A DNA stretch of 64,000 nucleotides, taken from positions 4,120,501 through 4,184,500 of the forward strand of contig NZ_CP033204.1 in assembly GCF_022701295.1 (NCBI RefSeq), written 5' to 3'. Below, piece after piece: positions 1 to 64,000 of the stretch. The number at the start of each line of letters is the position of its first letter. Position 1 is the first letter of the stretch. This DNA is from Sphingopyxis sp. YF1 (lineage in GTDB: Bacteria > Pseudomonadota > Alphaproteobacteria > Sphingomonadales > Sphingomonadaceae). Both the position numbers and the translations under genes were made by a program. The notes beneath the pieces were generated by a model. The model was given only the letters and a program-made list of their open reading frames with translations, was not told where the DNA came from and ran no database searches.

Positions 1-2
1 CT

Positions 3-1079
3 ATGTCGTCAATGTTCCATCAACTTGCCATTGCTGAGGTTCTTAAGGAAACCGAACACGCGATCACAGTTCGCTTTGCCGTGCCATCGGACTTGTCCGA
101 CCAGTTCGAGTTCGAGCCCGGCCAACACCTGACCTTGCGAGCCATGATTGATGGAGACGATGTCAGGCGGAGCTATTCGATTTGCTCGGCACCTCAAGAC
201 AAGGAGCTGCGCATTGCCATAAAGCGCATGAATGGCGGAAAATTTTCGAACTGGGCGAACGACAATCTGGTTGCAGGCATTTCAGTCGAAGCTCTTGCTC
301 CAGCCGGTGCCTTCACCTGGGCTTTCGACAGCGCCCGCAAGGCCCATTATGCGATGTTCGCGAGCGGATCTGGCATCACGCCCATAATGTCCCTGTTGCG
401 ATCGGGGCTAGAGGGCGAGCCGAGCAGCAATTTCTCGTTATTCTATGGCAACCGCGATGTTAGCAGCATTCTCTTCCTCGAGGAATTAGCCCAATTGAAG
501 AACCGCTATATGGACCGGCTCGCGGTGCACCATTTCCTCTCGCGCGAGGACGATGAATTCGTCTTACTGAACGGCCGGATCGACATGCAGAAAGCAGCGG
601 CAATCATTGAGCATTTTCTCCCCAGTGATGCCATCGATGCAGCTTTCATCTGCGGACCCGAGGCGATGATGGAGGCTGTCGAAACTGTGCTCAAATCTGC
701 CGGTCTTGATCAGAAGCTAATCAAGACCGAACGCTTTGCGGCGGGTGAACTTACCGTTGAACGCCGGGCCATCGTGGAACGGCTCGAAGAGGCCGCCGCA
801 GGAAATCCCATCCGGATTACCGTAAACGGCAAGACTCGAACCATACGGTACGATCCCAAGCTCGAAACAATTTTGGAGAACTCCAGGGCTGCCGGACTGC
901 CAGCCCCATTCGCGTGCAAGGCGGGCGTCTGCGCGACGTGCCGCGCGCGAGTAATCAAGGGTGAGGTCGAAATGATTCGCCAGTTTGCCTTGTCACAGGA
1001 CGAGATTGAACGGGGCTATATCCTGACCTGCCAGGCCATTCCAATTTCGGATGATGTCGATATTGATTTCGATGCTTGA
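3..1079 (+). CDS. paaE: Phenylacetyl-CoA epoxidase reductase subunit PaaE
   Basis: Reductase that passes electrons from NADPH through FAD and a 2Fe-2S cluster to the PaaABC oxygenase, which epoxidises phenylacetyl-CoA in aerobic phenylacetate breakdown (family knowledge). The 358-residue protein has the expected order: an FAD-binding ferredoxin-reductase domain with RSYS at 56-59, a nucleotide-binding part with GSGITPIMS near 122-130, and a C-terminal plant-type ferredoxin domain with Cys 305, 310, 313 and 343 in the CX4CX2CX29C spacing. Length is normal for PaaE. The ATG at position 3 is followed by a second ATG at 12, and the ribosome binding site lies outside the window, so the start is uncertain. 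A TetR gene faces it from the right, as in many paa clusters. Confidence 0.88.
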   Translation: MSSMFHQLAIAEVLKETEHAITVRFAVPSDLSDQFEFEPGQHLTLRAMIDGDDVRRSYSICSAPQDKELRIAIKRMNGGKFSNWANDNLVAGISVEALAPAGAFTWAFDSARKAHYAMFASGSGITPIMSLLRSGLEGEPSSNFSLFYGNRDVSSILFLEELAQLKNRYMDRLAVHHFLSREDDEFVLLNGRIDMQKAAAIIEHFLPSDAIDAAFICGPEAMMEAVETVLKSAGLDQKLIKTERFAAGELTVERRAIVERLEEAAAGNPIRITVNGKTRTIRYDPKLETILENSRAAGLPAPFACKAGVCATCRARVIKGEVEMIRQFALSQDEIERGYILTCQAIPISDDVDIDFDA

Positions 1080-1091
1080 GATGCGTGGTCG

Positions 1092-1685
1092 CTAGCTCAC
1101 TTCCCGTCCAGCGAGTGCCATTTCGAGGGTCATATCGGCCAGATCGGCGTAGGTGAGCTTTCCGCTCTGGTCGAACCAGTTGCTTGTCCAGTTAATCATC
1201 CCGAAGATCAGCATCGTCTTGACCCTGGCGGTTGCGGGGTCGGCCAGCTTATCGGGAAAGACGCGAACGAGCAGCGACTGGACTGCGTCAACGATCTTTC
1301 GTTGCTTCGAAACAATTTCCTTTCGAACCGTCGGAGGCAAGTTATCGAGTTCATGAAGCAGGACCTTCTGCCGATTGGCCGCGCCAGCATAATGCTCCAA
1401 GAAACGATGGAGCATTTGCCGCAGTCTCTCATCAGCCGACATAGCGTCTGCCAGGACCTCAGAGGCAGTGTTGAGCAATACATCAATATGGGATGACATT
1501 ACTCCTGCGAGGACATCTTCTTTAGACGGGTAGTAATGGTACAGCAGCGATTTCGACGCTCCGCAGGCGTGGGCAATGTCCAGAACGGAAGTGCCTAGGA
1601 ACCCTTTTCGTGCAAAAAGGGCGGCAGCATGATCGAGGATCGCCTCTTTGCGATCTTCGTAGTCGGCAGCCTGGGTTCTGGCCAT
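1092..1685 (-). CDS. paaR: TetR/AcrR family regulator, probable PaaR
   Basis: Dimeric repressor of the TetR family. The N-terminal helix-turn-helix is clear (roughly residues 10-60, with ALFARKGFLGTS, then ACGASKSLLYHYYPSKEDVL), and the rest is a helical ligand-binding domain. I chose the ATG at 1685, giving MARTQAADYE and 197 residues, because it starts just before the conserved DNA-binding domain; an upstream in-frame ATG at 1763 would add 26 residues with no family resemblance. It ends 12 bases from paaE, tail to tail. PaaR-type TetR repressors respond to phenylacetyl-CoA in other proteobacteria, so a paa regulator is the likely role, inferred from position. Confidence 0.75.
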   Translation of the reverse strand: MARTQAADYEDRKEAILDHAAALFARKGFLGTSVLDIAHACGASKSLLYHYYPSKEDVLAGVMSSHIDVLLNTASEVLADAMSADERLRQMLHRFLEHYAGAANRQKVLLHELDNLPPTVRKEIVSKQRKIVDAVQSLLVRVFPDKLADPATARVKTMLIFGMINWTSNWFDQSGKLTYADLADMTLEMALAGREVS

Positions 1686-2186
1686 AACAAGTCTTTCATC
1701 AGGTCCGGGAATCTCTCCCCGACTAGGCCATTGCGTGGGGGGGTCAAGGTTCTCGAGTATCAAACGGCCCTGTAATTGCGTGTATCTGTCAAGCCTGATT
1801 GTCGATCCGAACCGGGGTCATGCCCCTTTTCGAGGTCATAGCCTCATGATGATCTCCGGGCGGGTGCCTCAACGTGCGCAATTCGGTCCTCAAGGTCCGC
1901 AGGCGTTTGACCGAGGTCGCCGCAACCACCGTCCCGGTGGTTCAACGCAGATCTGACATCAGGCCCGCGTGGTCCAAGGTTGGGTAGCAGCGCAGAAAGA
2001 GCCGGACTCTACCTCTGACTGGCAACAATCAGGGGAGCACGTCACATCCAAAGAAAGGGATCCGCGCCGGCGGCGACCATCGTGCCAGTTTTCTCGAGCC
2101 GATCATCGTCACGTCTTCGCCGTATGTAAAGTAGCAGCACCGCGCTAGAAATTTTGGCTGAACCTCTATCAACCCATCTTCATTGC
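1686..2186. other. Gene-free stretch with possible IS21-type end remnant
   Basis: About 500 bases with no convincing gene. Around 1790-1840 there are two copies of a short unit, CGGGGTCA (1813-1820) and CGAGGTCA (1831-1838), separated by a CCCCTTTT tract. Repeated GGGGTCA units next to such tracts occur at the ends of IS21-family elements, so this may be the scar of a lost insertion sequence. This is a weak resemblance from memory. The rest of the stretch shows nothing I can name. Confidence 0.25.
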
Positions 2187-2849
2187 TCATCGCCGCCGGA
2201 ATGGTTCGCACGCCACGCCGTCGCCGTCTCCATCCATCTCTGGCCGATATCCCGGCTGACCGCGGTATAACGGCGCGGCACCCGCTGCCCATGCCGCATT
2301 GCAATTGCGGTAATAGACGCCGGACGGCGCCGGCGAGGCAATAGGCTGACGCGCGGCGGATGCCTGCGGTTTGGGTCGATGGGCTCTGGGATTGGCGGCC
2401 CGATAGTCGGCCGGCTGTTGGAAATCGGAATTCCAGATGCCCAGTTTGAGGGCCTTGGCGCGCGCCTCGGCGCCAAGATAGCGATCGCTAAACTGAGGCA
2501 ACGCAACTGCAAGGCCCGCTTCGACCATGGCTTGGCCCAGATCTATCAGCCGCGCGGTGCAGCTGGCGACGATCCGGTCATAATCATCGACATCGCGCTG
2601 CTCACACCGCATTTCGGCACCATTGACCAGTTGCGCCAGTTTCGCCGACGCTTCTTTGCCGCATGCCCAGCTTTGTCCCTCGCGCGCGCAAGTCTGGTTG
2701 AGCTCGGGGGCGTCCACACCGTGCAAGCGGATGACGATCCCCGCCATATTGAGAGTGTCGCCGTCCATCGCCCGGGCCGAGCCACTAATGCCCTGCGCGA
2801 ATGCGAACGCCGGCGTCAGCGCCAGCCCGATTACAAAGAACCATTTCAT
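2187..2849 (-). CDS. Secreted thermonuclease (SNase) with C-terminal Excalibur domain
   Basis: Predicted exported nuclease of the staphylococcal nuclease family, cutting DNA or RNA with Ca2+. Residues 1-19 form a signal peptide ending AFA-QG. The nuclease core shows DGDTL (29-33) and RLHGVDAPE, where Arg41, Asp46 and Glu49 have the spacing of catalytic Arg35, Asp40 and Glu43 of the S. aureus enzyme; an Arg in the YDRIVAS segment fits Arg87. After a proline-rich linker the last 40 residues are an Excalibur calcium-binding domain (YYRNCNAA, then DGDGDGVACE). The 220-residue protein is complete. It stands alone in an accessory region; nutrient scavenging or removal of extracellular DNA are possible roles. 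Confidence 0.88.
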   Translation of the reverse strand: MKWFFVIGLALTPAFAFAQGISGSARAMDGDTLNMAGIVIRLHGVDAPELNQTCAREGQSWACGKEASAKLAQLVNGAEMRCEQRDVDDYDRIVASCTARLIDLGQAMVEAGLAVALPQFSDRYLGAEARAKALKLGIWNSDFQQPADYRAANPRAHRPKPQASAARQPIASPAPSGVYYRNCNAAWAAGAAPLYRGQPGYRPEMDGDGDGVACEPFRRR

Positions 2850-3080
2850 GGGGGATAAACTAGCCCGGTCCGCTTACCAATTCCTTGATCATCCTCGATC
2901 GATTGAGCTGAATGTCCGCTATGCAAATATTCGCCCCCAAGACCGACTGACAGAATTGGCGATAGCTCGATCGACCAAGGCGCCGACCGCCCCGAAGTCC
3001 TTCGCCGCGGATCTGGAGCCGGTGACGGCCACGACAGTATTGGCCGAACCTTCAGACCAATGCCAAGCGCGCCGACTCTT

Positions 3081-3413
3081 CTAAGCTCCCGAACGGCGCT
3101 TCTGCATTCCCTTGATGATATCTCCAAGAACCAAGCGGTCGCGCAGATCGAGAGATTTCAGTTGACGGTAAATTACGAGCAACTGCTCGTCATCGCCATC
3201 TTCGTCCGGCTTCTCACCGACAAGGTGAGCGATGGACACCTCAAAATAATCGGCGAGCTTTCGGACGAGTTCGATCGACGGATTCTTGGCGGTGCCTTTC
3301 TCAAGCTCCCAGATATGGGCTTTCGACGCACCAATAGCGTCAGCCACTTCCTGAAGCGATTGCTGCTTTGACGTGCGAAGGTTCTGCAGCCTCATCGCCA
3401 ACGACACGCCCAT
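3081..3413 (-). CDS. XRE-family transcriptional regulator
   Basis: Small repressor-type protein of 110 residues with a Cro/CI helix-turn-helix at about 7-62 (LQNLRTSKQQSLQEVADAIG, then SKAHIWELEKG and LADYFEVSIAHLVG). The C-terminal tail is acidic and then basic and shows no known domain. An AAGGAGG motif lies only two bases before the ATG at 3413, so an in-frame GTG at 3407 or ATG at 3395 may be the real start. The gene diverges from the genes beginning near 3565, and the region between holds three copies of TCGTTCG, so it probably represses itself and its rightward neighbours (inference). Confidence 0.82.
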   Translation of the reverse strand: MGVSLAMRLQNLRTSKQQSLQEVADAIGASKAHIWELEKGTAKNPSIELVRKLADYFEVSIAHLVGEKPDEDGDDEQLLVIYRQLKSLDLRDRLVLGDIIKGMQKRRSGA

Positions 3414-3459
3414 GACCTCCTTAGACCCAACTTACCATGAGATCGGGGACATAGAAATC

Positions 3460-3531
3460 AACGATCGTTCGGTCAAGTGAACGCTTTCGTTCGATCGATT
3501 GACTTCGCTTATCGTATGATATATCGAACGA
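3460..3531. promoter_or_regulatory. Operator-like cluster, three TCGTTCG copies
   Basis: Upstream of the XRE gene the heptamer TCGTTCG occurs at 3465-3471 and 3487-3493 on the plus strand and at 3525-3531 on the minus strand. Two are embedded in palindromes: AACGATCGTT (3460-3469) and ATATCG-AA-CGATAT (3521-3534). Repeated part-palindromic sites in a divergent intergenic region are what an autoregulated XRE repressor would use. Binding is inferred. Confidence 0.5.
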
Positions 3532-3564
3532 TATTGTTATTATCTGTCATACTGGAGGTGACGC

Positions 3565-3657
3565 TTGGACCATAGCCAGCATAGCATTGCCGAGCCTCGC
3601 GGCTGGGCCGTCCACTCGGCGGAACTCATGCTCTTGGATCAACTATCCGGCGGCTGA
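3565..3657 (+). CDS. Possible 30-residue peptide with TTG start
   Basis: A perfect GGAGG (3554-3558) stands six bases before a TTG codon, opening a 30-codon frame that begins (M)DHSQHSIAEPRGW and ends LDQLSGG. It lies just downstream of the operator cluster and its stop overlaps the ATG of the next short frame (ATGA). There is no recognisable domain. It could be a leader peptide or a chance frame behind a good ribosome binding site. Confidence 0.3.
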   Translation: MDHSQHSIAEPRGWAVHSAELMLLDQLSGG

Positions 3658-3767
3658 TGAGCGAGCGCGATACGCGCGCAGAGACCATCCGGCACAACAC
3701 CCTGAGGCCTTGTCGGGGGCGAGTGGCATTGATGTTTCAAACCAAGCGGGAGAATAGGCATGGCTAA
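3657..3767 (+). CDS. Possible 36-residue basic peptide
   Basis: Short frame starting at the A of an ATGA overlap with the preceding 30-codon frame, reading MSERDTRAETIRHN and ending TKRENRHG. It overlaps the start of the next gene (3760) by eight bases, so all three could be translationally coupled. It is rich in Arg and has no known domain. Support is only the overlap chain; it may be a non-coding leader. Confidence 0.22.
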   Translation: MSERDTRAETIRHNTLRPCRGRVALMFQTKRENRHG

Positions 3768-4626
3768 GAATACCATCAAATCGCAGGCGCTTGTTCCGGC
3801 TGAGCGGCGCCAGACGGCCGTACGCAGGAAAACGGCGACGCTAGTCGTCGTGCCCGCAACGGTCGACACGCTGCTGCCGATCCTCGGCTCCGAATTCGCC
3901 GCCGAGAAGCTGATCGGCGACGGAGGCGATGTCACCCGAGAGGGCGGCGTCGGTCTCGTTACCGGCCGCGCCTATGCAACTCGCGAATGCGTCGTTCCCG
4001 CAGAAGAAATATTCTACGATCAGGCCGCGCGGCCCGGTGGCAAGGGCGCGTGGCTCGGAGAGGCGGACAAGGTCAGCTGGCGCGATACGGCGAGTGGATA
4101 CGACTGCATCATGTTGCGTAACACGGATAATGGCTTTCTCTGCGGATATGTCGGCATTCCCAAGGATCACCCTCTCTGGGGCTGGGATGCAAACGCCGTT
4201 CCGCCGGACATCGGGATCGATGTGCATGGCGGTTTGACTTATTCAAGACTGTGCGAAGAAGGGCCGAGTCCGACGCGTCGGTTAGCCGTCGAAGCGCGCC
4301 GCATCTGTCACGTGACATTACGACCGGCGGTCTACCATCCGGTAGAACACGCAACCGACCACCGGGTCGAAGATTCGCATGCGTGGTGGTTCGGCTTCAG
4401 TTGCGATCATGCCTTTGATCTTATTCCGAACGCTAGGCCGAATTCCTCCGGATCGAAGTCCTCGGAGCTTGGACGGATATATCGCGACGACGCATATGTT
4501 GTCAGAGAAACGGTCGCCCTCGCAGCTCAGCTGCGAGCAATCGCTGAAGGAGACGCGGCGCCCGCGCGCGATGGCGCGCCGCCGCCGCTCGGCCTCGACC
4601 CTCGTCGCGGGGGTGGCCGTGGCTGA
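3760..4626 (+). CDS. Hypothetical protein of phage/plasmid type
   Basis: A 288-residue protein I cannot assign to a function. The ATG at 3760 is preceded by GGGAG at good spacing. The middle has GYVGIPKDHPLWGWD, then HGGLTYS, then WWFGFSCDHAFDLIP, and the C-terminal part ends in a helix like YVVRETVALAAQLRAI. This order (a GYVG-P-HPLYG-like segment, a HGGLTYS segment, a WWxGFxCxHxxD segment, a helical tail) recurs in small phage and plasmid proteins of unknown role as far as I recall. The last 40 residues are Pro/Arg/Gly-rich. It overlaps the next gene by eight bases if that gene starts at GTG 4619, suggesting co-translation. Confidence 0.7.
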   Translation: MAKNTIKSQALVPAERRQTAVRRKTATLVVVPATVDTLLPILGSEFAAEKLIGDGGDVTREGGVGLVTGRAYATRECVVPAEEIFYDQAARPGGKGAWLGEADKVSWRDTASGYDCIMLRNTDNGFLCGYVGIPKDHPLWGWDANAVPPDIGIDVHGGLTYSRLCEEGPSPTRRLAVEARRICHVTLRPAVYHPVEHATDHRVEDSHAWWFGFSCDHAFDLIPNARPNSSGSKSSELGRIYRDDAYVVRETVALAAQLRAIAEGDAAPARDGAPPPLGLDPRRGGGRG

Positions 4627-5392
4627 CTTTGAGCGTCACGTCGGCGAACTCCCGTGGGGCTGGTGGCTTCGAGCCAATCCGCGCGGCTACGAGGATGCCT
4701 CTGGGCGAAATTGGGCGAGCGTCAGGGACGCCTTCTGGGAGGGAGAACTTGGATTCCCGCCGGTCCACTTCGCACCCGAACAGCATGAACTGATGCTGAG
4801 GGTCATGACCGCGATCGATGCGCGCTGGTTTGGCACGGAGAGCAACCACGATGTTTTCGGCGGGGACATGATGTTCTGGCGATTCTATCTGTGCTGGCTC
4901 GCCAGCATCGGTATGGTCGAGACATCGGCGGGGAGGGACCTCTTCGGTGGGGGGCTGAGCTCATTGGGCAGGTCCGTCCTCATGATGCTGCAGGCCACGC
5001 GCGAGCCGGAATTCGAGCGCTTGCCAATGGCGGCGGTCGTGGCAGCGGTCAGCGTGAACAAGGGGCTCGACGCCGAGGCGCGGGAGCAGGCGCTGATCGA
5101 CTTCGAGCGGGAGGTGGGTTTCCGCCGCCATGTGTTCGCGCGCGAAAATCTGGGAAGGCGATACCTGGTGACGTTGACCGGACTTAAGGTTGGCGCGCGA
5201 ATGCCGACGCGCAATATCGCGTGGTCGCAGTCCTTCGCCGATGCAAATTCGCGCGATGATCTCTTCGCCTGGCTCGCCGAGCGGGTGCACTGTTGGGATG
5301 ATTGGGGTGAAATCGCCTACCGAAAGGGCGCGTCTGCGCTGACAAGCCATTTGTTGTCGGTCATAGTCGGAGCGGGCGGCCTGGCTCGGTGA
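4619..5392 (+). CDS. Hypothetical protein, accessory region
   Basis: Unrecognised protein of about 257 residues beginning (V)ADFERHVGELPWGWW. I prefer GTG 4619, which overlaps the upstream stop by eight bases and follows a GGGGTGG stretch; an in-frame ATG at 4571 would give a longer basic N-terminus (MARRRRSAST). The protein is rich in Trp and Phe early on (WRFYLCWLASIGM near the middle) and has helical segments with LARRNAW-like composition later, but no domain I can name and no signal peptide. It is probably in one transcription unit with the gene before it. Confidence 0.6.
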   Translation: MADFERHVGELPWGWWLRANPRGYEDASGRNWASVRDAFWEGELGFPPVHFAPEQHELMLRVMTAIDARWFGTESNHDVFGGDMMFWRFYLCWLASIGMVETSAGRDLFGGGLSSLGRSVLMMLQATREPEFERLPMAAVVAAVSVNKGLDAEAREQALIDFEREVGFRRHVFARENLGRRYLVTLTGLKVGARMPTRNIAWSQSFADANSRDDLFAWLAERVHCWDDWGEIAYRKGASALTSHLLSVIVGAGGLAR

Positions 5393-5648
5393 TCGCTCGT
5401 CGCGGGGAAGATGCAAGCTGGCCGTTGAGCGTGGTCTATCATGTCGTCGAGCCGACGGCCAATTGAGCGTGTCCGCGCGATGACGGAGCTTCTGTATTCG
5501 CGTAGGACATGACAGCTTTCTCCGGAGGGATGTCTCGGCAAGGAAGCTGTTCAGAACAAGTCGAAAGCGAAATCTATATCACCCGGCAAGGCAGCGATCT
5601 TGTTGGGATAATGCTAAACTGGATGTAGGAACCTTCCATATAAATGTT

Positions 5649-6656
5649 TCACCATGAACGACCGGACACTTTGCAAAATAGTCGCTTCGGCTGGTCGAAA
5701 TTTACCTGGATGGCCTGTTGATCGCCAATTTCTATCGAACTGGCTTCAGTGATGATCATGTCGCTGGACAATATGGGATGCTCGATCAAGCGAGTTATCG
5801 GCTGACCCGCCAATTGGCTGATCGCGATCTCGGGAAGGGTGCAATTCCACAACGTGAGCGAGCTACCATTCCAGTGAAAATTGGAATTTTGCGCGTCGTA
5901 ACCTTCGCAGCCAATGTGTCCGTCTCGGACATACAAGTACAAATCAGGATGACGTGCTTCAACAGTCCGATTGGCGACCCACCTTATTCCGTCAGCGATA
6001 TCACATCGCTGCGCGATAGCATTGATTGCGATTTGGTCAATCGACCCGTCCGCTCCTTGGCGCGCCAGTTCGGTTTTCCTAGCGAATCTTAAGTCCATAA
6101 GTTCTCTGTGCGTTTTGAGCTCCGCGTTCAGCAAACTTGGATGGTCTGCAAAAATATTGAGTTCAGAAGGTCTGAGTTTATTATCAAGCACTCGAAATTC
6201 TAAATCTGATAGATATTCTTCTCTTCCGCACCACTCGTCTCTCAACAGCCGCGGTTTTACCAGTTCGGCATGCGTTGCGCCTCCTGACCATGTCGATAGC
6301 GTCTTTAGTGCCTCATGGCGGGCGTCATAAAGCATTGCGGAGAGAACATTTATCCCTGTTTTGCGAAAGTCCTCAAACACGGCGCGTATAGCCTGACCGA
6401 TCGCATAGCTGTCGGTGCATATCCCTCCTCGTTCTGTGTCGTCGCAATCGCCATATCGAACAACGACAAATGCGCCCGAGGAGAATTCAAGTTCGACCTC
6501 GAAATCATAAGTGTCACCGCAGTCTGCCCTTATACCGATCGATGTAATTCGGGGACGCCAATCGAAACCCCTCAAATGCTCATCCACATATTCAAGTATT
6601 TCAAGTGCGAGCTTGGACGCTTTGCTCCTGCCCTCATGTCTATACCACATTTTCAT
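5649..6656 (-). CDS. Hypothetical protein
   Basis: A 335-residue protein with no domain I recognise. I chose ATG 6656 (MKMWYRHEGRSK) because GGAG lies nine bases upstream; the frame stays open seven codons further. The N-terminal 110 residues contain alternating beta-like stretches (YDFEVELEFSSGAFVVVRYGD). The middle is helical (LLNAELKTHRELMDLRFARKTE), and the C-terminal 100 residues are again beta-rich with YLYVRDGHIGCEGYD and WNGSSLTLWNC. The gene is more AT-rich than the core region to the right, which fits acquired DNA. It is flanked by 250-base and 115-base gaps and probably transcribed alone. Confidence 0.6.
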   Translation of the reverse strand: MKMWYRHEGRSKASKLALEILEYVDEHLRGFDWRPRITSIGIRADCGDTYDFEVELEFSSGAFVVVRYGDCDDTERGGICTDSYAIGQAIRAVFEDFRKTGINVLSAMLYDARHEALKTLSTWSGGATHAELVKPRLLRDEWCGREEYLSDLEFRVLDNKLRPSELNIFADHPSLLNAELKTHRELMDLRFARKTELARQGADGSIDQIAINAIAQRCDIADGIRWVANRTVEARHPDLYLYVRDGHIGCEGYDAQNSNFHWNGSSLTLWNCTLPEIAISQLAGQPITRLIEHPILSSDMIITEASSIEIGDQQAIQVNFDQPKRLFCKVSGRSW

Positions 6657-6772
6657 TGCGTTAGGCTCCAATGGCACATGACCGCGCCGTTAATTTTTTG
6701 AGGGTGGCAGATCGACATGCGCCGAGGCTTGGAGCGCACGGTTTTTCACGGCGACAAGGTGGGCAATTAGTA

Positions 6773-7360
6773 TCATTGCCAAATGAACAGGCCGATGATC
6801 AGCGCAGTCTGGAATGCGCTAATGGCATAAAGCCTCCAGGGCTGCGGATTGAGCTGCTCGCGGGCTCGTGCGAGAAACTCTGTGGTCCAGACGCGCATTT
6901 CCGTTTCGATGAATTTTTGGAATGAATCACGCGTGTACTTGAATTCCCCGTGCGCCGACGCAAAGTGGGCGGCAAGTTGGCTGACGTCGCGCCCCAGCCG
7001 CTCAATTTTTGCAATCCGCATGTCGAGTTGTCCGGCGCTCTGACTGGCGGCGGTAGAAATTTGAGCTACCAGTCGACCCGCCAATTCTTCAGCGTCCTGC
7101 ATACTCGTCCGCCGCTGCGTTTCCGCGACTGCAATTACCTCTCCCGTGTATTGGGTAGCCCTCAGCAAATCGTTCACGAGGTTGCTCCCGACCTTCAATA
7201 TGCCTGTCAACAGCCAGACGAGATTGTCCTTTTCAAGGTTGTGTTCTTCGGCGAAGCGCAGGATCAGTTCGACGTCGCCGCTGCCGTACAAATATTTCTC
7301 GAGCAGCTCTCGCGCCGAGGTAGAAGACAGAGTTTGCAGATCGATATGGGGCTTTTTCAT
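6773..7360 (-). CDS. TraM-like mobilization accessory protein with C-terminal membrane helix
   Basis: A 195-residue protein starting MKKPHIDLQ. It is helical for most of its length: an N-terminal region (LLEKYLYGSGDVELILRFAEE), a central probable coiled coil (about 75-150, with RIAKIERLGRDVSQLAAHFA), and a single hydrophobic helix at the very C-terminus (LYAISAFQTALIIGLFIW), so it is likely tail-anchored in the inner membrane. Its ATG overlaps the stop of the ParA-like gene by one base (TGATG), showing translational coupling. Order traK-like, ParA-like, then this gene matches traK-traL-traM of IncP plasmids, where TraM has an accessory role. The identity is from position and architecture, not clear sequence similarity. 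Confidence 0.55.
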   Translation of the reverse strand: MKKPHIDLQTLSSTSARELLEKYLYGSGDVELILRFAEEHNLEKDNLVWLLTGILKVGSNLVNDLLRATQYTGEVIAVAETQRRTSMQDAEELAGRLVAQISTAASQSAGQLDMRIAKIERLGRDVSQLAAHFASAHGEFKYTRDSFQKFIETEMRVWTTEFLARAREQLNPQPWRLYAISAFQTALIIGLFIWQ

Positions 7361-8202
7361 CAGAAAGGCCTCCATTCGATGCCTTCGAGACCCAGCAGGT
7401 CTTCGATCTTCTGGAACTCGCGAACCCATTTGTTAAGCCATGAGGCCATGTTGAGCCGGTCATATTGTTCATAATCGCCACCGACATGAGTCGCGGACTG
7501 GGCAAATGTGAGGCTCAGCGCCTCCGCCAGCGCGAACGGCCGCATGGGGGCGGGTGGCATGTCGATGACCTGACCGCCCGCTTCTTCGAACTTGCGACGG
7601 ACGTTACCGCCGACCGTGCGGCCATAAAAATTAGTGAGAGGTTCGGACGACCAGAGCCGATAGTCGTCATCCCGCACTCCCGCCATATAGCGAGCCCCGA
7701 CATAAGACACCTCGCCGAAGGTATCGATGGCCTTGCCCACGCCGCGGATAGCAGCAACGGTTGGTCCAAAGGGGACAAGAACGATCGGCTCGCGATCATT
7801 GTCGCGAATATGATCGACAAGATCGCGGGCCGTCAGCGATTCAGACAGGGATCCGAAGCGATCGAGCGACCCTGACGGCGTATCGATGATTACAAATTCA
7901 GCATCTGATTCTATCGCGTGAAAGATTGGGCGGGCGCCGTCGCGATCGAACAGATCAGCCTTGATAATCCCCTTATAGGGATCCTGCTCAGCGAGCAGTT
8001 TGCCAGAATCATCGCGCTCGCCCAAACGCTGAGTCAGAGAGCCATTGGCCTTGTCGGCGTCGACGATCTGGACACGGAAATGACCTTCGCCAGTGGCCCG
8101 CAAAACGGTCGCGAGCGCGGTCTCCGTCGTGCTGAGGCCTGCGCCCCCCTTATCTTTGGCGCCGATGACTGCAATGCGGCGTCTTATGTCTCTGGTCGTC
8201 AT
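7360..8202 (-). CDS. ParA/TraL-like ATPase-fold protein with altered Walker A motif
   Basis: A 280-residue protein of the ParA/MinD P-loop fold: AVIGAKDKGGAGLSTT at 11-26, RVQIVDADKANGSL for the switch region, and EFVIIDTPSG for Walker B. The signature lysine before GG (Lys18) is present, but the phosphate-binding lysine of GK[ST] is Leu23, confirmed by the CTC codon on the coding strand. It may therefore bind nucleotide poorly or not hydrolyse it. I chose ATG 8202 because AGGAG sits eight bases upstream; the ATG at 8208 would leave only two bases. It lies between the traK-like and traM-like genes, as IncP TraL does, so a mobilization role is likelier than chromosome or plasmid partition. Confidence 0.7.
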   Translation of the reverse strand: MTTRDIRRRIAVIGAKDKGGAGLSTTETALATVLRATGEGHFRVQIVDADKANGSLTQRLGERDDSGKLLAEQDPYKGIIKADLFDRDGARPIFHAIESDAEFVIIDTPSGSLDRFGSLSESLTARDLVDHIRDNDREPIVLVPFGPTVAAIRGVGKAIDTFGEVSYVGARYMAGVRDDDYRLWSSEPLTNFYGRTVGGNVRRKFEEAGGQVIDMPPAPMRPFALAEALSLTFAQSATHVGGDYEQYDRLNMASWLNKWVREFQKIEDLLGLEGIEWRPF

Positions 8203-8211
8203 TCGCATTTC

Positions 8212-8815
8212 TCCTTCGTTTCGGATCAGATTTCTTCTCGAAGCCCGATGCGCGAGGCAAACGGAGGCCATCTTCCTTGGTCTAGGGTCTTCATGAAGCC
8301 TGGGGCGGTAAAGGAGCGGCCACGGTCTCGGCGGCCGTTGGCACGGCGGTCTCGGGCGGCTTGCTTGATTGCTCGGCGCCGGACTGCGCTGCAGTCGCAT
8401 GAGCACCAGATTCGGCACTCGACGCCGCTATCTGGTCCACGTCTGCGAAAAGCTTTCCGGCATTCGCGTGCCAAATTCTCTCGATAGGAGTCGTTGGGTT
8501 GTATCCGCCCTTGTGCTTGCAGCAGAAGATCGCGGGGCTGCGTGCTATTTCTTTGGTCGCCATTTAATTTTTCCTTCGTTTGGGATCAGATTTCTTCATC
8601 GAGATCGATGCCCGGCTTGAACGGGGTCTCAATCGTCTTGGTCTCGCGCGCTGATGAAGTTTGGGACCGCGTCAGGATGGCTTCATCCTGGGCAGACGGT
8701 GGTTCGACGATCTCGGGCGGTTTATCTGGCGGCGCGGGATCGGACGGGGCTGCCGCGGCATGCGGATCCATTTCGTCACTCGACTCCGCGATCTGGTCCA
8801 TCTCCATGGATGGTT
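8212..8815. repeat. Imperfect tandem duplication of the traK 3' end
   Basis: Two related segments in direct orientation: copy A about 8212-8445 and copy B about 8571-8815. Shared stretches include TCCTTCGTTT then GATCAGATTTCTTC at the left ends (8212 and 8572), CTCGGGCGG in the middle, and CACTCGAC followed by ATCTGGTCCA at the right ends. Copy B is the end of the traK-like gene; copy A has indels and is split between two reading frames. Similarity was aligned by eye, so the exact ends are approximate. Confidence 0.7.
8291..8563 (-). CDS. Hybrid small protein carrying a duplicated traK tail
   Basis: A 90-residue frame with AAGGA eight bases before ATG 8563. Residues 1-40 (MATKEIARSPAIFCC, then HKGGYNPTTPIERIWHA) are unlike anything I know. 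Residues 41-85 (DVDQIAASSAESGAHA, then SSKPPETAVPTAAETV) align with the C-terminal tail of the traK-like protein (EMDQIAESSDEMDPHA, PDKPPEIVEPPSAQDEA). The frame then stops early, while the remaining homology (KTLDQ to REEI) continues in another frame. It may be a decayed duplicate or a small expressed adaptor; the intact ribosome binding site favours some expression. Confidence 0.45.
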   Translation of the reverse strand: MATKEIARSPAIFCCKHKGGYNPTTPIERIWHANAGKLFADVDQIAASSAESGAHATAAQSGAEQSSKPPETAVPTAAETVAAPLPPQAS

Positions 8816-9146
8816 CTTCCGGATTTTCGCGGCGCAGGCGGCTGAGGTACACCCGCAAAGTCTCTGCCGAGATTGCAACGCCAAGCTCATGCAGGAATTC
8901 GACGATTTGCGCGTCGGTCCAGCCATTGGCACGGCGAGTAAGGATTAACGGCGCTGCCGTTCGAATGACGCCCATAAGGGGGACGCGCCGCTGAGGAGGA
9001 TCTTGGACGTCTGCCTCGCGCTGAGCATTGACCACAGTCTCGATGGCCGCGGCATCAAACAATGGACGCTTGCCTTGAGGTAACCTCGTTCGTCCTTCGG
9101 ATAGCGCTGCGCTTGCGAGCTTTGGTGGGGGCGATGATGTGTTCAT
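8586..9146 (-). CDS. TraK-like oriT-associated DNA-binding protein
   Basis: A 186-residue protein. The central part (about 45-115) has PLILTRRANGWTDAQIVEFL followed by GVAISAETLRVYLSRLRRE, a pattern like the DNA-binding region of IncP TraK-type proteins, which wrap the oriT region and assist the relaxase. The N-terminal 40 residues are basic and unstructured, the C-terminal 70 are acidic and Pro/Ala-rich (ending KPGIDLDEEI). It is transcribed leftward, away from the candidate oriT at 10.0 kb and the rightward relaxase, as in the traK side of RP4. An 11-base inverted repeat begins five bases before its ATG. Function is inferred from motif and layout. Confidence 0.6.
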   Translation of the reverse strand: MNTSSPPPKLASAALSEGRTRLPQGKRPLFDAAAIETVVNAQREADVQDPPQRRVPLMGVIRTAAPLILTRRANGWTDAQIVEFLHELGVAISAETLRVYLSRLRRENPEEPSMEMDQIAESSDEMDPHAAAAPSDPAPPDKPPEIVEPPSAQDEAILTRSQTSSARETKTIETPFKPGIDLDEEI

Positions 9147-9150
9147 CCCA

Positions 9151-9199
9151 GCATTTTAGTCTGGAGGCATTGACTAAAATGCAAAATGTCACATATTTT
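9151..9199 (+). promoter_or_regulatory. 11-base inverted repeat over divergent control region
   Basis: GCATTTTAGTC at 9151-9161 is exactly complementary to GACTAAAATGC at 9172-9182, with a ten-base loop. It starts five bases upstream of the traK-like ATG, and its right arm overlaps a TTGACT (9170-9175) that with TATTTT at 9194-9199 (18-base spacing) resembles a plus-strand promoter for the double-HTH gene at 9259. A protein bound here would control both directions. The neighbouring double-HTH protein is the natural candidate, by inference. Confidence 0.55.
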
Positions 9200-9258
9200 T
9201 ATTCAGGATTAATCTGCGGTCTCATCGGCATGCGGAATTTTAGAGAAAGTTATACTCA

Positions 9259-9810
9259 ATGCGACTGTTCGAACCCGAGGCTGAATTACGAAAGGCCCGG
9301 AAAGCGTGCAATTTGACACAGGCTAAGCTCGCACGACGGACTGGCTACAGCCGGGAGACAATCTCGAGGATCGAAAGTGGCCAACGCAAAATGTCACGCG
9401 CATTTCGCGATATTCTTTTGCGTGAGGAGGTGTTGGGCAAACATTTGCCTCAAGAAGCCGGTCTAGGCGACGCGCCGGCGGGATGGCGCAATTATCGCTG
9501 CTATCTTGCGCGCTGGATCGGAAAACGTTCAATGGCCGATGTTGCACAGGCGGTCGGGATCAGCATCAGCTCGGTGAGGAAGTTCGAACGCGCCGAGGCG
9601 ACGCCCCGGGGCATCGTGGGAACCCGGCACTCTGCCAACTATTGGGACGTTAGCGAGTCCTATGCCAAGGCGCTCGGTTTCGATGGCGTCGAAGATGCCG
9701 AAGCCTATTTGGACGCGAAAGATATCACCCCTTGGCTAAGGCGCATCGCCCGAAAACGCGGCACTGAAGATCGCCTTAAAGCCGCTCGCATGCCGGCGCC
9801 TGACTACTGA
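9259..9810 (+). CDS. Tandem helix-turn-helix (XRE-type) regulator
   Basis: A 183-residue protein with two helix-turn-helix units. The first (about 8-58) is LRKARKACNLTQAKLARRTG with YSRETISRIESGQRKMS; the second (about 90-125) is MADVAQAVGISISSVRKFER. The remainder is helical (YAKALGFDGVEDAEAYLDA) with a basic tail. It lies between the traK-like gene, from which it diverges, and the candidate oriT, the position of traJ in IncP plasmids. It could repress the divergent mobilization promoters or bind oriT; the sequence does not decide. The intergenic inverted repeat at 9151-9182 is its most likely target. Confidence 0.78.
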   Translation: MRLFEPEAELRKARKACNLTQAKLARRTGYSRETISRIESGQRKMSRAFRDILLREEVLGKHLPQEAGLGDAPAGWRNYRCYLARWIGKRSMADVAQAVGISISSVRKFERAEATPRGIVGTRHSANYWDVSESYAKALGFDGVEDAEAYLDAKDITPWLRRIARKRGTEDRLKAARMPAPDY

Positions 9811-10178
9811 CGTGGCGACGTCGATGGGTTGATCAAACCTAGCGCCAGCAATCTTAGGCCATCGCTGACGATCCGGAGCCTCCTGCCGGGCCATTGCACT
9901 GCCTTGTTATGTTATGTCATGTTCGGACATGACGCCCAAGATCACGTTGTGTTCCAGCCTATTAGGTGCGGCTGCGCTATGAGGCGCAATGAAATACCGG
10001 TCCATTTTTTTGACACAGGATGGGGCTTCACCTGAGAGGTGAAGCCGACGCCACGGCTGCTCGGCGCTTCGCTTCTTGCAGCCATGGCGAATTCGGCCAC
10101 GTTAGTAGTAGTCCCACGCTGTAGGTGATTGTTACGGAAGATTAGATTGGCGGCGCCGCGCAGCGCCACCATTTCCCA
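9811..10178. other. Intergenic region holding the candidate transfer origin
   Basis: About 370 bases without a gene between the double-HTH gene and the relaxase. It contains GTCATGT-TCGG-ACATGAC (9916-9933, perfect seven-base arms), the oriT hairpin and nic core near 10015-10046, and a GC-rich imperfect repeat just before the relaxase start. Concentrated dyads between divergent mobilization genes are typical of oriT regions. Confidence 0.55.
10015..10046 (-). other. Candidate MOBP-type oriT: hairpin plus nic core
   Basis: Read on the minus strand, a perfect ten-base inverted repeat with a three-base loop (GGCTTCACCT-CTC-AGGTGAAGCC, 10046-10024) is followed at once by C and then CATCCTG-T (10022-10015). 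CATCCTGT matches the IncP/MOBP nic consensus YATCCTG^Y exactly, so the nick would fall between 10016 and 10015 on this strand. It lies 135 bases before a MOBP-like relaxase gene and right of the leftward traK-like set. Position and motif are seen; nicking is inferred. Confidence 0.68.
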
Positions 10179-12209
10179 GTGATGGTCATTGTCGAAAAAC
10201 CGGCGAAAGAAAAGGGCGGCGCGGGATCCCACCATGCGCGGTCGCTCGCCCGCTATATGGAAACTGCCAAGCGTAATGGTCAGGCTCACGAATTTGGTCT
10301 GGATCTTGCCCATTATTTGTTGGCTGACAAGTCGCCCGACGCACCGCAGGAAGAACGCGTCATCGACCTTGGAGGCCTGAGCCAAGGGCAAAACATGGAT
10401 TGGGCCTCCGCTCGCGATGAAATGGAACGTCGCCTCGCGCTGCGCTCTTCGCGGTCGAAGAAGCCGGCGCGACATGTGATCGCGTCGGTGCACGGCGATG
10501 AGAAAATTGATGGCAATTCCTGCAGCCGGATAGCGATGGTGTTGGCCGAAGAACTTGGTTGCACAGATGCGCTGATCTTGTGGACACTGCACGGCGACAC
10601 CGACAATCTGCATCCGCATTTTTTGATCGTGACCCTTGACGAGAAAGGCGGCGCCACCCCCTTTGGTCCTTCGGGTTTGTCGCATGAAGCAATGCAGCGA
10701 GCGTGTGCCCGTCTGGAATATGAGCTTGGACTGAGACCGGAACCAGGGGCTCGCTACGTAGCCGATGCCCAAATGGTTCGCCGCGTTGAGCCGGTTGTGA
10801 CCAAGCCCGATAAGGCGAAGCAGCCCTCGCCATCACTCAAAACCCTGCAATGGGAGGAAGAAAGCGGCGTCGAGTCTTTTACGCGTTTTTCCCAAAAGCA
10901 ACTCGCACCACTTCTGCATTCCGCCCGGAACTGGAGTGAGGCCCAGACGGCACTGGCCGAGCACGGCGTGATGGCGGTGCAGACAGGATCAGGCGGCGAG
11001 CTACGAAGCGCAGACGGCGTTCATCGCGTCAAGATGTCGGTCGTGGACCGAAAGCTGAGCATGCCGCGGCTAATCAAGAAATGGGGACCCTGGACGACGC
11101 CCGAACCGCCTGAGCATCAGTTCATTCCACGCATCATCGACCAGGAAAGGGCGGGAGCCTGGGCGACACGCGACCGGCATCGGACTGCCGCATGCGCTGT
11201 TATCCAAGAACGCATCGCTCGGTTAATGGCGGAAAAATTAGCCGCGGTGACGATGCTGGAAGCCGAGCGTCGAATCTGCCGCGCCGAGGTTGCAGCGCTT
11301 GCGCCCGACCCTGCGGTCATCGGGGTTGGTGCGCTTCAGTCAGCGGTCTCATCGATGTTCAAATCCCGGATCGCCGACGTTCGGGTGCAATATGATGCCC
11401 GGATCGCTGCGCTCCGCCAATTGCGGGCTCAAATCGACGAATTCCCGGATCCTGCGGCGGTCGATCTCCCATCTCTCGAGGGAAGCGATGCGTCGTTTGA
11501 TCTGCCATGGTCGCCGATTCAGCCGGGCCCGCGCGAATTGCACGGCTATCGGTCCGTCGAAGTGGGCGATGCGACCCAATATTGGTCCATCGAAGAAGGC
11601 ATTCGGCAGCCTGCATTCGTCGAACGCGGCAACCGCATCTGGCTACAAAATACTTCCGACGCGACCCTTCGGGCTGCGCTGTTGGTAGCAATGAATCGTC
11701 ATGGAGATGTCGCAGCGTTTGGCGGCAAGGACTTTATTCGCCAAGCTCAACGGCTCGGCGCAGAACTCGGGATAGCCGTTCAAGCCCGTCCGATCTTGCA
11801 GCCAGAAACGGTGCGCATGCGTTCGCGGCGTGCTGAGCGCTGGTACGCGGCTATCGACGCTGCTGCAGGCCGCAGTCAAAATGTCGCATCCCATACTGCG
11901 GACCCAAGCACCGAGGCCGACAGGGCGGGCGGTATCGACCGTGATGTGACAGCATTCCCGGTCAATGCTTCGGAAGGATATCGGCTGCCTATGCGCCTGC
12001 GTCGCCGGGTCCGGGCTGTCGTCGCACAGCGGCTGGCCCGCTGGGACTGGGATCCCGGAGAATACCGCGAACGTGACACAAGCGTCGCCCGCGCGGGTCC
12101 GCATAAATACACTGATGCCGATCGCCGGTCGGGGCCAATCAGGCCAGATGAGCCGAGAAACACGATGCAACAGGCCCGAAGCCGGCCACCCGCTGATTGG
12201 TCGCGATGA
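10179..12209 (+). CDS. MOBP-type relaxase (mobilization endonuclease)
   Basis: A 676-residue protein that should nick oriT and pilot the strand into the recipient. The N-terminal 200 residues form the relaxase domain: a Tyr in SLARYMETAKRN (about residue 26) is the best nucleophile candidate, and HGDTDNLHPHFLIV (138-151) carries the metal-binding histidines 138, 145 and 147 of motif III. HVIASVHGDEK precedes it, as in VirD2/TraI-type proteins. The middle (about 340-410) is helical and coiled-coil-like (ERIARLMAEKLAAVTMLEAE). The tail is basic and ends without a helicase or primase domain. The start is GTG 10179 or ATG 10182; neither has a strong ribosome binding site. Confidence 0.85.
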   Translation: MMVIVEKPAKEKGGAGSHHARSLARYMETAKRNGQAHEFGLDLAHYLLADKSPDAPQEERVIDLGGLSQGQNMDWASARDEMERRLALRSSRSKKPARHVIASVHGDEKIDGNSCSRIAMVLAEELGCTDALILWTLHGDTDNLHPHFLIVTLDEKGGATPFGPSGLSHEAMQRACARLEYELGLRPEPGARYVADAQMVRRVEPVVTKPDKAKQPSPSLKTLQWEEESGVESFTRFSQKQLAPLLHSARNWSEAQTALAEHGVMAVQTGSGGELRSADGVHRVKMSVVDRKLSMPRLIKKWGPWTTPEPPEHQFIPRIIDQERAGAWATRDRHRTAACAVIQERIARLMAEKLAAVTMLEAERRICRAEVAALAPDPAVIGVGALQSAVSSMFKSRIADVRVQYDARIAALRQLRAQIDEFPDPAAVDLPSLEGSDASFDLPWSPIQPGPRELHGYRSVEVGDATQYWSIEEGIRQPAFVERGNRIWLQNTSDATLRAALLVAMNRHGDVAAFGGKDFIRQAQRLGAELGIAVQARPILQPETVRMRSRRAERWYAAIDAAAGRSQNVASHTADPSTEADRAGGIDRDVTAFPVNASEGYRLPMRLRRRVRAVVAQRLARWDWDPGEYRERDTSVARAGPHKYTDADRRSGPIRPDEPRNTMQQARSRPPADWSR

Positions 12210-12240
12210 CCGAATTTACTGTTCACCAAGGAGAATTGCA

Positions 12241-12528
12241 GTGCCGACCAACGATGTTTTCCAGCCGAGCCAGTTCCAAACCCTGCGGCGAGATGACGAC
12301 CATATCAGCCCAGTACTCAGCCATCCGGCATCCGGGGTGACGTTGACGCCCGATCCCGCTTGCACCTCGTGCCGGGCTGCGATGTGGCTATTCGACACCG
12401 ACATCCGCTGCTTCTGCAAAGTGCTCAAGGAATATACGTGGGGACGAGGGCGTGATCCGGTCATCGCCTGTGACGAGCGCGAAGCCTTGGCCGAAGTCGC
12501 TGAAGAAGCAAGCCGCGGATCGGATTGA
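12241..12528 (+). CDS. Small Cys-containing hypothetical protein
   Basis: A 95-residue protein starting at GTG 12241, placed by AAGGAG seven bases upstream. It contains CTSC (about residues 42-45) and CFC (about 57-59), which together could bind a metal, within ACTSCRAAMWLFDTDIRCFC, and a helical acidic C-terminus (DEREALAEVAEEASRGSD). No family recognised. It follows the relaxase by 31 bases and is probably co-transcribed with it. Confidence 0.62.
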   Translation: MPTNDVFQPSQFQTLRRDDDHISPVLSHPASGVTLTPDPACTSCRAAMWLFDTDIRCFCKVLKEYTWGRGRDPVIACDEREALAEVAEEASRGSD

Positions 12529-12844
12529 TCCGCAGAGTACGTTTCGTCGACACCACAGGCGCAACGTCGTTCTTCTGCTCATGTACCAGTCTATGGGGAA
12601 GAGACTAATCGGCAGCCGCCGCCGCCGATCACCGGCTCCCAGAAATACTTGCCACCCATAAATGACGACCACCCCTGCGGCGCAGCCGCAGACCGACCTC
12701 GCATGTTCGCCAAATGGAAAAGCGGGACGCGCCTTCGCGCCCGCTGAACAATGGAGACGCTGACGCGGGAAGCGAGGAACAGGGTGAAAGGAAAAGAGGC
12801 AGGAGTTCTGTCTCGGATCCCTGATCCTCCGAAAGGAGAATATC
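12529..12844 (+). other. Gene-free stretch upstream of next gene
   Basis: About 315 bases. I see a small hairpin, CTGCGGC-GCA-GCCGCAG (12675-12691), with no T-run, a GCC-rich repeat near 12615-12630, and AAAGGAG just before the GTG at 12845. No convincing gene or promoter. Confidence 0.4.
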
Positions 12845-13609
12845 GTGAACGAGTATCAACTTCCCAAATGCCTGCAGGTGATCGGTCTGGCGTGCATTCC
12901 CGTCAACGACATACCAGACGAGCATCCGGCGCTGGCACGCAGGCCGGTTGCGGCGGCGGTCCTGACGATGGTCGATCAAGATGATGGTCATCGCTGGATC
13001 AACACGATCTGCGTCTCCGACGCGCGCAAGTCGGAAATCCCATTGCCGCACTTGCTCGACAAGACGCTGTTGCCGGCCGCAGTCCAGATCGTGTCCACGG
13101 CCGATCGCATGACGTTGGCGATGGACGCGATGAGCCGGCGCTTCTTCGTTGAGCCGGCGCTTGCCGATCTCTGCTTTGGCGAGACGGCTATCGATCCCGC
13201 CGCAATGGGTAACCATGGGTTCGATGAGCGAACAGCGTGCCGTCGCTTCTCGATCCCGATGCCCGAGATCGGCGATGCGGACATCGAGCTGGCCTGGTCG
13301 CGCTCCGCGCCGGCGGCAGCCGAAGACCATGCGCTTCGCATAGCGACGGCACGCCTGATGCTGTGGGCGCATGTCGAAGCGTTCCGCAGCGCGCGGCCGG
13401 AACCCTTCTTCGAGACCATGCTGGCGCTTCGCGACTGGATCGATGCCAGCGAGTATCTGACAGCCGCGCTCGCCGATATCGGGAACTCACGCCCAATTCG
13501 CCGCGCAGACTCGTTCGCGCACCATTATCGCGACTATCGACAACGCCTCGCTGCGGGCGACGAAACCGCGAGATGGGTCAGCTTCGAGGACGGCCTGTTC
13601 CACGCCTGA
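12845..13609 (+). CDS. Hypothetical plasmid-type protein
   Basis: A 254-residue protein of unknown function. The GTG at 12845 has AAAGGAG at good spacing and gives MNEYQLPKCLQVIGLACIPV. The first 120 residues look alpha/beta (AAAVLTMVDQDDGHRWINTI, then IPLPHLLDKTLLPAAV); the C-terminal half is helical (ARLMLWAHVEAFRSA, FETMLALRDWIDASEY). There is no signal peptide or membrane segment. It sits among mobilization genes and is GC-rich like its neighbours. It is followed by a structured intergenic region and a plus-strand terminator. Confidence 0.6.
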   Translation: MNEYQLPKCLQVIGLACIPVNDIPDEHPALARRPVAAAVLTMVDQDDGHRWINTICVSDARKSEIPLPHLLDKTLLPAAVQIVSTADRMTLAMDAMSRRFFVEPALADLCFGETAIDPAAMGNHGFDERTACRRFSIPMPEIGDADIELAWSRSAPAAAEDHALRIATARLMLWAHVEAFRSARPEPFFETMLALRDWIDASEYLTAALADIGNSRPIRRADSFAHHYRDYRQRLAAGDETARWVSFEDGLFHA

Positions 13610-13647
13610 GCGCGCCTAACGCGTAAACTCACTATCGATGAAAAAAT

Positions 13648-13682
13648 GGCCTCGCTGCTCGGGTCGCTCGAGCAGCGAGGCC
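13648..13682 (-). terminator. Strong 14-base hairpin, T-tract on minus strand
   Basis: GGCCTCGCTGCTCG (13648-13661) pairs perfectly with CGAGCAGCGAGGCC (13669-13682) around a seven-base loop. Read on the minus strand it is followed by ATTTTTTC, so it has the form of an intrinsic terminator for leftward transcripts. No leftward gene lies nearby to the right, so a structural or protein-binding role is also possible. Confidence 0.45.
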
Positions 13683-13837
13683 TGCGAGCGTGCATATGCA
13701 CAACGCTTCGCATGCGATGGGCCGCTGTCACGGCCGACGGCGGGCCACTAACGACCACTCTTAAATATCCGGTAAATCAACGCCCGGCAGCCGCTGCGGT
13801 GCCGCTTCGCCGTTTCTCCATCACACACAAACTCAGC

Positions 13838-13868
13838 AAGGGGACCGCAGCGATGCGGCCCCTTTTTA
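13838..13868 (+). terminator. Intrinsic terminator
   Basis: AAGGGG(A)CCGCA-GCGA-TGCGGCCCCTT followed by a T-run (13862-13867) forms a GC-rich stem with one bulged A. It ends about 20 bases before the ATG of the MobA/MobL-like gene, so it should close the upstream transcript or attenuate the downstream one. Confidence 0.6.
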
Positions 13869-13888
13869 TTCGTAGAAAGAAGTACCAA

Positions 13889-14533
13889 ATGACGACCATC
13901 CACAACATCCGCCCGTTCAACACCCGCTATGTGATCCGGGACCGGTCAAGCCGCTATACGCCCGAACTCTTGCGCACCCACCGCACGGCGCAGGCGAGCT
14001 ACGCTTACATCAACCGCCAGAACAGCGTCGATGAATGGGGTCCGACGCCGAACTGGGCGTCGCGCTCTGACCTTGCGGCGGCGGGCCGATGTGCTCCTGC
14101 CCGCGCCGCCGGACCCAAACTGGGGGGAATCGCGCTGTGGGCACAAGCGGACGAGAATGCGGCCCGGTATAGGCCCGACGAGCCGACCATTGCACATTGC
14201 GTCGGCAGCCTGCCGCGTCATGAGGATCTCGCCTTCTGGCGCAATCTGATCGAAGGCTTTGCCGAGGATTTTCTTGTGGCCCGCGGCATGGTGGTCGACT
14301 GGGCGATTCATCATCAGGCGGAAAGCGACGATCAACCCGAAATCGCGCCGCACGCGCATCTCCTCATCACCTTGCGAGGATATGACCCCGAGCACCGCGA
14401 TTACGGCAAGGTCCGGCAGAACTGGCTGCGGACGGACAATTCTCGCAAGCGCCTCGCGGAGCGTTGGTGGGATCGGACCGGGATCGTCCCGCCCGAATAT
14501 GTCATGGCAGCGACAACGCAAAAATCCCGCTGA
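13889..14533 (+). CDS. Stand-alone MobA/MobL-like relaxase-domain protein
   Basis: A 214-residue protein. Residues about 100-195 resemble the MobA/MobL (MOBQ-type) relaxase domain: CVGSLPRHEDLAFWRNLIEG, then VDWAIHHQAESDDQPEIAPHAHLLITL with His155 and His157 of the metal-binding triad, then KVRQNWL. The N-terminal 90 residues do not show the usual motif I region with its catalytic tyrosine, and there is no helicase domain. It may be a divergent or non-catalytic relative. I chose ATG 13889 (MTTIHNIRPFN), just after a terminator; upstream sequence in frame is non-homologous. Confidence 0.62.
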   Translation: MTTIHNIRPFNTRYVIRDRSSRYTPELLRTHRTAQASYAYINRQNSVDEWGPTPNWASRSDLAAAGRCAPARAAGPKLGGIALWAQADENAARYRPDEPTIAHCVGSLPRHEDLAFWRNLIEGFAEDFLVARGMVVDWAIHHQAESDDQPEIAPHAHLLITLRGYDPEHRDYGKVRQNWLRTDNSRKRLAERWWDRTGIVPPEYVMAATTQKSR

Positions 14534-14696
14534 GATCGTGTCGGCACCGAGCACCGGTAACGCCCGGTGCCGGACGTTCTGAATATCAATTTGCTGTTTC
14601 TGGCACCTTGGAAGGATCGGGCAGCCATGCCTACAGGCCGGAATGGGGAGAGGAATTGAGCGGAGAGGATGATCTGAAGATCAGAGGAGAAAAGAA

Positions 14697-14969
14697 ATGT
14701 TTATCGTCGGACCAATTGCCGTGGTCGTTGCCGTGTGTGCCACCGTCATTTTTATGCGCGAAATGCCGCGCCTGTTTGCATTGCTCATCGTCCGGATCGC
14801 CGACCGGCTGTCGGCAGCTAGGCACACTCAGATAGTGGAAGCGCTTAACGGCCGCAAAGTGCCAGCGACTTGGACGGCGGCGTCGGAAGATCGCAAGTTG
14901 TTGCACGCCGCCATGCGCTCTACGATGCGTGTGACGACGTTTCGCTCGCTCTATCCTCTGAACCGCTGA
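14697..14969 (+). CDS. Small membrane protein
   Basis: A 90-residue protein with GAGGAG eight bases before ATG 14697. Residues 3-32 are hydrophobic (FIVGPIAVVVAVCATVIFMR, interrupted by REMPR, then LFALLIVRIA), giving one or two membrane-inserted helices; the rest is basic and cytoplasmic-looking. No known family. Small proteins of this kind are common beside mobilization genes, but I cannot assign a job. Confidence 0.55.
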   Translation: MFIVGPIAVVVAVCATVIFMREMPRLFALLIVRIADRLSAARHTQIVEALNGRKVPATWTAASEDRKLLHAAMRSTMRVTTFRSLYPLNR

Positions 14970-15136
14970 AATCGGCTGTTAGGCCCATTTTGACTGCGAC
15001 AATTTACCAGAATGATTTGCATGCGGTTCGCCTCGCCCGCAAAACACGGCATTCTCTAATTTCGAACCGTGTGACTCGAGGAGCCAATGTCTCCAAGGAA
15101 GCGGAGATCTCAGATGATGGCTTTTCGGGGAAATGC

Positions 15137-15922
15137 TTACCTCCCGGTCAATTGGCGATAGAGCGACACGATCTCCGACTTTGACAAGCTCGGATTGCCC
15201 GCCACGTTGAGCGCGACCCTGGTAAAGTTGAGCCGTTTCATTATTGGCTCCACCTCGCCTCGAATGAAATAGTGGGAAGACGGACTCCGCGTGAAGTCTC
15301 GGTGCACGCGGCCTGCTCGCGCACCGACGCGCTGTATCGCGAAGTCGGCTCGATCTGGCGTCGTAAAGCTAAAATCCCGGTGATGGATTGCGACATGTTG
15401 CAACTCTCGCAGCTCATCGCGACGCTCCCAGATCTGGAATATAGCCGGTACGTCGTACGGCTTGGACCTGAATAGGAACGCGTCACGCTGCACAGTCTCC
15501 TCGTGGATTAGATGGAAGTTACGATCGAGGCGATTTTCTATGGAAGCCTTCCGAAAGGTTCGCGGCAGTATCAGTGCGATGACACTCGCCTGCCATGCAG
15601 CATGGTTGAAGAAGCGTACTGCCATACTGGCACTCCGGCCGAACGGCGGATTGCCGACCACAGCCACCTCTCGTTCGCTGCGGATTTCAACAGATAGGAA
15701 ATCAGCTGTAACTATGCCAGGGAACTTTGGATCAACATCAAACGCCAAGCTCCCTTGGGGCATCAGCATGAAAAACGATCCCGTACCGGCGCTCGGCTCG
15801 ACTAGCTGGTATCGCTCTGGATCGCATAATTTCCGGAAAGATCGATAGAGTTTTTGTGCTACGTGTTGACGTGTGTAATACTGGTCAAGCAGTACATCAC
15901 TCGCTTCCATAAAATTTTTCAT
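15137..15922 (-). CDS. Orphan N6-adenine-type DNA methyltransferase
   Basis: A protein of about 261 residues with the S-adenosylmethionine-dependent methyltransferase fold. After DQYYTRQHVAQKL it has motif I LVEPSAGTGSFF (40-51), an acidic residue after the second strand (AFDVDPK) and the catalytic motif IV VVGNPPFG (88-95). NPPF/Y marks amino-methylation of adenine (or cytosine N4). I chose ATG 15922 with AAGGTG upstream; the frame is open to ATG 16087, but those codons are AT-rich and look like non-coding DNA. No restriction partner lies beside it, so it is an orphan enzyme that may protect the element or regulate it. Confidence 0.75.
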   Translation of the reverse strand: MKNFMEASDVLLDQYYTRQHVAQKLYRSFRKLCDPERYQLVEPSAGTGSFFMLMPQGSLAFDVDPKFPGIVTADFLSVEIRSEREVAVVGNPPFGRSASMAVRFFNHAAWQASVIALILPRTFRKASIENRLDRNFHLIHEETVQRDAFLFRSKPYDVPAIFQIWERRDELRELQHVAIHHRDFSFTTPDRADFAIQRVGARAGRVHRDFTRSPSSHYFIRGEVEPIMKRLNFTRVALNVAGNPSLSKSEIVSLYRQLTGR

Positions 15923-16327
15923 TTTTACACCTTCGAGACAAAATTCAATCTCGTCGGGCATTTGTATTTTGCCGACCCTAGGTTTTAGGATGGCCGGCAG
16001 GTTCTCCCAAGCTGATGAGTGATTTTTTTTCAGATATTCTATTTTTTGGCTATAGAAGACATAATATATATGGGCGTCATATTGCATTTAAGGTCGGCAG
16101 AAGGCCGGATTTGCGCGGGGGACATCGCGGCGGGGGTGCGTAGGCGAATGGATGCGCTTGCCTTTCGGGACAAGCAACAAGGCGCCGCTGATCTCGGTAC
16201 AATCGCCCGTTAAGCCACTTGCTGTTCAGGAGCCGGGCTAGCGGATGCGGGTCGAGCAAGTTCCTTCTGGGACGCTTCCGCTACGCGCCTCATATCGGAC
16301 GTTCGAAAGAGCGTCGGAACAGGTTGA

Positions 16328-16999
16328 AAGGGCAGCCCTTCAAGTGATCGCAATGTCCGCAACCGCCAGCGCACTCTGCTGTCGAACGCGACGCGGGCCC
16401 ATATGTCGGAGTTCGGGATCGTGGCGCCGGTGGCGCGCATTGGGCTCGCGCGCCTGCTGGCGATAGTCGCCGAAAAAGATGACGAGAGGATTCCGCGCGA
16501 TGGCATCTGCCTGGAGATGCTCGGAGCGCAGCTTACGGTCGTGAAGGAGCAGATCCTCGAGAACGACCGACTTATCCGAGCGAGTGCGCGCGATACAGAA
16601 GTCGGGCAGCGGCTGATGGAGATCCCAGGCGTAGGCCCGCTGCTTGCGCGCGCCTTCGTCGCCAGCGTCGCTGATCCGCAGGTATTCAAGACATGCCGTG
16701 ACCTTGCTGCATGGATCGGCCTCGTGCCACGACAGAACTCCAGCGGCGGGAAGGAGCGGCTCGGCGGCATATCGCGTGCGGGCAACCAGTATCTGCGCCA
16801 GATGGTCGTTGTTGGGGCGATGGCGGTAATCCGTCACGCAGAACGACGCGGTACCAAGCGGGTCTGGCTTATCGAGCTGATGAAGAGGCGTGCCACGAAG
16901 GTCGCGGCCGTCGCGCTCGCGAACAAGACCGCGCGCATGGTCTGGACAATGATGACGAGCGGCGAGCACTACCGCGAACCGCAGGTCGCGCACGCATAG
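16328..16999 (+). pseudogene. IS110-family transposase, N-terminally truncated
   Basis: Remnant of an IS110/IS1111-type insertion sequence. The retained part holds the transposase_20 (IS116/IS110/IS902) domain: LMEIPGVGPLLARAFVASVA, then FKTCRDLAAWIGLVPRQNSS, then GISRAGNQYLRQMVVVGA, and a C-terminal helical end. The upstream in-frame codons NVRNRQRTLLS and SNATRAHMSEFG still match the hinge of the family, but the N-terminal DEDD RuvC-like catalytic domain (about 150-200 residues) is missing, so the element cannot move itself. The frame opens after a stop at 16325. The 270 bases to the right may include the old element end; IS110 elements lack clear inverted repeats, so no boundary is visible. 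Confidence 0.8.
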
Positions 17000-17272
17000 G
17001 AGATCAGGCGCCGGGCAAGGCGTCGCCGAGGTTGGGAAGGGCAGACAGGAGCTGATGCACAAAGCCGGTTGAAATCGCCGGATCTGGAAAACCCATTTTG
17101 GCCGGTGCACTCCGAGTGCGAGCAATTGGTCGGGGCCCGATCCGCGCGAAAGTCATCATGGCCAGCGGCGCATGACAAGGCCGCATCATAGGCCGACACA
17201 TGGCTGCACCAACCAGCAACTGCATCATCCAGAAACCGCTTGCCAACGGAGGGCCGTCCACACACGGCCATC

Positions 17273-19243
17273 TCATGCCTTGGAAATTCCAGCCAAATTC
17301 TGATCAATGTGTGGCACTGTTAAGATGTTATGAAAAACGGCGACCCCCGCACTTTCGACGTGGCGCTCGCCGAGCATAAGCTCGCCTTCGACGCTTGATG
17401 GAACCGCCCGAGGATCCTTTGCATAATTGAAAGCGAAAATATGGTCGCCCGCCTGCCGAAGACGCAGCCCTTCTGGTAAATCGTGGGTGGTTAAGTCGGT
17501 GTTGCTGATGGCGCGAACAAGAAGCTCGTGCACGAGATTCTGAGTCGGCCAAGCGCCAAGATAGCGGATACCGCCCGCGCGCCAGCTGGCAATCGTGCCA
17601 TCCCCAGCGATCAGCTCGGGCTCGGCGTCGGTTTCCAAATGTTCCAACCATTGCGTGATTTGCCAGTCGTCGCCGCAATGCTCCAATCCGGGGCGTAGGC
17701 TCTCGACCCGCGCGACCTTGCCCGGGAACAATGGGCCGGGCGGCAGTCCATTGGGAATGGCGAAATCATTATCACGACTGCCCGAACGAGGCCCGATCAC
17801 GACCTGACCCTTGAATTGCTCCAGATTACGCAGCAGTATCTCAGGCACGATCGGCAAACACGGGACGACACACAGCGCATAGCCGTCGAGCGATGCGGAA
17901 GGATGGACGATATCAACGTTCAGCCCCATTCGGCGAAGCCCCGAGTAAAAGTTGAATGCTGCCCATAGCGCTGATAGGCCTGCGCCTTGCGGCTGGATGC
18001 TCGTCACCCAATCGGCATCATATGAAAATATCAGAGCAACTTGGCGGGGCGCCGAGCCCAACGGGCCGAGTTCACGAATCTCGTTCGCAACCTGCGCGAC
18101 CTCGCCTAGCGCCGGCGCGGGTCCATCGTCGGGTCGAAGCAGGCCGGCGTGCAATTGTTCTTGCCCGAACGGCGCTTGTCGCCAGCGAAAATAGCTGACC
18201 AATTCAGCGCCATGGGCCATCGCTTCCAAGGTCCAAAGTCGGACCATCCCGGCCATGGGCGCTGGATTATGCCGCGCCCAGTTTACTGGTCCCGGCTGCT
18301 GCTCCAAGACCCACCACCGGCCATTCGCCGCACATCCGCGATACAGATCATGATGAAAAGCTGCGATGTCGGGGTGGCCCTGGCGTGCGTAAGCAAGCTT
18401 ATCTGCATCCGAAAAGCGGAAAGACTCAAGAAAGCCGAGCGGGTAGCTGTCCCATCCGACCGCGTCGAGATCGGCCGCAACGTCATGATGGTCGAACTCG
18501 GTGAAGAAGCCCATGAAATTATGGACGACGTCGCGTTCCGGCGACAATTCGCGCAAGATATCGACCTGCGCCCGGTTGAACGTCGCCACTTCATCCGACG
18601 CAAAGCGGCGGAATGCCAGCCAATGAGCCGGGTTTGCCTCGGTGACCGTCAGATTGGGCAGGTCTATTTCGTCGAAAGCACGATACTCCATGCTCCAGAA
18701 GACATTGCCCCAAGCCAAATTGAGCGCGCCTATTTCGTTATAACGGGCTGCCAGCCAGCGCCGGAATCCGTCCCTTGCGGCGTCGGAAAAGCTCAGCACC
18801 GTGTCATGACAGCCATATTCATTGTCGGTCTGCCAAGCGACGATGGCGGGATGGCGACCGTATCGCTGCGCAACCGCGCGCGTGATACGCGCCGCCTCGG
18901 CGCGGTAGCCTGCATGGCTGAAACAATAGTGGCGCCGCGATCCGAATTTGCGGGGCCTTCCGTCGCGGTCTACCGCCAGCATATCGGGCATTCGATCGAT
19001 CAGCCATTTGGGCGGCGTCGCCGTCGGTGTGCCGAGGATGACACCCAATCCCGCGTCGTGAAGCGTTTCGATGGCGCGATCGAGCCAAGCCCAGTCAAAT
19101 CGTCCCGGTTCTGGCTCGATCCGCGACCAGGCGAATTCGCCGATGCGCACATGCGAAAGGCCGGTTTCGACCATTCGGCGCGCATCTTTCGCCCACTGTT
19201 CTTCCGGCCAGTGCTCGGGATAATAGCATACGCCGAGCCGCAT
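17273..19243 (-). CDS. Beta-galactosidase, glycoside hydrolase family 42
   Basis: Hydrolyses terminal beta-galactosides. The protein begins MRLGVCYYPEHWPEEQW, the classic GH42 N-terminus, and has the TIM barrel with acid/base Glu142 in WQTDNEYG and nucleophile Glu314 in VLEQQPGPVNW, followed by the trimerisation and C-terminal beta domains. At 656 residues it is full length. I chose ATG 19243; upstream in-frame codons extend to 19339 but are not family-like. No signal peptide, so it acts in the cytoplasm on imported oligosaccharides. It diverges from a TetR gene. The gal genes at 29.8-35.3 kb would use the galactose it releases. Confidence 0.9.
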   Translation of the reverse strand: MRLGVCYYPEHWPEEQWAKDARRMVETGLSHVRIGEFAWSRIEPEPGRFDWAWLDRAIETLHDAGLGVILGTPTATPPKWLIDRMPDMLAVDRDGRPRKFGSRRHYCFSHAGYRAEAARITRAVAQRYGRHPAIVAWQTDNEYGCHDTVLSFSDAARDGFRRWLAARYNEIGALNLAWGNVFWSMEYRAFDEIDLPNLTVTEANPAHWLAFRRFASDEVATFNRAQVDILRELSPERDVVHNFMGFFTEFDHHDVAADLDAVGWDSYPLGFLESFRFSDADKLAYARQGHPDIAAFHHDLYRGCAANGRWWVLEQQPGPVNWARHNPAPMAGMVRLWTLEAMAHGAELVSYFRWRQAPFGQEQLHAGLLRPDDGPAPALGEVAQVANEIRELGPLGSAPRQVALIFSYDADWVTSIQPQGAGLSALWAAFNFYSGLRRMGLNVDIVHPSASLDGYALCVVPCLPIVPEILLRNLEQFKGQVVIGPRSGSRDNDFAIPNGLPPGPLFPGKVARVESLRPGLEHCGDDWQITQWLEHLETDAEPELIAGDGTIASWRAGGIRYLGAWPTQNLVHELLVRAISNTDLTTHDLPEGLRLRQAGDHIFAFNYAKDPRAVPSSVEGELMLGERHVESAGVAVFHNILTVPHIDQNLAGISKA

Positions 19244-19393
19244 GCGCTGGTGCGGACAAATCGCCGTTGGACTGCTGATTTTCAATTTTCTTGCTCTTCC
19301 GATGCCGACTGGCCAAAAGTCTATTGGCGAAACATCCAATTAAATCCGCGCACCGGCGTATTTCCGTGAACGGTTCGATCGAGGTACGTCGAC

Positions 19394-20056
19394 GTGACTG
19401 ATGCTCTTAAAAGACCGGCCAAAATATCGCGAAAACGCGTTCGTCTGGCGCCGCAAGAACGGCAGTCGCTTATCCTCGATCACACCGCAGAGATCGTCGC
19501 CCGCGACGGCGTTTCGACGCTGTCGATGGACAGCATCAGCCGGCAGGCGGGTATCAGCAAGTCGCTGGTCTATAATTATTTCCCCAACGTCACCGATCTT
19601 TTGCGGCAGTTGCTGCAACGCGAATGGCGGCGACTGCGTCGGCTGCAAGCCGAGGCTGCCGAAAAGGCGGAAACCTTTGAGGGGTTGGTACGAGCGGTGA
19701 CGCATGTGTACCTCAAATATATCGATGAGCGCGGGCTCTTGATCGAGCGCCTGCAAGCTGAACCTTCCGTCTCCGCTATTCATGATCCGACCGAATTCGG
19801 CCGCGACAGCGCCGTCGATTATCTCGCCGACATTGTCGCCGACCATTTCGGTCTGCCGACCGACATCGCTAAGGCGGCGACCGATATCAGCTTTGGTTTG
19901 CCAGCGGCAGCGGGGGCGTATCTGTTGCAGCGGAAAATGAGCCGCAAGGAGCTGGAAGATCTGACGGTGACGATGATCCTTGGAACCTTGAACGAGCTCA
20001 AGCGCGATTACACGAGCCGGCGGCAGCCGATCCGGCGGCGCCGACCGCAGTTCTGA
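19394..20056 (+). CDS. TetR family transcriptional regulator
   Basis: A 220-residue TetR protein starting at GTG 19394 with GAGG eight bases upstream. The DNA-binding region (about 22-70) shows ILDHTAEIVARDGVSTLSMD and ISKSLVYNYFPNVTDLLRQL; the rest is the ligand-binding domain. It diverges from the GH42 gene and converges on the leftward catabolic cluster ending at 20062, only five bases away. It is the only regulator beside either unit, so it may sense a compound handled by both. A short dyad GAACGGTTC near 19370 is a possible operator (weak). Confidence 0.8.
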   Translation: MTDALKRPAKISRKRVRLAPQERQSLILDHTAEIVARDGVSTLSMDSISRQAGISKSLVYNYFPNVTDLLRQLLQREWRRLRRLQAEAAEKAETFEGLVRAVTHVYLKYIDERGLLIERLQAEPSVSAIHDPTEFGRDSAVDYLADIVADHFGLPTDIAKAATDISFGLPAAAGAYLLQRKMSRKELEDLTVTMILGTLNELKRDYTSRRQPIRRRRPQF

Positions 20057-20061
20057 TCCTG

Positions 20062-20805
20062 TCATGCGGCGGCCATAAGCAGTTCCGGTGTGTTCACTTG
20101 CGGCGTTTCGCCGCTCGCACGCGTGGGACGCAGACCAAATTCGGCCTGGATGGCCTCCAGCGGCTGATCTAGCCGATCTTCAAAGCGGATAAACTGAATG
20201 CTTCGCGCAGACCGGCCGTGGCCCCAGCCGTCGGTAATCGCATCCATGGCCGGCTTGATTAGATGGGGATCAACCAGTGCCATATGGCCGGTCACGACGG
20301 CAATCCACATCGCCGCATAAGGAAAATCCATTTGCGCGAGTTGAAAAGCCTGAAGCGCGAGTTCGCCCAGCGGCGTCGCTGGGTATCCCGTCAGTACGTG
20401 ATGAAGATCATGCGTCTGAAACCCGCGTAAAACCTTGTAGGCTAGCGCATCAGGCATTCGGTCGATCTTTCCGCTGGTGCGCAGCTCATCGTGCCGTGCG
20501 CGATACCCCGCTGCCAACTGTTCGACCAGATCGTTCTCAACCATGAATGCGCGATACGCGTGACCGAGCGTGCCGGGCTGGCAGTCATCCAACGCCGCGA
20601 GGCGGAAGGCGGGCGCCAGCCATGCCTCCCGTGCCAAAGGTCCGTGCTCCGGATGATCCAGAATGGCGGCTTCATATTTGGCGATGGCGTCCGCCGGTGC
20701 GGTTTCCCACCATTCGTTGTAGAGCCAGTCGATGCCATGGCTGTAGAAATTGTCGATGCTTTTGAGAAATTTCTCACCAAAACCGCGCTCGATGGGGGTG
20801 ATCAT
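20062..20805 (-). CDS. Coq4-family protein in a catabolic cluster
   Basis: A 247-residue protein of the Coq4 family (ubiquinone biosynthesis protein 4 in eukaryotes). It carries the family zinc motif HDXXHX11E exactly: HDLHH at 132-136 and Glu148. WLYNEWW near the N-terminus and DGWGHGRSARSI near the C-terminus also fit. Eukaryotic Coq4 is linked to oxidative decarboxylation of the quinone ring. Here the gene is the last of a leftward cluster with SDRs, hydrolases and a VOC protein, so it more likely acts on the cluster's substrate than in ubiquinone synthesis (inference). It follows the SDR gene by 26 bases. Confidence 0.78.
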   Translation of the reverse strand: MITPIERGFGEKFLKSIDNFYSHGIDWLYNEWWETAPADAIAKYEAAILDHPEHGPLAREAWLAPAFRLAALDDCQPGTLGHAYRAFMVENDLVEQLAAGYRARHDELRTSGKIDRMPDALAYKVLRGFQTHDLHHVLTGYPATPLGELALQAFQLAQMDFPYAAMWIAVVTGHMALVDPHLIKPAMDAITDGWGHGRSARSIQFIRFEDRLDQPLEAIQAEFGLRPTRASGETPQVNTPELLMAAA

Positions 20806-20831
20806 TAAGGGTCTCCTGAAATTGGGGCGTG

Positions 20832-21596
20832 CTATTTGGCGAGCGTTCCACCATCGACAGGCACCAGCGCGCCGGTCATGAAAGCTGCGGCATCGCTCAC
20901 CAGAAAGGCCAGAACGTCGGCAATTTCTTCGGGCGTTCCATAGCGACCCATTGGCGTGCCCTGCGCCAGTTGCGGTCGCGCCGCTTCAGGGTCGCTCGGC
21001 GACAAGCGGCGTTCAAGCTGGAACATCATTTCGGTCGCGGTCGGGCTGGGGCAGAGGGCAAGCACCCTTACCCCGTCGGGCGCAAGGGCAATCGCGGCTG
21101 ACTTCGTCATGCCGTTCACCGCGAACTTGCTGGCGGTATAGCCGAAGATGTTGCCGCTGCCGCCGAACCCCGACACCGAAGATGTATTGACGATCACCCC
21201 GCTGCGCTGCGTCTGCATGCAGCGCCCGACATATTTGATGCCAAGATACACGCCGCGAACATTGATCGCCATAATCCGGTCGAATTCATCTTCGGGATAA
21301 TCGATGGCGTTGGCGATAGCGCCCGAAATGCCCGCGTTGTTGAAGAGGATATCGACCTTGTCGCCCAAGGTAAGGGCAAGATCGATCGCACCTTGCCAAT
21401 CGGAGGTCTTGACGACGTCTCCGGAAAACGCTGCGACCCGGCCCGCAGATAAGGCAGCGGAATAGTCGGCGTCCGGACGGTCGAACGCAACGACACTTGC
21501 GCCCCCCGCGCAGAGCCTTTGGACCGCGGCAAGTCCAATGCCGCGCGCCGCACCGGTGACGATGGCAACACGGCCCGCCAGCGATTGTTCGATCAT
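20832..21596 (-). CDS. Short-chain dehydrogenase/reductase
   Basis: A 254-residue classical SDR, NAD(P)-dependent oxidoreductase of an alcohol or ketone. The cofactor motif TGAARGIG is at 14-21, NNAG at 86-89, catalytic Ser139/140 in NTSSVSG, and Tyr153/Lys157 in YTASK. Asp39 in VVAFDRP suggests a preference for NAD. Its ATG overlaps the stop of the upstream hydrolase by four bases (ATGA), which indicates co-translation. The substrate cannot be read from sequence. Confidence 0.85.
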   Translation of the reverse strand: MIEQSLAGRVAIVTGAARGIGLAAVQRLCAGGASVVAFDRPDADYSAALSAGRVAAFSGDVVKTSDWQGAIDLALTLGDKVDILFNNAGISGAIANAIDYPEDEFDRIMAINVRGVYLGIKYVGRCMQTQRSGVIVNTSSVSGFGGSGNIFGYTASKFAVNGMTKSAAIALAPDGVRVLALCPSPTATEMMFQLERRLSPSDPEAARPQLAQGTPMGRYGTPEEIADVLAFLVSDAAAFMTGALVPVDGGTLAK

Positions 21597-22540
21597 GATA
21601 GTTCAACCTTTTCGTCTGGAAGCAGGGGGTGCTGCGCTACAAATGCGGTGATGAGCTGCGCGCAGCGCGCGGGTGCATCGCGGTGCGGCACATGGCCGGC
21701 ATCGGCGAGCCGTTCCAACCGAGCATCACGACACGCTTGGGCGGCGGCCTCGGCCATGGCTGGTACAAACACCGTGTCCTGATCGCCCCACAGAATCAAA
21801 GCGGGGGTCTCGATAAGAGGGGCTAGCACCGAAGCGGGCAAGGGGGCGCAGGCATCGACGGCAGGCACGTCAAAGGGCGCGGCGCGGTACCACGCCAGCA
21901 TCGCCTGCCATACGCCTGACCCGGTCCACGCCTCGCGATAGGCCTCCAAATCGGCTTCGTCGATCTGACCGGCTTGCCGCGGCGCGCTCAAAAAACGATC
22001 GAGAAGGGCTTCGACATTAGCCTCTTTGAATACGGCGTCAGCCTCGGTGGACCGTAGGAAGCGAATATATTGGGACGCCAGACGCTGGTCTGCGTCATGC
22101 CATATCAGGTGCTGGAATACCGCCGGCGGAGCGGCGTTGAGTGCAATAAGTCCCGCGACACGCGCAGGATGGCGCTCCTCAACCGCGAAAGCCAGAACGC
22201 CGCCCCAATCATGGCCGCATATATAGGCGCGGGGGATGTCGAGCGCGTCCAGAAGCGCAACAACATCGCCGACCAGAAGATCGAGCCGGTAATCGGCGAC
22301 GGATCCGGGGCGAGAGGTTCTACCATAGCCTCGCAGATCGGGTGCGATCAGACGAAATGTGGGCGCCATGCGATCGGCCAACGGGCGCCACGCCGCGGCA
22401 TGGTCGGGAAAACCGTGGAGAAGCAGCATGGGTGGCCCGCTGCCCTGCTCTAGATAATGCATGTCGAGGCCGCCGACGGGAATGGTTCGGCTTTCTCGCT
22501 TTGCCAACGTGACACCGCGGGGCATATCCGTACCGGTCAT
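21593..22540 (-). CDS. Alpha/beta hydrolase, Asp-nucleophile type (epoxide hydrolase-like)
   Basis: A 315-residue alpha/beta-fold hydrolase. HGFPDHAAAW (42-51) supplies the oxyanion loop, GHDWGG (109-114) the nucleophile, which is Asp111 rather than Ser, then LILWGDQDTVF for the acid and DAGHVPHRD for the catalytic His. An Asp nucleophile with HGFP is the pattern of epoxide hydrolases and haloalkane dehalogenases; which of these it is cannot be decided. It overlaps its neighbours by four bases on both sides (VOC gene upstream, SDR gene downstream), so it belongs to a tightly coupled operon. Confidence 0.82.
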   Translation of the reverse strand: MTGTDMPRGVTLAKRESRTIPVGGLDMHYLEQGSGPPMLLLHGFPDHAAAWRPLADRMAPTFRLIAPDLRGYGRTSRPGSVADYRLDLLVGDVVALLDALDIPRAYICGHDWGGVLAFAVEERHPARVAGLIALNAAPPAVFQHLIWHDADQRLASQYIRFLRSTEADAVFKEANVEALLDRFLSAPRQAGQIDEADLEAYREAWTGSGVWQAMLAWYRAAPFDVPAVDACAPLPASVLAPLIETPALILWGDQDTVFVPAMAEAAAQACRDARLERLADAGHVPHRDAPARCAQLITAFVAQHPLLPDEKVELS

Positions 22541-23511
22541 GCCGCCGCGCCGGCGGCTACGCTTCGATAAGCAGTCCGGGCCGTATCGATGAGCTGACCA
22601 TCGGGTTTCGCCAACATGGCGCCAACGGTCACCCCGGCACTTGGTCCCGGTTGAAGCAACTCAAAAATATTGCCGTCGGGGTCGCGGCCGAAAGCGACCC
22701 GCGCAACGCCGAACTTCATCGGGGCGCCGTGCATTTCGACACCCGCCGCCGCTAACCGCGCGTAGTCGGCGTCGATGTCATCACTCTCGAAGCAAAGGTG
22801 ATTCCAGCCTATTTCGGCGGCATTCCGCCGTGCTACGGAGATTGTCGCGGGCTGCCGATATTGCCAGAACTCAAGCTCTGCATTGGCGAGACGGAGCCAC
22901 GCTCCGTCGAATTGTACGTCCGCGATGCCGGCAACGATGTCGAATTTGCGGTCGGGACCGAAGCTGCCGCGCTGATGGACATCGATTCCTGTCAGCATTG
23001 CGTAAAATCCGCTGAGGCGTTCGATGTCGGGCGTCACCAGCGCGGTGTGAGCGAACCAGGACCGCGTTGCTGCCGGCGGTGCCCAAGGAGTTCCCTCCAA
23101 TTCGAGCAAATTGCCCTCGGGATCGCGGATATAGGCGTAGCTGTTTCCCGTCCCCAAGCCTGCTGGCCGTGCGTGCGCGCTGGCACCGGAGGCGCACATT
23201 GCGTCGAAGAGGGCGTCGGATATGCCGGTTTGAAGGCAGATATGTCTTATGCCCGCTGTATAGACTTCGCGCTCGCCAAAATCGCCGTCCCATTCTGCCG
23301 AGAACTGAAAAATTTCGAGACAACCCAGCGCCCCTTGCAAAAATGCCCCGCGGGCACCGGCATTGGGCAATTGCAACATTGTGCGATTGGCGTCGCTGTC
23401 GGCAATTTCGAAGCGGTAAAGGAGCGTAAAGCTGCGCTCCCGGGTATAAAATGCGATCGCTGCGTCGAGATCACGGACCGACAGCCCGGTGTGGTGAATA
23501 CCAGTGATCAT
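22537..23511 (-). CDS. Two-domain VOC (glyoxalase/extradiol dioxygenase-fold) protein
   Basis: About 324 residues with two vicinal-oxygen-chelate modules. Module one starts ITGIHHTGLSVRDLDAAIAF and ends NLLELEG; module two starts WFAHTALVTPDIERLSGFY and ends NIFELLQPG. The His and Glu ligands expected at each module's metal site are present. VOC proteins include ring-cleavage dioxygenases, isomerases and epimerases; the exact reaction is unknown. I chose ATG 23511, one base after the transporter's stop; codons upstream overlap the transporter. Its end overlaps the hydrolase start by four bases. Confidence 0.8.
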   Translation of the reverse strand: MITGIHHTGLSVRDLDAAIAFYTRERSFTLLYRFEIADSDANRTMLQLPNAGARGAFLQGALGCLEIFQFSAEWDGDFGEREVYTAGIRHICLQTGISDALFDAMCASGASAHARPAGLGTGNSYAYIRDPEGNLLELEGTPWAPPAATRSWFAHTALVTPDIERLSGFYAMLTGIDVHQRGSFGPDRKFDIVAGIADVQFDGAWLRLANAELEFWQYRQPATISVARRNAAEIGWNHLCFESDDIDADYARLAAAGVEMHGAPMKFGVARVAFGRDPDGNIFELLQPGPSAGVTVGAMLAKPDGQLIDTARTAYRSVAAGAAA

Positions 23512-23512
23512 G

Positions 23513-24874
23513 TCAGGACTCTCCCTTGCCCACGGTGGCAAGTCGCGCATCGATCTCGCCGCGAATGGCGCGGTGGCGTTCCGCCGTCAGGCTGTATCGC
23601 CAAGACAAGGCTGCCGCGATGAGCACGAGAACACAAGGGATGAAACTGTAGCTGATGGTCAGCATGAACAATGGTTGTGCGCGCGTCTCGCCCGCTGAGG
23701 TATAGCCCACGGCGCCGAGGATCAGCAGGGGAAGCCCGGCTCCAAGCGCATAGCCCATCTTTTGCACCATCGCGATGGCGGCAAAAAACAGTCCTTGCTG
23801 ACGGTCGAGGGACTCGGCGGTATCGATATCGACGGTGTCGGCAACCATCGCGTTGGGCAGTATTAGCACGCCGCCGTAACAGGTCCCCTTCAGCAAGAAG
23901 AGGGCAGTAAAGATCGCCGTGCCGCCGACGGGCACAAAAAACATCAGGGCATTCGTGATTGCCACGATCACGAATGCCACCGTCAAAGCGCGATGCTTTT
24001 CGACGCGTTTGGCTAGCCATACCCAAAACGGAACCAGCGCCAGCGCGGTCAGGAAATAGAGAAAATAGATGATACCGATGTTGCTGACGCCAACGACATC
24101 ACGAGCGAAAAAGATCGTGATCGTCTGCCGGAATACCTCGCCAATCGTGGCGATCAGCACCACGGTCGTAACCAGCAGAAAGGCGCGGTTCGACCCCAGC
24201 ATGCGGAGCGCGCTGCGGAGATCGAAAGGCACCTTGCGGATCGGTGCGGCAGGTTCGGGAACCAGAAAAAATGCGATAGCCGCACAGACCGGAAGCGCGA
24301 TGAAAATGAATGTGCTGATAGTGGCCATGACATCCGCACTTGTCGCGCCCGGCTGCAACAGCACATACGCCGGAATCAACGTCGATATGATCAGGCCGAG
24401 AATGCTGAAAAATTGCGAAACCGAGCTGATGCGTGTTCTGAGGTCATAGTCCGACGAGAGCTCCGCCGCCCAGGCATTATAGGGCAGCTGGATCAGGGTG
24501 AAGCCGAAATAGACGAGCGATACCGCCAGCAGGAAATAAAGGATATCGACCCCCGGGGTGGGCCGAAACAGCATATAGACCCCGGCCAGCATGGTGACTG
24601 TGCCAAAGAGCAACCACACCCGCCGACGGCCGATGCTGGGGCGCCAGCGATCCGACAAGATGCCGATGATCGGGTCGGTCACAAAGTCGGAGAGTCTTGC
24701 AATGATCAGGGCGACGCCAATCATCTGCAAGCTCAGGTTGAGCTGGCCGGAATAAAGCGGGGCCAGATAAATAGCGATCGGCAGACCGATCGTGCCGAGC
24801 GGTAGTTGCACCGAACCAAAGGCGACAATTCTCCAGAACCCAATGGCGGGATCAATGGCTGCGGATCGGGTCAC
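23513..24874 (-). CDS. GPH-family MFS transporter (sugar/glycoside:cation symporter)
   Basis: A 453-residue membrane protein with about twelve helices. The early stretch LSDFVTDPIIGILSDRWRPS with GRRRVWLLFG is the hallmark of the glycoside-pentoside-hexuronide:cation symporter (MelB/LacS) family. The middle loop (LVPEPAAPIRKVPFDLRSAL) and the RVEKHRALTVAF segment also fit. It should import a small glycoside or related solute across the inner membrane after uptake by the TonB-dependent receptor of the same cluster. Located between an SDR and the VOC gene on the same strand. Confidence 0.85.
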   Translation of the reverse strand: MTRSAAIDPAIGFWRIVAFGSVQLPLGTIGLPIAIYLAPLYSGQLNLSLQMIGVALIIARLSDFVTDPIIGILSDRWRPSIGRRRVWLLFGTVTMLAGVYMLFRPTPGVDILYFLLAVSLVYFGFTLIQLPYNAWAAELSSDYDLRTRISSVSQFFSILGLIISTLIPAYVLLQPGATSADVMATISTFIFIALPVCAAIAFFLVPEPAAPIRKVPFDLRSALRMLGSNRAFLLVTTVVLIATIGEVFRQTITIFFARDVVGVSNIGIIYFLYFLTALALVPFWVWLAKRVEKHRALTVAFVIVAITNALMFFVPVGGTAIFTALFLLKGTCYGGVLILPNAMVADTVDIDTAESLDRQQGLFFAAIAMVQKMGYALGAGLPLLILGAVGYTSAGETRAQPLFMLTISYSFIPCVLVLIAAALSWRYSLTAERHRAIRGEIDARLATVGKGES

Positions 24875-24962
24875 GCGCGCAGCGCCTTACACGCGCGGCG
24901 CATGTGAATTATGCATATCATTCGAGCCAGTGGCACTGGTCTCTCTCCTTTTACCAACCGCC

Positions 24963-25739
24963 TTACATCGGAAAGATGGAATGACCGCCGTCAAGAACCA
25001 ACGCCTGGCCGGTCATGAAATTGCTCTGCTGCGACGCAAGATAGACCGCGATCCCCTCCATATCCTCCAACTTGCCGATTTCACCCGATGCGGCGCGGCG
25101 GCGGCACGCATCCTGAAAAGCCTTAGGGGTATTGAGCGACATTTCGGTCTCGATGAAGCCGGGAAGTATGGCGTTAACCTGGATGGACTTTGGTCCCAGT
25201 TCGACTGCGAGAGAACGGACCAAGCCGGTAACTGCCGCCTTGGTCAGGCAATAGCCTGCGGAGTTCGGTAGTCCCAGAAGCGCCGCTACCGACGAGGTGA
25301 CGACAAGCTTTCCTTTCGCCTTCCGGTCCAGCCAATGGCGCGTGGCCAGCTGGAAAGTGTCGATAACGCTCAATATGTTGAGGTCATTCGTGGCCGTCCA
25401 GGAGTCGCGGTCGAGATCGACAAAGGCACCCCGGACGCCCGCGCCGCCTGCATTGGCAAAACAGCTGTCGATGTGGCCAAAAGCCGCGACAGTTTCTTCG
25501 AAGGCAGCGGCTGAAGAGGCTTGATCGGTGACATCGGCCACAAAGCTTCGCGTGGTCCCGCCTATTTGTTGCAGGGCCTCGACCGCGGCGGCATTTTTTT
25601 CCTCGCTCCGGCCCCAGATCGCCACGCTGGCGCCCGCGCGCACAAGTCCAGTGGCCATCGCGAGGCCAAGCCCCCCATTGCCGCCCGTCACCAATGCGAC
25701 ATGGCCGCCGAGATCGAACAATTTTCCGCTCACGGTCAT
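24963..25739 (-). CDS. Short-chain dehydrogenase/reductase
   Basis: A 258-residue classical SDR. TGGNGGLG at 18-25 binds the cofactor, ANAGG at 96-100, VTSSVAALLG carries the catalytic Ser, and Tyr163/Lys167 stand in YCLTK. GRSEEK after the second strand (Arg44) suggests NADP(H). Its ATG overlaps the stop of the exported hydrolase by four bases. It is only moderately similar to the SDR at 20832, so the two likely act on different steps. Confidence 0.84.
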   Translation of the reverse strand: MTVSGKLFDLGGHVALVTGGNGGLGLAMATGLVRAGASVAIWGRSEEKNAAAVEALQQIGGTTRSFVADVTDQASSAAAFEETVAAFGHIDSCFANAGGAGVRGAFVDLDRDSWTATNDLNILSVIDTFQLATRHWLDRKAKGKLVVTSSVAALLGLPNSAGYCLTKAAVTGLVRSLAVELGPKSIQVNAILPGFIETEMSLNTPKAFQDACRRRAASGEIGKLEDMEGIAVYLASQQSNFMTGQALVLDGGHSIFPM

Positions 25740-27025
25740 TCGCCTGCTTTCTTATGATGCATTTCTAATCCTCTTGCCCAGCGGCGCTGAAATCCGCGCC
25801 AATATTCGGGTTGGTCATCGCCAGCGACCTGTCCTCCCCATTGCTGTCCAAAACGGCTTGGCCATTGGCCATCGTTGGAGACGGCCGAGGGCACATCCAG
25901 ATAGGCAGATCTGCTCGCATCGCCCTTGAGCTGGCGATCTAGAAAGGCGACGATGAAATGTTGGTTGATCGCCGCGATCCGCTCTTTGCGCCAAACCGGA
26001 TCGGTCAACGATTCGATGACTGCAAACTCGGCGTTGGGGGGCAATGGCAGTGCGTTCCCGGCAATATTGTGTGCGGCTTCGCGAAACACGAGCAGGTGGC
26101 GACTACTGCCCTTGCTCTGCTCAAAAAGCCTTTGAACCCCTTGTTTGAAATCGACGACGTCGTCGCCATCGCCGCTGATGTAGAGTAGCGGTGTTTTTAG
26201 TTTGCTGAGTTCGGCATCGCTCCATACGCCCGCCTCCGGTTGACCGCCCCACGGCGCAATCGCGACGACCGCTTTTATCTGGGAGGCGAGCGACGGGTCT
26301 GGCGCGGGCATCGTACTCCGGACGGCCGGCGGTAGTTGGGCGAAGGCGGGCGCTACGGGATCGATTGCCGCGCCCGCGGAAATAAGCGCGCCATAACCGC
26401 CCATCGAATAGCCGATGAGTCCGACGGCGGAACCGTCGATGCGCGCCGCGATCGCGGGCGCCGCCAGCCTTCCCGTCAGCAGAGCGTGCAAGACCTGCTG
26501 CTGGTCCGAGGATCGGGTCAAAAGCACCGTTCCGAACGACGTGGCAAAGGAGGCGGCGTCGCTAAACGGCAGATCGCGATGATCTATCGAAGCGACGATG
26601 TAGCCGCGGGACGCCAGAGCCTCTCCGAGCCCGCTGAAATGCTCAGCCCATCCGCCATAACCGTGCGAAATCAGTACCAGCGGGTATTTTAGAGGCGTCG
26701 CCGGAGGGGGACCCGCGACTGCAATCCCGGTTTCTGTCAGTTCAATCGGCCGCTGACCGGGCAAGGCGTGCCTATGACGATAAGTCGTCGGCAGCGCAGA
26801 GGCTGCGCGCGTCGCGGGATACCAGATCCGAACCCCAACCGAACGCGTGCCGACCGTCATTTCCCGATATTCGGTTCCGACGCCATAGTCTCCCAAGCCT
26901 GACAATGCGGGCATTTCCGCTGAAGCTTGCCGTGCTCCAGGCTGCTCGGCGTGAGCCGTCCCTTGCGTCAGCGTCAGCGCGGCTGCAACCGCAGCGGCGG
27001 CAAGTCGGCGGGCGACTCTAGTCAC
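25736..27025 (-). CDS. Exported alpha/beta hydrolase (esterase, PAF-acetylhydrolase-like)
   Basis: A 429-residue hydrolase with a signal peptide (basic start, hydrophobic 8-21, cleavage near AHA-EQ at about 26). The fold elements are VGVRIWYPATR (a strand seen in PAF-acetylhydrolase and dienelactone-hydrolase relatives), HGYGGWAEHF near 121-130 and the nucleophile elbow GYSMGG (205-210, Ser207). An Asp in SGDGDDVVDF and a His in AAHNIAG complete a plausible triad. It probably removes an acyl or lactone group in the periplasm before uptake. It begins the coupled part of the operon after the receptor. Confidence 0.8.
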   Translation of the reverse strand: MTRVARRLAAAAVAAALTLTQGTAHAEQPGARQASAEMPALSGLGDYGVGTEYREMTVGTRSVGVRIWYPATRAASALPTTYRHRHALPGQRPIELTETGIAVAGPPPATPLKYPLVLISHGYGGWAEHFSGLGEALASRGYIVASIDHRDLPFSDAASFATSFGTVLLTRSSDQQQVLHALLTGRLAAPAIAARIDGSAVGLIGYSMGGYGALISAGAAIDPVAPAFAQLPPAVRSTMPAPDPSLASQIKAVVAIAPWGGQPEAGVWSDAELSKLKTPLLYISGDGDDVVDFKQGVQRLFEQSKGSSRHLLVFREAAHNIAGNALPLPPNAEFAVIESLTDPVWRKERIAAINQHFIVAFLDRQLKGDASRSAYLDVPSAVSNDGQWPSRFGQQWGGQVAGDDQPEYWRGFQRRWARGLEMHHKKAGE

Positions 27026-27133
27026 AGCGCCGCGCCGCGCCGCGCCGCGAGCCGCCGGAAAGCGGCCGGCGAAGGATATGTCCTTCGCCGGCCCAGGCGG
27101 AGAGGCTGGTCGCCAGATTGGACCAGTTGGTGC

Positions 27134-29488
27134 TCAACGGAACCCGACATGCAAGCTCACGCCGAAGGTGCGGGGATCGAGCAGAAACGCGCTGCGAAAG
27201 CTCCCGACGAGGTTGGAATTGGCCTCAAGGAAGGTGATGCTGTCTTCATTCGTCAGGTTTTTCACAAAAGCGGTCAGGCTCCAGTCCTTGTCGCCGTTGG
27301 CAACCTGGACCGAGGCATCGAGTTGTTTCCAGCTGCCGACGCGGTCGGCCGGAACATTGAACTCGCGCGAGTAGAAACCCGCCTGCGAGTAGAAATCGAC
27401 CCTAGGACGTACGGTCCAGTCATTTCCGGCTTCGATCGTGTACTCCGCGGCCAGCTTGAGGGTGCGGCGCGGCGCATTAGGCAGCTGATTGCCCTTGATC
27501 TGAAACAGCGCACTGCCGCGCGTCGGATCGGAGGAACGAAAATCGCTGCGGATCGAGGTGTCGAGCAGGCCGAGGGACGCTTCGAGGCGAAGCGGATCGG
27601 TTGGCGTCAGCACCAGTTCGGCCTCCAAGCCGCGAACCCGTGATTTGGGAATATTTACGTTTGCCACCGCCGTGCCGACGAGATTGCCGACGATCAGGTC
27701 GGAATAGTCGTAGTTGAACGCCGCAAGGTTCAGGCGGCCATTGCCGTTGAGGAACGTGTTCTTGATCCCAAGTTCATAGGAATCGATCGCTTCCGACCCA
27801 AAGACCGGGATCGTGTTGTTCCCGGGGTTGAAACCGCCCGATTTAAATCCCCGCGAGAAGGACAGATAAACATTTGTGTCGGCTGTGAAGGACAGGTCGG
27901 GATTCCAGCTGACGATGGCGCGGCCCGTGACCTTGTCGAATTTTTCGTCACCGATGAAATAGGGGCCGAGCACGAAGGTGCCCGACGCGGTCTCGATATG
28001 CTTCTTATCTTCGGTATAACGAAGGCCGCCGGTCAGCTTGAGAGTCGGCGTGATATCGAAATATGCTTCGCCAAACACCGCGTAGGATTTGACCTGCCCC
28101 AAGCGGGTGTCGAATTTCGAAACGGCGCCGCGCGTCAAATTGGCAGGCGCCCATGTGTCGACATAGCCCGACGTCCGCGCGTTAAGATAGAAGCCCCCGA
28201 AAATGAAATTGAAGGGTCCGTCAAACTGTGAAGACAGGCGCAGTTCCTGGCTGAATTGGCGTGCGGTGCCGCCCCCCGTCTGCGACGTGCGATAGTCGGT
28301 CGTTGTGACGGGCCTGCCAGAGAGCAAATAGGTCAGCAGGCCATTGCCCTTGCCGTCATTCGGCACAACCAGCGTACCAAAGGTGCCCGGATTGAACGCG
28401 TTGGGTCGGTAGCCCTGGTCAAAATCGCGCTCGCTGGTGTTTTTCCCGTCGCGCAGTCCGGTGACCGAGGTCAGGGTCAACGCACCGAATTTGTGGCTCA
28501 TCTCCAGCGTGGCAAGAAAGTCCTCGGCCTTCTGAAAGGGCCTCACGTCGATGGCCACTTCGCGAAGGTTGCGCGGATTGGGCGCGAATGTTCCCCCACG
28601 CACGACGCCGGGGAGCAGAAAGCTGTCGATGAGGAAGTTGCTGGTCGGAAACCCGGTCGATGCCGACGCAGGCGAACAGCCGAATGCCGGGTCGGGCGTG
28701 CAGAGCGACTTGGCAGCGTTCTGGCGATCCGAATCTTCCTTGAAATAAGTCAGGGTGAGATCGATCAGCGTCGAGGAGGTCGGCTCGAAGCGCGTGCTCG
28801 AGCGTAGCGTGAACTGGTTTCGCCCATCGACATTAGCGCCGTCGAGTAGATTTTTCGTATAACCGTCGCGGTTGATGTAGTTCGCGGCGAAGCGTTGTGA
28901 AAGCCCGGGAGCGAGCGGAATGTTGAGCGCCGCGCTGGCACGTACGCCGCGCGGGCTTTCGCCCTGCAGATCGACATAGCCTTCGAACGCGTCGGTCGGT
29001 CGCCGGGTCACGAAGTTTACCGCGCCGCCGGTGGTGTTGCGGCCAAAAATCGTCCCTTGCGGCCCGCGCAAGACCTCGATGCGCTCCATGTCGAAGAAAT
29101 CGCCAAAGCTGCTTCCCGACTGGAGGAACACGCCATTGACGAGAACGCCGATATTGGTGTCGCCTGTGCCGCCAAAGGATTGCGATCCGACGCCGCGGAT
29201 CGTCAAGTTGCGGTTGGCGGAAAGCGTCACGTTCGGCGCGTTGAACTGCAGATCCTTGCTATCTTCAATTTTTGCGGCCTCGAGGGCGGCAGCATTGAGC
29301 GCCGTGATCGCGATGGGAACGTCCTGAACGTTTTCGGCCCGCTTTTGTGCAGTGACGATGATCGTGTCGCGATCGTCGGCCTCAGCGCCGTCCGCTGGGT
29401 CGGTTTGGGCTAGCGCGGTTGGGGCGGTCAAAGCCCACAATAGCGCAATTGCCGAGGAGCCCGCACTGCAGTTGAATCTTTTGGACAT
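27134..29488 (-). CDS. TonB-dependent outer-membrane receptor
   Basis: A 784-residue receptor of the sphingomonad catabolic type. Residues 1-28 form a signal peptide (ALTAPTALAQ). A TonB-box-like DTIIVTAQKR follows, then the plug domain (DVPIAITALNAAALEAAKIE, GTIFGRNTTGGAVNF) and a beta-barrel ending in Phe/Arg (FGVSLHVGFR). I chose ATG 29488, supported by GGGAGG at optimal spacing; the frame is open 17 codons further. First gene of the leftward cluster, it should bring in the cluster's substrate, energised by TonB-ExbBD. Confidence 0.9.
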   Translation of the reverse strand: MSKRFNCSAGSSAIALLWALTAPTALAQTDPADGAEADDRDTIIVTAQKRAENVQDVPIAITALNAAALEAAKIEDSKDLQFNAPNVTLSANRNLTIRGVGSQSFGGTGDTNIGVLVNGVFLQSGSSFGDFFDMERIEVLRGPQGTIFGRNTTGGAVNFVTRRPTDAFEGYVDLQGESPRGVRASAALNIPLAPGLSQRFAANYINRDGYTKNLLDGANVDGRNQFTLRSSTRFEPTSSTLIDLTLTYFKEDSDRQNAAKSLCTPDPAFGCSPASASTGFPTSNFLIDSFLLPGVVRGGTFAPNPRNLREVAIDVRPFQKAEDFLATLEMSHKFGALTLTSVTGLRDGKNTSERDFDQGYRPNAFNPGTFGTLVVPNDGKGNGLLTYLLSGRPVTTTDYRTSQTGGGTARQFSQELRLSSQFDGPFNFIFGGFYLNARTSGYVDTWAPANLTRGAVSKFDTRLGQVKSYAVFGEAYFDITPTLKLTGGLRYTEDKKHIETASGTFVLGPYFIGDEKFDKVTGRAIVSWNPDLSFTADTNVYLSFSRGFKSGGFNPGNNTIPVFGSEAIDSYELGIKNTFLNGNGRLNLAAFNYDYSDLIVGNLVGTAVANVNIPKSRVRGLEAELVLTPTDPLRLEASLGLLDTSIRSDFRSSDPTRGSALFQIKGNQLPNAPRRTLKLAAEYTIEAGNDWTVRPRVDFYSQAGFYSREFNVPADRVGSWKQLDASVQVANGDKDWSLTAFVKNLTNEDSITFLEANSNLVGSFRSAFLLDPRTFGVSLHVGFR

Positions 29489-29770
29489 TTTTATCCTCCC
29501 ACCATTCTTGTTGACGCCTTGTCTAATATAAATGGACATATAGTCAATAGAGAGATTGCATCGGCGCTTTAGGCGGCATTATGGCGCCATTCAGCTCGGT
29601 ATATTGCAGGCTTGTTGACCAAATGGACCAATAAGCTATTCCTCGATTTGTCGACTTCGGACTTGCCGCGGTCGATGCATTCCGGCGGGGAGTCGTCGAA
29701 AAACCCTGCTGTGAAAGGGAGGCCATGTGTCAGACGGTTCGGAATCGCAGCGCTACGCGGACGACGGGCA

Positions 29771-30820
29771 ATGATTGTCCGATCCGAGCAAAAGCTCGCG
29801 AACGGCCGGACATTGACGAAGTGGGAGCTTATCAATCGCTCCGGTGCCAAGGTTGCCGTGATGGATTTGGGCGCAACGCTGCTTTCGGTGACCGTTCCCG
29901 ATCGCCGCCAAAAATTGGGCGACGTTACGCTCTGCCATGCCCGGCTCGACGACTATCTGACGCACCGACAATTTTTCGGGGGCATCGTTGGGCGCTACGC
30001 CAATCGTTTGGCCGGCGCCTCGTTCCGCGTTGGAGGGCAAAGCTTCAGGCTCCAGCCCAACGAAGGGCCTAACTTGCTACACGGCGGGGAGGATGGCTTC
30101 GACCGCCGCTTTTGGCGAGGCGACATAGTGGAAACCCCCGATGGCGAAGGCGTGCGTCTGGAAATACTCTCACCCGACGGCGATCAGGGTTTTCCAGGCG
30201 AGCTTCGGGTGACCGTCACCTACGTTTGGACCGAGGATAATCGCCTGATTACGGATTTCTCGGCGACGACAACCAGGCCATGCCCAGTGAACCTCACCCT
30301 CCATGGCTATTGGAACCTTGGCGGCGATGAGGCAGGCAACGGCATCGGTGAGCATCAGCTGCAGCTTTTCGCCGATCAATATCTGCCGCGAACGGCTGAT
30401 GGAATTCCGACCGGAAGCATTGAGAGTGTTACAAATACACCGTTTGATTTTCGTGTGTCTCAGCCACTATCAAACCATCTTGAACGGCTCGACGGCCAAG
30501 CAGGAGGCGATATTGGCATCGATCATTGCTGGGCGGTCCGCGGGTCCGGGCTGCGTCCAGCAGCTCTGCTGTATGACCCGGCGTCGGGCCGCACGTTGAC
30601 AATCGACACGGATCAGCCGGGCATCCAGGTTTATACGGCGGACCATCTCGATGCGACGATACTGCGCCGCGGTGGGCTGCCCTGTGAGCCCCGCTGCGCG
30701 ATCGCGTTGGAAACGCAGCAATTTCCCGACGCACCAAATCAGCCTAATTTTCCAGACCCGACTCTTCGCCCCGAGACAATATGGCACAGCCGGACGGTTT
30801 ATTCCTTTAGCGTGCGCTGA
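29771..30820 (+). CDS. galM: Aldose 1-epimerase (galactose mutarotase)
   Basis: Interconverts alpha and beta anomers of galactose, feeding alpha-galactose to galactokinase. The 349-residue protein has FFGGIVGRYANRLAGA and NEGPNLLHGG for sugar binding, the catalytic His in LTLHGYWNLGG and the catalytic Glu in IALETQQFPDAPNQPNF near the C-terminus. I chose ATG 29771 (MIVRSEQKLANGRTL); in-frame codons back to 29612 are not family-like. There is no signal peptide, so it is cytoplasmic. Its last 14 bases overlap the end of galK on the other strand, so the two transcripts collide or share a terminator zone. Confidence 0.9.
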   Translation: MIVRSEQKLANGRTLTKWELINRSGAKVAVMDLGATLLSVTVPDRRQKLGDVTLCHARLDDYLTHRQFFGGIVGRYANRLAGASFRVGGQSFRLQPNEGPNLLHGGEDGFDRRFWRGDIVETPDGEGVRLEILSPDGDQGFPGELRVTVTYVWTEDNRLITDFSATTTRPCPVNLTLHGYWNLGGDEAGNGIGEHQLQLFADQYLPRTADGIPTGSIESVTNTPFDFRVSQPLSNHLERLDGQAGGDIGIDHCWAVRGSGLRPAALLYDPASGRTLTIDTDQPGIQVYTADHLDATILRRGGLPCEPRCAIALETQQFPDAPNQPNFPDPTLRPETIWHSRTVYSFSVR

Positions 30821-32000
30821 TCCGTGCGCGATCGTCCTGTATGAGATGAGCGCCCGGCGAAGGCGAAACGCGAAACGCAAGTTGCGGTGCCATACCCGCA
30901 TCGCGCCAGAACGCCGCCAATGCAGCGTCAACAGCGCTTGTCTCGCTTGCGGCGAAGACAGCAACCACGCATCCGCCGAACCCGCCTCCGGTCATCCGCG
31001 CGCCACCCGCAGCGCCGATGGCCTCGTTAAGGCAATCGACCAGCGCGTCAATCGCGGGTAGGCTGACTTCGAAATCGTCACGCAGCGAGGCATGCGAGGC
31101 GCGCATGGCGCGGCCAAGCGCAACCAGTTCGCCTGCTTCCAGGAGGTCCTTGAACCGAAGTGTGCGTTCGTTCTCGGCGACAACGTGGCGCGCTCGCCGG
31201 AAGGAAATCTCGTCGAGATCCGACTTCGCAAATTCGAGTGTGGCAGCGTCCAGATCCCGCAAAGCCGCGACCCCATAATGATGGCTAGCCGCGACGCATT
31301 GCTGGCGACGATCATTATATGCGCTATCGACCAAGCCGCGCGTTACGCCCGAGTGGACGATCATGATCGCGGTTCCAGGGGGAAATGGCACGGCGTGCGT
31401 CTCGGTTTTGCGACAATCGATGAGCAGGCCTTTTCCTTCCTCGCCGAACGCTACCGTCAGCTGGTCCATTAGGCCGCAATTGCAGCCGACATAGTGATGC
31501 TCCGCCCATTGCGCCGCACGCGCGATGCGTGTCCGGTCAGGCGCGTCATCGCCGGCCAGCGCTGCAAAGCCAAGCGCCGCCGCCACGCCGAGCGACGCGG
31601 ACGATGAGAGCCCGGCACCTTGCGGAATGTTGCCCCCGATCGCAACATTAGCGGCGGAAATCGGCAAGTCGAATAGCGGCATCGCCGCGGCAACGCCGCG
31701 GACGTGGTTCTCCCAGCTGCCATCATCCGCTTTCGCGATAGTGGCGCCGAGAGTGAAAGATCCAAGCTGACTGCCAAGGTCGAGGGCTGCTGCCTTGATG
31801 GAATCGTCGTCGCGGGGCGAAAAGGCTACGACCGTTCCGCATTCGATAGCGCAGGGCAGGGCAAACCCATCGTTATAATCGGTGTGCTCGCCGATCAGAT
31901 TCACGCGGCCTGGCGCAAATGCGATAATGCTGGGTTCGTGACCATAAAGCCGACGAAAACCGGCGGCCACGCGGTCAACCAGATCTTCCTTTGCGCTCAT
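30807..32000 (-). CDS. galK: Galactokinase
   Basis: Phosphorylates alpha-D-galactose to galactose-1-phosphate in the Leloir pathway. A GHMP kinase of 397 residues with the signature GRVNLIGEHTDYNDG near 30-44, the ATP loop GLSSSASL near 130-137, a substrate segment CGLMDQL, and TGGGFGGC near the C-terminus. The ATG at 32000 overlaps the galT stop by four bases (ATGA), which fixes the start and shows co-translation with galT. Convergent with galM. Confidence 0.93.
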   Translation of the reverse strand: MSAKEDLVDRVAAGFRRLYGHEPSIIAFAPGRVNLIGEHTDYNDGFALPCAIECGTVVAFSPRDDDSIKAAALDLGSQLGSFTLGATIAKADDGSWENHVRGVAAAMPLFDLPISAANVAIGGNIPQGAGLSSSASLGVAAALGFAALAGDDAPDRTRIARAAQWAEHHYVGCNCGLMDQLTVAFGEEGKGLLIDCRKTETHAVPFPPGTAIMIVHSGVTRGLVDSAYNDRRQQCVAASHHYGVAALRDLDAATLEFAKSDLDEISFRRARHVVAENERTLRFKDLLEAGELVALGRAMRASHASLRDDFEVSLPAIDALVDCLNEAIGAAGGARMTGGGFGGCVVAVFAASETSAVDAALAAFWRDAGMAPQLAFRVSPSPGAHLIQDDRARISAR

Positions 32001-33031
32001 CTCGAATGTTCCTGCTGGGCGAGCACAGGGTTCGCTGCCCGCAGCAGCTCCGCAGCCTGCTCGGGCGTCAGATCGCGCTGCGCCTCGGCGAGCATCTCGT
32101 ACCCCACCATGAATTTCCTTACTGTCGCAGATCGCAGGAGAGGTGGATAAAAGTGGAGATGCAGTTGCCAGTGGTCCTGAGAGCCGCTGGAATAAGGCGC
32201 GCCATGCCACCCCATGGAATAGGGGAAGGAACAGCCAAAGAGGTTATCGTACCGCGCGGTTAGCTCGCCGAGGACCGCGCCGAGATCGTCGCGCTGCAAC
32301 GATGAAAGGTCTTCGATCCGCTGCACTTTGGCCCGCGGGATGACCAGTGTCTCAAACGGCCAGGATGCCCACCACGGCACGATCGCCAGCCACGCGTCAC
32401 TCTCGATCACGACGCGCGGGCCGTCGGCTTCGCGTCGGGCAAGATCGACGAGCATCGCGCGTCCGTGCCGTGTATAATATTGGAGCTGTGCGCGATCTTC
32501 CACCGCCGGTTCGTCGGGAATATGGCTGCTCGCCCAGATCTGGCCGTGAGGATGCGGATTGGAGCAGCCCATGGCTGCACCCTTGTTCTCGAATATTTGC
32601 ACCCATGCGTAACGCTGTCCGAGATCGGACGACTCTCGGGCCCAGGAATCGATGACGCTGCGAATTTCGGGTTGCGACAATTGTGGAAGCGTTTTGGAAT
32701 GATCGGGCGAGAAGCACATCACGCGGCATTCGCCGCTCACTGGCTCCGCCCTTAGCAGAGGGTCATCGATGCTGATGGCGCCGCCTTGAGGCGAAAGCGC
32801 GGGGAAATCGTTCGAAAATACCCACGGGCCGCAATAATCAGGGTTTACCGCTCCGTTGGCGCGCGTATTTCCCGGGCATAGATAGCATTCCGGGTCATGT
32901 GCCACCGACAGGCGCTCCACGGGATCTTCTGTTCCGCCCTGCCAAGGCCGCTGCGCCCGGTGTGGGGAGACCAATATCCAGCGCTCTGCTAGCGGGTTAT
33001 ATCGGCGGTGAACCGCCATCGACCGATCCAT
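31997..33031 (-). CDS. galT: Galactose-1-phosphate uridylyltransferase
   Basis: Transfers UMP from UDP-glucose to galactose-1-phosphate. The 344-residue protein has the zinc-binding CYLCPGNTRANG near the N-terminus and the active-site HPHGQIW with its nucleophilic His. WVLVSPHR-like ERWILVSPHRAQRPW opens the domain. I chose ATG 33031, with AAGGA eight bases upstream. First gene of a galT-galK operon, divergent from the GH36 gene. The partner epimerase galE is not in the window. Confidence 0.93.
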   Translation of the reverse strand: MDRSMAVHRRYNPLAERWILVSPHRAQRPWQGGTEDPVERLSVAHDPECYLCPGNTRANGAVNPDYCGPWVFSNDFPALSPQGGAISIDDPLLRAEPVSGECRVMCFSPDHSKTLPQLSQPEIRSVIDSWARESSDLGQRYAWVQIFENKGAAMGCSNPHPHGQIWASSHIPDEPAVEDRAQLQYYTRHGRAMLVDLARREADGPRVVIESDAWLAIVPWWASWPFETLVIPRAKVQRIEDLSSLQRDDLGAVLGELTARYDNLFGCSFPYSMGWHGAPYSSGSQDHWQLHLHFYPPLLRSATVRKFMVGYEMLAEAQRDLTPEQAAELLRAANPVLAQQEHSR

Positions 33032-33164
33032 ATTGCTATTCCTTGCAGCGATCGAGCACAAATATCGGCAACCTGATCATGACGTTGACCATGAACGCCT
33101 GCGCACCGTGGAAAGCGCATTTAGCATTATTGACGATCTATGCAATAAGCGCGATGTGACGGTC

Positions 33165-35279
33165 ATGAGCAACCTGCCGCCAGCTGTCCGCCTCGATCGA
33201 TCTGCCCACTCGATGATATTCGATTTGCGCCGAGGCGCCGCCGAACTCGTGTGGCTCGGTGAGCCACTGCCAGTGGACCAGGATTTACTGGCCCTTTGCA
33301 ACAGCGTTCGGCAAGGACGGCGACCCTCACAGCCCGATGAACCCGCGCCGTTTTCCATCTTGCCGCAAACAGGATGGGGCTACTCTTCTACGCCCGCCGT
33401 GGGCTTGATGCGCTGCGGAACTTTGCTGCCTTTGCATCTGCGTCTGGTCGAAGTCTTACAATCTCCCTCGTCGCTTCTGTTCATCCATCGTGATGAGGCG
33501 AATGGTATCGGTATCGAGGTGTCTTGGCGGATTTTGAGTTCGGGGGTGATTGAAGCGCGCGCCCGCCTGACCAATTTCGGTCGCGAGCCGGTTGACGTCC
33601 TCGACCTTGCTTCGCTTGCGCTTCCCCTGCCAAGCTGGGCCAGTCACGCGACCCGATATTCCGGCCGCTGGGCTGCGGAGATGCAGCAAACGCGCGTCAG
33701 GCTCGCCGACGGGGGAATTGCAAGCGCATCCTATGGCGGGCGACCAGGCTTTGGTGGTGGCAACTGGATACGGATTGAATCCGCCGATCTTGGCGAAGAC
33801 CATGGGCATGCGATTTCTTCTCATTTTGCGTGGAGTGGAGATTATCGGCTGAGCGTGGAGTGCAATGCTGACGGCCGCGCTATGCTGATGATGGGGGTCC
33901 GGCTCGACCCCGGCGAAATCATGGTTCCTCCGGGGCAGAACTGGGACACGCCGCGCGCCCTGTTCACCGTGAGCAATGTGGGCGTGATGGCGACACGTCA
34001 TGCTTTTCATCGCCATGCCAATTCGGAGGTGTTGCCGAACAGCAGCAGTCGATCGCCGCGCAAGGTCCATCTCAACAGTTGGGAAGCCTTGGGATTTGCG
34101 ATGGATATGCCGAAGCTGACCCAGCTGGCCGACTCAGCAGCAGCGATCGGGGTTGAGCGTTTTGTCGTGGATGACGGTTGGTTCAAGGGCAGACGCAACG
34201 ACCGCACCAGCCTAGGCGATTGGATCGCGGACCCCGATATATTCCCGGCAGGGTTAAAACCCCTTGCCGATCATGTTCGTGGCCTCGGTCTCGATTTTGG
34301 TTTGTGGGTCGAGCCCGAAATGGTCAGTCCAACAAGCGATCTTTATCGCCACTATCCGGACTGGTGTATCCACATTGCCGGGCAAGAACGCCCCACCCAG
34401 CGCAATCAGCTCGTTCTCGACCTCACGAAAAGCGAAGTCAGCAATTACGTCTATGAGCGCCTCGATACGCTCCTGTCGGAAAACGAAATATCCTATTTGA
34501 AATGGGATCATAATCGCGAATTGTTTCCGCTGGCAGGAAAAGGGCACGCGCAGGTTATAGCACTTTACGCATTGCTCGATCGGGTCAGGGCCGCGCATCC
34601 GGATGTTGAGATCGAGACCTGTGCCAGTGGCGGAGGCCGGGTCGATTACGAAATCCTCCGCCGCTGCGCGCGATATTGGGCCAGCGACAACAATGATGCG
34701 ATTGAACGGCTTCGCATCAACTCAGCGTGGTTCGATTTTCTGCCGCTTGGCGCCACCGGCAATCATGTGGGGCCGAACCCAAATCCAATAACCGGACGCT
34801 GCTTGCCAATGGATTTCCGGGCGAAGGTCGCAATGTTTGGTCATATGGGCGTAGAGGCTAATCCGGCCTCAATGTCGACATCGGATAGGGCGTCGCTCGC
34901 GGCGCATATTGCGCTCTACAAAGAATGGAGGGACGTTATCCATCGTGGTACCATTACCCGGACAGTTGAGAACCTGCCAGGTGCGTTTGGGTACCTTGCG
35001 TTGTCGGGGGCACGTGGCTTGGCATTAGTGGCGCAAACGAAGTTCACCGATTATTATTCATCCCCGCCGGCAAGGCTGCGCGGCTTGGATCCCTCGGCGA
35101 GCTATCATATTCGCCTTCTGCTTCCCGGGTCGCCACCAAGCGATGCGTCGGTCGCTCAACCCGAATTATGGCATTCCGGTACGGTGAAATCCGGTCAGGA
35201 GCTCTTGCAACGAGGTATCCTGCTTCCAATGTCGGGAGCCGAGACTGCTTGGTTAATTTCGCTAGAGCGGGTCGCTTAA
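33165..35279 (+). CDS. Alpha-galactosidase, glycoside hydrolase family 36
   Basis: Releases terminal alpha-galactose from melibiose or raffinose-type sugars. The 704-residue protein has the three-domain GH36 layout: an N-terminal beta-sandwich, then a TIM barrel beginning near FVVDDGWFKGRRND, with nucleophile Asp in YLKWDHNRE and acid/base Asp in ASDNNDAIERLR, then a C-terminal beta domain. CASGGGRVDYE between them is also conserved. I chose ATG 33165; an in-frame GTG lies nine bases earlier. No signal peptide, so cytoplasmic. Divergent from galT-galK and clearly part of the same galactoside pathway. Confidence 0.92.
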   Translation: MSNLPPAVRLDRSAHSMIFDLRRGAAELVWLGEPLPVDQDLLALCNSVRQGRRPSQPDEPAPFSILPQTGWGYSSTPAVGLMRCGTLLPLHLRLVEVLQSPSSLLFIHRDEANGIGIEVSWRILSSGVIEARARLTNFGREPVDVLDLASLALPLPSWASHATRYSGRWAAEMQQTRVRLADGGIASASYGGRPGFGGGNWIRIESADLGEDHGHAISSHFAWSGDYRLSVECNADGRAMLMMGVRLDPGEIMVPPGQNWDTPRALFTVSNVGVMATRHAFHRHANSEVLPNSSSRSPRKVHLNSWEALGFAMDMPKLTQLADSAAAIGVERFVVDDGWFKGRRNDRTSLGDWIADPDIFPAGLKPLADHVRGLGLDFGLWVEPEMVSPTSDLYRHYPDWCIHIAGQERPTQRNQLVLDLTKSEVSNYVYERLDTLLSENEISYLKWDHNRELFPLAGKGHAQVIALYALLDRVRAAHPDVEIETCASGGGRVDYEILRRCARYWASDNNDAIERLRINSAWFDFLPLGATGNHVGPNPNPITGRCLPMDFRAKVAMFGHMGVEANPASMSTSDRASLAAHIALYKEWRDVIHRGTITRTVENLPGAFGYLALSGARGLALVAQTKFTDYYSSPPARLRGLDPSASYHIRLLLPGSPPSDASVAQPELWHSGTVKSGQELLQRGILLPMSGAETAWLISLERVA

Positions 35280-35310
35280 ACGGAAACTACGGTTCGCTAT
35301 CCAACCAAAC

Positions 35311-36189
35311 TCAATTTCGAAGCGCCGCAATCAACGCGTCGCGTGCTATTGCCACGCGTGGATGGCGCAGCGATGAGCGGGCCCATACCAAATAGAATGT
35401 GTTATGTGGCACGGTGATCGGGGCCGTTATCTCAACGAGCGTGCAGGCGGCGCGTTCGGCACGAGTGAGATAGGCGGGCAGAACCGACCAGCCGAGCCCT
35501 GCGCACAACCCTGAGCGAAGCACCCGAAGGTCGGGCGCAGTTAATCCGGGTTGACGCGTCAACTCGATCTGGTTTGCTTCTAGCCATGTGCGCAGCAGCG
35601 GCCGATCGAGATCATAAGCCAGATGCGACATTCGGTTTAGGGTGTCGTCCAAGGGTCCGTCCGCTATTCGTTCGGCTACCGCAGGCGATGCGACAGCACG
35701 CAAACGCTCCTTGCCCAGCACTTGAAAGGCCAGTCGCGGATCATCGGGCTGCGAGGCGGTCACGGCGAGATGCACCTTATCCTCGATCAACATGGAATAG
35801 AGCGCGTCGCGCCCGCCGATATGAAGGCGTAGGTCAAGGCCTACGTCCAGCAGCGGCGCCAGTCGCGGCGTGATCATCTCGCCCAGAAGATCCGAAGGAG
35901 CGGCAATATGAACCGTGCCCGAAATGCGCGAAGATCGGGCCCGAGCGGTGGCCAGCGCCACTTCCGCCGTGTCGAGACTGCTTCCGATCGAAGCCGCGAG
36001 ATCGTCGGCAATCGCTGTCGGCCAAACGCCGCGCGAATGGCGATCGAACAAGGGGTGACCCAATTGCGCTTCTAGCGAGGCGATATGCTGCGACGCGGCC
36101 GGTTGGGTAATGCCGATCGCCCGAGCCGCTTCGGTGAGCGAGCGACAGCGATAGACTTCGACGAATGTGCGCAACTGCAACAAGGACAT
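35311..36189 (-). CDS. LysR-family transcriptional regulator
   Basis: A 292-residue LysR protein. The winged helix-turn-helix covers about 1-60 (LLQLRTFVEVYRCRSLTEAA, then GITQPAASQHIASLEAQLG), followed by a periplasmic-binding-protein-like effector domain. It diverges from the DJ-1/PfpI gene at 36286 with 96 bases between, the usual arrangement for a LysR protein and its target. It is also convergent with the GH36 gene (31 bases), but regulation of the gal genes is less likely. Confidence 0.86.
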   Translation of the reverse strand: MSLLQLRTFVEVYRCRSLTEAARAIGITQPAASQHIASLEAQLGHPLFDRHSRGVWPTAIADDLAASIGSSLDTAEVALATARARSSRISGTVHIAAPSDLLGEMITPRLAPLLDVGLDLRLHIGGRDALYSMLIEDKVHLAVTASQPDDPRLAFQVLGKERLRAVASPAVAERIADGPLDDTLNRMSHLAYDLDRPLLRTWLEANQIELTRQPGLTAPDLRVLRSGLCAGLGWSVLPAYLTRAERAACTLVEITAPITVPHNTFYLVWARSSLRHPRVAIARDALIAALRN

Positions 36190-36285
36190 TCTCGTTCCAT
36201 AAGAAGATTTATGGCTGATCGCAATTTCAATTGGATTTCATGATGCCGGGCAGCGCGTATCTTGGCCGTCGAAATGAACGGATGA

Positions 36286-37095
36286 ATGCCCGATCGCCGC
36301 CAGCTTCTGAAGACACTCACCGCCGCAATTGTGGCGGGCGCGGTCACACCGAGCGCGCTCGCCCGTCCTCGCTACATCAAAGGAAAAGGAAATCTGACGA
36401 TGAATCGCATACTCATGGTGACCACCTCCGCCGACCGAATGACTCCGGGGACTGAACCGACGGGCGTTTGGCTGGAAGAACTGACTACGCCGTATTATGC
36501 ATTCCGCGATGCCGGCGCCGAAGTGACGCTGGCCTCGATCAAGGGCGGCGCCGTCCCAGTCGATCAGCGCAGCGTGAACGCAGACGGCGAGAACGACGCC
36601 TCGGTCGAACGCTATCTTAAGGACGAAGCGCTGAAGGCTGAGGTTGCCAGCACCCCTGTATTCACCAGCATCGATCCCGCTGGCTACGACGCGCTGTTCC
36701 TGCCCGGCGGCCACGGCACCATGTTCGATTATCCCGGCAGCGACGAACTGGCGCGGATGGTCGAACGCTTCGACCGCGAGGGCAAGATCGTCGCCGCCGT
36801 CTGCCATGGACCGGCGGGCCTGGTCTCGGCGAAGAAGGCCGACGGCACGCCCTTCGTGGCTGGTCGCCGTGTTGCAGGCTTCACTGACAGCGAGGAGCGT
36901 GCAGTCGGCCTCGATCAGGCGGTACCGTTCCTCCTTGAAACGCGCCTTAAGGAACTGGGCGGCAAGCATGATGGCGGCCCGGACTTTGCTCCGTTCGCTC
37001 TGCGCGACGGCAATTTGGTAACTGGCCAGAATCCCGCCAGCGCAACCCGCACCGCGGAGCTTGTGATGGAAGCCCTCAAGGAAAAGGTGGCCTGA
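36286..37095 (+). CDS. Exported DJ-1/PfpI-family protein
   Basis: A 269-residue member of the DJ-1/PfpI (class I glutamine amidotransferase-like) superfamily, which includes glyoxalase III, chaperones and proteases. DRRQLLKTLTAAIVAGAVTP at the N-terminus resembles a twin-arginine signal, so it may be exported; an internal ATG (MNRILMVTTS, residue 39) could give a cytoplasmic form. The nucleophile Cys lies in AAVCHGPAGL after FLPGGHGTMFDYP, and the PDFAPFALRDGNLVTGQNPA region completes the fold. Probably regulated by the divergent LysR protein. It is followed within two bases by the remains of a glyoxalase gene. Confidence 0.82.
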   Translation: MPDRRQLLKTLTAAIVAGAVTPSALARPRYIKGKGNLTMNRILMVTTSADRMTPGTEPTGVWLEELTTPYYAFRDAGAEVTLASIKGGAVPVDQRSVNADGENDASVERYLKDEALKAEVASTPVFTSIDPAGYDALFLPGGHGTMFDYPGSDELARMVERFDREGKIVAAVCHGPAGLVSAKKADGTPFVAGRRVAGFTDSEERAVGLDQAVPFLLETRLKELGGKHDGGPDFAPFALRDGNLVTGQNPASATRTAELVMEALKEKVA

Positions 37096-37097
37096 TC

Positions 37098-37185
37098 GTG
37101 CGTTATCTCCACACGATGCTGCGCGTCGCCGATCCCGAGGCGGCGGTGCGGTTTTTCACGCTGCTGGGTCTCAAGGAGACCCGCG
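37098..37185 (+). pseudogene. 5' fragment of a lactoylglutathione lyase gene
   Basis: From GTG 37098 the frame reads (M)RYLHTMLRVADPEAAVR then FFTLLGLKETR, the start of glyoxalase I (GloA). After about 29 codons the similarity stops abruptly and the frame soon becomes nonsense, ending near 37240. A normal gene is 130-180 codons, so most has been deleted. It begins two bases after the DJ-1/PfpI stop and was probably in its operon. Confidence 0.75.
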
Positions 37186-37189
37186 CCAG

Positions 37190-37477
37190 CACATCCCGGT
37201 CGGTCCTGGCTATCAGGTGCCGCTGGCCCGGACGGTCAAGGACGCGGTCGCCATACCTGTCATCGCCGTCGGCATGATTAACGATCCGCATCAGGCGGAA
37301 CGCATCCTTGAAGACGGGCATGCGGACGCAATAGCCATAGCTCGCGCTGCCCTATGGGATCCGCGCTGGCCTTGGCACGCCGCCGCTGCGCTGGGCGCAT
37401 CGGTCAGCGCGGCGCCACAATATCTCCGGTCCGAGCCCCACGAAGCGGGCCACATCCTCAAGGAAATGACACCATGA
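37190..37477 (+). pseudogene. 3' fragment of an Old Yellow Enzyme-type oxidoreductase gene
   Basis: In a different frame from the glyoxalase fragment, this reads HIPVGPGYQVPLARTV, then IPVIAVGMINDPHQAERIL, then ADAIAIARAALWDPRWPWH and ends HILKEMTP. This is the C-terminal flavin-binding third of NADH:flavin oxidoreductases. The first two thirds of the gene are missing. Its TGA overlaps the ATG of the following lipoprotein gene (ATGA), so the old operon spacing is preserved. Confidence 0.75.
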
Positions 37478-38625
37478 AAACGTCCGTCAAACTGCTTCTG
37501 GCCGCTGGCGCGGTCCTCTCGCTCGCCGCCTGCGCGACAACCCGCGAGGGTGCATCCGCGCCCCGGATCGAACAGGTCGCGACCTTCGATGGCGCGATGC
37601 CGACTGGCGTGACCGTCGCCCCCAATGGGCGCATCTTCGTCAACTTCCCGCAATGGGGCGACAACGCGCCGTTCACGGTGGCCGAGCTGGTCAATGGCAG
37701 GGCGGTGCCCTATCCCGACGCCGCGACTAACCGTCCCGATGCGGCCGATCCGGCAGGGCATTTTATCTCGGTGCAGAGCGTGGTTGCCGACGGCGCCAAT
37801 CGCCTCTGGGTGCTCGATACGGCGGCGCCCAACTTCTCGCAGCCGCAAGTTGGCGGTGCAAAACTGGTGGCGATCGACCTCGCGACCAACCGAGTGGTGA
37901 AGACAATCGTCCTGCCGCCCAGCGTCGTGCTGTCCACGACCTATCTCAACGATGTGCGCTTCGATCTTCGCACGGGCGCTGAGGGCGTCGCCTACATCAC
38001 CGACAGCAGCAACACGGGCGTCGGCGGCATCATCGTCGTCGACATCGCCAGCGGGCGTGCGATCCGCCGCCTGTCGAACCATGCGACTACCAATCCCGAG
38101 CCCGGCTTCACCCCGACCGCCGACGGCGCGGTGCTGATGAACCGCCCGGCCGATGGACCCGCGACGCCGTTCGCAGTGGCGAGTGACGCGATCGGGCTTA
38201 GCGCCGACGGCAGCCTACTCTATTACGGCCCGTTATCTGGCCGCACGCTGCACGCGGTCCCCACGGCCATGCTGCGGGATCCCGCGGTGTCTGAGGAAGA
38301 ACTCGGCCGCGCCGTTCGTAGCATGGGGCGCAAGGGTGCTTCGGACGGGATCGCCGAAGACGACCGGGGCCGCGTGTTCGCCGGCGACTACGAGAACAAC
38401 GCGATCCGCGTGCTCGACCAAGGCCGTTGGTCGACGCTGGTCAGCGACCCGCGCATCAGCTGGCCCGACACGCTGTCGATCGGTACCAACGGCTATCTCT
38501 ACTTCACCGCCAACCAGCTCCACCGCCAGCCCGGCTTCCACGGCGGGCGGGACCTGCGCCGCAAGCCCTATGAACTGCTGCGCATCAGGGTGGGCGCCGG
38601 TCCCGTCCTGTTGCGCTCGAAGTGA
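37474..38625 (+). CDS. Major-royal-jelly-type lipoprotein (beta-propeller)
   Basis: A 383-residue protein with a lipoprotein signal (LLLAAGAVLSLAAC, Cys at about 20). The rest resembles the major royal jelly/yellow protein family: a six-bladed propeller with VVADGANRLWVLDTAAP, LNDVRFDLRTG, AYITDSSN and GIAEDDRGRVFAGDYENNAI. Bacterial members are periplasmic and of unknown, perhaps lactonase-like, function. The ATG at 37474 overlaps the stop of the OYE fragment, which suggests the gene once sat downstream of a full oxidoreductase. Confidence 0.8.
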   Translation: MKTSVKLLLAAGAVLSLAACATTREGASAPRIEQVATFDGAMPTGVTVAPNGRIFVNFPQWGDNAPFTVAELVNGRAVPYPDAATNRPDAADPAGHFISVQSVVADGANRLWVLDTAAPNFSQPQVGGAKLVAIDLATNRVVKTIVLPPSVVLSTTYLNDVRFDLRTGAEGVAYITDSSNTGVGGIIVVDIASGRAIRRLSNHATTNPEPGFTPTADGAVLMNRPADGPATPFAVASDAIGLSADGSLLYYGPLSGRTLHAVPTAMLRDPAVSEEELGRAVRSMGRKGASDGIAEDDRGRVFAGDYENNAIRVLDQGRWSTLVSDPRISWPDTLSIGTNGYLYFTANQLHRQPGFHGGRDLRRKPYELLRIRVGAGPVLLRSK

Positions 38626-38686
38626 TCCCATCCGACCGAGCAGGCTCGACATCGCGCCTGCCCGGCCTTCCCAATGGAGACCTTCT

Positions 38687-39244
38687 ATGGTTGAGCCAAT
38701 TGTCTCTGACCCTACGGTCGAGCGCTATCTGCCGCAAATTGCCGACGCGGTCGGCACAGACTTTGCCGCATACCGCAACCACATTTACCGGGCTCTGAGT
38801 TACGCAGCGCACTTCCTCGGCGACGATCCGAGGGGGCGCGAACATATCGCATTTGCACTTGTTTTCCACGACGTCGGCATGTGGACCGATCACGAACTGG
38901 CTTATCTGGAGCCGTCGGAAGCAGTGGCCGAGCGCGTGCGAACCCAGCACGCGCCACATCTCGATCCCACACTCGTGGCCAACATCATACACTGGCATCA
39001 CAAGCTGCTATCGTTCGCGGGGCCAGACGCCGAGATCGTGAACGCCGCGCGCAAGGCCGACTGGATCGACGCAAGCATTGGCATGGTTCGGCATGGCGTT
39101 GCCCGCAAACAGGTGGTCGCCATAGAGGAGGCAATCCCCGTATTGGGCTTCCCGGGGGTCCTGATGCGCCTCGCCAAGGATCTGCGCCATGGCAACCGGT
39201 TTGCCGGGCTGTGGCGGGTGCTCTCTCGAGTTTGCAAGTTCTGA
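38687..39244 (+). CDS. HD-domain protein
   Basis: A 185-residue protein with an HD metal-dependent phosphohydrolase-like domain: YRNHIYRALSYAAHFLG, then the HD pair in LVFHDVGMWTDHE and IIHWHHKL as further His ligands. The substrate is unknown. GGAG stands eight bases before ATG 38687. It follows the lipoprotein gene by about 60 bases on the same strand, the last intact gene before the recombinase remnants. Confidence 0.75.
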   Translation: MVEPIVSDPTVERYLPQIADAVGTDFAAYRNHIYRALSYAAHFLGDDPRGREHIAFALVFHDVGMWTDHELAYLEPSEAVAERVRTQHAPHLDPTLVANIIHWHHKLLSFAGPDAEIVNAARKADWIDASIGMVRHGVARKQVVAIEEAIPVLGFPGVLMRLAKDLRHGNRFAGLWRVLSRVCKF

Positions 39245-39411
39245 CCTTCGAAGGTGATACGGCGGAAAACGGGGCGAGATCGCTGATGCACGAACCGCTC
39301 GGCAGATTGGCTCGGTTCTCGACGTAAAGCCGTCGAGCGGGCGCCACACCTCATTGAACGTCGAGTGCCGTAGGTAGACCCTTTCGGCTCCATCGACTGA
39401 GGAGTCGAACG

Positions 39412-39891
39412 ATGGACGAGCTTATCCAGATTGACGCGATCAGCCCGCTGAGCCAGTGCCTGATCGACAATATGACCTTGCGCGGGTTCTCTCCGGAGAC
39501 GCAGCGTAACTATCTTCTCGACGTCGGACGGTTCGCAACTTGGCTGCGTCGCTCGCCCCACACCGCGAGCACCGAGGATATCCGGCAGTTTCAGTTCGAG
39601 CAGCACCAGTCGGGCGTGTGGGCGCCAACGATGAACAGCATCGTCGGCGCGCCTAGGTTTTTCTTCATGCACACCCTCGACCGCTCCGATCTCGCGCGTA
39701 GCTCAGCGCATGACCCTTGCGGTTCGGGCATTGAGGACTTTCCGACGCCGGCGGCGTCTGAAACTCTCAACGATAGCCTACAGACCGCTTACGGCCAGCT
39801 CAGGCCGAACAGTAGCCGGACAGCGGTTCGCTTATTTGGCAGCAACATTAATCGAATCCCAATCGATGAAAAAGAACCGAACTCGCTTTAG
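39412..39891 (+). pseudogene. Truncated tyrosine recombinase (N-terminal domain only)
   Basis: The first 97 residues match the N-terminal SAM-like domain of XerD-type integrases common in mobile DNA: LIDNMTLRGFSPETQRNYLL, VGRFATWLRRSPHTAST, MNSIVGAPRFFFMHTLDRSD. After LARSS the similarity ends near 39705, and the remaining 60 residues are unrelated. The catalytic domain (R-HxxR-Y) is absent, so it cannot recombine DNA. Its 3' end overlaps the intact integrase on the other strand by 60 bases, so insertion or rearrangement at the element end probably cut it. Confidence 0.72.
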
Positions 39892-41646
39892 GTGGGCTGC
39901 AAGATTGCCGATCGCCCGTCCCAAACCGTAGCCTCCGCCCACATCTGCGGGCGAATGCCCCATAAGCTGGTCGTGCACGTCCTTGGGAATGTTGGCGTCG
40001 CGGCAGAGATCCTTGAAGCTGTGTCGGAAACTATAAAACACGAGGCGCGGGTCGTCGCCGACGGCATTGTCGATTAGGCGGTTGGCGCGGCGGCTCGCCT
40101 CCTTGGTCTTTACGCCCAGCGAATCAGCCTCGAGGTCAGGAAAAAGCCGGACTGCTCCGCTTGACCGCATCCGTTGGACGTAGTCGAGAAACCCGAGCGC
40201 TATCAGTTTGGGATGGAGCGGTATCACGCGAATAGAACCGTCGGTCTTCACCCGTTTGCGCTCGTCAATCTCGTCCATGACGTAGTCCGTGACGTCGATA
40301 TAAGGGATCCCTTGCTCGGACTTGATGTCCGCGAGCAATATCTGACCAAGTTCCTCAATTCGAGCGCCCGTGCAAAGCCCGAGCAGGAACAACCAGCGCA
40401 GCGTCGAATCGGAGACCTTTGACTTGCTCAGAGGGTGAGACCAAGCCGCGGTGAACAGCTTGGCCGCAAATAGCTGAGCGAGTTCGTCCTTGGTAAATGG
40501 GCGCCGCGTGCTCTTTTTTGTGTATCCTTCGACTTTGATACCGGCGGCGGTGTTCGCAGGGATGAAGCGCTCCTGGAAAGCGAACCCGAGGAGGGCTTGG
40601 ACCGCGCCGAGATATTTTTTGATCGATTGCGGGGATATGCGGTCTACGCCCGATCTGTCCGCATAGAGCGCATGAATGTCGACAAACTCCATCATGCGAT
40701 GCACTCGCGGCATACTTTTTGGCAGCACCGCTATCGCGTCACGAAATTCGAACAGATCGTTGGGCGTGATTTCGCCGATGCCGACATCGCCGATATAGCT
40801 TTTGAAATAGCGTACGGCCGTTTTCGTCGCGGCCTGCGCCTTCGGCGTCGGCTTGCGCGCCGCGATCCATTTCGCCTCGAGGGCGTCGAGCTTCATGTCC
40901 GGTTGGAGCCGGCTCGAATTTGCGCGGCGCCGGGCCGAGGGGAGTACGGGAACTTGTTCGCGGACTTGCGGCGAACCCAGCGCATCGGCCAGTGCATCGG
41001 CGAGCGGTTCGTCGATCCCGCGATTCGCCTCCTCGGGTAGTTTTAGTTCACGCTTTATTTTCGCGACGGCGAAGCTGAGCAGGGGGCGCCAACGGCGGTG
41101 CGGTACCCGTTTCTGAAAACTGAACCACAGATCGCCAAGGTCGCGATGGACCGAAGCATGGTGAGCCTCGATCCGAGCGAGTGTTTCGGGAGAAAACTCA
41201 TCGTCGGCGTCGCTTCCCGCCAACCTCTTGCGATAAGCGATCCATTCGGTTGGACTCATGTCTTGTGCGGTGGCCCGATGGTCTCCCGATTGGTCCGCGA
41301 CGGCGTCGTCGAGCTCCTTGAGCAAGAAAGCGACATCCATACCGCCGCTCGCAAACCCGGTAGCGGACCTGGCGGTGAGGAGGCGGTCAACCAAGACACG
41401 CGCCTCGTCGGAAGTGAAGGATCTTGGAGCGTCGTTTGCGAGCGCGTCGCGAAATTGTTCGCACTTCTGCTCATATTCACCATTGGCAATCGCCAGCTTG
41501 CGTTCGGCATGGCGCTGATCGGCGGTGCCGAGGCTTACCTTGTAAAGTTGGCCGCAAGCGAAGGCGCTTTGCAACGGCAGCGGGATACGGCGGCGAAGAT
41601 AAAAAATGCCGCTGCGTGGATCGCGCCAGAGTCCCTTCGGATTCAT
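39832..41646 (-). CDS. Tyrosine-type site-specific integrase
   Basis: A 604-residue integrase. The N-terminal part (GLWRDPRSGIFYLRRRIPLP, then YKVSLGTADQRHAERKL) is of the DUF6538 type found in island integrases. The catalytic domain has the first Arg in CTGARIEELGQ, the His/Arg box in FYSFRHSFKDLCR and the nucleophilic Tyr in SPADVGGGYGLG. AAGGA nine bases upstream supports ATG 41646. It starts 89 bases from the 3' end of tRNA-Glu and reads away from it, the usual layout of an element integrated at a tRNA gene. It would catalyse integration and excision of the left-hand region. Confidence 0.9.
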   Translation of the reverse strand: MNPKGLWRDPRSGIFYLRRRIPLPLQSAFACGQLYKVSLGTADQRHAERKLAIANGEYEQKCEQFRDALANDAPRSFTSDEARVLVDRLLTARSATGFASGGMDVAFLLKELDDAVADQSGDHRATAQDMSPTEWIAYRKRLAGSDADDEFSPETLARIEAHHASVHRDLGDLWFSFQKRVPHRRWRPLLSFAVAKIKRELKLPEEANRGIDEPLADALADALGSPQVREQVPVLPSARRRANSSRLQPDMKLDALEAKWIAARKPTPKAQAATKTAVRYFKSYIGDVGIGEITPNDLFEFRDAIAVLPKSMPRVHRMMEFVDIHALYADRSGVDRISPQSIKKYLGAVQALLGFAFQERFIPANTAAGIKVEGYTKKSTRRPFTKDELAQLFAAKLFTAAWSHPLSKSKVSDSTLRWLFLLGLCTGARIEELGQILLADIKSEQGIPYIDVTDYVMDEIDERKRVKTDGSIRVIPLHPKLIALGFLDYVQRMRSSGAVRLFPDLEADSLGVKTKEASRRANRLIDNAVGDDPRLVFYSFRHSFKDLCRDANIPKDVHDQLMGHSPADVGGGYGLGRAIGNLAAHLKRVRFFFIDWDSINVAAK

Positions 41647-41734
41647 GATTGTTCGTCCTTTGTGTACTCATTTGGTGTACCCACCGAGTCACTAACGAAC
41701 AGAAAACCGAGACTTCTGCGCCTTTGCGGCGATT

Positions 41735-41810
41735 TGGTGACCCCTACGGGACTCGAACCCGTGTTTTCGCCGTGAAAGGGCGACGTCCTAGACCGCTAGA
41801 CGAAGGGGCC
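41735..41810 (-). tRNA. tRNA-Glu (anticodon TTC), likely attachment site
   Basis: The minus strand folds into a complete cloverleaf: acceptor GGCCCCT pairing with AGGGGTC, anticodon loop CTTTCAC (TTC, Glu), T arm ACGGG-TTCGAGT-CCCGT, discriminator A and an encoded CCA (41737-41735). The 3' end faces the integrase gene, so the T arm and acceptor probably form the attB/attR core. The matching attL copy was not seen in the window. Confidence 0.95.
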
Positions 41811-41912
41811 GTCGTTCGGTGAAGCGGCGCATTAGACTCGCCGGTCCGGCCGGTCAAGCGCAGCGATGCCCGCCCGCGTAAAAATATTGCGGCGCGCCCG
41901 TTCCATCGGTGC

Positions 41913-43679
41913 CTAGTCGGCCCAGGCGGCGTCTTCGAGATGGAGTTCGGCGGCGGGGCGGCTGCCCCAATCGTCGCGTTTTGCGCGCCCCGCGAGCCAT
42001 AATTTGCGCCCGCGCGCGTGGAGCAGCGCCTGGCCGAGCTCGGTCTCGGCGGCGCGGAAGGCGATCGCCTTGAAGCGCCCGCCGTCGTCGCCGGCGACGA
42101 TCAGCCGGACATGATCGGTGCCGACGATCCCCGATTCGACGATTCGCACCGGCCCGGTCGCGACGCGCGGTGCGGGCCAGCCGGCGCCGTACGGCCCAGC
42201 GCTCTCGATCGCCTCGCACCATAGGGGCGAAATGCCGCGCGGGGCGAGCACCGCATCGATGAGCAGCGAGCGGTCGCCGCTCGCGCGCTCGACATCGGCG
42301 GCGAGCCGTTCGTTGAGGAAGGCGCCGAGCGCGTCGAGCCTGTCCGCCTCGACCGTCAGCCCCGCCGCCATCGCATGCCCGCCGCCGGCGACGAGCAGGC
42401 CCGATTCCTTTGCGGCGAGGATCGCGGCCCCCAGGTCGACGCCGCTGATCGAGCGCCCCGAGCCCTTGCCGATCCCCCCGTCGTCGAGCGCGATGACGAT
42501 CGCGGGGCGGCGGAGCTTTTCCTTGAGCCGTCCGGCGACGATGCCGATCACCCCGGGATGCCATCCGGCGCCGGCGACGATTGCGACCGGCGCATTGGCG
42601 GCGCGCTCGCTCATCGCCATCGCCTGGTCGAGCACCGCCGCCTCGATCGCGCGGCGCTCCTCGTTGAGGCGATTCAATTCCTGCGAAATCTCGGCGGCCT
42701 CTTGCGGATCCGCCGTCGTCAGCAGCCGGACACCGAGGTCGGATTTGCCGACGCGTCCGCCGGCGTTGATGCGCGGGCCGAGCGCGAAGCCCATGTCGGT
42801 CGCGGTCGGGGCCTTGGTCAGCCGCGCCGCGTCCATCAGCGCCGCGAGGCCGATGTTGCCGCGCCGGCCCATGATCTTGAGCCCCTGCGTCACCAGCGCG
42901 CGGTTGAAACCGGTCAGCCTTGCGACGTCGGCGACGGTGCCGAGCGCGACGAGGTCGAGCAGGTCGATCAGCGCGGGTTCGGCGCGATTCGCAAAGAAAC
43001 CGCGCCCGCGCAGCACGCGGAGCAGCGCCGCGCCGAGCAGGAAGGCGACCCCGACCGCGGCGAGATTACCGTGCGCCGCCGCCTCGGGGGCCTCGTCGAG
43101 CCGGTTGGGGTTGACGACGGCAAAGGCGGCGGGGAGCGTGGTCGCGCATTGGTGATGGTCGACGATGATCGTCTCGACCCCCGCCGCATTGGCCTCGGCG
43201 ATCGCGTCGAACGCCTGCGCGCCGCAATCGACGGTGACGACCAGCCTCGATCCCGCCTCGCCGATCTTGACCAGCGCCGCGCCCGAGGGGCCATAGCCTT
43301 CCATCAGCCGGTCGGGGATATAGGCGCCGACCGGCACGCCGAGGTCGCGCAGCAGCCGCACGAGCAGCGCCGCCGAGGTCGCGCCGTCGACGTCATAGTC
43401 GCCGAAGATGGTGATCGCTTCCTTCGCTTCGACCGCATCGGCAAGGCGTTCGGCGGCGGCATCCATGTCGCGGAACAGCGCCGGGTCGGGCATGAAGCCG
43501 CGCAGCGTCGGCGTGCGCTGGCGCTCGAGGTCGTCGCGCGGCACCCCGCGCGCGAGCAGGAGCTGGGTGACCAGATCGTCGGGCGCCAGATTCTCCGACG
43601 CCATGTCGGCGCTGGCGCGGCGCCAGTGCCACGGCTGCCCGGCGATCGAGCGCGTGATGCCGAGGGCCGCGCCGCTCAT
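41913..43679 (-). CDS. recJ: Single-stranded-DNA-specific exonuclease RecJ
   Basis: 5'-3' exonuclease on single-stranded DNA in RecF-pathway recombination and mismatch repair. The 588-residue DHH-family protein has motif I FGDYDVDGATS, motif III VDHHQ, LDLVALGTVADV, and the DHHA1 motif GGGHAMAAG, then the C-terminal OB-like region. I chose ATG 43679 (MSGAALGITRSI), whose ATGA overlaps the stop of the upstream PH-domain gene. First core-genome gene right of the tRNA. Confidence 0.94.
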   Translation of the reverse strand: MSGAALGITRSIAGQPWHWRRASADMASENLAPDDLVTQLLLARGVPRDDLERQRTPTLRGFMPDPALFRDMDAAAERLADAVEAKEAITIFGDYDVDGATSAALLVRLLRDLGVPVGAYIPDRLMEGYGPSGAALVKIGEAGSRLVVTVDCGAQAFDAIAEANAAGVETIIVDHHQCATTLPAAFAVVNPNRLDEAPEAAAHGNLAAVGVAFLLGAALLRVLRGRGFFANRAEPALIDLLDLVALGTVADVARLTGFNRALVTQGLKIMGRRGNIGLAALMDAARLTKAPTATDMGFALGPRINAGGRVGKSDLGVRLLTTADPQEAAEISQELNRLNEERRAIEAAVLDQAMAMSERAANAPVAIVAGAGWHPGVIGIVAGRLKEKLRRPAIVIALDDGGIGKGSGRSISGVDLGAAILAAKESGLLVAGGGHAMAAGLTVEADRLDALGAFLNERLAADVERASGDRSLLIDAVLAPRGISPLWCEAIESAGPYGAGWPAPRVATGPVRIVESGIVGTDHVRLIVAGDDGGRFKAIAFRAAETELGQALLHARGRKLWLAGRAKRDDWGSRPAAELHLEDAAWAD

Positions 43680-45217
43680 GACCGGCCCCGCGCGGCGAGA
43701 ATCGCGCTGCGCAGCGCCTCGGCGCTGGCGAGCGGGATCGCCGGAATTTCGTGACTGGCGAGCGCACTGCCGCCCGGAACGCCGAAGACCAGCGTGGCGA
43801 GGCCGAGGGGGCGCAGGATGAAATCGGTCTTGAGGTCGACGCTCTGGACCGACGCGTGGGGGAGCAGGGTCATCTTGGGTTTCCAGAAGCCGCGCCGGAT
43901 CGCGACCATCGCGGGCAGGTCGGCCCAGCGATGCAGGCGCGCGCCGGCGAGCGCGACCGCGGCGATCAGCGGCGCGGCGGCGAGCGCGGCCCACCCCACG
44001 GGCTGGCCAAAGCCCAGCGATACGAGCCCGCCGAGCGCGCAGAAGGTCGCGCCGACCAGTCCGCCGAGCGCGACGATGCGGTGGCTGTGCTGCCAATGCT
44101 GGTCGTCGCCCGGCCGCGCGATCGCGACTTCGCCGAGCACGGGGTCGATCTCCGCCAGCCTCGCGAAGGGGACGATCTGGTGATCGCGTTCCTTCTCGCC
44201 GTCGCTCGCGAGGCTTTGCAGGCGGAGTTCGTGCCAGCCGAAGCGTCGGCGAATCCAGCCCGTGACGAGGATCGCGGCCTGGACGCGGCGCACCGGGATC
44301 GCGACGTCGGTGCGCGTCGTCAGCCCGCGCGTCCGGCGCAGCGCGCGCGGTTCGCGCGTCAGCCGGAAATTCCAGTTGGCGAGCAGCATCGTCGCGACCC
44401 CGGTGACGAGGCCGATCGCGAGCAGCGAAACCAGCGCGCCGACCCCGGCGATCCAGCGATGTGCGATCACCCACTGGTCGAGGCCGTATCGTTCGGCGAG
44501 ATCGGTCCAGTCGCGGATGCTGAAGACGTTGAAGTCGAAGGGCAGCAGGTCGTCGAAAAACTGCATCGCGGCGCCGACCACGGCGAGCGCGGCGAGCGAG
44601 AAGTTGAACAATCCCGCGACGAGCAGGCGGCGCGGCGTCATCGCGAAGAGCAGCCGGTCCTCGGCGGCGGGGGCGGCCGGCGGGGCACCGTCGGACGCGG
44701 GCGTCGCGGGAGCGGCGACGGCATCGCTGCGATGCGCGCGGATCGTCGTGCGCAGCGCCTGCGCGGCGTCGAGCCCGATCGCGTCGAGCGCGGCGTCATT
44801 CTCCTTGCCCGCGCCGCCGGCGCCGGTCTCGAAGCCGACGCGGGCGATGCCGAGTGCGCGCGCGATCAGTCCCTGTTCGATGCTGACGTCCTGGATGCGG
44901 TCGAAGGGGATGGTACGGTGCTGGCGCGATAGCACCCCGCTCTCGATGACGATCTCGTCGTCGCCGACAAGGAAGCGGAAGCGCATCCAGCCGAGCCACG
45001 CCGCGCCGAGCGAAAAGAGCAGGAAGGCGAGCAGGGCGGGGACGATCCACACCCAGTTGCCGGTGAAGCCGAGCGCCGCGACCGCGGGCAGGAAGTTGAA
45101 GGATTTTGGCCCCAGCCTGACGATCGCGAGCGCGAGCGTCGCGGGGTGCAGGCGTTGCCAGTCGGGCTCGGCCGGCGGTGCTTCGGCGGCGGGCAGGGTC
45201 GCGGCGGCGTCGCTCAT
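43676..45217 (-). CDS. Membrane protein with bacterial PH (bPH2) domains, YdbT-like
   Basis: A 513-residue inner-membrane protein. It has pairs of hydrophobic helices (near FNFLPAVAALGFTGNWVWIV, LLVAGLFNFSLAALAVVGA, and IVALGGLVGATFCALGGLV) alternating with bPH2 (DUF304) domains marked by FRFLVGDDEIVIESGVLS with RTIPFDRIQDVSIEQGLIAR and RALRRTRGLTTRTDVAIPVR. It is the usual larger partner of a small bPH2 protein, here the gene that overlaps its ATG by four bases. In Bacillus such pairs (YdbS/YdbT) affect sensitivity to bacteriocins; the molecular role is unknown. Confidence 0.82.
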   Translation of the reverse strand: MSDAAATLPAAEAPPAEPDWQRLHPATLALAIVRLGPKSFNFLPAVAALGFTGNWVWIVPALLAFLLFSLGAAWLGWMRFRFLVGDDEIVIESGVLSRQHRTIPFDRIQDVSIEQGLIARALGIARVGFETGAGGAGKENDAALDAIGLDAAQALRTTIRAHRSDAVAAPATPASDGAPPAAPAAEDRLLFAMTPRRLLVAGLFNFSLAALAVVGAAMQFFDDLLPFDFNVFSIRDWTDLAERYGLDQWVIAHRWIAGVGALVSLLAIGLVTGVATMLLANWNFRLTREPRALRRTRGLTTRTDVAIPVRRVQAAILVTGWIRRRFGWHELRLQSLASDGEKERDHQIVPFARLAEIDPVLGEVAIARPGDDQHWQHSHRIVALGGLVGATFCALGGLVSLGFGQPVGWAALAAAPLIAAVALAGARLHRWADLPAMVAIRRGFWKPKMTLLPHASVQSVDLKTDFILRPLGLATLVFGVPGGSALASHEIPAIPLASAEALRSAILAARGRS

Positions 45218-45747
45218 GCGAAATCGGTCTGGATGTGGCGGCGGATCGTCTCGCGCATCGCCGCCGCCAGATCGGCGGGCAGGCCCGGCAAGGTGACCGT
45301 GCTGTTGTGCGTGCCCGAGGTGTGCACGATCAGGTGCGACAGGCCGAACCAGCGTTCGACCGGCCCCTGCCCGACGTCGATATGCTGGACGCGCACGAAG
45401 GGCACGATCGTGTCGGTGCGGAACATCCAGCCGCGCGCGACGCGCAGCTGTCCTTCGCCGATCTTGTACCCCCAGCGCTGGACGCGCCGCGCCGGGAAGC
45501 TGATGATCATCACGATCGCGATCAGCCACGCGGCGGCGGTGATCAGCCCGTAGGGGCCTTCGAGATGCCGGATCAGCAGCCAGTCGAAGACGCTCGCCCC
45601 GATCGCGATCGGCAGCATGTTGAGCGCGGTGACGACGCGCAGCACATGACCGTAGCGCGGATCGACCGGGTCGAGCCCGTCGGCGGCGTTGATCGCCTGC
45701 GGGTCGAAGGGGTCGGTCGGGTGCGCGGCGGCGGCGGTCTCGGTCAT
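45214..45747 (-). CDS. Small bacterial PH-domain membrane protein, YdbS-like
   Basis: A 177-residue protein with two membrane helices (LRVVTALNMLPIAIGASVF and GLITAAAWLIAIVMIISF) followed by one bPH2 domain (GEGQLRVARGWMFRTDTIV, then RVQHIDVGQGPVERWFGL). It matches the small subunit of bPH2 pairs. The stop overlaps the ATG of the larger partner by four bases, so the two are made together and probably form one membrane complex. Confidence 0.82.
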   Translation of the reverse strand: MTETAAAAHPTDPFDPQAINAADGLDPVDPRYGHVLRVVTALNMLPIAIGASVFDWLLIRHLEGPYGLITAAAWLIAIVMIISFPARRVQRWGYKIGEGQLRVARGWMFRTDTIVPFVRVQHIDVGQGPVERWFGLSHLIVHTSGTHNSTVTLPGLPADLAAAMRETIRRHIQTDFA

Positions 45748-45772
45748 GATGCTCCGTTAGTCGGTCGAGGGG

Positions 45773-47734
45773 CTAGGGGACAACCACATTGAAGCGCGGG
45801 TCGGCGGGCGGATGCAGCGCGAACCACGACAGAAAGGCTATGCGATCGCCGTCGACCCGGATCGCGCCCGACTGGAGCAGCGCGGGGAATTGCGCCTGAC
45901 CGAGCATCACGTCGTCGAGCGTCTTGCGGTCGATCGTGACCGTCGCGGTCGGCGCGGGATCGGTGACGCCATAGCGCGGGAATTCGACCCCGCCGCCGAC
46001 CACCACCGCGATCGCTTCGCTGCTGTCGGGCAGTAGGAACTGGAAGGTGCCGTTGAGCGCGCTTCCCTTCGCGGCGTCGAAGCGCGTCGCGAGCGCGTCG
46101 AAGAAGACCGCGGTCGGGATCGCGCTGACGAAGCTGCGGCTCTGGCCGTTGCCCGACGTGCTTTCGACGGCATTGCCGCGCAGGCTCGCCGCGGCGGCGA
46201 GATAATAGTTGCGCCACGCCCCCGATTCGGCCTGATAGCCGAGCTGATCGTAGGCCGAGGCGAGCGCCGCGCGGGCGTCCTTGTTCGCCGGCTCGGCGAA
46301 CACCAGCTTGTTCAGCAATTCGGCCGCCCAGCGATAGTCGCCCGCCGCGACCGCCGCCTTGCCCGCGGCGAGCAATTTGTCCGCCCCGCCAGCAAGCGCG
46401 ACATATTTGGGCGCCGACTGTTCGGGGGGCAACGGGTTGAAGTTCGCCGGATTGCCGTCCCACCAGCCGAAATAGCGCTGGTAGGTCGCCTTCATGTCGT
46501 GGTTGAGCGTGCCATAATAGCCGCGCGTCGAGAAATCGCGGGCCTGCACAGGAGCCTCCGCCGTCGCGTCGGCGAGTTCGTGCAGGGTCGCGCCCTTGTT
46601 CGCGAGGAAGAGGGTGCGGTCGTGGACGTAGCGATAGGCGTCGCGCTGGTTGGCGAGCAGGTCGCTGACATCGTTCGTCCCCCATGTGGGCCAGTGGTGC
46701 GACGCCATCGCGACCGCGGCCTTGCCGCCCCATTTCAGCAGCATCGCGTCGATCACCTTCGACCAGCGCAGCGCGTCGCGGACCTGCGCCCCGCGCAGCG
46801 TCAGCACATTGTGCAGCGTGCGGGTGACGACCTCGGTCGTGTGGAGCGCCTGGTAGGCGGGGATGTAGAAGGTGAATTCGGACGGCGCCTCGGTTCCCCC
46901 GGCGTCGAGGAATTCGAACGCGAGCCCGTCGATCGTCAGCGTGCCGCCGCCTTCGCCCACCGTCTCGGTGGGCTCCATATAGCCGATCGTCCCCGACGAC
47001 AGCTTCGGGCCCAGCCCGGTATCGACCTGTCCCGCCGGGCCGGGGGCGAGGATCGATCCGAACATGTACAGCGCACGCCGCCCCATCGCGGTGCCCGCGA
47101 GGACGTTTTCGGCGGTCGCTTCTTCCGAAAAGCCGTGCGGCGCGATGATGCGGATCTTTTCGCGCTTCACCTGTTCGGGGGTGACGATCCCGCCGACGCC
47201 GCCGAAATGGTCGCTGTGGCTGTGGCTGAAGATCACCGCCCTGATCGGCTTTTTCCCTTCCTTCGCCTCGACCGTGTCGGCGAAGAGTTTCCACCCCGCG
47301 GCGGCGACCTCCTCCGACAACAGGGGATCGACGACGATCCACCCCGACTGGCCGCGGATGATCGTCATCACCGAAATGTCGTAGCCGCGCAGCTGCCACA
47401 CCTTGCCGGGGACGACCTCGAACAGGCCGTGGACCGCGTCGAGCCGCGCCTGCCGCCACAGCGAAGGATTGACGGTGTCGGGCGCTTTTGCTGCATCGAG
47501 GAACGCGTAGGGCCGCCGGTCCCACACCGTCTTGCCGTCCTTGTCGAGGATCACGCCGCCCGGAATTTCGGCGAGCTTGCCGCGCGTCGCGTTCGCCATG
47601 TCGCGCGGGTCGTCCAGCGGCAGGCGCTTGGCGAGTTCGGCCTGCGCGGCGCGCGTCGCCTCGCTTGCCGCATCCTGCGCGGCGGCCGTCAGCGGCAGAC
47701 TGCTCGCGAGCAGCAAAGCGGTCAATCGGCGCAT
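45773..47734 (-). CDS. SdsA-type linear alkylsulfatase
   Basis: Hydrolyses primary alkyl sulfates such as dodecyl sulfate to alcohol and sulfate. The 653-residue protein has a signal peptide (LTALLLASSLPLTAAAQ), so it is periplasmic, then a metallo-beta-lactamase domain with HSHSDHFGGV (two-zinc HxHxDH), TLHNVLTLRGAQVRDALRW, the alkylsulfatase dimerisation domain and a C-terminal SCP2-like domain. I chose ATG 47734; the frame is open further but without a signal-like start. It is transcribed leftward like the PH-domain genes but is a separate function. Confidence 0.9.
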   Translation of the reverse strand: MRRLTALLLASSLPLTAAAQDAASEATRAAQAELAKRLPLDDPRDMANATRGKLAEIPGGVILDKDGKTVWDRRPYAFLDAAKAPDTVNPSLWRQARLDAVHGLFEVVPGKVWQLRGYDISVMTIIRGQSGWIVVDPLLSEEVAAAGWKLFADTVEAKEGKKPIRAVIFSHSHSDHFGGVGGIVTPEQVKREKIRIIAPHGFSEEATAENVLAGTAMGRRALYMFGSILAPGPAGQVDTGLGPKLSSGTIGYMEPTETVGEGGGTLTIDGLAFEFLDAGGTEAPSEFTFYIPAYQALHTTEVVTRTLHNVLTLRGAQVRDALRWSKVIDAMLLKWGGKAAVAMASHHWPTWGTNDVSDLLANQRDAYRYVHDRTLFLANKGATLHELADATAEAPVQARDFSTRGYYGTLNHDMKATYQRYFGWWDGNPANFNPLPPEQSAPKYVALAGGADKLLAAGKAAVAAGDYRWAAELLNKLVFAEPANKDARAALASAYDQLGYQAESGAWRNYYLAAAASLRGNAVESTSGNGQSRSFVSAIPTAVFFDALATRFDAAKGSALNGTFQFLLPDSSEAIAVVVGGGVEFPRYGVTDPAPTATVTIDRKTLDDVMLGQAQFPALLQSGAIRVDGDRIAFLSWFALHPPADPRFNVVVP

Positions 47735-47798
47735 ATCATCTTCCCCCTGTTTTGGGGACAGCTTGCGCCGCGCTTCGAGGCTTGGCAAGCATCGCCGC

Positions 47799-48284
47799 AT
47801 GGCCGCCGCACCGCATCTGCTGATCGCCTGGCACAGCCGCACCGGCGGCAGCGAAGCGCTTGCGCGCGCCGCGGCGGACGGCGCTGCAACGGCAAGGCTG
47901 GTCGCCGCGGGCGATATCGCGCCCGAAGATTTGCTGGCCGCGGCGGGGTATCTCTTCGTCGGTCCCGAAAACCTCGCCGCGCTGTCGGGTGTGATGAAGG
48001 AGATGTTCGACCGCTGTTATTACCCTTGCCTCGGCAGGCTCGAGGGGCGGCCCTATGCGACGATCATCTGCGCGGGGTCGGACGGGACAAACGCCCAGCG
48101 CCAGCTCGATCGCATCGCCACCGGCTGGCGGCTGCGGCGTGTCGCCGATCCGGTGATCGTCAATACCGCCGCGCAAACCCCCGAGGCGATCCTTGCGCCC
48201 AAGACGATTCCTGCGGCGCCGCTCGCCGACGCACGCGACCTCGGCGCCGCTCTCGCGGAAGGACTCGCCGCCGGAATCTTCTGA
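47799..48284 (+). CDS. Flavodoxin-like/NAD(P)H-dependent FMN reductase-type protein
   Basis: A 161-residue protein with a flavodoxin-like fold. LIAWHSRTGGSEALARA near residue 7 is the FMN phosphate loop, LFVGPENLAALSGVMKEMFD the second flavin-binding region, and CAGSDGTNAQRQL the third. It probably binds FMN and acts as an electron carrier or reductase. I chose ATG 47799; the frame is open upstream but there it lies over the start of the divergent sulfatase. Its promoter must lie in the 64 bases between the two genes or within the sulfatase 5' end. Confidence 0.78.
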   Translation: MAAAPHLLIAWHSRTGGSEALARAAADGAATARLVAAGDIAPEDLLAAAGYLFVGPENLAALSGVMKEMFDRCYYPCLGRLEGRPYATIICAGSDGTNAQRQLDRIATGWRLRRVADPVIVNTAAQTPEAILAPKTIPAAPLADARDLGAALAEGLAAGIF

Positions 48285-48301
48285 AGCGAATGGCATGTGC
48301 G

Positions 48302-48333
48302 CATATCTGTATTATTTGAATAATACAGATATG
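48302..48333. repeat. AT-rich 32-base palindrome between convergent genes
   Basis: CATATCTGTATTAT (48302-48315) and ATAATACAGATATG (48320-48333) are perfectly complementary around TTGA. It stands in very GC-rich surroundings, between the end of the flavodoxin-like gene and the end of the TIR gene. There is no T-run, so it is not a standard terminator. It may be a protein-binding site or a cruciform-prone element. Confidence 0.6.
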
Positions 48334-48494
48334 ATTGGCGGGCGGTCAAGCGACGACGGCCATTCGGAATCGCGCGACGGTGCAGTCCTAGCGGTTGCGC
48401 TAGCGCTGCTCGCCCGCTCTCTCGTCACGGCTGGGGAGCGTCCGCAATCGTCGGCGTGCTGTCGTTGCGGCGAACCGGGGGCCCGCCGGGCGGG

Positions 48495-49514
48495 CTATTC
48501 GGCCGGTTCGGCAGCCAGCGAGGCGCGCTGCGAATCGAGGACGGTGATGCGCTGGCGCATCGCGTCGGTGACGCAGGCGGCGTCGCTGCACGCGTCGCGT
48601 TCGCCGACGCGCCAGCCGTTCTGCTCGGCGGCGATCTGCTGGCGCAGCGGCCCGGCGACACGGTCGAGCTGGCGATAGGCGCGGTTGAGGTCGCGGTCGA
48701 GCGCCGCCAGTTCCTCGTCGCCGCAGATCAGCTTTTCGGCGCGCGCGGCGGCGAATTTGCAGTTGAAGCTCGGCGGGGTGCTGAGCGGAGCCGCGGCGGG
48801 CTCGGGCGGCGCTGCGGCCGGTGCCGGGACGTCGGGCGCTGCGGCCTGCGGATTCGCGGCGGTGGCGGGCGCCGCGGCGACCTCCGTCCGTTTGGGGTCG
48901 ACGCCCTGCATGAACAGCATGGCGCCCATCACCGCGACCGCGACGAGCAGGCCCGCGATCACCAGCGTGCGCACCGATATGCCGGTCGCCGCGGGCGGCG
49001 GCGCGGACGCCTGCGCGAGGATCGAGGCGTGGAGATCGTCGGCCGCCGCCGCGTGCGGATCGGCGGCGCGCGGCGGTGCGGCAACCGGCGCGGTCGGGCG
49101 CGCACCGACGAGCTGGTGCGCCTTGGCGGCGATTCGCGCGATCGAATCGTCGCGTCTTTCCAGCCAGTCGATCCATTGCGCGCTCGCCAGATGATAGGCG
49201 AGATCGTCGGGCACGATCTCTTCGAGCCGCAGCGGGATGATCGCCTTGTGCGCATTGTCGGCGAGGATCAGCTCGCGCTTGACGTGGGGGCTCTTGTCCG
49301 ACTGGCTGCAAAAGAGCAGCAGCACCCCCGCGCCGTCGCGGATCGCCCCCATGATCGCCGAATCGAACGCTTCGCCCGGCTCGACGTCGCGCGGCGCGAT
49401 CCAGCAATCGACGTCGTGACGCGCCAGCGCGCGCTCGACGTGGAGCGCGACGTCATATTTGCTCGAATGGTGACTGACGAACAGCCGCGGGCGCCTTGTT
49501 TCTTCCATCGTCAT
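48495..49514 (-). CDS. TIR-domain / transmembrane / LprI-like fusion protein
   Basis: A 339-residue protein with three parts. Residues 8-120 form a TIR domain: LFVSHHSSKYDVALHVERAL, CWIAPRDVEPGEAFDSAI, and SPHVKRELILA, in which Glu81 sits where the NADase glutamate of TIR enzymes lies. A membrane helix spans about 183-203, then a Pro/Ala linker. The C-terminal 90 residues resemble the LprI-type (lysozyme inhibitor) domain, with four cysteines (252, 264, 309, 314). With TIR inside and LprI outside, it could link an envelope signal to NAD loss or signalling (inference). ATG 49508 has better ribosome-site spacing than 49514. Confidence 0.78.
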   Translation of the reverse strand: MTMEETRRPRLFVSHHSSKYDVALHVERALARHDVDCWIAPRDVEPGEAFDSAIMGAIRDGAGVLLLFCSQSDKSPHVKRELILADNAHKAIIPLRLEEIVPDDLAYHLASAQWIDWLERRDDSIARIAAKAHQLVGARPTAPVAAPPRAADPHAAAADDLHASILAQASAPPPAATGISVRTLVIAGLLVAVAVMGAMLFMQGVDPKRTEVAAAPATAANPQAAAPDVPAPAAAPPEPAAAPLSTPPSFNCKFAAARAEKLICGDEELAALDRDLNRAYRQLDRVAGPLRQQIAAEQNGWRVGERDACSDAACVTDAMRQRITVLDSQRASLAAEPAE

Positions 49515-49572
49515 ATCCCCTTGTGCGGCGACGATGCCATAGCGGCGGCCCGGGTCAACCCGTGTGCGGCGG

Positions 49573-51177
49573 CTATTTTCCCTTCGTCGCGCGGCGCGCC
49601 TTCAGCGTCACCGGATCGGGGATCGCGGGCGACAGCGCCGCGATCACCGCATCGGCTTCGAGGAACAGCGACGCCGGCATCGCGGCGTCGCCGGGATCGC
49701 CCGCGCGCACGATACCCGCCATGTAGCGGTCGATGATCGGCGCGAAGGTGAAACCCTTCTTGCCCTGCGCCTTCGCATCGAGCGCGGCGTGCAGCAGCAT
49801 CGCGTCGAACGCGACGTCGGCGGGCGCGCCATAGAGAAAGGCGATCCGGGTGCCGGGATCGGCCTTGCCGGGGTCGAGCTTCAGGAAGATTTTCGACTTG
49901 TCGGTGCGCCACACCGATTTCGACTGCGCCTCGAACGCGGCGTTCGACACATAGGGTTCGATCAGCTGGAACAGCGTCTTGTTGTCGCCGTCCTTGGCGA
50001 GCAGTTCGGCGCGCGCCGCGGTGGCGCGGTCGTCCCACATCGCCGCGGCGGGCTTGGTGAGCTGGCCGGTGCGGTCGGCGGCGCCTGCGCCGTCGTAGAG
50101 CAGGCGGTTCGCCGCCATCACCGCGCCGAACGACGGCGCGAGCCACTGTGTCCGCGCGGTGAACTTGCGCCGCGCCCCCTCGACATTGCCCTGCTGCGCG
50201 AGCAGCAGCACGTCGTAGAGGTCGAGCACCTCGCTCGCCTGCAGCCGGACGTCCATTTCTTCGGGCTTGCCTTCGCCCACCAGCGTCTTGTCGATGCCGC
50301 GCGCGCGCTCGGCCGCCGCCGCGGCGGCGTCCCACTGGCCGGCGAGCGCGTGCGCCAGCGCCGCCTGCGCGACCGCGCGGCTGCTCGGCGGCAGGTCCTT
50401 GCCGTCCTTGTCCTTCTTCGCGCTCTGGAAGGCGACGAGGTCGGCGCGCATCGCGGCGCTTTCGGCAAAGCGCGACAGTTCCTCGAACCGGCCGGCCGCC
50501 TGGTCGATCGCGCCGGGGGCGATGCGCGCGAGCGCGCGAGCGCGGTCGATGTCGGCGTCGCTGCCGAGCGGCGCCATGTCGGCATAGGTCTTGATGCCGA
50601 CCAGCGGCATCAGCGAAAAGCGGTGCTGCGGTGCCGCGGCGAGCGAGACGCGCATCGCGTCGGCGACCTGACCCTTGCGCACCAGCGCCGCCGCTTCGAC
50701 CTGGTCGAACGACAGCCCCATCGATCGGTTGAAATAGGGATCGGCGGTCAGCCCGGCGGTGCCGGCCTCGCCGCGCGCGAGCGCGACGTCGGCGATCGCC
50801 GCGTCATAATCCTTCGCCTCGATCCGGTGCAGCGCGCGCGCGAGGATCAGCGGAATGCGGCGGCGCGCATTGCCCTCGGCCTTCTCGCCCTCGAGGATGC
50901 CGGTGCAGGCGGTGACACCCTCGGCGCCGAACTTGCGCTTCGACGCATCGGCCGCCTCGGGCGGCGGCGCGAACAGCGCCAGCAGCGTGACCGCGCCGAG
51001 CAGCCGCGCCGCCGATTCGCCCGCGGTCATGTTGTTGGGAAAGCCGTCGCACTGGAGATAGAGCGATCCCGCGTCCTTGGCGGCGCTCTTGGCGGCGTCC
51101 TGTGCGAACGCCGCCGGAGCCGCGCCGAACGACAGGGTGGCCGCCATCGCGGCGGCAACCGAAAATGCTGATTTCAC
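49573..51177 (-). CDS. Secreted repeat-type hypothetical protein
   Basis: A 534-residue protein with a signal peptide (AFSVAAAMAATLSFGAAPAAFA, cleaved near residue 25). The mature part is almost all alpha-helical and Ala-rich with TPR-like spacing (RIEAKDYDAAIADVALARGE, ALAHALAGQWDAAAAAAERA, DVLLLAQQGNVEGARRKF). It is probably a periplasmic scaffold or binding protein. No catalytic motif is visible. It lies 58 bases upstream of the TIR gene on the same strand and could be co-transcribed with it. Confidence 0.7.
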   Translation of the reverse strand: MKSAFSVAAAMAATLSFGAAPAAFAQDAAKSAAKDAGSLYLQCDGFPNNMTAGESAARLLGAVTLLALFAPPPEAADASKRKFGAEGVTACTGILEGEKAEGNARRRIPLILARALHRIEAKDYDAAIADVALARGEAGTAGLTADPYFNRSMGLSFDQVEAAALVRKGQVADAMRVSLAAAPQHRFSLMPLVGIKTYADMAPLGSDADIDRARALARIAPGAIDQAAGRFEELSRFAESAAMRADLVAFQSAKKDKDGKDLPPSSRAVAQAALAHALAGQWDAAAAAAERARGIDKTLVGEGKPEEMDVRLQASEVLDLYDVLLLAQQGNVEGARRKFTARTQWLAPSFGAVMAANRLLYDGAGAADRTGQLTKPAAAMWDDRATAARAELLAKDGDNKTLFQLIEPYVSNAAFEAQSKSVWRTDKSKIFLKLDPGKADPGTRIAFLYGAPADVAFDAMLLHAALDAKAQGKKGFTFAPIIDRYMAGIVRAGDPGDAAMPASLFLEADAVIAALSPAIPDPVTLKARRATKGK

Positions 51178-51287
51178 GACCCTCTTCCCCCCGAAAGATA
51201 TGATGGGGGCCGCGGCGCCCCGGCGCGCGGCCTGTCGCTGCTATCGCCGGGATGCCGGGGTCATGGCAAGGGGTTTTCGCGCGCGCC

Positions 51288-52259
51288 TCAGGCGCCGCGA
51301 TGCTCGCCCTTGACCCAGCGCACCGTGCCCGACGAGGCGCGCATCACCACCGTTTCGGTGGTCAGGATGCCGCCGCGGCGGTGCTTGACGCCGCGCAGCA
51401 GCGATCCGTCGGTGACCCCCGTCGCGGCGAAGATGACGTCGCCCTTGGCGAGGTCCTCGAGGTCGTAGACGCGGTCGAGATCCTCGATCCCCCATTTGCG
51501 CGCGCGCAGCCGCTCGTCGTCGTTGCGGAACAGCAGCCGGCCCTTGAACTGGCCGCCGACGCAGCGCAGCGCCGCGGCGGCGAGCACGCCCTCGGGCGCG
51601 CCGCCCGACCCCATATAGATGTCGACATTGGTGTCGGGGTTGGTCGTCGCGATCACCCCGGCGACGTCGCCGTCGGGGATCAGCGCGACGCCGCAGCCGA
51701 TCGCGCGCAGTTCGGAAATGATCGCCTCGTGGCGCGGGCGGTCGAGTACGCAGACGATGATGTCGGCGGGCGCGACGCCCTTTTCGCGCGCCACCGCCTC
51801 GACATTCTCGCGCACGCTGTTGTCGAAATTGACGATGTTCGGCGAATAGCCGGGGCCGACCGCGAGCTTGTCCATATAGACGTCGGGGGCGTTGAGCAGG
51901 CAGCCTTCCTCGGCGATCGCGAGCACCGCGAGCGCATTGGGGCCGGCCTTGGCGGTGATCGTCGTGCCCTCGAGCGGGTCGACCGCGATGTCGATCTTCG
52001 GGCCCTTGTCGGGCGCGTTGCCGACCTTTTCGCCGATGAACAGCATCGGCGCCTCGTCGCGCTCGCCCTCGCCGATGACGATCGTGCCGTCCATGTAGAG
52101 GGTGTTGAACGCGTCGCGCATCGCTTCGACCGCGGCGGCGTCGGCCGCCTTTTCGTCGCCGCGCCCGATCAGCTTCGCGGCGGCGATCGCCGCGGCTTCG
52201 GTGACGCGCACCATTTCGAGCACGAGCACCCGGTCGAGGTTGCTGCCGGTCTTCGTCAT
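51288..52259 (-). CDS. glpX: Fructose-1,6-bisphosphatase class II
   Basis: Removes the 1-phosphate of fructose-1,6-bisphosphate in gluconeogenesis; cytoplasmic, Mn/Mg dependent. The 323-residue protein has GTIVIGEGERDEAPMLFIGE, AVDPLEGTT (metal and substrate binding) and MGSGGAPEGVLAAAAL. Length and N-terminus (MTKTGSNLDRVLVLEMVRVT) are typical. Often found beside hom in sphingomonads; here the two are separated by two other genes. Confidence 0.93.
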   Translation of the reverse strand: MTKTGSNLDRVLVLEMVRVTEAAAIAAAKLIGRGDEKAADAAAVEAMRDAFNTLYMDGTIVIGEGERDEAPMLFIGEKVGNAPDKGPKIDIAVDPLEGTTITAKAGPNALAVLAIAEEGCLLNAPDVYMDKLAVGPGYSPNIVNFDNSVRENVEAVAREKGVAPADIIVCVLDRPRHEAIISELRAIGCGVALIPDGDVAGVIATTNPDTNVDIYMGSGGAPEGVLAAAALRCVGGQFKGRLLFRNDDERLRARKWGIEDLDRVYDLEDLAKGDVIFAATGVTDGSLLRGVKHRRGGILTTETVVMRASSGTVRWVKGEHRGA

Positions 52260-52346
52260 GTCCGCTACTCTCCGTCTTTACTTGTGCCGCCGCACGGGCA
52301 TGGTGCGCGCCATATGGTCGCCCGCGCCGCTTGTCGAGAATGCATC

Positions 52347-52784
52347 ATGCGATTCGCCGCTGCTCTCGCGCTCGCGTGCGTCGTCCCGATGACAGCCGCG
52401 GCGCAGGTCCAGGGGCCGCCGGCCCCGCCGCCGCCCGCCGATGCCGGGGCCGCGCTGGCGCGGACGAAGGAACTGGTCGATCCGATCCGGCGCTGCAAGT
52501 CGGCCGAAGACGGATCGATCGACGTCTGCGGCAGCGATACCGAGCGCCACCGGCTGTCGCCCGAACTGCGTGCGATCGCCGGGGTCGGGCGCTCGACGAA
52601 GACCGCCATTCCCGACGCGCCGAAACTCAATCCGACCCCGCTCGACAGGCTGCCGCACAACTGGATGTCGCTCGGCGGACGTTATCCGCCGGGCCCCGAA
52701 TATAATGCGCTCTACGAAATGGCGAAGCGCGCGACCGATCCCGAGACAGGAACGCCGCCGCCGGCCGGAGAAGAGGAGCCCTAG
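52347..52784 (+). CDS. Secreted hypothetical protein
   Basis: A 145-residue protein with a signal peptide (AAALALACVVPMTAAAQ). The mature part is Pro-rich, with two cysteines (RRCKSAEDGSIDVCGSD) likely to form a disulfide, then HRLSPELR and a C-terminal GGRYPPGPEYNALYEM. I know this type as an exported sphingomonad protein without function. It diverges from glpX, and its last four bases overlap the convergent membrane-protein gene. Confidence 0.65.
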   Translation: MRFAAALALACVVPMTAAAQVQGPPAPPPPADAGAALARTKELVDPIRRCKSAEDGSIDVCGSDTERHRLSPELRAIAGVGRSTKTAIPDAPKLNPTPLDRLPHNWMSLGGRYPPGPEYNALYEMAKRATDPETGTPPPAGEEEP

Positions 52785-53608
52785 GCGAAAATCTCGGCGG
52801 CGTTGGCGGCGGGTTCCGCCGCGCGAACGAAGCCCGCGGGGATCAGCACCTGGCCGAGGAAATAGAGCGCGAAGAGCAGGATCCAGCCGAAGCTCATCAG
52901 CGTTTCGGTGACCGTGCCGGGCTCGTTCGCGAGGATTACCGCGCCGTGGAGCAGCAGCAACCCGCCCGCGGCGATGCCGAACACGAGGCCGTAGAGGAGG
53001 TAGAAGCCGTAGAGCCGCCACTGCGCGGTGCGCGTGCGCCGCCACGATTCGAGAAAGGCCGACACGGGTTCGAGCTTGCCGCGCCCGCCCATGATCGCGC
53101 CCGCGAGGCACAGCCTTGCGCCGATCCAGCCGCCGATCAGCGACAGTAGCAGGCGATAGGCTTCGAGTGCGATGCGCGTGACCCCGTCGGACAGCAGCAC
53201 GTCGAAACCGACGACGAACAGCGGCAGCGTCGCGACCAGCCCGGTGCCGATCGCGAGGACGAGGTTGGCGAGCAGATAGGCGAAACCCGCGACCATGCCG
53301 TACATGATCTCCGACAGAAATCCCTCGCGCATCTCGGCAAGGACACCGTTCCACGCCGCGAGCATCGCCCCCGCCGCGATCACCGCGACGATGCCGAGCA
53401 GGTAGAGCGGGCCGGCGATCGATCCGTAGATTCCGGTCCACGGGTTCGACGCCAGCGCCATCAGGTTGCGCAGGCTGAAGATCGGCTCGCTCGACAGGAA
53501 CAGGAACGGCACCACGACGCCAATTCCGACATAGGCCGCCAGCATGTTGCGATGCGTCGCCGCCAGCGCCCACGCCTCGGCCAGTCCGCGCCGGATATGA
53601 ATGTCCAT
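52781..53608 (-). CDS. Polytopic membrane protein, unknown function
   Basis: A 275-residue protein with about six hydrophobic helices (LAAYVGIGVVVPFLFL, LLGIVAVIAAGAMLAAW, AYLLANLVLAIGTGLVATLP, LYGFYLLYGLVFGIAAGGLL, LMSFGWILLFALYFLGQVLI). The start MDIHIRRGLAEAWALAATHR at ATG 53608 is the natural one for this type; upstream codons are not. No transporter signature is seen. The gene is single and convergent with the secreted protein gene. Confidence 0.7.
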   Translation of the reverse strand: MDIHIRRGLAEAWALAATHRNMLAAYVGIGVVVPFLFLSSEPIFSLRNLMALASNPWTGIYGSIAGPLYLLGIVAVIAAGAMLAAWNGVLAEMREGFLSEIMYGMVAGFAYLLANLVLAIGTGLVATLPLFVVGFDVLLSDGVTRIALEAYRLLLSLIGGWIGARLCLAGAIMGGRGKLEPVSAFLESWRRTRTAQWRLYGFYLLYGLVFGIAAGGLLLLHGAVILANEPGTVTETLMSFGWILLFALYFLGQVLIPAGFVRAAEPAANAAEIFA

Positions 53609-53677
53609 GATTGTCCCCCTGCTCCCCGCTCTCATGGGTAGCAGCGGTGCGGGCGATTTCAAGCGGCGGCTGCGGCC

Positions 53678-54997
53678 CTAGAGCGCGAGGATCGGCATGT
53701 GCATCGGCGCGCCGATCACATGATCCGACGCGGCGAGGGCCGCCAGCGCCGCGCCGATCGCGCGCGCCGGGCCTTCGTGCGTGACGAGCGCGATCACGAC
53801 GCCGTCGCCGGCGTCGTCGCCGCGCTGGATGAAGCTTTCGATCGACACCCCGGCGTCGCGCATCGCGGTCGCGATTTCGGCGAGCACGCCGATGCGGTCC
53901 TCGACGACCAGCCGCACATAATGCTTGCCCTCGCGCGCGCCGGCATCGGCGGGCGGCGCCTGGTCGAGCGCGTCGACGGGCATCGCAAAGGCGGGGCCAT
54001 ATTCATCGCGCGCGATATCGATGATGTCGGCGACGATCGCCGACGCCGTCGGACCCGCGCCCGCGCCCGCGCCCTCGAAGAAGAGGCGGCCGACAAAATT
54101 GCCCTCGGCGACGACGGCGTTGAGCGCGCCGGGCACATAGGCGAGCGGGTGGTCGGCGGGGACGAGGCACGGCTGGACATGCTGGTAGAGGCCGTTTTCG
54201 TCGCGTTCGGCCATGCCGATCAGGCGCACGCGATGCCCCAGCGCCTCGGCCTCGCGGATGTCGGCGGCGATCAGGTCCCGGATCCCGTTCGTCGTGACCG
54301 CGCCGATGTCGAGCCTGGTACCGAAACACAGCGCGGCGAGGATCGACAATTTGTGCGCGGCGTCGATGCCGTCGACGTCGAAGGTCGGGTCGGCTTCGGC
54401 ATAGCCTTCGGCCTGCGCCGCGGCGAGCGCATCGGCAAAGCTCGCGCCATTCCGCTCCATCTGCGTCAGGATATAATTGCAGGTGCCGTTGAGGATGCCG
54501 TAGACGCGCGCGATCGCGTTCGCCGACGCGCCCTCGCGAATCGCCTTGATCACGGGGATGCCGCCCGCGACTGCGGCTTCATATTTCAGCGGCGTGTCCT
54601 TCGCCTCGGCGAGCCGCGCGAGGTCGAGTCCGTGGTGCGCGATCATCGCCTTGTTCGCGGTGACCAGCGCCTTGCCCGCGCCGAGCGCGTGCCGCGCGAG
54701 GGTCAGTGCCATGCCGTCGGCGCCGCCGATCATCTCGACCACGACGTCGACGTCGTCGGCCGCGACCAGCGCGTCGAGATCATCCTCCCAGCGATAGGGC
54801 GAGAGGTCGACACCGCGATCCTTGTGCCGGTCGCGCGCCGACAGCGCGACGATCTCGATCGGCCGGCCGGCGCGGCGCGCGATCAGGTCGCGGTTCGCCT
54901 CGAGCAGCCGGACGACGCCGCCGCCGACGACCCCGATGCCGGCAAGCGCGACGCGAAGCGGCGGGCGGGGCGCGGCGGGGGCGGGCGAAGGCGACAT
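53678..54997 (-). CDS. hom: Homoserine dehydrogenase
   Basis: Reduces aspartate semialdehyde to homoserine with NAD(P)H, the branch to methionine and threonine. The 439-residue protein has the Rossmann motif GIGVVGGGVVRLL, VTANKAMIA, the catalytic region KYEAAVAGGIPVI with GILNGTCNYILTQME and EADPTFDVDGIDAAHKLSIL, and a C-terminal ACT domain (YVRLVVEDRIGVLAEIATAM) for feedback control, most likely by threonine. Full length and single. Confidence 0.94.
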   Translation of the reverse strand: MSPSPAPAAPRPPLRVALAGIGVVGGGVVRLLEANRDLIARRAGRPIEIVALSARDRHKDRGVDLSPYRWEDDLDALVAADDVDVVVEMIGGADGMALTLARHALGAGKALVTANKAMIAHHGLDLARLAEAKDTPLKYEAAVAGGIPVIKAIREGASANAIARVYGILNGTCNYILTQMERNGASFADALAAAQAEGYAEADPTFDVDGIDAAHKLSILAALCFGTRLDIGAVTTNGIRDLIAADIREAEALGHRVRLIGMAERDENGLYQHVQPCLVPADHPLAYVPGALNAVVAEGNFVGRLFFEGAGAGAGPTASAIVADIIDIARDEYGPAFAMPVDALDQAPPADAGAREGKHYVRLVVEDRIGVLAEIATAMRDAGVSIESFIQRGDDAGDGVVIALVTHEGPARAIGAALAALAASDHVIGAPMHMPILAL

Positions 54998-55114
54998 GCA
55001 GAAACTCCGTGCAATAAAATAAGGTGCGCACCGTCGCGCACGATCGAACGCGGCCCTATCGGCTTTTGGCGAGGAAACAAGCCCGGCGCGGCTTCGCGCC
55101 GGTGTAGCTGGCCT

Positions 55115-55999
55115 TTACCGGCCTGCGGGCGGGGTGCGCGTGCGCGCGCAGTCGCCGAGCGCGCCGAGCACGACGGCATAGTCCGACGCGGCCTTGCGGC
55201 GATCCTCGGGCGGCGTCCCCGCGAGCTTGTTGAGCGGCAACTGGCGCGGGAGGCCGCAGGCGAGGCGGTACCAGGCGAGCGTGTCGCGCGGCGGCACCGC
55301 CGCCGACCCGTCGACGATCTCGCCGAACGCCGCAGCCCAGCGGCGCGATCCGTCGGCGCTGGTCAGGATCGTCAGCGACATGGGTTCGCCCGTCGCGGTG
55401 TCGAGGAACAATTGCGTCTCGCCCTCGCCGGGCAGTGTGCCGGGAACGTGGAAGCCGTTGGCGAAGCCGGTGATCGCGGGCGGGGCACCCGGCTTGACCA
55501 GTTCGGTCAGGATCGCGCGCAGCCGCGCCTCGGTCGCCGGGTCCCAGGGCAGCTGCGCATCGGGCGCGACGAGGCGGACGCTGCCGGTGCTGTTCGTCCC
55601 CGCGGCCGCGCCCGCGACGGGGCCGGCGAAAAGGAGCACCGGCTGCTTCTTTTTCAGCTTCGCCGGCTTGCCGTTCGCGCCGTTGGGCAGGTCGACCAGA
55701 TAGGAGATTCGCGCCGCCAGCGGGCCGGCGCCGCGAATCAGGCTGACGACGTCGGCCTCGACATAGAATCGGCTGTGACCCGCCGCGACGCCCGGCGCGC
55801 GATCGGGCTTGAGTGCCGAGGCGGACGCGATCCGCGCCTGGATCGCCATCGGTGCCGCGGTCGCGAGGTCGGCAATATCGGCATAGCTGTACGGGCTCGC
55901 GGGCGCCGCCGCTACGGGGGTCGGCTGGGCCGAAACGCCGGTGATTCCAGCGCCTAAGGCGGTCAGCGAGGCCAGTGCGGCGGGGAGGAGCAAACGCAT
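55115..55999 (-). CDS. Secreted hypothetical protein
   Basis: A 294-residue protein with a signal peptide (LLLPAALASLTALGAGITGV, cleaved near VSA-QP). The mature domain has a beta-rich character (FYVEADVVSLIRG, ISYLVDLPNG, PVLLFAGPV, TQLFLDTATGEPMSLTIL) and two late cysteines. I know no name for the family. ATG 55999 was chosen because it starts the signal peptide. No neighbour on its strand; the divergent tonB starts 280 bases away. Confidence 0.65.
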   Translation of the reverse strand: MRLLLPAALASLTALGAGITGVSAQPTPVAAAPASPYSYADIADLATAAPMAIQARIASASALKPDRAPGVAAGHSRFYVEADVVSLIRGAGPLAARISYLVDLPNGANGKPAKLKKKQPVLLFAGPVAGAAAGTNSTGSVRLVAPDAQLPWDPATEARLRAILTELVKPGAPPAITGFANGFHVPGTLPGEGETQLFLDTATGEPMSLTILTSADGSRRWAAAFGEIVDGSAAVPPRDTLAWYRLACGLPRQLPLNKLAGTPPEDRRKAASDYAVVLGALGDCARTRTPPAGR

Positions 56000-56278
56000 G
56001 ATCGATCCACTTTCTGTCGAGTTTTCGAAATTTTCTGACACCGGGCACACCGGCGGTGTGCCTTCATGGCGCGGCCCACATTAACCGCTGATAAAGGGTT
56101 TGCGAACTCGCCGCCACCGCGATAGGACGTGCGGCGAAGCGGTCGGCAAGAACAGAACAGCCGAAAGCTAACCCGCCGGGTCTGCGGAACGCATCGGAAA
56201 TCATCCGGGCATGTTTGCAACTCCCCCCGACGGTATGGATTGGTGTCAGGATGATCTAGCAAGGAGCGTCGTTCCTGA

Positions 56279-56935
56279 ATGGCTTATGGTGATAGTGTCG
56301 ACCCTAAAAACAGGGTAGTGGCGATCGTCTTGGTGGGCCTGTTCACCGTTACGCTGGGCTATGGCCTGGTGAACGGCTTGAACATCAGCATCGTCAAGAA
56401 ACTCGCCGAAAAATTGGACGTGGTGGACGTCGAAGAACCGCCGCCGCCGGAGGAGCCGCCGCCGCCGCCGCCGCCGGACAATGTCCTGCCGCCGCCGCCG
56501 CCGGTGGTGACGCCGCCGTCGCCGATTCCGCCGCCGGTGACCACGAATACCGTGCAGTCGGTGCCGAAGGCCCCCCCGGCCCCGCCGCCGCCGGTCTATA
56601 TTCCGCCTGCGCCGCCGGCGCCGCCGCCGGCTCCCGATCTCAGCGCCGCGGGTACGCCGCGCGGGAACCCGGGTCGCTGGGCGACCAACGACGATTATCC
56701 CGCCCGCGCGATGCGCGAAGAGCGCGAGGGCACGACGGGTTTCCGCGTGACCTACAACGCCGAAGGCCGGATCACCTCGTGTGACGTTACCTCGTCGAGC
56801 GGTCACGCCGACCTCGATGCGGAAACCTGCAAGCTCATCACGCGTCGCGGCCGGTTCAACCCGGGCAAGGACCGTGCGGGCAATCCCACGGGCGGCTCTT
56901 ACAGCAATCGCATCCGGTGGCAGATTCCGCGCTGA
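56279..56935 (+). CDS. tonB: TonB energy-transducing protein
   Basis: Couples the proton motive force, through ExbB/ExbD, to outer-membrane receptors such as the one at 27134-29488. The 218-residue protein has an N-terminal anchor (VVAIVLVGLFTVTLGYGLV), a long proline-rich periplasmic spacer (about 53-120, EEPPPPEEPPPP and further runs) and a C-terminal TonB domain (YPARAMREEREGTTGFRVTY, ending WQIPR). First gene of a tonB-exbB-exbD-exbD operon closed by a terminator at 58927. Confidence 0.92.
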   Translation: MAYGDSVDPKNRVVAIVLVGLFTVTLGYGLVNGLNISIVKKLAEKLDVVDVEEPPPPEEPPPPPPPDNVLPPPPPVVTPPSPIPPPVTTNTVQSVPKAPPAPPPPVYIPPAPPAPPPAPDLSAAGTPRGNPGRWATNDDYPARAMREEREGTTGFRVTYNAEGRITSCDVTSSSGHADLDAETCKLITRRGRFNPGKDRAGNPTGGSYSNRIRWQIPR

Positions 56936-56998
56936 TCGGCGCGTGCCACCCCGGATCACAGTTTATCGATTTTCGGATTTTGAGAGGGAAGTTCCACT

Positions 56999-57811
56999 AT
57001 GTTTAATCTCATCGCAACCGCTGCTGCCGCAGCCCCCGCGGAAGCCCATGACGTCGGTCTGACGCTGATGCCCGCGTCGATGTGCGTCAAGGAAGAGGGC
57101 GCGAGCCCCTATGGTATGATCCCGGCGCTGTGCGAAGGCGGCATCGTGTCGCAGTTGACCTTCCTCATCCTGCTGATCATGTTCGTCGGCACGCTCTACA
57201 TCCTGTTCACCAAGCTGTTCGAACAGAACAAGGTGATGAACCAGGGCAAGGCGGTCGATGCCAATTTCTGGCGCGCGCCAACGCTCGCCGAAGGTGCGGC
57301 GAAGCTCGAAAAGAACAGCGCCTATCGCCAGGTCGTCGAAGACGGTCTGCGCGCCAACGAAGAGCATAACAAGCTGACCGACCCCGTCGAAGCCCACGAC
57401 TGGATGCACGGCACGCTCGAGCGTTCGCAGAACCACATCAACTCGAAGCTCAACGGCGGCCTCGCCTTCCTCGCGACCGTGGGTTCGACCGCACCGTTCA
57501 TCGGTCTGTTCGGTACCGTTATCGGCATTCTGCGCGCGCTCGTGAAGATCGGTGCGTCGGGTCAGGCGTCGATCGACACCGTTGCCGGTCCGGTCGGTGA
57601 AGCGCTCATCATGACCGCCGTCGGCCTGATCGTCGCGGTTCCCGCGGTGCTCGCGTTCAACTGGCTCCAGAGCCGCAACAAGGTGATCGCCCGCCGTCTG
57701 TCGACCTTCTCGAACGACGTCCTCGGCTCGATCATGTCGGGTGGCCAGGTGAAGCCGGCGTCGGCAGTCGCCGCCAAGGCTGCTGCTCCGGCGGCTGCGC
57801 CGAAGAAGTAA
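56999..57811 (+). CDS. exbB: ExbB/TolQ-family proton channel protein
   Basis: A 270-residue ExbB. Helix one is SQLTFLILLIMFVGTLYILF, followed by a cytoplasmic loop with WMHGTLERSQNHINSK; helices two and three are LAFLATVGSTAPFIGLFGTV and GEALIMTAVGLIVAVPAVLA, the most conserved part of the MotA/TolQ/ExbB family, including the Thr in the channel. The Ala-rich C-terminus is unstructured. It sits 63 bases after tonB. Confidence 0.92.
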   Translation: MFNLIATAAAAAPAEAHDVGLTLMPASMCVKEEGASPYGMIPALCEGGIVSQLTFLILLIMFVGTLYILFTKLFEQNKVMNQGKAVDANFWRAPTLAEGAAKLEKNSAYRQVVEDGLRANEEHNKLTDPVEAHDWMHGTLERSQNHINSKLNGGLAFLATVGSTAPFIGLFGTVIGILRALVKIGASGQASIDTVAGPVGEALIMTAVGLIVAVPAVLAFNWLQSRNKVIARRLSTFSNDVLGSIMSGGQVKPASAVAAKAAAPAAAPKK

Positions 57812-57916
57812 TCCTGTCCGCTCCCTCGGGAGCGGAACGGGGGACATGGGGCGGCGTGCCTTTACCGGCCGCCGCCCGGGTCCATGATAAATTTTTTGTG
57901 ACAGGATGCTAATCCT

Positions 57917-58435
57917 ATGGCGATGAGTGTAGGCGACAAGGGCGAAGATGCCCCGATGTCGGAGATCAACACGACCCCGCTCGTGGACATCATGCTTGTG
58001 TTGCTCATCATCTTCCTCATCACGGTTCCCGTGGTGCTGGAAACGGTGAACCTCAAGCTCCCCGACGTGGTCTTTGAACCGACGACGACCAAGCCTGAGA
58101 ATGTGTTGCTGTCCGTCCGTTCGGGCGACACCGACGGCGACGGCCAACCGAACCCCGAAAGCACCGCGTGCGAAGTCTATTGGGGTCAGACCCCGGTCGA
58201 TTCGAAGGTCTTGCTCGAAAAGGGTCAGAAAAAGCTCGAAGATCTGCTCGCAGAGATCGGCGGCCCCGAGAATATCACCGAGGAAAACTTCCCCGAAGTG
58301 CATATTCGCGGCGACGTGAACACGCCCTACCAGTGCATCGGCGGTGTGATCTACACGATGCAGTTCGCCGGTTTCCAGAAGATCGGGTTCATTTCCGAAC
58401 CGGCTCCTGGCTCGGCCACGCTGGGTCGCATGTAA
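57917..58435 (+). CDS. exbD: ExbD-family protein with Ca-loop-like insert
   Basis: A 172-residue ExbD. The single helix carries the functional Asp24 (TTPLVDIMLVLLIIFLITVP). The periplasmic domain holds DTDGDGQPNP (71-80), like a DxDxDG calcium loop, and two cysteines (85 and about 123) in an insertion not found in standard ExbD (about 140 residues). Partner of the second ExbD gene that follows after 35 bases. Confidence 0.9.
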   Translation: MAMSVGDKGEDAPMSEINTTPLVDIMLVLLIIFLITVPVVLETVNLKLPDVVFEPTTTKPENVLLSVRSGDTDGDGQPNPESTACEVYWGQTPVDSKVLLEKGQKKLEDLLAEIGGPENITEENFPEVHIRGDVNTPYQCIGGVIYTMQFAGFQKIGFISEPAPGSATLGRM

Positions 58436-58470
58436 GCGCGGTCTCCGCCAAGCAATGAAGGAATAAACCC

Positions 58471-58896
58471 ATGTCCATGGCAGTTGGAGATCGGGACGAC
58501 AATGAACCGATGATGGATATGAACACGACGCCGCTGATCGACGTCATGCTCGTGCTCCTCATCATGTTCATCATCACCATCCCGGTCCAGACCCACGCGG
58601 TGAAGATCGACCTTCCGGTTCCGAGCGATTCGAAGAACAATGTCGACCCGGAAAAGAACAAGGTCATGATCGATCCCGCCGGGACGATCACCTGGAACGG
58701 CACGCCGGTCGACCTTGCGCAGCTGGAGCAGTTTCTGATCCAGACCAAGTCGCTTCCGGTCGAGCCCGAGCTGCAGGTCCAGCCCGATCCCTATGCACGC
58801 TATATCGTCGTCGATCGCGTGATGGCGGTGGTCAAGCGCAGCGGCGTCGGCAAGCTCGGCTTCGTCGGCAACGAACAATATGCCCGCGTCTTCTGA
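58471..58896 (+). CDS. exbD: ExbD-family protein, standard length
   Basis: A 141-residue ExbD with Asp24 in the membrane helix (TTPLIDVMLVLLIMFIITIP) and a typical periplasmic domain (VKIDLPVPSDSK, GTITWNGTPVDL, YIVVDRVMAVVKRSGVGKLG). With the ExbD before it, the cell has two ExbD types for one ExbB and one TonB, a pattern common in organisms rich in TonB-dependent receptors. The terminator follows 30 bases after the stop. Confidence 0.92.
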   Translation: MSMAVGDRDDNEPMMDMNTTPLIDVMLVLLIMFIITIPVQTHAVKIDLPVPSDSKNNVDPEKNKVMIDPAGTITWNGTPVDLAQLEQFLIQTKSLPVEPELQVQPDPYARYIVVDRVMAVVKRSGVGKLGFVGNEQYARVF

Positions 58897-58926
58897 TCGC
58901 TGATCGGATTCGCGTGAAACAGGTCG

Positions 58927-58953
58927 GGGCCGCGAAGCGATTCGCGGCCCTTT
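58927..58953 (+). terminator. Intrinsic terminator of tonB-exbBDD operon
   Basis: GGGCCGCGAA (58927-58936) and TTCGCGGCCC (58941-58950) form a perfect ten-base stem with a GCGA loop, followed by TTTCCCTTT. It stands right after the second exbD and before ugd. Confidence 0.75.
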
Positions 58954-59042
58954 CCCTTTGCGCGCTTTGGCCTTAAGGACGCGCCCGCACTCCCCGCCGC
59001 GCGCCGTCGCCGCGCTCCCCCATCAGCAGAAGGGCTTCGCAG

Positions 59043-60353
59043 ATGAAAATCGCCATGATCGGAACGGGCTATGTCGGGCTCGTGTCGGGGGCCTGCTTCT
59101 CCGATTTCGGCCATGACGTCGTGTGCGTCGACAAGGATGCGTCGAAGATCGACGCGCTCCACGCGGGCCGCATGCCGATCTACGAGCCCGGGCTCGATGC
59201 GCTCGTCGCCGCGAATGTCACCGCGGGGCGCCTGTCCTTCACCACCGAACTTGCGCCTGCGGTCGCGGACGCCGACGCGGTGTTCATCGCGGTCGGCACG
59301 CCATCGCGCCGCGGCGATGGCCATGCCGACCTTTCTTACGTCTTCGGCGCCGCCGAGGAACTCGCCGTCACCCTCGACCACGACTGCGTGATCGTCACCA
59401 AGTCGACCGTCCCCGTCGGCACCGGCGACGAAGTCGAGCGCATCCTGCGCGAGGGCGCGCCAGGGCGCAGCCACAGCGTCGCCTCCAACCCCGAATTCCT
59501 GCGCGAAGGCGCCGCGATCGGCGACTTCAAGCGCCCCGACCGTATCGTCATCGGCGCCGAGGATGCGCGCGGCGAAGCGGTGCTGCGCGAAATCTACCGC
59601 CCGCTCTTCCTCAACGAAGCGCCGATCCTCGTCACCCGCCGCCGCACGGCGGAGATGATCAAATATGCCGCCAACGCGTTTCTCGCGACCAAGATCACCT
59701 TCATCAACGAGATCGCCGACCTGTGCGAAGCCGTCGGCGCCGAGGTGCAGGACGTCGCGCGCGGCATCGGGCTCGACAATCGCATCGGGGCGAAGTTCCT
59801 CCACGCCGGCCCCGGCTACGGCGGCAGCTGCTTCCCCAAGGACACGCTCGCGCTGCTCAAGACCGCGCAGGACAATGACGTGCCGCTGCGGCTGGTCGAG
59901 GCGACGGTGCAGGCGAACGACCTGCGCAAACGCGCGATGGGGCGCAAGATCGTCACCGCGCTCGGCGGCAACGCGCGCGGCAAGACCGTCGCGCTGCTCG
60001 GCCTCACCTTCAAGCCCAACACCGACGACATGCGCGATTCGCCCAGCCTCGCGATCGTCCAGACGCTGATCGACGCCGGCGCGCGCGTCACCGCCTACGA
60101 TCCCGAGGGCATGGCGATCGCGGCGCCGATGATGCCCGCTGTCGAGATGAAGGACAGCGCCTATGCCGCGGCCGCGGGCGCCGACGCGGTCGCGATCGTC
60201 ACCGAATGGGACGCCTTCCGCGCGCTCGACCTCGCACGGCTCGGCGCGGGCATGGCCGACAAGCTGCTCGTCGACCTGCGCAACATCTATCGCCGCGACG
60301 AGGTAGCCCGCCACGGCTTTCGCCATATCGCTATTGGAACCGCCGCCGAATAA
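59043..60353 (+). CDS. ugd: UDP-glucose 6-dehydrogenase
   Basis: Oxidises UDP-glucose to UDP-glucuronate in two NAD-dependent steps, for exopolysaccharide and glycolipid (e.g. glycosphingolipid) synthesis. The 436-residue protein has the Rossmann motif GTGYVGLVSGACFSDFGHDV, the substrate region NPEFLREGAAIGDF, KYAANAFLATKITFINEIAD and the catalytic Cys in GYGGSCFPKDTLAL. Full length. Independent of the tonB operon because of the terminator between them. Confidence 0.94.
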   Translation: MKIAMIGTGYVGLVSGACFSDFGHDVVCVDKDASKIDALHAGRMPIYEPGLDALVAANVTAGRLSFTTELAPAVADADAVFIAVGTPSRRGDGHADLSYVFGAAEELAVTLDHDCVIVTKSTVPVGTGDEVERILREGAPGRSHSVASNPEFLREGAAIGDFKRPDRIVIGAEDARGEAVLREIYRPLFLNEAPILVTRRRTAEMIKYAANAFLATKITFINEIADLCEAVGAEVQDVARGIGLDNRIGAKFLHAGPGYGGSCFPKDTLALLKTAQDNDVPLRLVEATVQANDLRKRAMGRKIVTALGGNARGKTVALLGLTFKPNTDDMRDSPSLAIVQTLIDAGARVTAYDPEGMAIAAPMMPAVEMKDSAYAAAAGADAVAIVTEWDAFRALDLARLGAGMADKLLVDLRNIYRRDEVARHGFRHIAIGTAAE

Positions 60354-60429
60354 GGGCATCATCGCGCCAGCGAACGAAAGCGCCACGGCCGCATGGGCGG
60401 GTCCGGGCGAACATCCGGGGAGCAGACAT

Positions 60430-60999
60430 ATGACGATCCGTCCGACCTTTGGCCGTACATCGACCGCCGCGGGCGCCGCGCTGCTCTGCCTTGCGCTCGC
60501 CGCCTGTTCGCCGGGCAAGAAGGACCCGGCATCGAACCTGCCCGTCCCCGACGCCAGCGCGCCGCTGTTCGACGCGCGCGGCGCCGACCGCGGCCGTGTC
60601 GACATCTTCCGCGACAGCGACGGCTTGCGCCTCGAACTCGTCGCGCGCGGCTTTGCGGCCGGAACCTATGGCATGCACGTCCACGCCGTCGGCCAGTGCG
60701 ATGCGCCCAAATTCACCACCGCGGGCCCGCACTGGAACCCGACGGGCGCGCAGCACGGCCGCGAAAACCCGATGGGCGCGCATCATGGCGACATGCCGAA
60801 CCTGGTGATCGAACCCGACACGATCGGCCGCGCGACGTTGCGCCTCGTCGGCACGCGGCTGTCGGGCGAGGGCGCGTTGCTCGACGCCGACGGCGCGGCC
60901 TTCGTCATTCACGCCAAGCCTGACGACTACAGGACCGACCCCAGCGGCAACAGCGGCGACCGCATCGTGTGCGGCGTCATCGCGGCGCCGGCGGGCTAA
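60430..60999 (+). CDS. Cu/Zn superoxide dismutase-type lipoprotein
   Basis: Dismutates superoxide in the periplasm. The 189-residue protein has a lipoprotein signal (GAALLCLALAACSPGKKDP, lipid Cys near 27). The SOD fold shows GMHVHAVGQCD (copper histidines and first Cys of the disulfide), GPHWNPTGAQHG and GAHHGDMPNL (bridging and zinc histidines) and RIVCGVI (second Cys). I chose ATG 60430, which starts the signal; the longer frame overlaps ugd. Confidence 0.85.
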   Translation: MTIRPTFGRTSTAAGAALLCLALAACSPGKKDPASNLPVPDASAPLFDARGADRGRVDIFRDSDGLRLELVARGFAAGTYGMHVHAVGQCDAPKFTTAGPHWNPTGAQHGRENPMGAHHGDMPNLVIEPDTIGRATLRLVGTRLSGEGALLDADGAAFVIHAKPDDYRTDPSGNSGDRIVCGVIAAPAG

Positions 61000-61086
61000 C
61001 GCCCGCGCGCGACGCGGGTTTCGTCCGGCTTCGCTTGGCTCTGGCGTCCGCCGGGGGCGATGCCGCGGCGGCGGCGCGCGGCTCTC

Positions 61087-62688
61087 CTAAGCCCGCGCGC
61101 GTTCCTCGATCGTCGCCTCGGCCTGCGGCACGGTGCGATAGGCATAGACCAGCAACGCCAGCGCGATCGGCGCGACGCCGATCAGCGACAGGATGCCGGT
61201 GCGCAGGTCGCCGACGGGCTTGCCGTCGACCATCGTGCCCGCGAGGTCCGAAATCTGCCCGACCATATAGGGGCCGAACGACAGGCCGACGAGCGTGGTG
61301 CCGAGGAAGAAGGCTGCGGTCGCGGTGCCGCGCATCCGCGGCAGCACCAGATCCTGCGTCGTCGCCGCTGCCGCGCCGAGCGCCGCCGCGCCGAACATCC
61401 CGGCGAGGAAGTTCATCGTATAGAAGAGCGCCGGTTCGGCGGTCGTGTAGCCGATCCAGATCGGGACGATCGGCGCGACGACGCCGAAGATGATCATCAG
61501 GATGCGCCCCGCGGGGTTTTTTGCGCGCAAGGCGTCGGCCATGCGCCCGCCGATGATCACGCCGACGAAGCCGCTCACCGCGCCATTGGCGCCGAGTATG
61601 AAGGCTAGTTCCTGCTTGGGCAGGCCCAGCACGATCTCGGCATAGGGGGCCGACCAGAAGGCGAGGGCATAGGCGGCAAGGCTGACCATGCCGTAACCGA
61701 GCGTGGTGCAGATGAAGGCGGGGGTGCCCCAGATCAGCCGGAAGGTCGCGGGATCGCGGGCGCGCAGCGTGCAGGCCCAGGAAAAGACGGCATAATAGCC
61801 GAGCCCGACCGCCGACCATTGCGGCAGATTGCCCGTCAGTTCGATCATCCACCAGGCAAAGGCCGCGATGCCGACCGCAAAGCCGATATTGATCGCGAGC
61901 GCCGCGGTCCCGCGCTGCGCCGCGCCGATCAGCGTGAAGGGCGGGACGATCGTCGACAAATCCCTGCCGAACTCGCGGAAGGGCGCGGGCGAGCTGGGGC
62001 TGGCGACGCCGTCCATGGCGCCGCGCACCGGTTCGCGAAGCGTGGCGACCCACAGCGCGAGCAGCAGGCCGGGGATGCCGACCGCAAGGAACGCCGCCTG
62101 CCAGCCGACGAGTCCCATTGGTCCGCCGCCCGGATAGGCCTTGTTCCACGCTTCGACGATCAGCGCGCCGATGAACAGCGAAACGCCGCCGCCAAGGTAG
62201 AGCCCCGACGAATAGATGGCGAGCGCGGTCGCCTTCTGCCGTTTCGGGAAATAGTCGGAAATCAGCGAGTAGGCGGTCGGGCTGGCGGTCGCTTCGCCGA
62301 CGCCGACCCCCATCCGTGCGAAGGTCAGGCTGACCTTGTCATAGGCAAAGCCTGACAGCGCGGTCATCGCCGACCACAAAGTCAGGCCGATCGACAGCAG
62401 TTTGACGCGGCTCCAATTGTCGGCGAGGCGGCCGAGCGGGATGCCGAACAGCGCATAGAAGACGGCGAAGGCGGCGCCGCCAAGGAAACCCATGTCGGAA
62501 TCCCGCAGGCCGAGGTCGGCCTTGATGTCGACCGCGAGGATGCTGATGATCTGGCGGTCGATGAAATTGAGGATGTAGACGACGACCAGGACGCTCAGCA
62601 CATACCAGCTGTAGCTGCTCGCGCGGCGTTCGGGCTCGGCGGTTTCCGCCGCGGCGCCCGCGAGTCCCTCGTTCGTCGTTTCCGCCAT
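61087..62688 (-). CDS. MFS transporter, spinster-type
   Basis: A 533-residue transporter with twelve predicted helices. VYILNFIDRQIISILAVDIK and GIPLGRLADNWSRVKLLSIG are the family hallmarks, with GVGVGEATASPTAYSLISDY in helix four to five. Spinster-like MFS proteins in sphingomonads are usually annotated only as transporters; the substrate is unknown. I chose ATG 62688 (MAETTNEGLAG), 39 bases after the earliest ATG. It is a single gene, divergent from the phosphatase gene. Confidence 0.85.
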   Translation of the reverse strand: MAETTNEGLAGAAAETAEPERRASSYSWYVLSVLVVVYILNFIDRQIISILAVDIKADLGLRDSDMGFLGGAAFAVFYALFGIPLGRLADNWSRVKLLSIGLTLWSAMTALSGFAYDKVSLTFARMGVGVGEATASPTAYSLISDYFPKRQKATALAIYSSGLYLGGGVSLFIGALIVEAWNKAYPGGGPMGLVGWQAAFLAVGIPGLLLALWVATLREPVRGAMDGVASPSSPAPFREFGRDLSTIVPPFTLIGAAQRGTAALAINIGFAVGIAAFAWWMIELTGNLPQWSAVGLGYYAVFSWACTLRARDPATFRLIWGTPAFICTTLGYGMVSLAAYALAFWSAPYAEIVLGLPKQELAFILGANGAVSGFVGVIIGGRMADALRAKNPAGRILMIIFGVVAPIVPIWIGYTTAEPALFYTMNFLAGMFGAAALGAAAATTQDLVLPRMRGTATAAFFLGTTLVGLSFGPYMVGQISDLAGTMVDGKPVGDLRTGILSLIGVAPIALALLVYAYRTVPQAEATIEERARA

Positions 62689-62796
62689 CTGGCCACCCTC
62701 TCCCTCAGTCGTTATCGTTGTCCGCACTGGCTAGCAGAGCCGCGAGCGCGCGCAAGTTGAAAGTCGGTTCAACTTTGGTGCGAAAGACAGGACAGG

Positions 62797-63282
62797 ATGA
62801 TGAACGTTACGGAGCGGCCCGCAATTCTCTTTCTCTGCCTCGGCAACATCTGCCGGTCGCCGCTCGCCGAAGGCGCGGCGCGCGCGGCCTTTGCCGACGC
62901 CGGGATCGACGCGGCGCTCGATTCGGCGGGGACGAGCGACTGGCACATCGGCCGCGCCCCCGACCCGCGGGCGCAGGCCGAGGCGCGGCGCCACGGCACC
63001 GACATCGGCGACCTGCGCGCGCGGCAGCTTGTCGCCGCCGACTTCATGCGCTTCGACCTGATCCTTGCCGCCGATGCCGACAATCTGCGCGATGCGCGCG
63101 CGATCCGCCCCGCCGGAGCCACCGCGCGGCTGATGCTGATGCTCGATCTGGTCCCCGGCCGCGCGGGCGACAGCGTCGCCGACCCCTATTATGGCGACGA
63201 GGACGGCTTCGGCGCGACGTGGGACGACGTCAGCGCGGTCGCGGCGGCGCTCGTCGCCGGAACCGCCGCGTCGAGCGGATAG
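62797..63282 (+). CDS. Low-molecular-weight protein-tyrosine phosphatase
   Basis: Removes phosphate from tyrosine. The 161-residue protein has the CX5R active-site loop FLCLGNICRSPLAEG near 12-26 and the general acid in DPYYGDEDGF near the C-terminus. Its last 94 bases overlap the end of thpR on the opposite strand, so both C-termini are read from one stretch of DNA. The ATG at 62797 is followed directly by a second ATG; either may be used. Confidence 0.9.
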   Translation: MMNVTERPAILFLCLGNICRSPLAEGAARAAFADAGIDAALDSAGTSDWHIGRAPDPRAQAEARRHGTDIGDLRARQLVAADFMRFDLILAADADNLRDARAIRPAGATARLMLMLDLVPGRAGDSVADPYYGDEDGFGATWDDVSAVAAALVAGTAASSG

Positions 63283-63806
63283 CGCGCGACGGGATGATAG
63301 CGCGAGCCGCCATGCCCCAGTTCGCTTTCGTAGAGCGTGACATGGCCGAAGACGAAGGAGGGGCTGGCGAGGTCGCTGTGCAGCGCGAGGAAGGGCGCGA
63401 CCGGGCCCGATCCGCGATTGAGCCGCGCGAGCGTGATATGCGGCACGAAGGCGCGCGGTTCGGGCGCGACCCCGACGCGAACGAGCAATTGCTCGACCTT
63501 GCGGTGCAGCGCCGCGAGCGCGTCTTCGGGCGCGACCCTCGCCCACACCATATGCGGGCGGCCCTGCCGTTCGAACAGGTCGACCCCGGCGACGCGCGCG
63601 GTCACCGGCGGCGCGTGCAGCGCGCCGAGCGCCGCGGCGATATCCTCGGCGCGATGCCGGTCGACCTCGCCGATGAAGCGCAGCGTCAGGTGCAGCTGCT
63701 CGTCGTCCTGCCAGCGCGCGCCGGCAATGCCGTGCATCGCGGCGATGAGCGCGGCGCGAACGGGGCGGGGCGGGCGGAGTCCGACGAACAGGCGATGGGT
63801 CGACAT
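63189..63806 (-). CDS. thpR: RNA 2',3'-cyclic phosphodiesterase (2'-5' RNA ligase family)
   Basis: A 205-residue 2H-phosphoesterase. Both catalytic motifs are present: HLTLRFIG near 39-46 and HITLARLN near 123-130. MSTHRLFVGLRPP is the standard start. The family opens 2',3'-cyclic phosphates of RNA and can ligate tRNA halves in vitro. The C-terminal 30 residues (AATALTSSHVAPKPSSSP) are encoded opposite the end of the phosphatase gene and look like a low-complexity extension beyond the normal domain, so the overlap may have arisen by loss of the original stop. Confidence 0.88.
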   Translation of the reverse strand: MSTHRLFVGLRPPRPVRAALIAAMHGIAGARWQDDEQLHLTLRFIGEVDRHRAEDIAAALGALHAPPVTARVAGVDLFERQGRPHMVWARVAPEDALAALHRKVEQLLVRVGVAPEPRAFVPHITLARLNRGSGPVAPFLALHSDLASPSFVFGHVTLYESELGHGGSRYHPVARYPLDAAVPATSAAATALTSSHVAPKPSSSP

Positions 63807-63944
63807 GGCCGTTCGAACATAGGCACTTTGTCCGCCGCGGAAAACGCAAATGGGCCTTCTGTCCGGTTTCGCTTGAAAGCAGGGGCGAAAATGCCGATAT
63901 TCGCAACACGGCCGGTATGGGCTGGCCGGTTATGGAGATGAAAA

Positions 63945-64000
63945 TGGCTAATTGGAACGACCCCAATATGGCGGCTTCCGGTTTCGGAGCCAGCGCGAGT
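63945..64000 (+). CDS. Start of a gene cut by the window edge
   Basis: GGAG eight bases before ATG 63945 opens a frame reading MANWNDPNMAASGFGASAS to the window end. A MANWNDP start is what I recall for sphingomonad Bax inhibitor-1/YccA-type membrane proteins, but 18 codons are too few to be sure. Confidence 0.4.

Follow-up and report, generated by a model that had tools for sequence, protein, structure and literature searches.

A MOBP-type mobilization module with a predicted oriT on a tRNA-Glu island of Sphingopyxis

Genes of the mobilization module

In the 64-kb stretch of the Sphingopyxis sp. YF1 chromosome analysed here (the window), a traK-like gene, a ParA-like gene and a gene in the traM place read leftward, and a relaxase gene encoding the motif HGDTDNLHPH reads rightward, at the positions and on the strands given in an earlier note on this DNA. 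The MOBP-type relaxase (10182..12209, plus strand) may start at 10182 or 10179; its residues are numbered from the GTG at 10179, and the start codons of all module genes are our choice. It combines Relaxase (PF03432; 52.9 bits, cut-off 24.6), TraI_middle (45.8 bits, cut-off 27.6) and LPD7 domains, and profile comparison with hhalign gave 100% over 510 columns against the IncP/IncQ-2 relaxases, in agreement with the family placement of the earlier note. The best-matching model was the NCBIfam TraI/MobA(P) equivalog at 137 bits, under its cut-off of 250, and the protein is therefore regarded as diverged rather than as an RP4 TraI equivalog; plasmid relaxases were 21–31% identical to it among the 40 listed of 475 matches. 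Across 20 relaxase sequences, H138, D140, H145 and H147 are invariant and Tyr26 nearly so (P0013 ends before this residue), and all five correspond to residues with a catalytic role in the family. Searching PDB sequences with the relaxase profile returned no relaxase, and none of nine pattern matches to relatives in viral contigs was confirmed.

The leftward genes differ in how closely they resemble known relaxosome components. The ParA-superfamily ATPase (7360..8202, minus strand) is TraL/MobD-like at an hhalign probability of 96.7%, versus 0.9% for an IncC ParA control (both from small alignments), while the traK/mobC-like protein (8586..9146, minus strand), with its short HTH-like segment and Pro-rich tail, reached 82.5% over 49 columns only and gave no match in a tblastn search with R751 TraK. 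The gene in the traM/mobE place (6773..7360, minus strand), whose start overlaps the stop of the ATPase gene, encodes a protein with a hydrophobic C-terminal end but no detectable sequence kinship to TraM/MobE (0.3%), of which it may still be a diverged relative, so that the label "traM-like" given to it earlier rests on position. A tandem-HTH protein (9259..9810, plus strand) is encoded between the traK-like gene and oriT, and also in the modules of loci L007–L010, L071 and L072, with no match in L073 and L074. It had been placed in the traJ position, but its gene lies on the opposite side of oriT from that place and its hhalign probability against TraJ/MobB was 1%. We detected no TraJ-like gene in the module, and the 132 bases separating the hairpin from the relaxase gene hold no TraJ/MobB-type gene. 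Given this, and no sequence kinship to TraM in the traM place, the earlier description of the module as complete and IncP-like says too much.

A conserved hypothetical protein is encoded between the relaxase gene and a second, MOBQ-type relaxase gene downstream (12845..13609, plus strand; 95–96% in L007–L010), and the whole module sits in a conserved backbone block (2187..16087) of nuclease-like, HTH, unknown, mob and methyltransferase-like genes. Gene order in this block is the same in L008 and L009; L010 lacks a match to the gene at 15137, and the comparison with L007 ends at the end of its contig.

The predicted origin of transfer

The oriT core (10009..10088, minus strand) consists of a nick motif (10016–10022), a hairpin, IR1 (10024–10046), with perfect 10-bp arms and a 3-nt loop, and a second stem-loop, IR2 (10055–10083), and folds as single-stranded DNA with a z score of −3.6. 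The plus strand reads CAGGATG at 10016–10022, so the minus strand reads CATCCTG, followed by T at 10015, and the predicted nick lies on the minus strand between 10016 and 10015 (CATCCTG^T), upstream of the MOBP-type relaxase gene. The nick site, beside its inverted repeat, fits the MOBP nick consensus published as (C/T)ATCCTG(C/T) (PMC3772185), which bears out the ten-base hairpin and nic match reported earlier. Using a search for stems of at least 6 with loops of 2–8 that end 0–2 nt ahead of YATCCTG, a hairpin of this kind occurs once in the 64-kb window. In first-order Markov sequence (100 trials) the chance rate was 0.02 per 64 kb at stems of at least 7 and zero at stems of at least 8; real DNA, represented by 266.5 kb of island and chromosomal sequence with some duplication, held 1 site with a stem of at least 7, above the Markov rate. 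One further hairpin–YATCCTG site in this control, with a stem of 9, lies in the G024 flank.

The 80-bp core is identical in 5/5 Sphingopyxis loci, amid surrounding DNA that varies. Outside the genus, relatives of the relaxase were found in 27 genomes, with 12 regions from 11 genomes, of our choice, taken at length and the other 16 genomes scanned as 17 short loci. The nick motif was seen in all 20 relaxase loci compared, with stem sequences that change between lineages; hairpin and YATCCTG occur together beside divergent relaxases, with different stems, at 16 of the 20, and a perfect stem of at least 7 is absent at the remaining four (the window and L007–L010, L056/L075 and L077/L082 are near-identical and therefore not independent). 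At 12/20 loci IR2 was present together with a flanking stem of at least 5, against 0.6% in base shuffles. Among the further genomes, 10/16 carried the hairpin and YATCCTG, in 10/10 cases upstream of the relaxase gene and on the predicted strand, and the pair was not found in the short loci scanned from the other six. Known plasmids gave short matches only, covering at most 14% of the query for the oriT region and at most 4% for window positions 1–24000, and neither was accepted as lying on a known plasmid.

The closest resemblances in layout are to IncP-1 and IncQ-2 plasmids. For example, R751 shares the traM-traL-traK/oriT/relaxase polarity, the strand of the nick motif and, by profile, the ParA-like TraL kinship and a possible TraK-like one. 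The island, on the other hand, has no detected TraJ, channel, coupling protein or TraM kinship, and its HTH gene separates the traK-like gene from oriT, whereas traJ of R751 sits between oriT and the relaxase gene. Of the IncQ-2 plasmids pTC-F14 and pTF-FC2, pTC-F14 was the one compared; its mob module, classified as MOBP14 in the source (PMC6856555), likewise has three leftward genes, oriT and a rightward relaxase gene. Its nick context reads AAGTCCCATCCTGTTCAAAATA versus AAGCCCCATCCTGTGTCAAAAAA in the island, the two share a TCGGCGCT-CGCTTCT segment downstream, and their relaxases are 27% identical over 274 aa. In contrast to the empty gap of the island, which has its tandem-HTH gene on the other side, pTC-F14 carries a CopG-type gene, mobB, between oriT and the relaxase gene, and it is a replicating plasmid rather than an integrated island.

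A second, MOBQ-type relaxase gene

Downstream of the MOBP-type relaxase lies an unexpected gene, not mentioned in the finding of the earlier note, for a minimal MOBQ-type relaxase of 214 aa (13889..14533, plus strand). The protein scored above cut-off for the MobA_MobL domain and has the minimal relaxase fold, but reached 50.5 bits against the NCBIfam MobQ equivalog, under the cut-off of 200. Tyr40, His141, His155 and His157, presumably catalytic by their correspondence to MOBQ motifs, are invariant in 27 aligned sequences. Upstream of the gene is a perfect 14-bp inverted repeat (13648..13682), both arms of which are identical in 5/5 Sphingopyxis loci with one loop base different; it is a candidate second cis site or terminator. 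An RSF1010-type nick motif was considered for this enzyme and rejected, as 3 instances with at most 2 mismatches were found versus 3.94 expected by chance.

It is possible, though doubtful, that the two enzymes form a dual-relaxase system, with the MOBP relaxase at oriT working together with the minimal MOBQ-type relaxase and the tandem-HTH protein replacing TraJ. The MOBQ-type enzyme might then, equally tentatively, act at its own conserved site near 13648–13717 or on the transferred strand, where it could conceivably, if speculatively, help to recircularize or replicate the excised element. Pairs of this kind have precedents. Plasmid pC of Pseudomonas syringae pv. savastanoi is described as carrying MOBP and MOBQ relaxases with their own mobilization regions, both functional (PMC9791958), and novelty would thus lie in co-operation within one integrated module; the MOBQ relaxase of pC, TraA, is called full-length in that source, whereas the island, integrated rather than a plasmid, encodes a 214-aa minimal domain. 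Similarly, streptococcal IME_Class_10 combines relaxase genes from two families within a single IME, though these are given as MobV and MobT (PMC5357655) rather than MOBP and MOBQ-type.

The tRNA-Glu island and its mode of transfer

The module belongs to a single 116.1-kb island bounded by 17-bp repeats, with a cargo of mostly catabolic genes, in an environmental Sphingopyxis. The part inside the window (1..41734) has a GC content of about 0.59, versus about 0.70 outside, and ends at tRNA-Glu(TTC) (41735..41810, minus strand), the 3' end of which (41735–41751) is attR; attL lies beyond the window at genome position C1:4046153–4046169. Next to attR is a tyrosine-recombinase-like integrase gene (39832..41646, minus strand), assigned by family resemblance (DUF6538 N-terminus; 22.5 bits against Phage_integrase, under the Pfam cut-off of 27.1). 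The tRNA-Glu genes form an adjacent pair in 10/79 congeners, and a second Sphingopyxis species carries the island at the same pair with 0 differences over 116,085 positions, while blocks of the right-hand flanks of the two copies are ~82–86% identical and the left-hand flanks gave no alignment past a tRNA-like stretch. Of 80 Sphingopyxis genomes, 9 gave an integrase match (E ≤ 1e-60; partial in some cases) and 6 a full-length relaxase, and the two occur together only in the identical copies, so that their pairing rests on one transfer event.

One element with end repeats, a relaxase and oriT, no channel found and Trb/TraG genes elsewhere point to an integrative mobilizable element whose relaxosome is IncP/IncQ-2-like, exported via the channel of another element, and we put the probability of this whole mechanism at about 0.85. 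The earlier note remarked that secretion genes are lacking near the module, and in the island, the ORFs of which were annotated in part, no VirB4 or coupling-protein (T4CP) family match was obtained and tblastn with nine R751 Trb proteins, TraG, TraF and the host's own Trb/TraG set gave no match. IncP-type Trb/TraG/RlxS genes are instead located elsewhere in the same chromosome, at 3.88–3.90 Mb. A conjugative element whose own channel has escaped recognition or strongly diverged would be compatible with the many island genes that lack a family match and with a scan that, to the left of the window, took in 28 of 59 listed ORFs, but given these negative searches we consider it highly improbable.

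A further alternative is that the mob module is a vestige with a dead oriT, the island having spread by transduction, transformation or carriage by a neighbouring conjugative element. Module and integrase are indeed unlinked in other Sphingopyxis genomes, and the related relaxase in L071 is split into three frames, indicating that such modules do decay. Here, however, the frames of the module are open, the relaxase motif residues are invariant and the oriT core is identical in the five Sphingopyxis loci, and 116 kb would be a large load for many transducing phages, which together make a vestige unlikely. It is still less probable that the hairpin–CATCCTG site arose by chance or serves regulation, and that the MOBQ-type relaxase effects transfer at its own site. 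The retained catalytic residues and fold of that protein, the conserved repeat upstream of its gene and the working MOBQ region beside MOBP in pC (PMC9791958) would all fit, but across many lineages the hairpin–nick pair is found again upstream of a MOBP relaxase, and the L071 and L072 stretches examined yielded no MOBQ-type gene.

The att ends, MOBP-type relaxase, oriT and identical copy in another species support the integrative mobilizable element at tRNA-Glu that the earlier note had suggested. As the island has its own cut-and-export machinery, no recognised channel and an identical copy in a second species, it very probably passes from cell to cell through a channel lent by another element. 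Within this mechanism we infer excision, nicking, the accessory-protein roles and the choice of helper as follows. The integrase would excise the island by recombining its 17-bp end repeats at tRNA-Glu(TTC), and the MOBP relaxase would bind the oriT hairpin with the help of the traK-like protein, the ParA-like ATPase and the traM-place protein, probably joined by the tandem-HTH protein. The relaxase would cut the minus strand at CATCCTG^T, Tyr26 staying joined to the 5' end, and the traK side would lead the strand into the recipient, the relaxase gene arriving last, by way of a Trb/TraG-type channel from another element such as that at 3.88–3.90 Mb, after which the island would reintegrate at tRNA-Glu.

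Comparable islands are known in other Proteobacteria. An integrated Burkholderia glumae IncP island also has a MobP relaxase and relaxosome proteins but is reported to encode TrbJ, TrbK and TrbL (PMC5704250), whereas tblastn found no TrbJ or TrbL match here. The same 2017 review stated that no proteobacterial IME had been described with its own canonical relaxase but without a channel or coupling protein (PMC5704250). Later work delineated Mesorhizobium IMEs, also large alphaproteobacterial islands with their own relaxase, many at tRNA genes, whose relaxases are given as MOBF, with one MOBQ (PMC8627217), as opposed to MOBP plus a minimal MOBQ-type enzyme. The paired relaxases pose the question of why one module should hold two strand-cutting enzymes, and a dual-relaxase system, if true, would give sphingomonads a relaxosome of mixed ancestry. 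The element contributes a MOBP example from sphingomonads that combines exact ends and a predicted nick site with a natural trace of recent interspecies transfer, which makes the mode of spread of a catabolic island directly testable.

Module genes and their departure from the IncP layout

The module genes listed in the earlier note were confirmed in place, but their layout is a variant of the IncP arrangement and not a copy of it, and the nick context closely resembles the one in the IncQ-2 plasmid pTC-F14. The MOBP relaxase (10182-12209, plus strand) comprises Relaxase, TraI_middle and LPD7 domains, and its top NCBIfam model by far was TraI/MobA(P), at 137 bits and so below the equivalog cut-off of 250. 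Close relatives are encoded in four named loci, all from Sphingopyxis, and the order traM-place, ParA-like, traK-like, HTH, oriT, relaxase is common to the near-identical Sphingopyxis modules L007-L010 and to L071 and L072, two loci of more distant relatives (the traM-place gene of L072 is cut by the contig end). Similarly, ParA-like, traK-like and relaxase genes are present in L073 and L074, where the HTH gene had no match.

In profile comparisons based on small alignments, the ParA-like protein resembled TraL/MobD (96.7%, versus 0.9% for the IncC partition ParA) and the traK-like protein showed moderate likeness to TraK/MobC (82.5%), the traM-place protein showed no detectable sequence likeness to TraM-type proteins (0.3%), and a TraJ/MobB-like identity for the HTH protein was rejected (1%). 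R751 and pTC-F14 carry a TraJ/CopG-type gene between oriT and relaxase, whereas the window's module has none in that interval, its HTH gene lying on the opposite side of oriT. By analogy, the HTH protein may stand in for TraJ, because loss of MobB/MobC or TraJ/TraK strongly reduces transfer in IncP/IncQ-2-type plasmids, according to work cited in PMC6856555.

The same module holds an unexpected second relaxase, a minimal MOBQ-type protein that retains both the fold and the catalytic residues; its gene (13889-14533) lies downstream of the one for the MOBP relaxase. Upstream of its gene lies a conserved 14-bp inverted repeat with an adjoining block (13648-13717), and the equivalent gap in L073 and L074 is likewise rich in hairpins. 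The protein encoded at 15137-16087 carries EPSAGTGSF and NPPFG motifs, from which we take it to resemble an adenine DNA methyltransferase, and a 69% homologue adjoins the traM-place gene in L071. In addition, 16361-17269 matches (76%) an IS110 family transposase of a Croceicoccus plasmid, and the protein encoded at 3760-4626, within a conserved backbone block, matches phage family phrog_2164 (function unknown).

Conservation of the oriT site

On the minus strand, the oriT core (10009-10088) presents a hairpin with 10-bp arms (10024-10046), one base, CATCCTG and then T, which places the predicted nick between 10016 and 10015. The single strand had a fold z of -3.6 (200 shuffles). The combined hairpin and nick motif occurs once in the 64-kb window, against a chance expectation of 0.02 per 64 kb for stems of at least 7 in first-order Markov sequence and one site per 266.5 kb in a control of real, partly duplicate DNA.

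Since the five Sphingopyxis loci sharing an identical 80-bp core are already 95% alike, this identity is weak evidence by itself, and divergent relatives are the stronger test. L071 and L072 (44%-identity group) keep the site with slightly altered loops, L074 (35% identity) has an entirely different 10-bp stem followed by the same CATCCTGTGTCAAA, and in the distant group (about 25-27%) other stems again precede CATCCTGC. All 20 loci have the nick motif either at the relaxase start or no more than 900 bases before it, and 16 of them have a perfect stem of at least 7. Of 16 further genomes, examined as short loci, ten had a site with a stem of at least 7, in every case on the predicted strand and at a distance of 366-888 bases upstream from the relaxase match. 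IR2 (10055-10083), a further stem-loop bearing a TC(C/G)GC segment, was found again in 12 of the 20 loci (0.6% by shuffling) with varying arms (GGCTGC/GCAGCC, CGGTTGC/GCAACCG, CCTGC/GCAGG and AATGC/GCATT). Part of this segment also occurs in pTC-F14, whose mobilization has already been studied (cited in PMC6856555).

In L071 (G565) the relaxase relative is fragmented into three reading frames, and the oriT next to it looks intact. Compact integrase-like, oriT and relaxase sets with the hairpin-CATCCTGC site type occur in other sphingomonads (L056 5469-10220 and, in reverse-complement coordinates, L075 6496-11250 and L076 7187-11443; L056 and L075 are near-identical and not independent).

Island boundaries, transfer and cargo

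In genome coordinates the window spans C1:4120501-4184500. GC content drops from about 0.70 to 0.59 at tRNA-Glu(TTC), and a 17-bp repeat of its 3' end lies at C1:4046153, directly adjoining tRNA-Glu(CTC). The adjacent tRNA-Glu pair is the expected empty site. A search of 79 congeners for its exact pattern found it in 10, and its absence from the remaining 69 is no proof of an occupied site. GTGTAC-type repeats near both ends (window about 41660-41685; C1 about 4046230) are possible integrase arm sites. The neighbouring tRNA-Glu(CTC) appears to host another, small island of about 8.3 kb (L011 7715-16121; C1:4037715-4046121), whose distal end carries a partial repeat of the tRNA.

The copy in a second Sphingopyxis species (G024) shows no differences across C1:4046152-4162236 (116,085 positions), and differences begin immediately outside, with aligned blocks 82-86% identical in the right-hand flank and no alignment past the tRNA in the left. 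Barring a mix-up of strains or reads, this is strong sequence evidence that a recent event moved precisely this segment. The integrase was found in 9 of 80 genomes (E<=1e-60, some partial) and the full-length relaxase in six, the two together only in the identical copies of YF1 and G024, which suggests separate exchange of the integration and mobilization modules.

VirB4 and coupling-protein families had no match within the island, and tblastn of R751 Tra/Trb and the host's own Trb/TraG proteins against it returned the relaxase as sole match. Elsewhere on the single 4.37-Mb contig of the YF1 genome, at about 3.884-3.903 Mb, TrbB, TrbE, TrbL, TrbG and an IncP-type TraG scored above cut-offs, with TrbI- and RlxS-like (relaxase) proteins below theirs (L112 6135 to L113 6619; G000:C1:3884135-3902619), and this gene set is a plausible helper. 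For cargo, the analysis covered selected genes of the window and, to its left, 28 of 59 listed ORFs. These include genes for phenylacetate-type oxygenase components, TonB receptors and hydrolases, as well as galactoside genes. On sequence evidence and the record of natural transfer, the core of the earlier note's proposal holds: through its MOBP mobilization module, the tRNA-Glu island would be an integrative mobilizable element.
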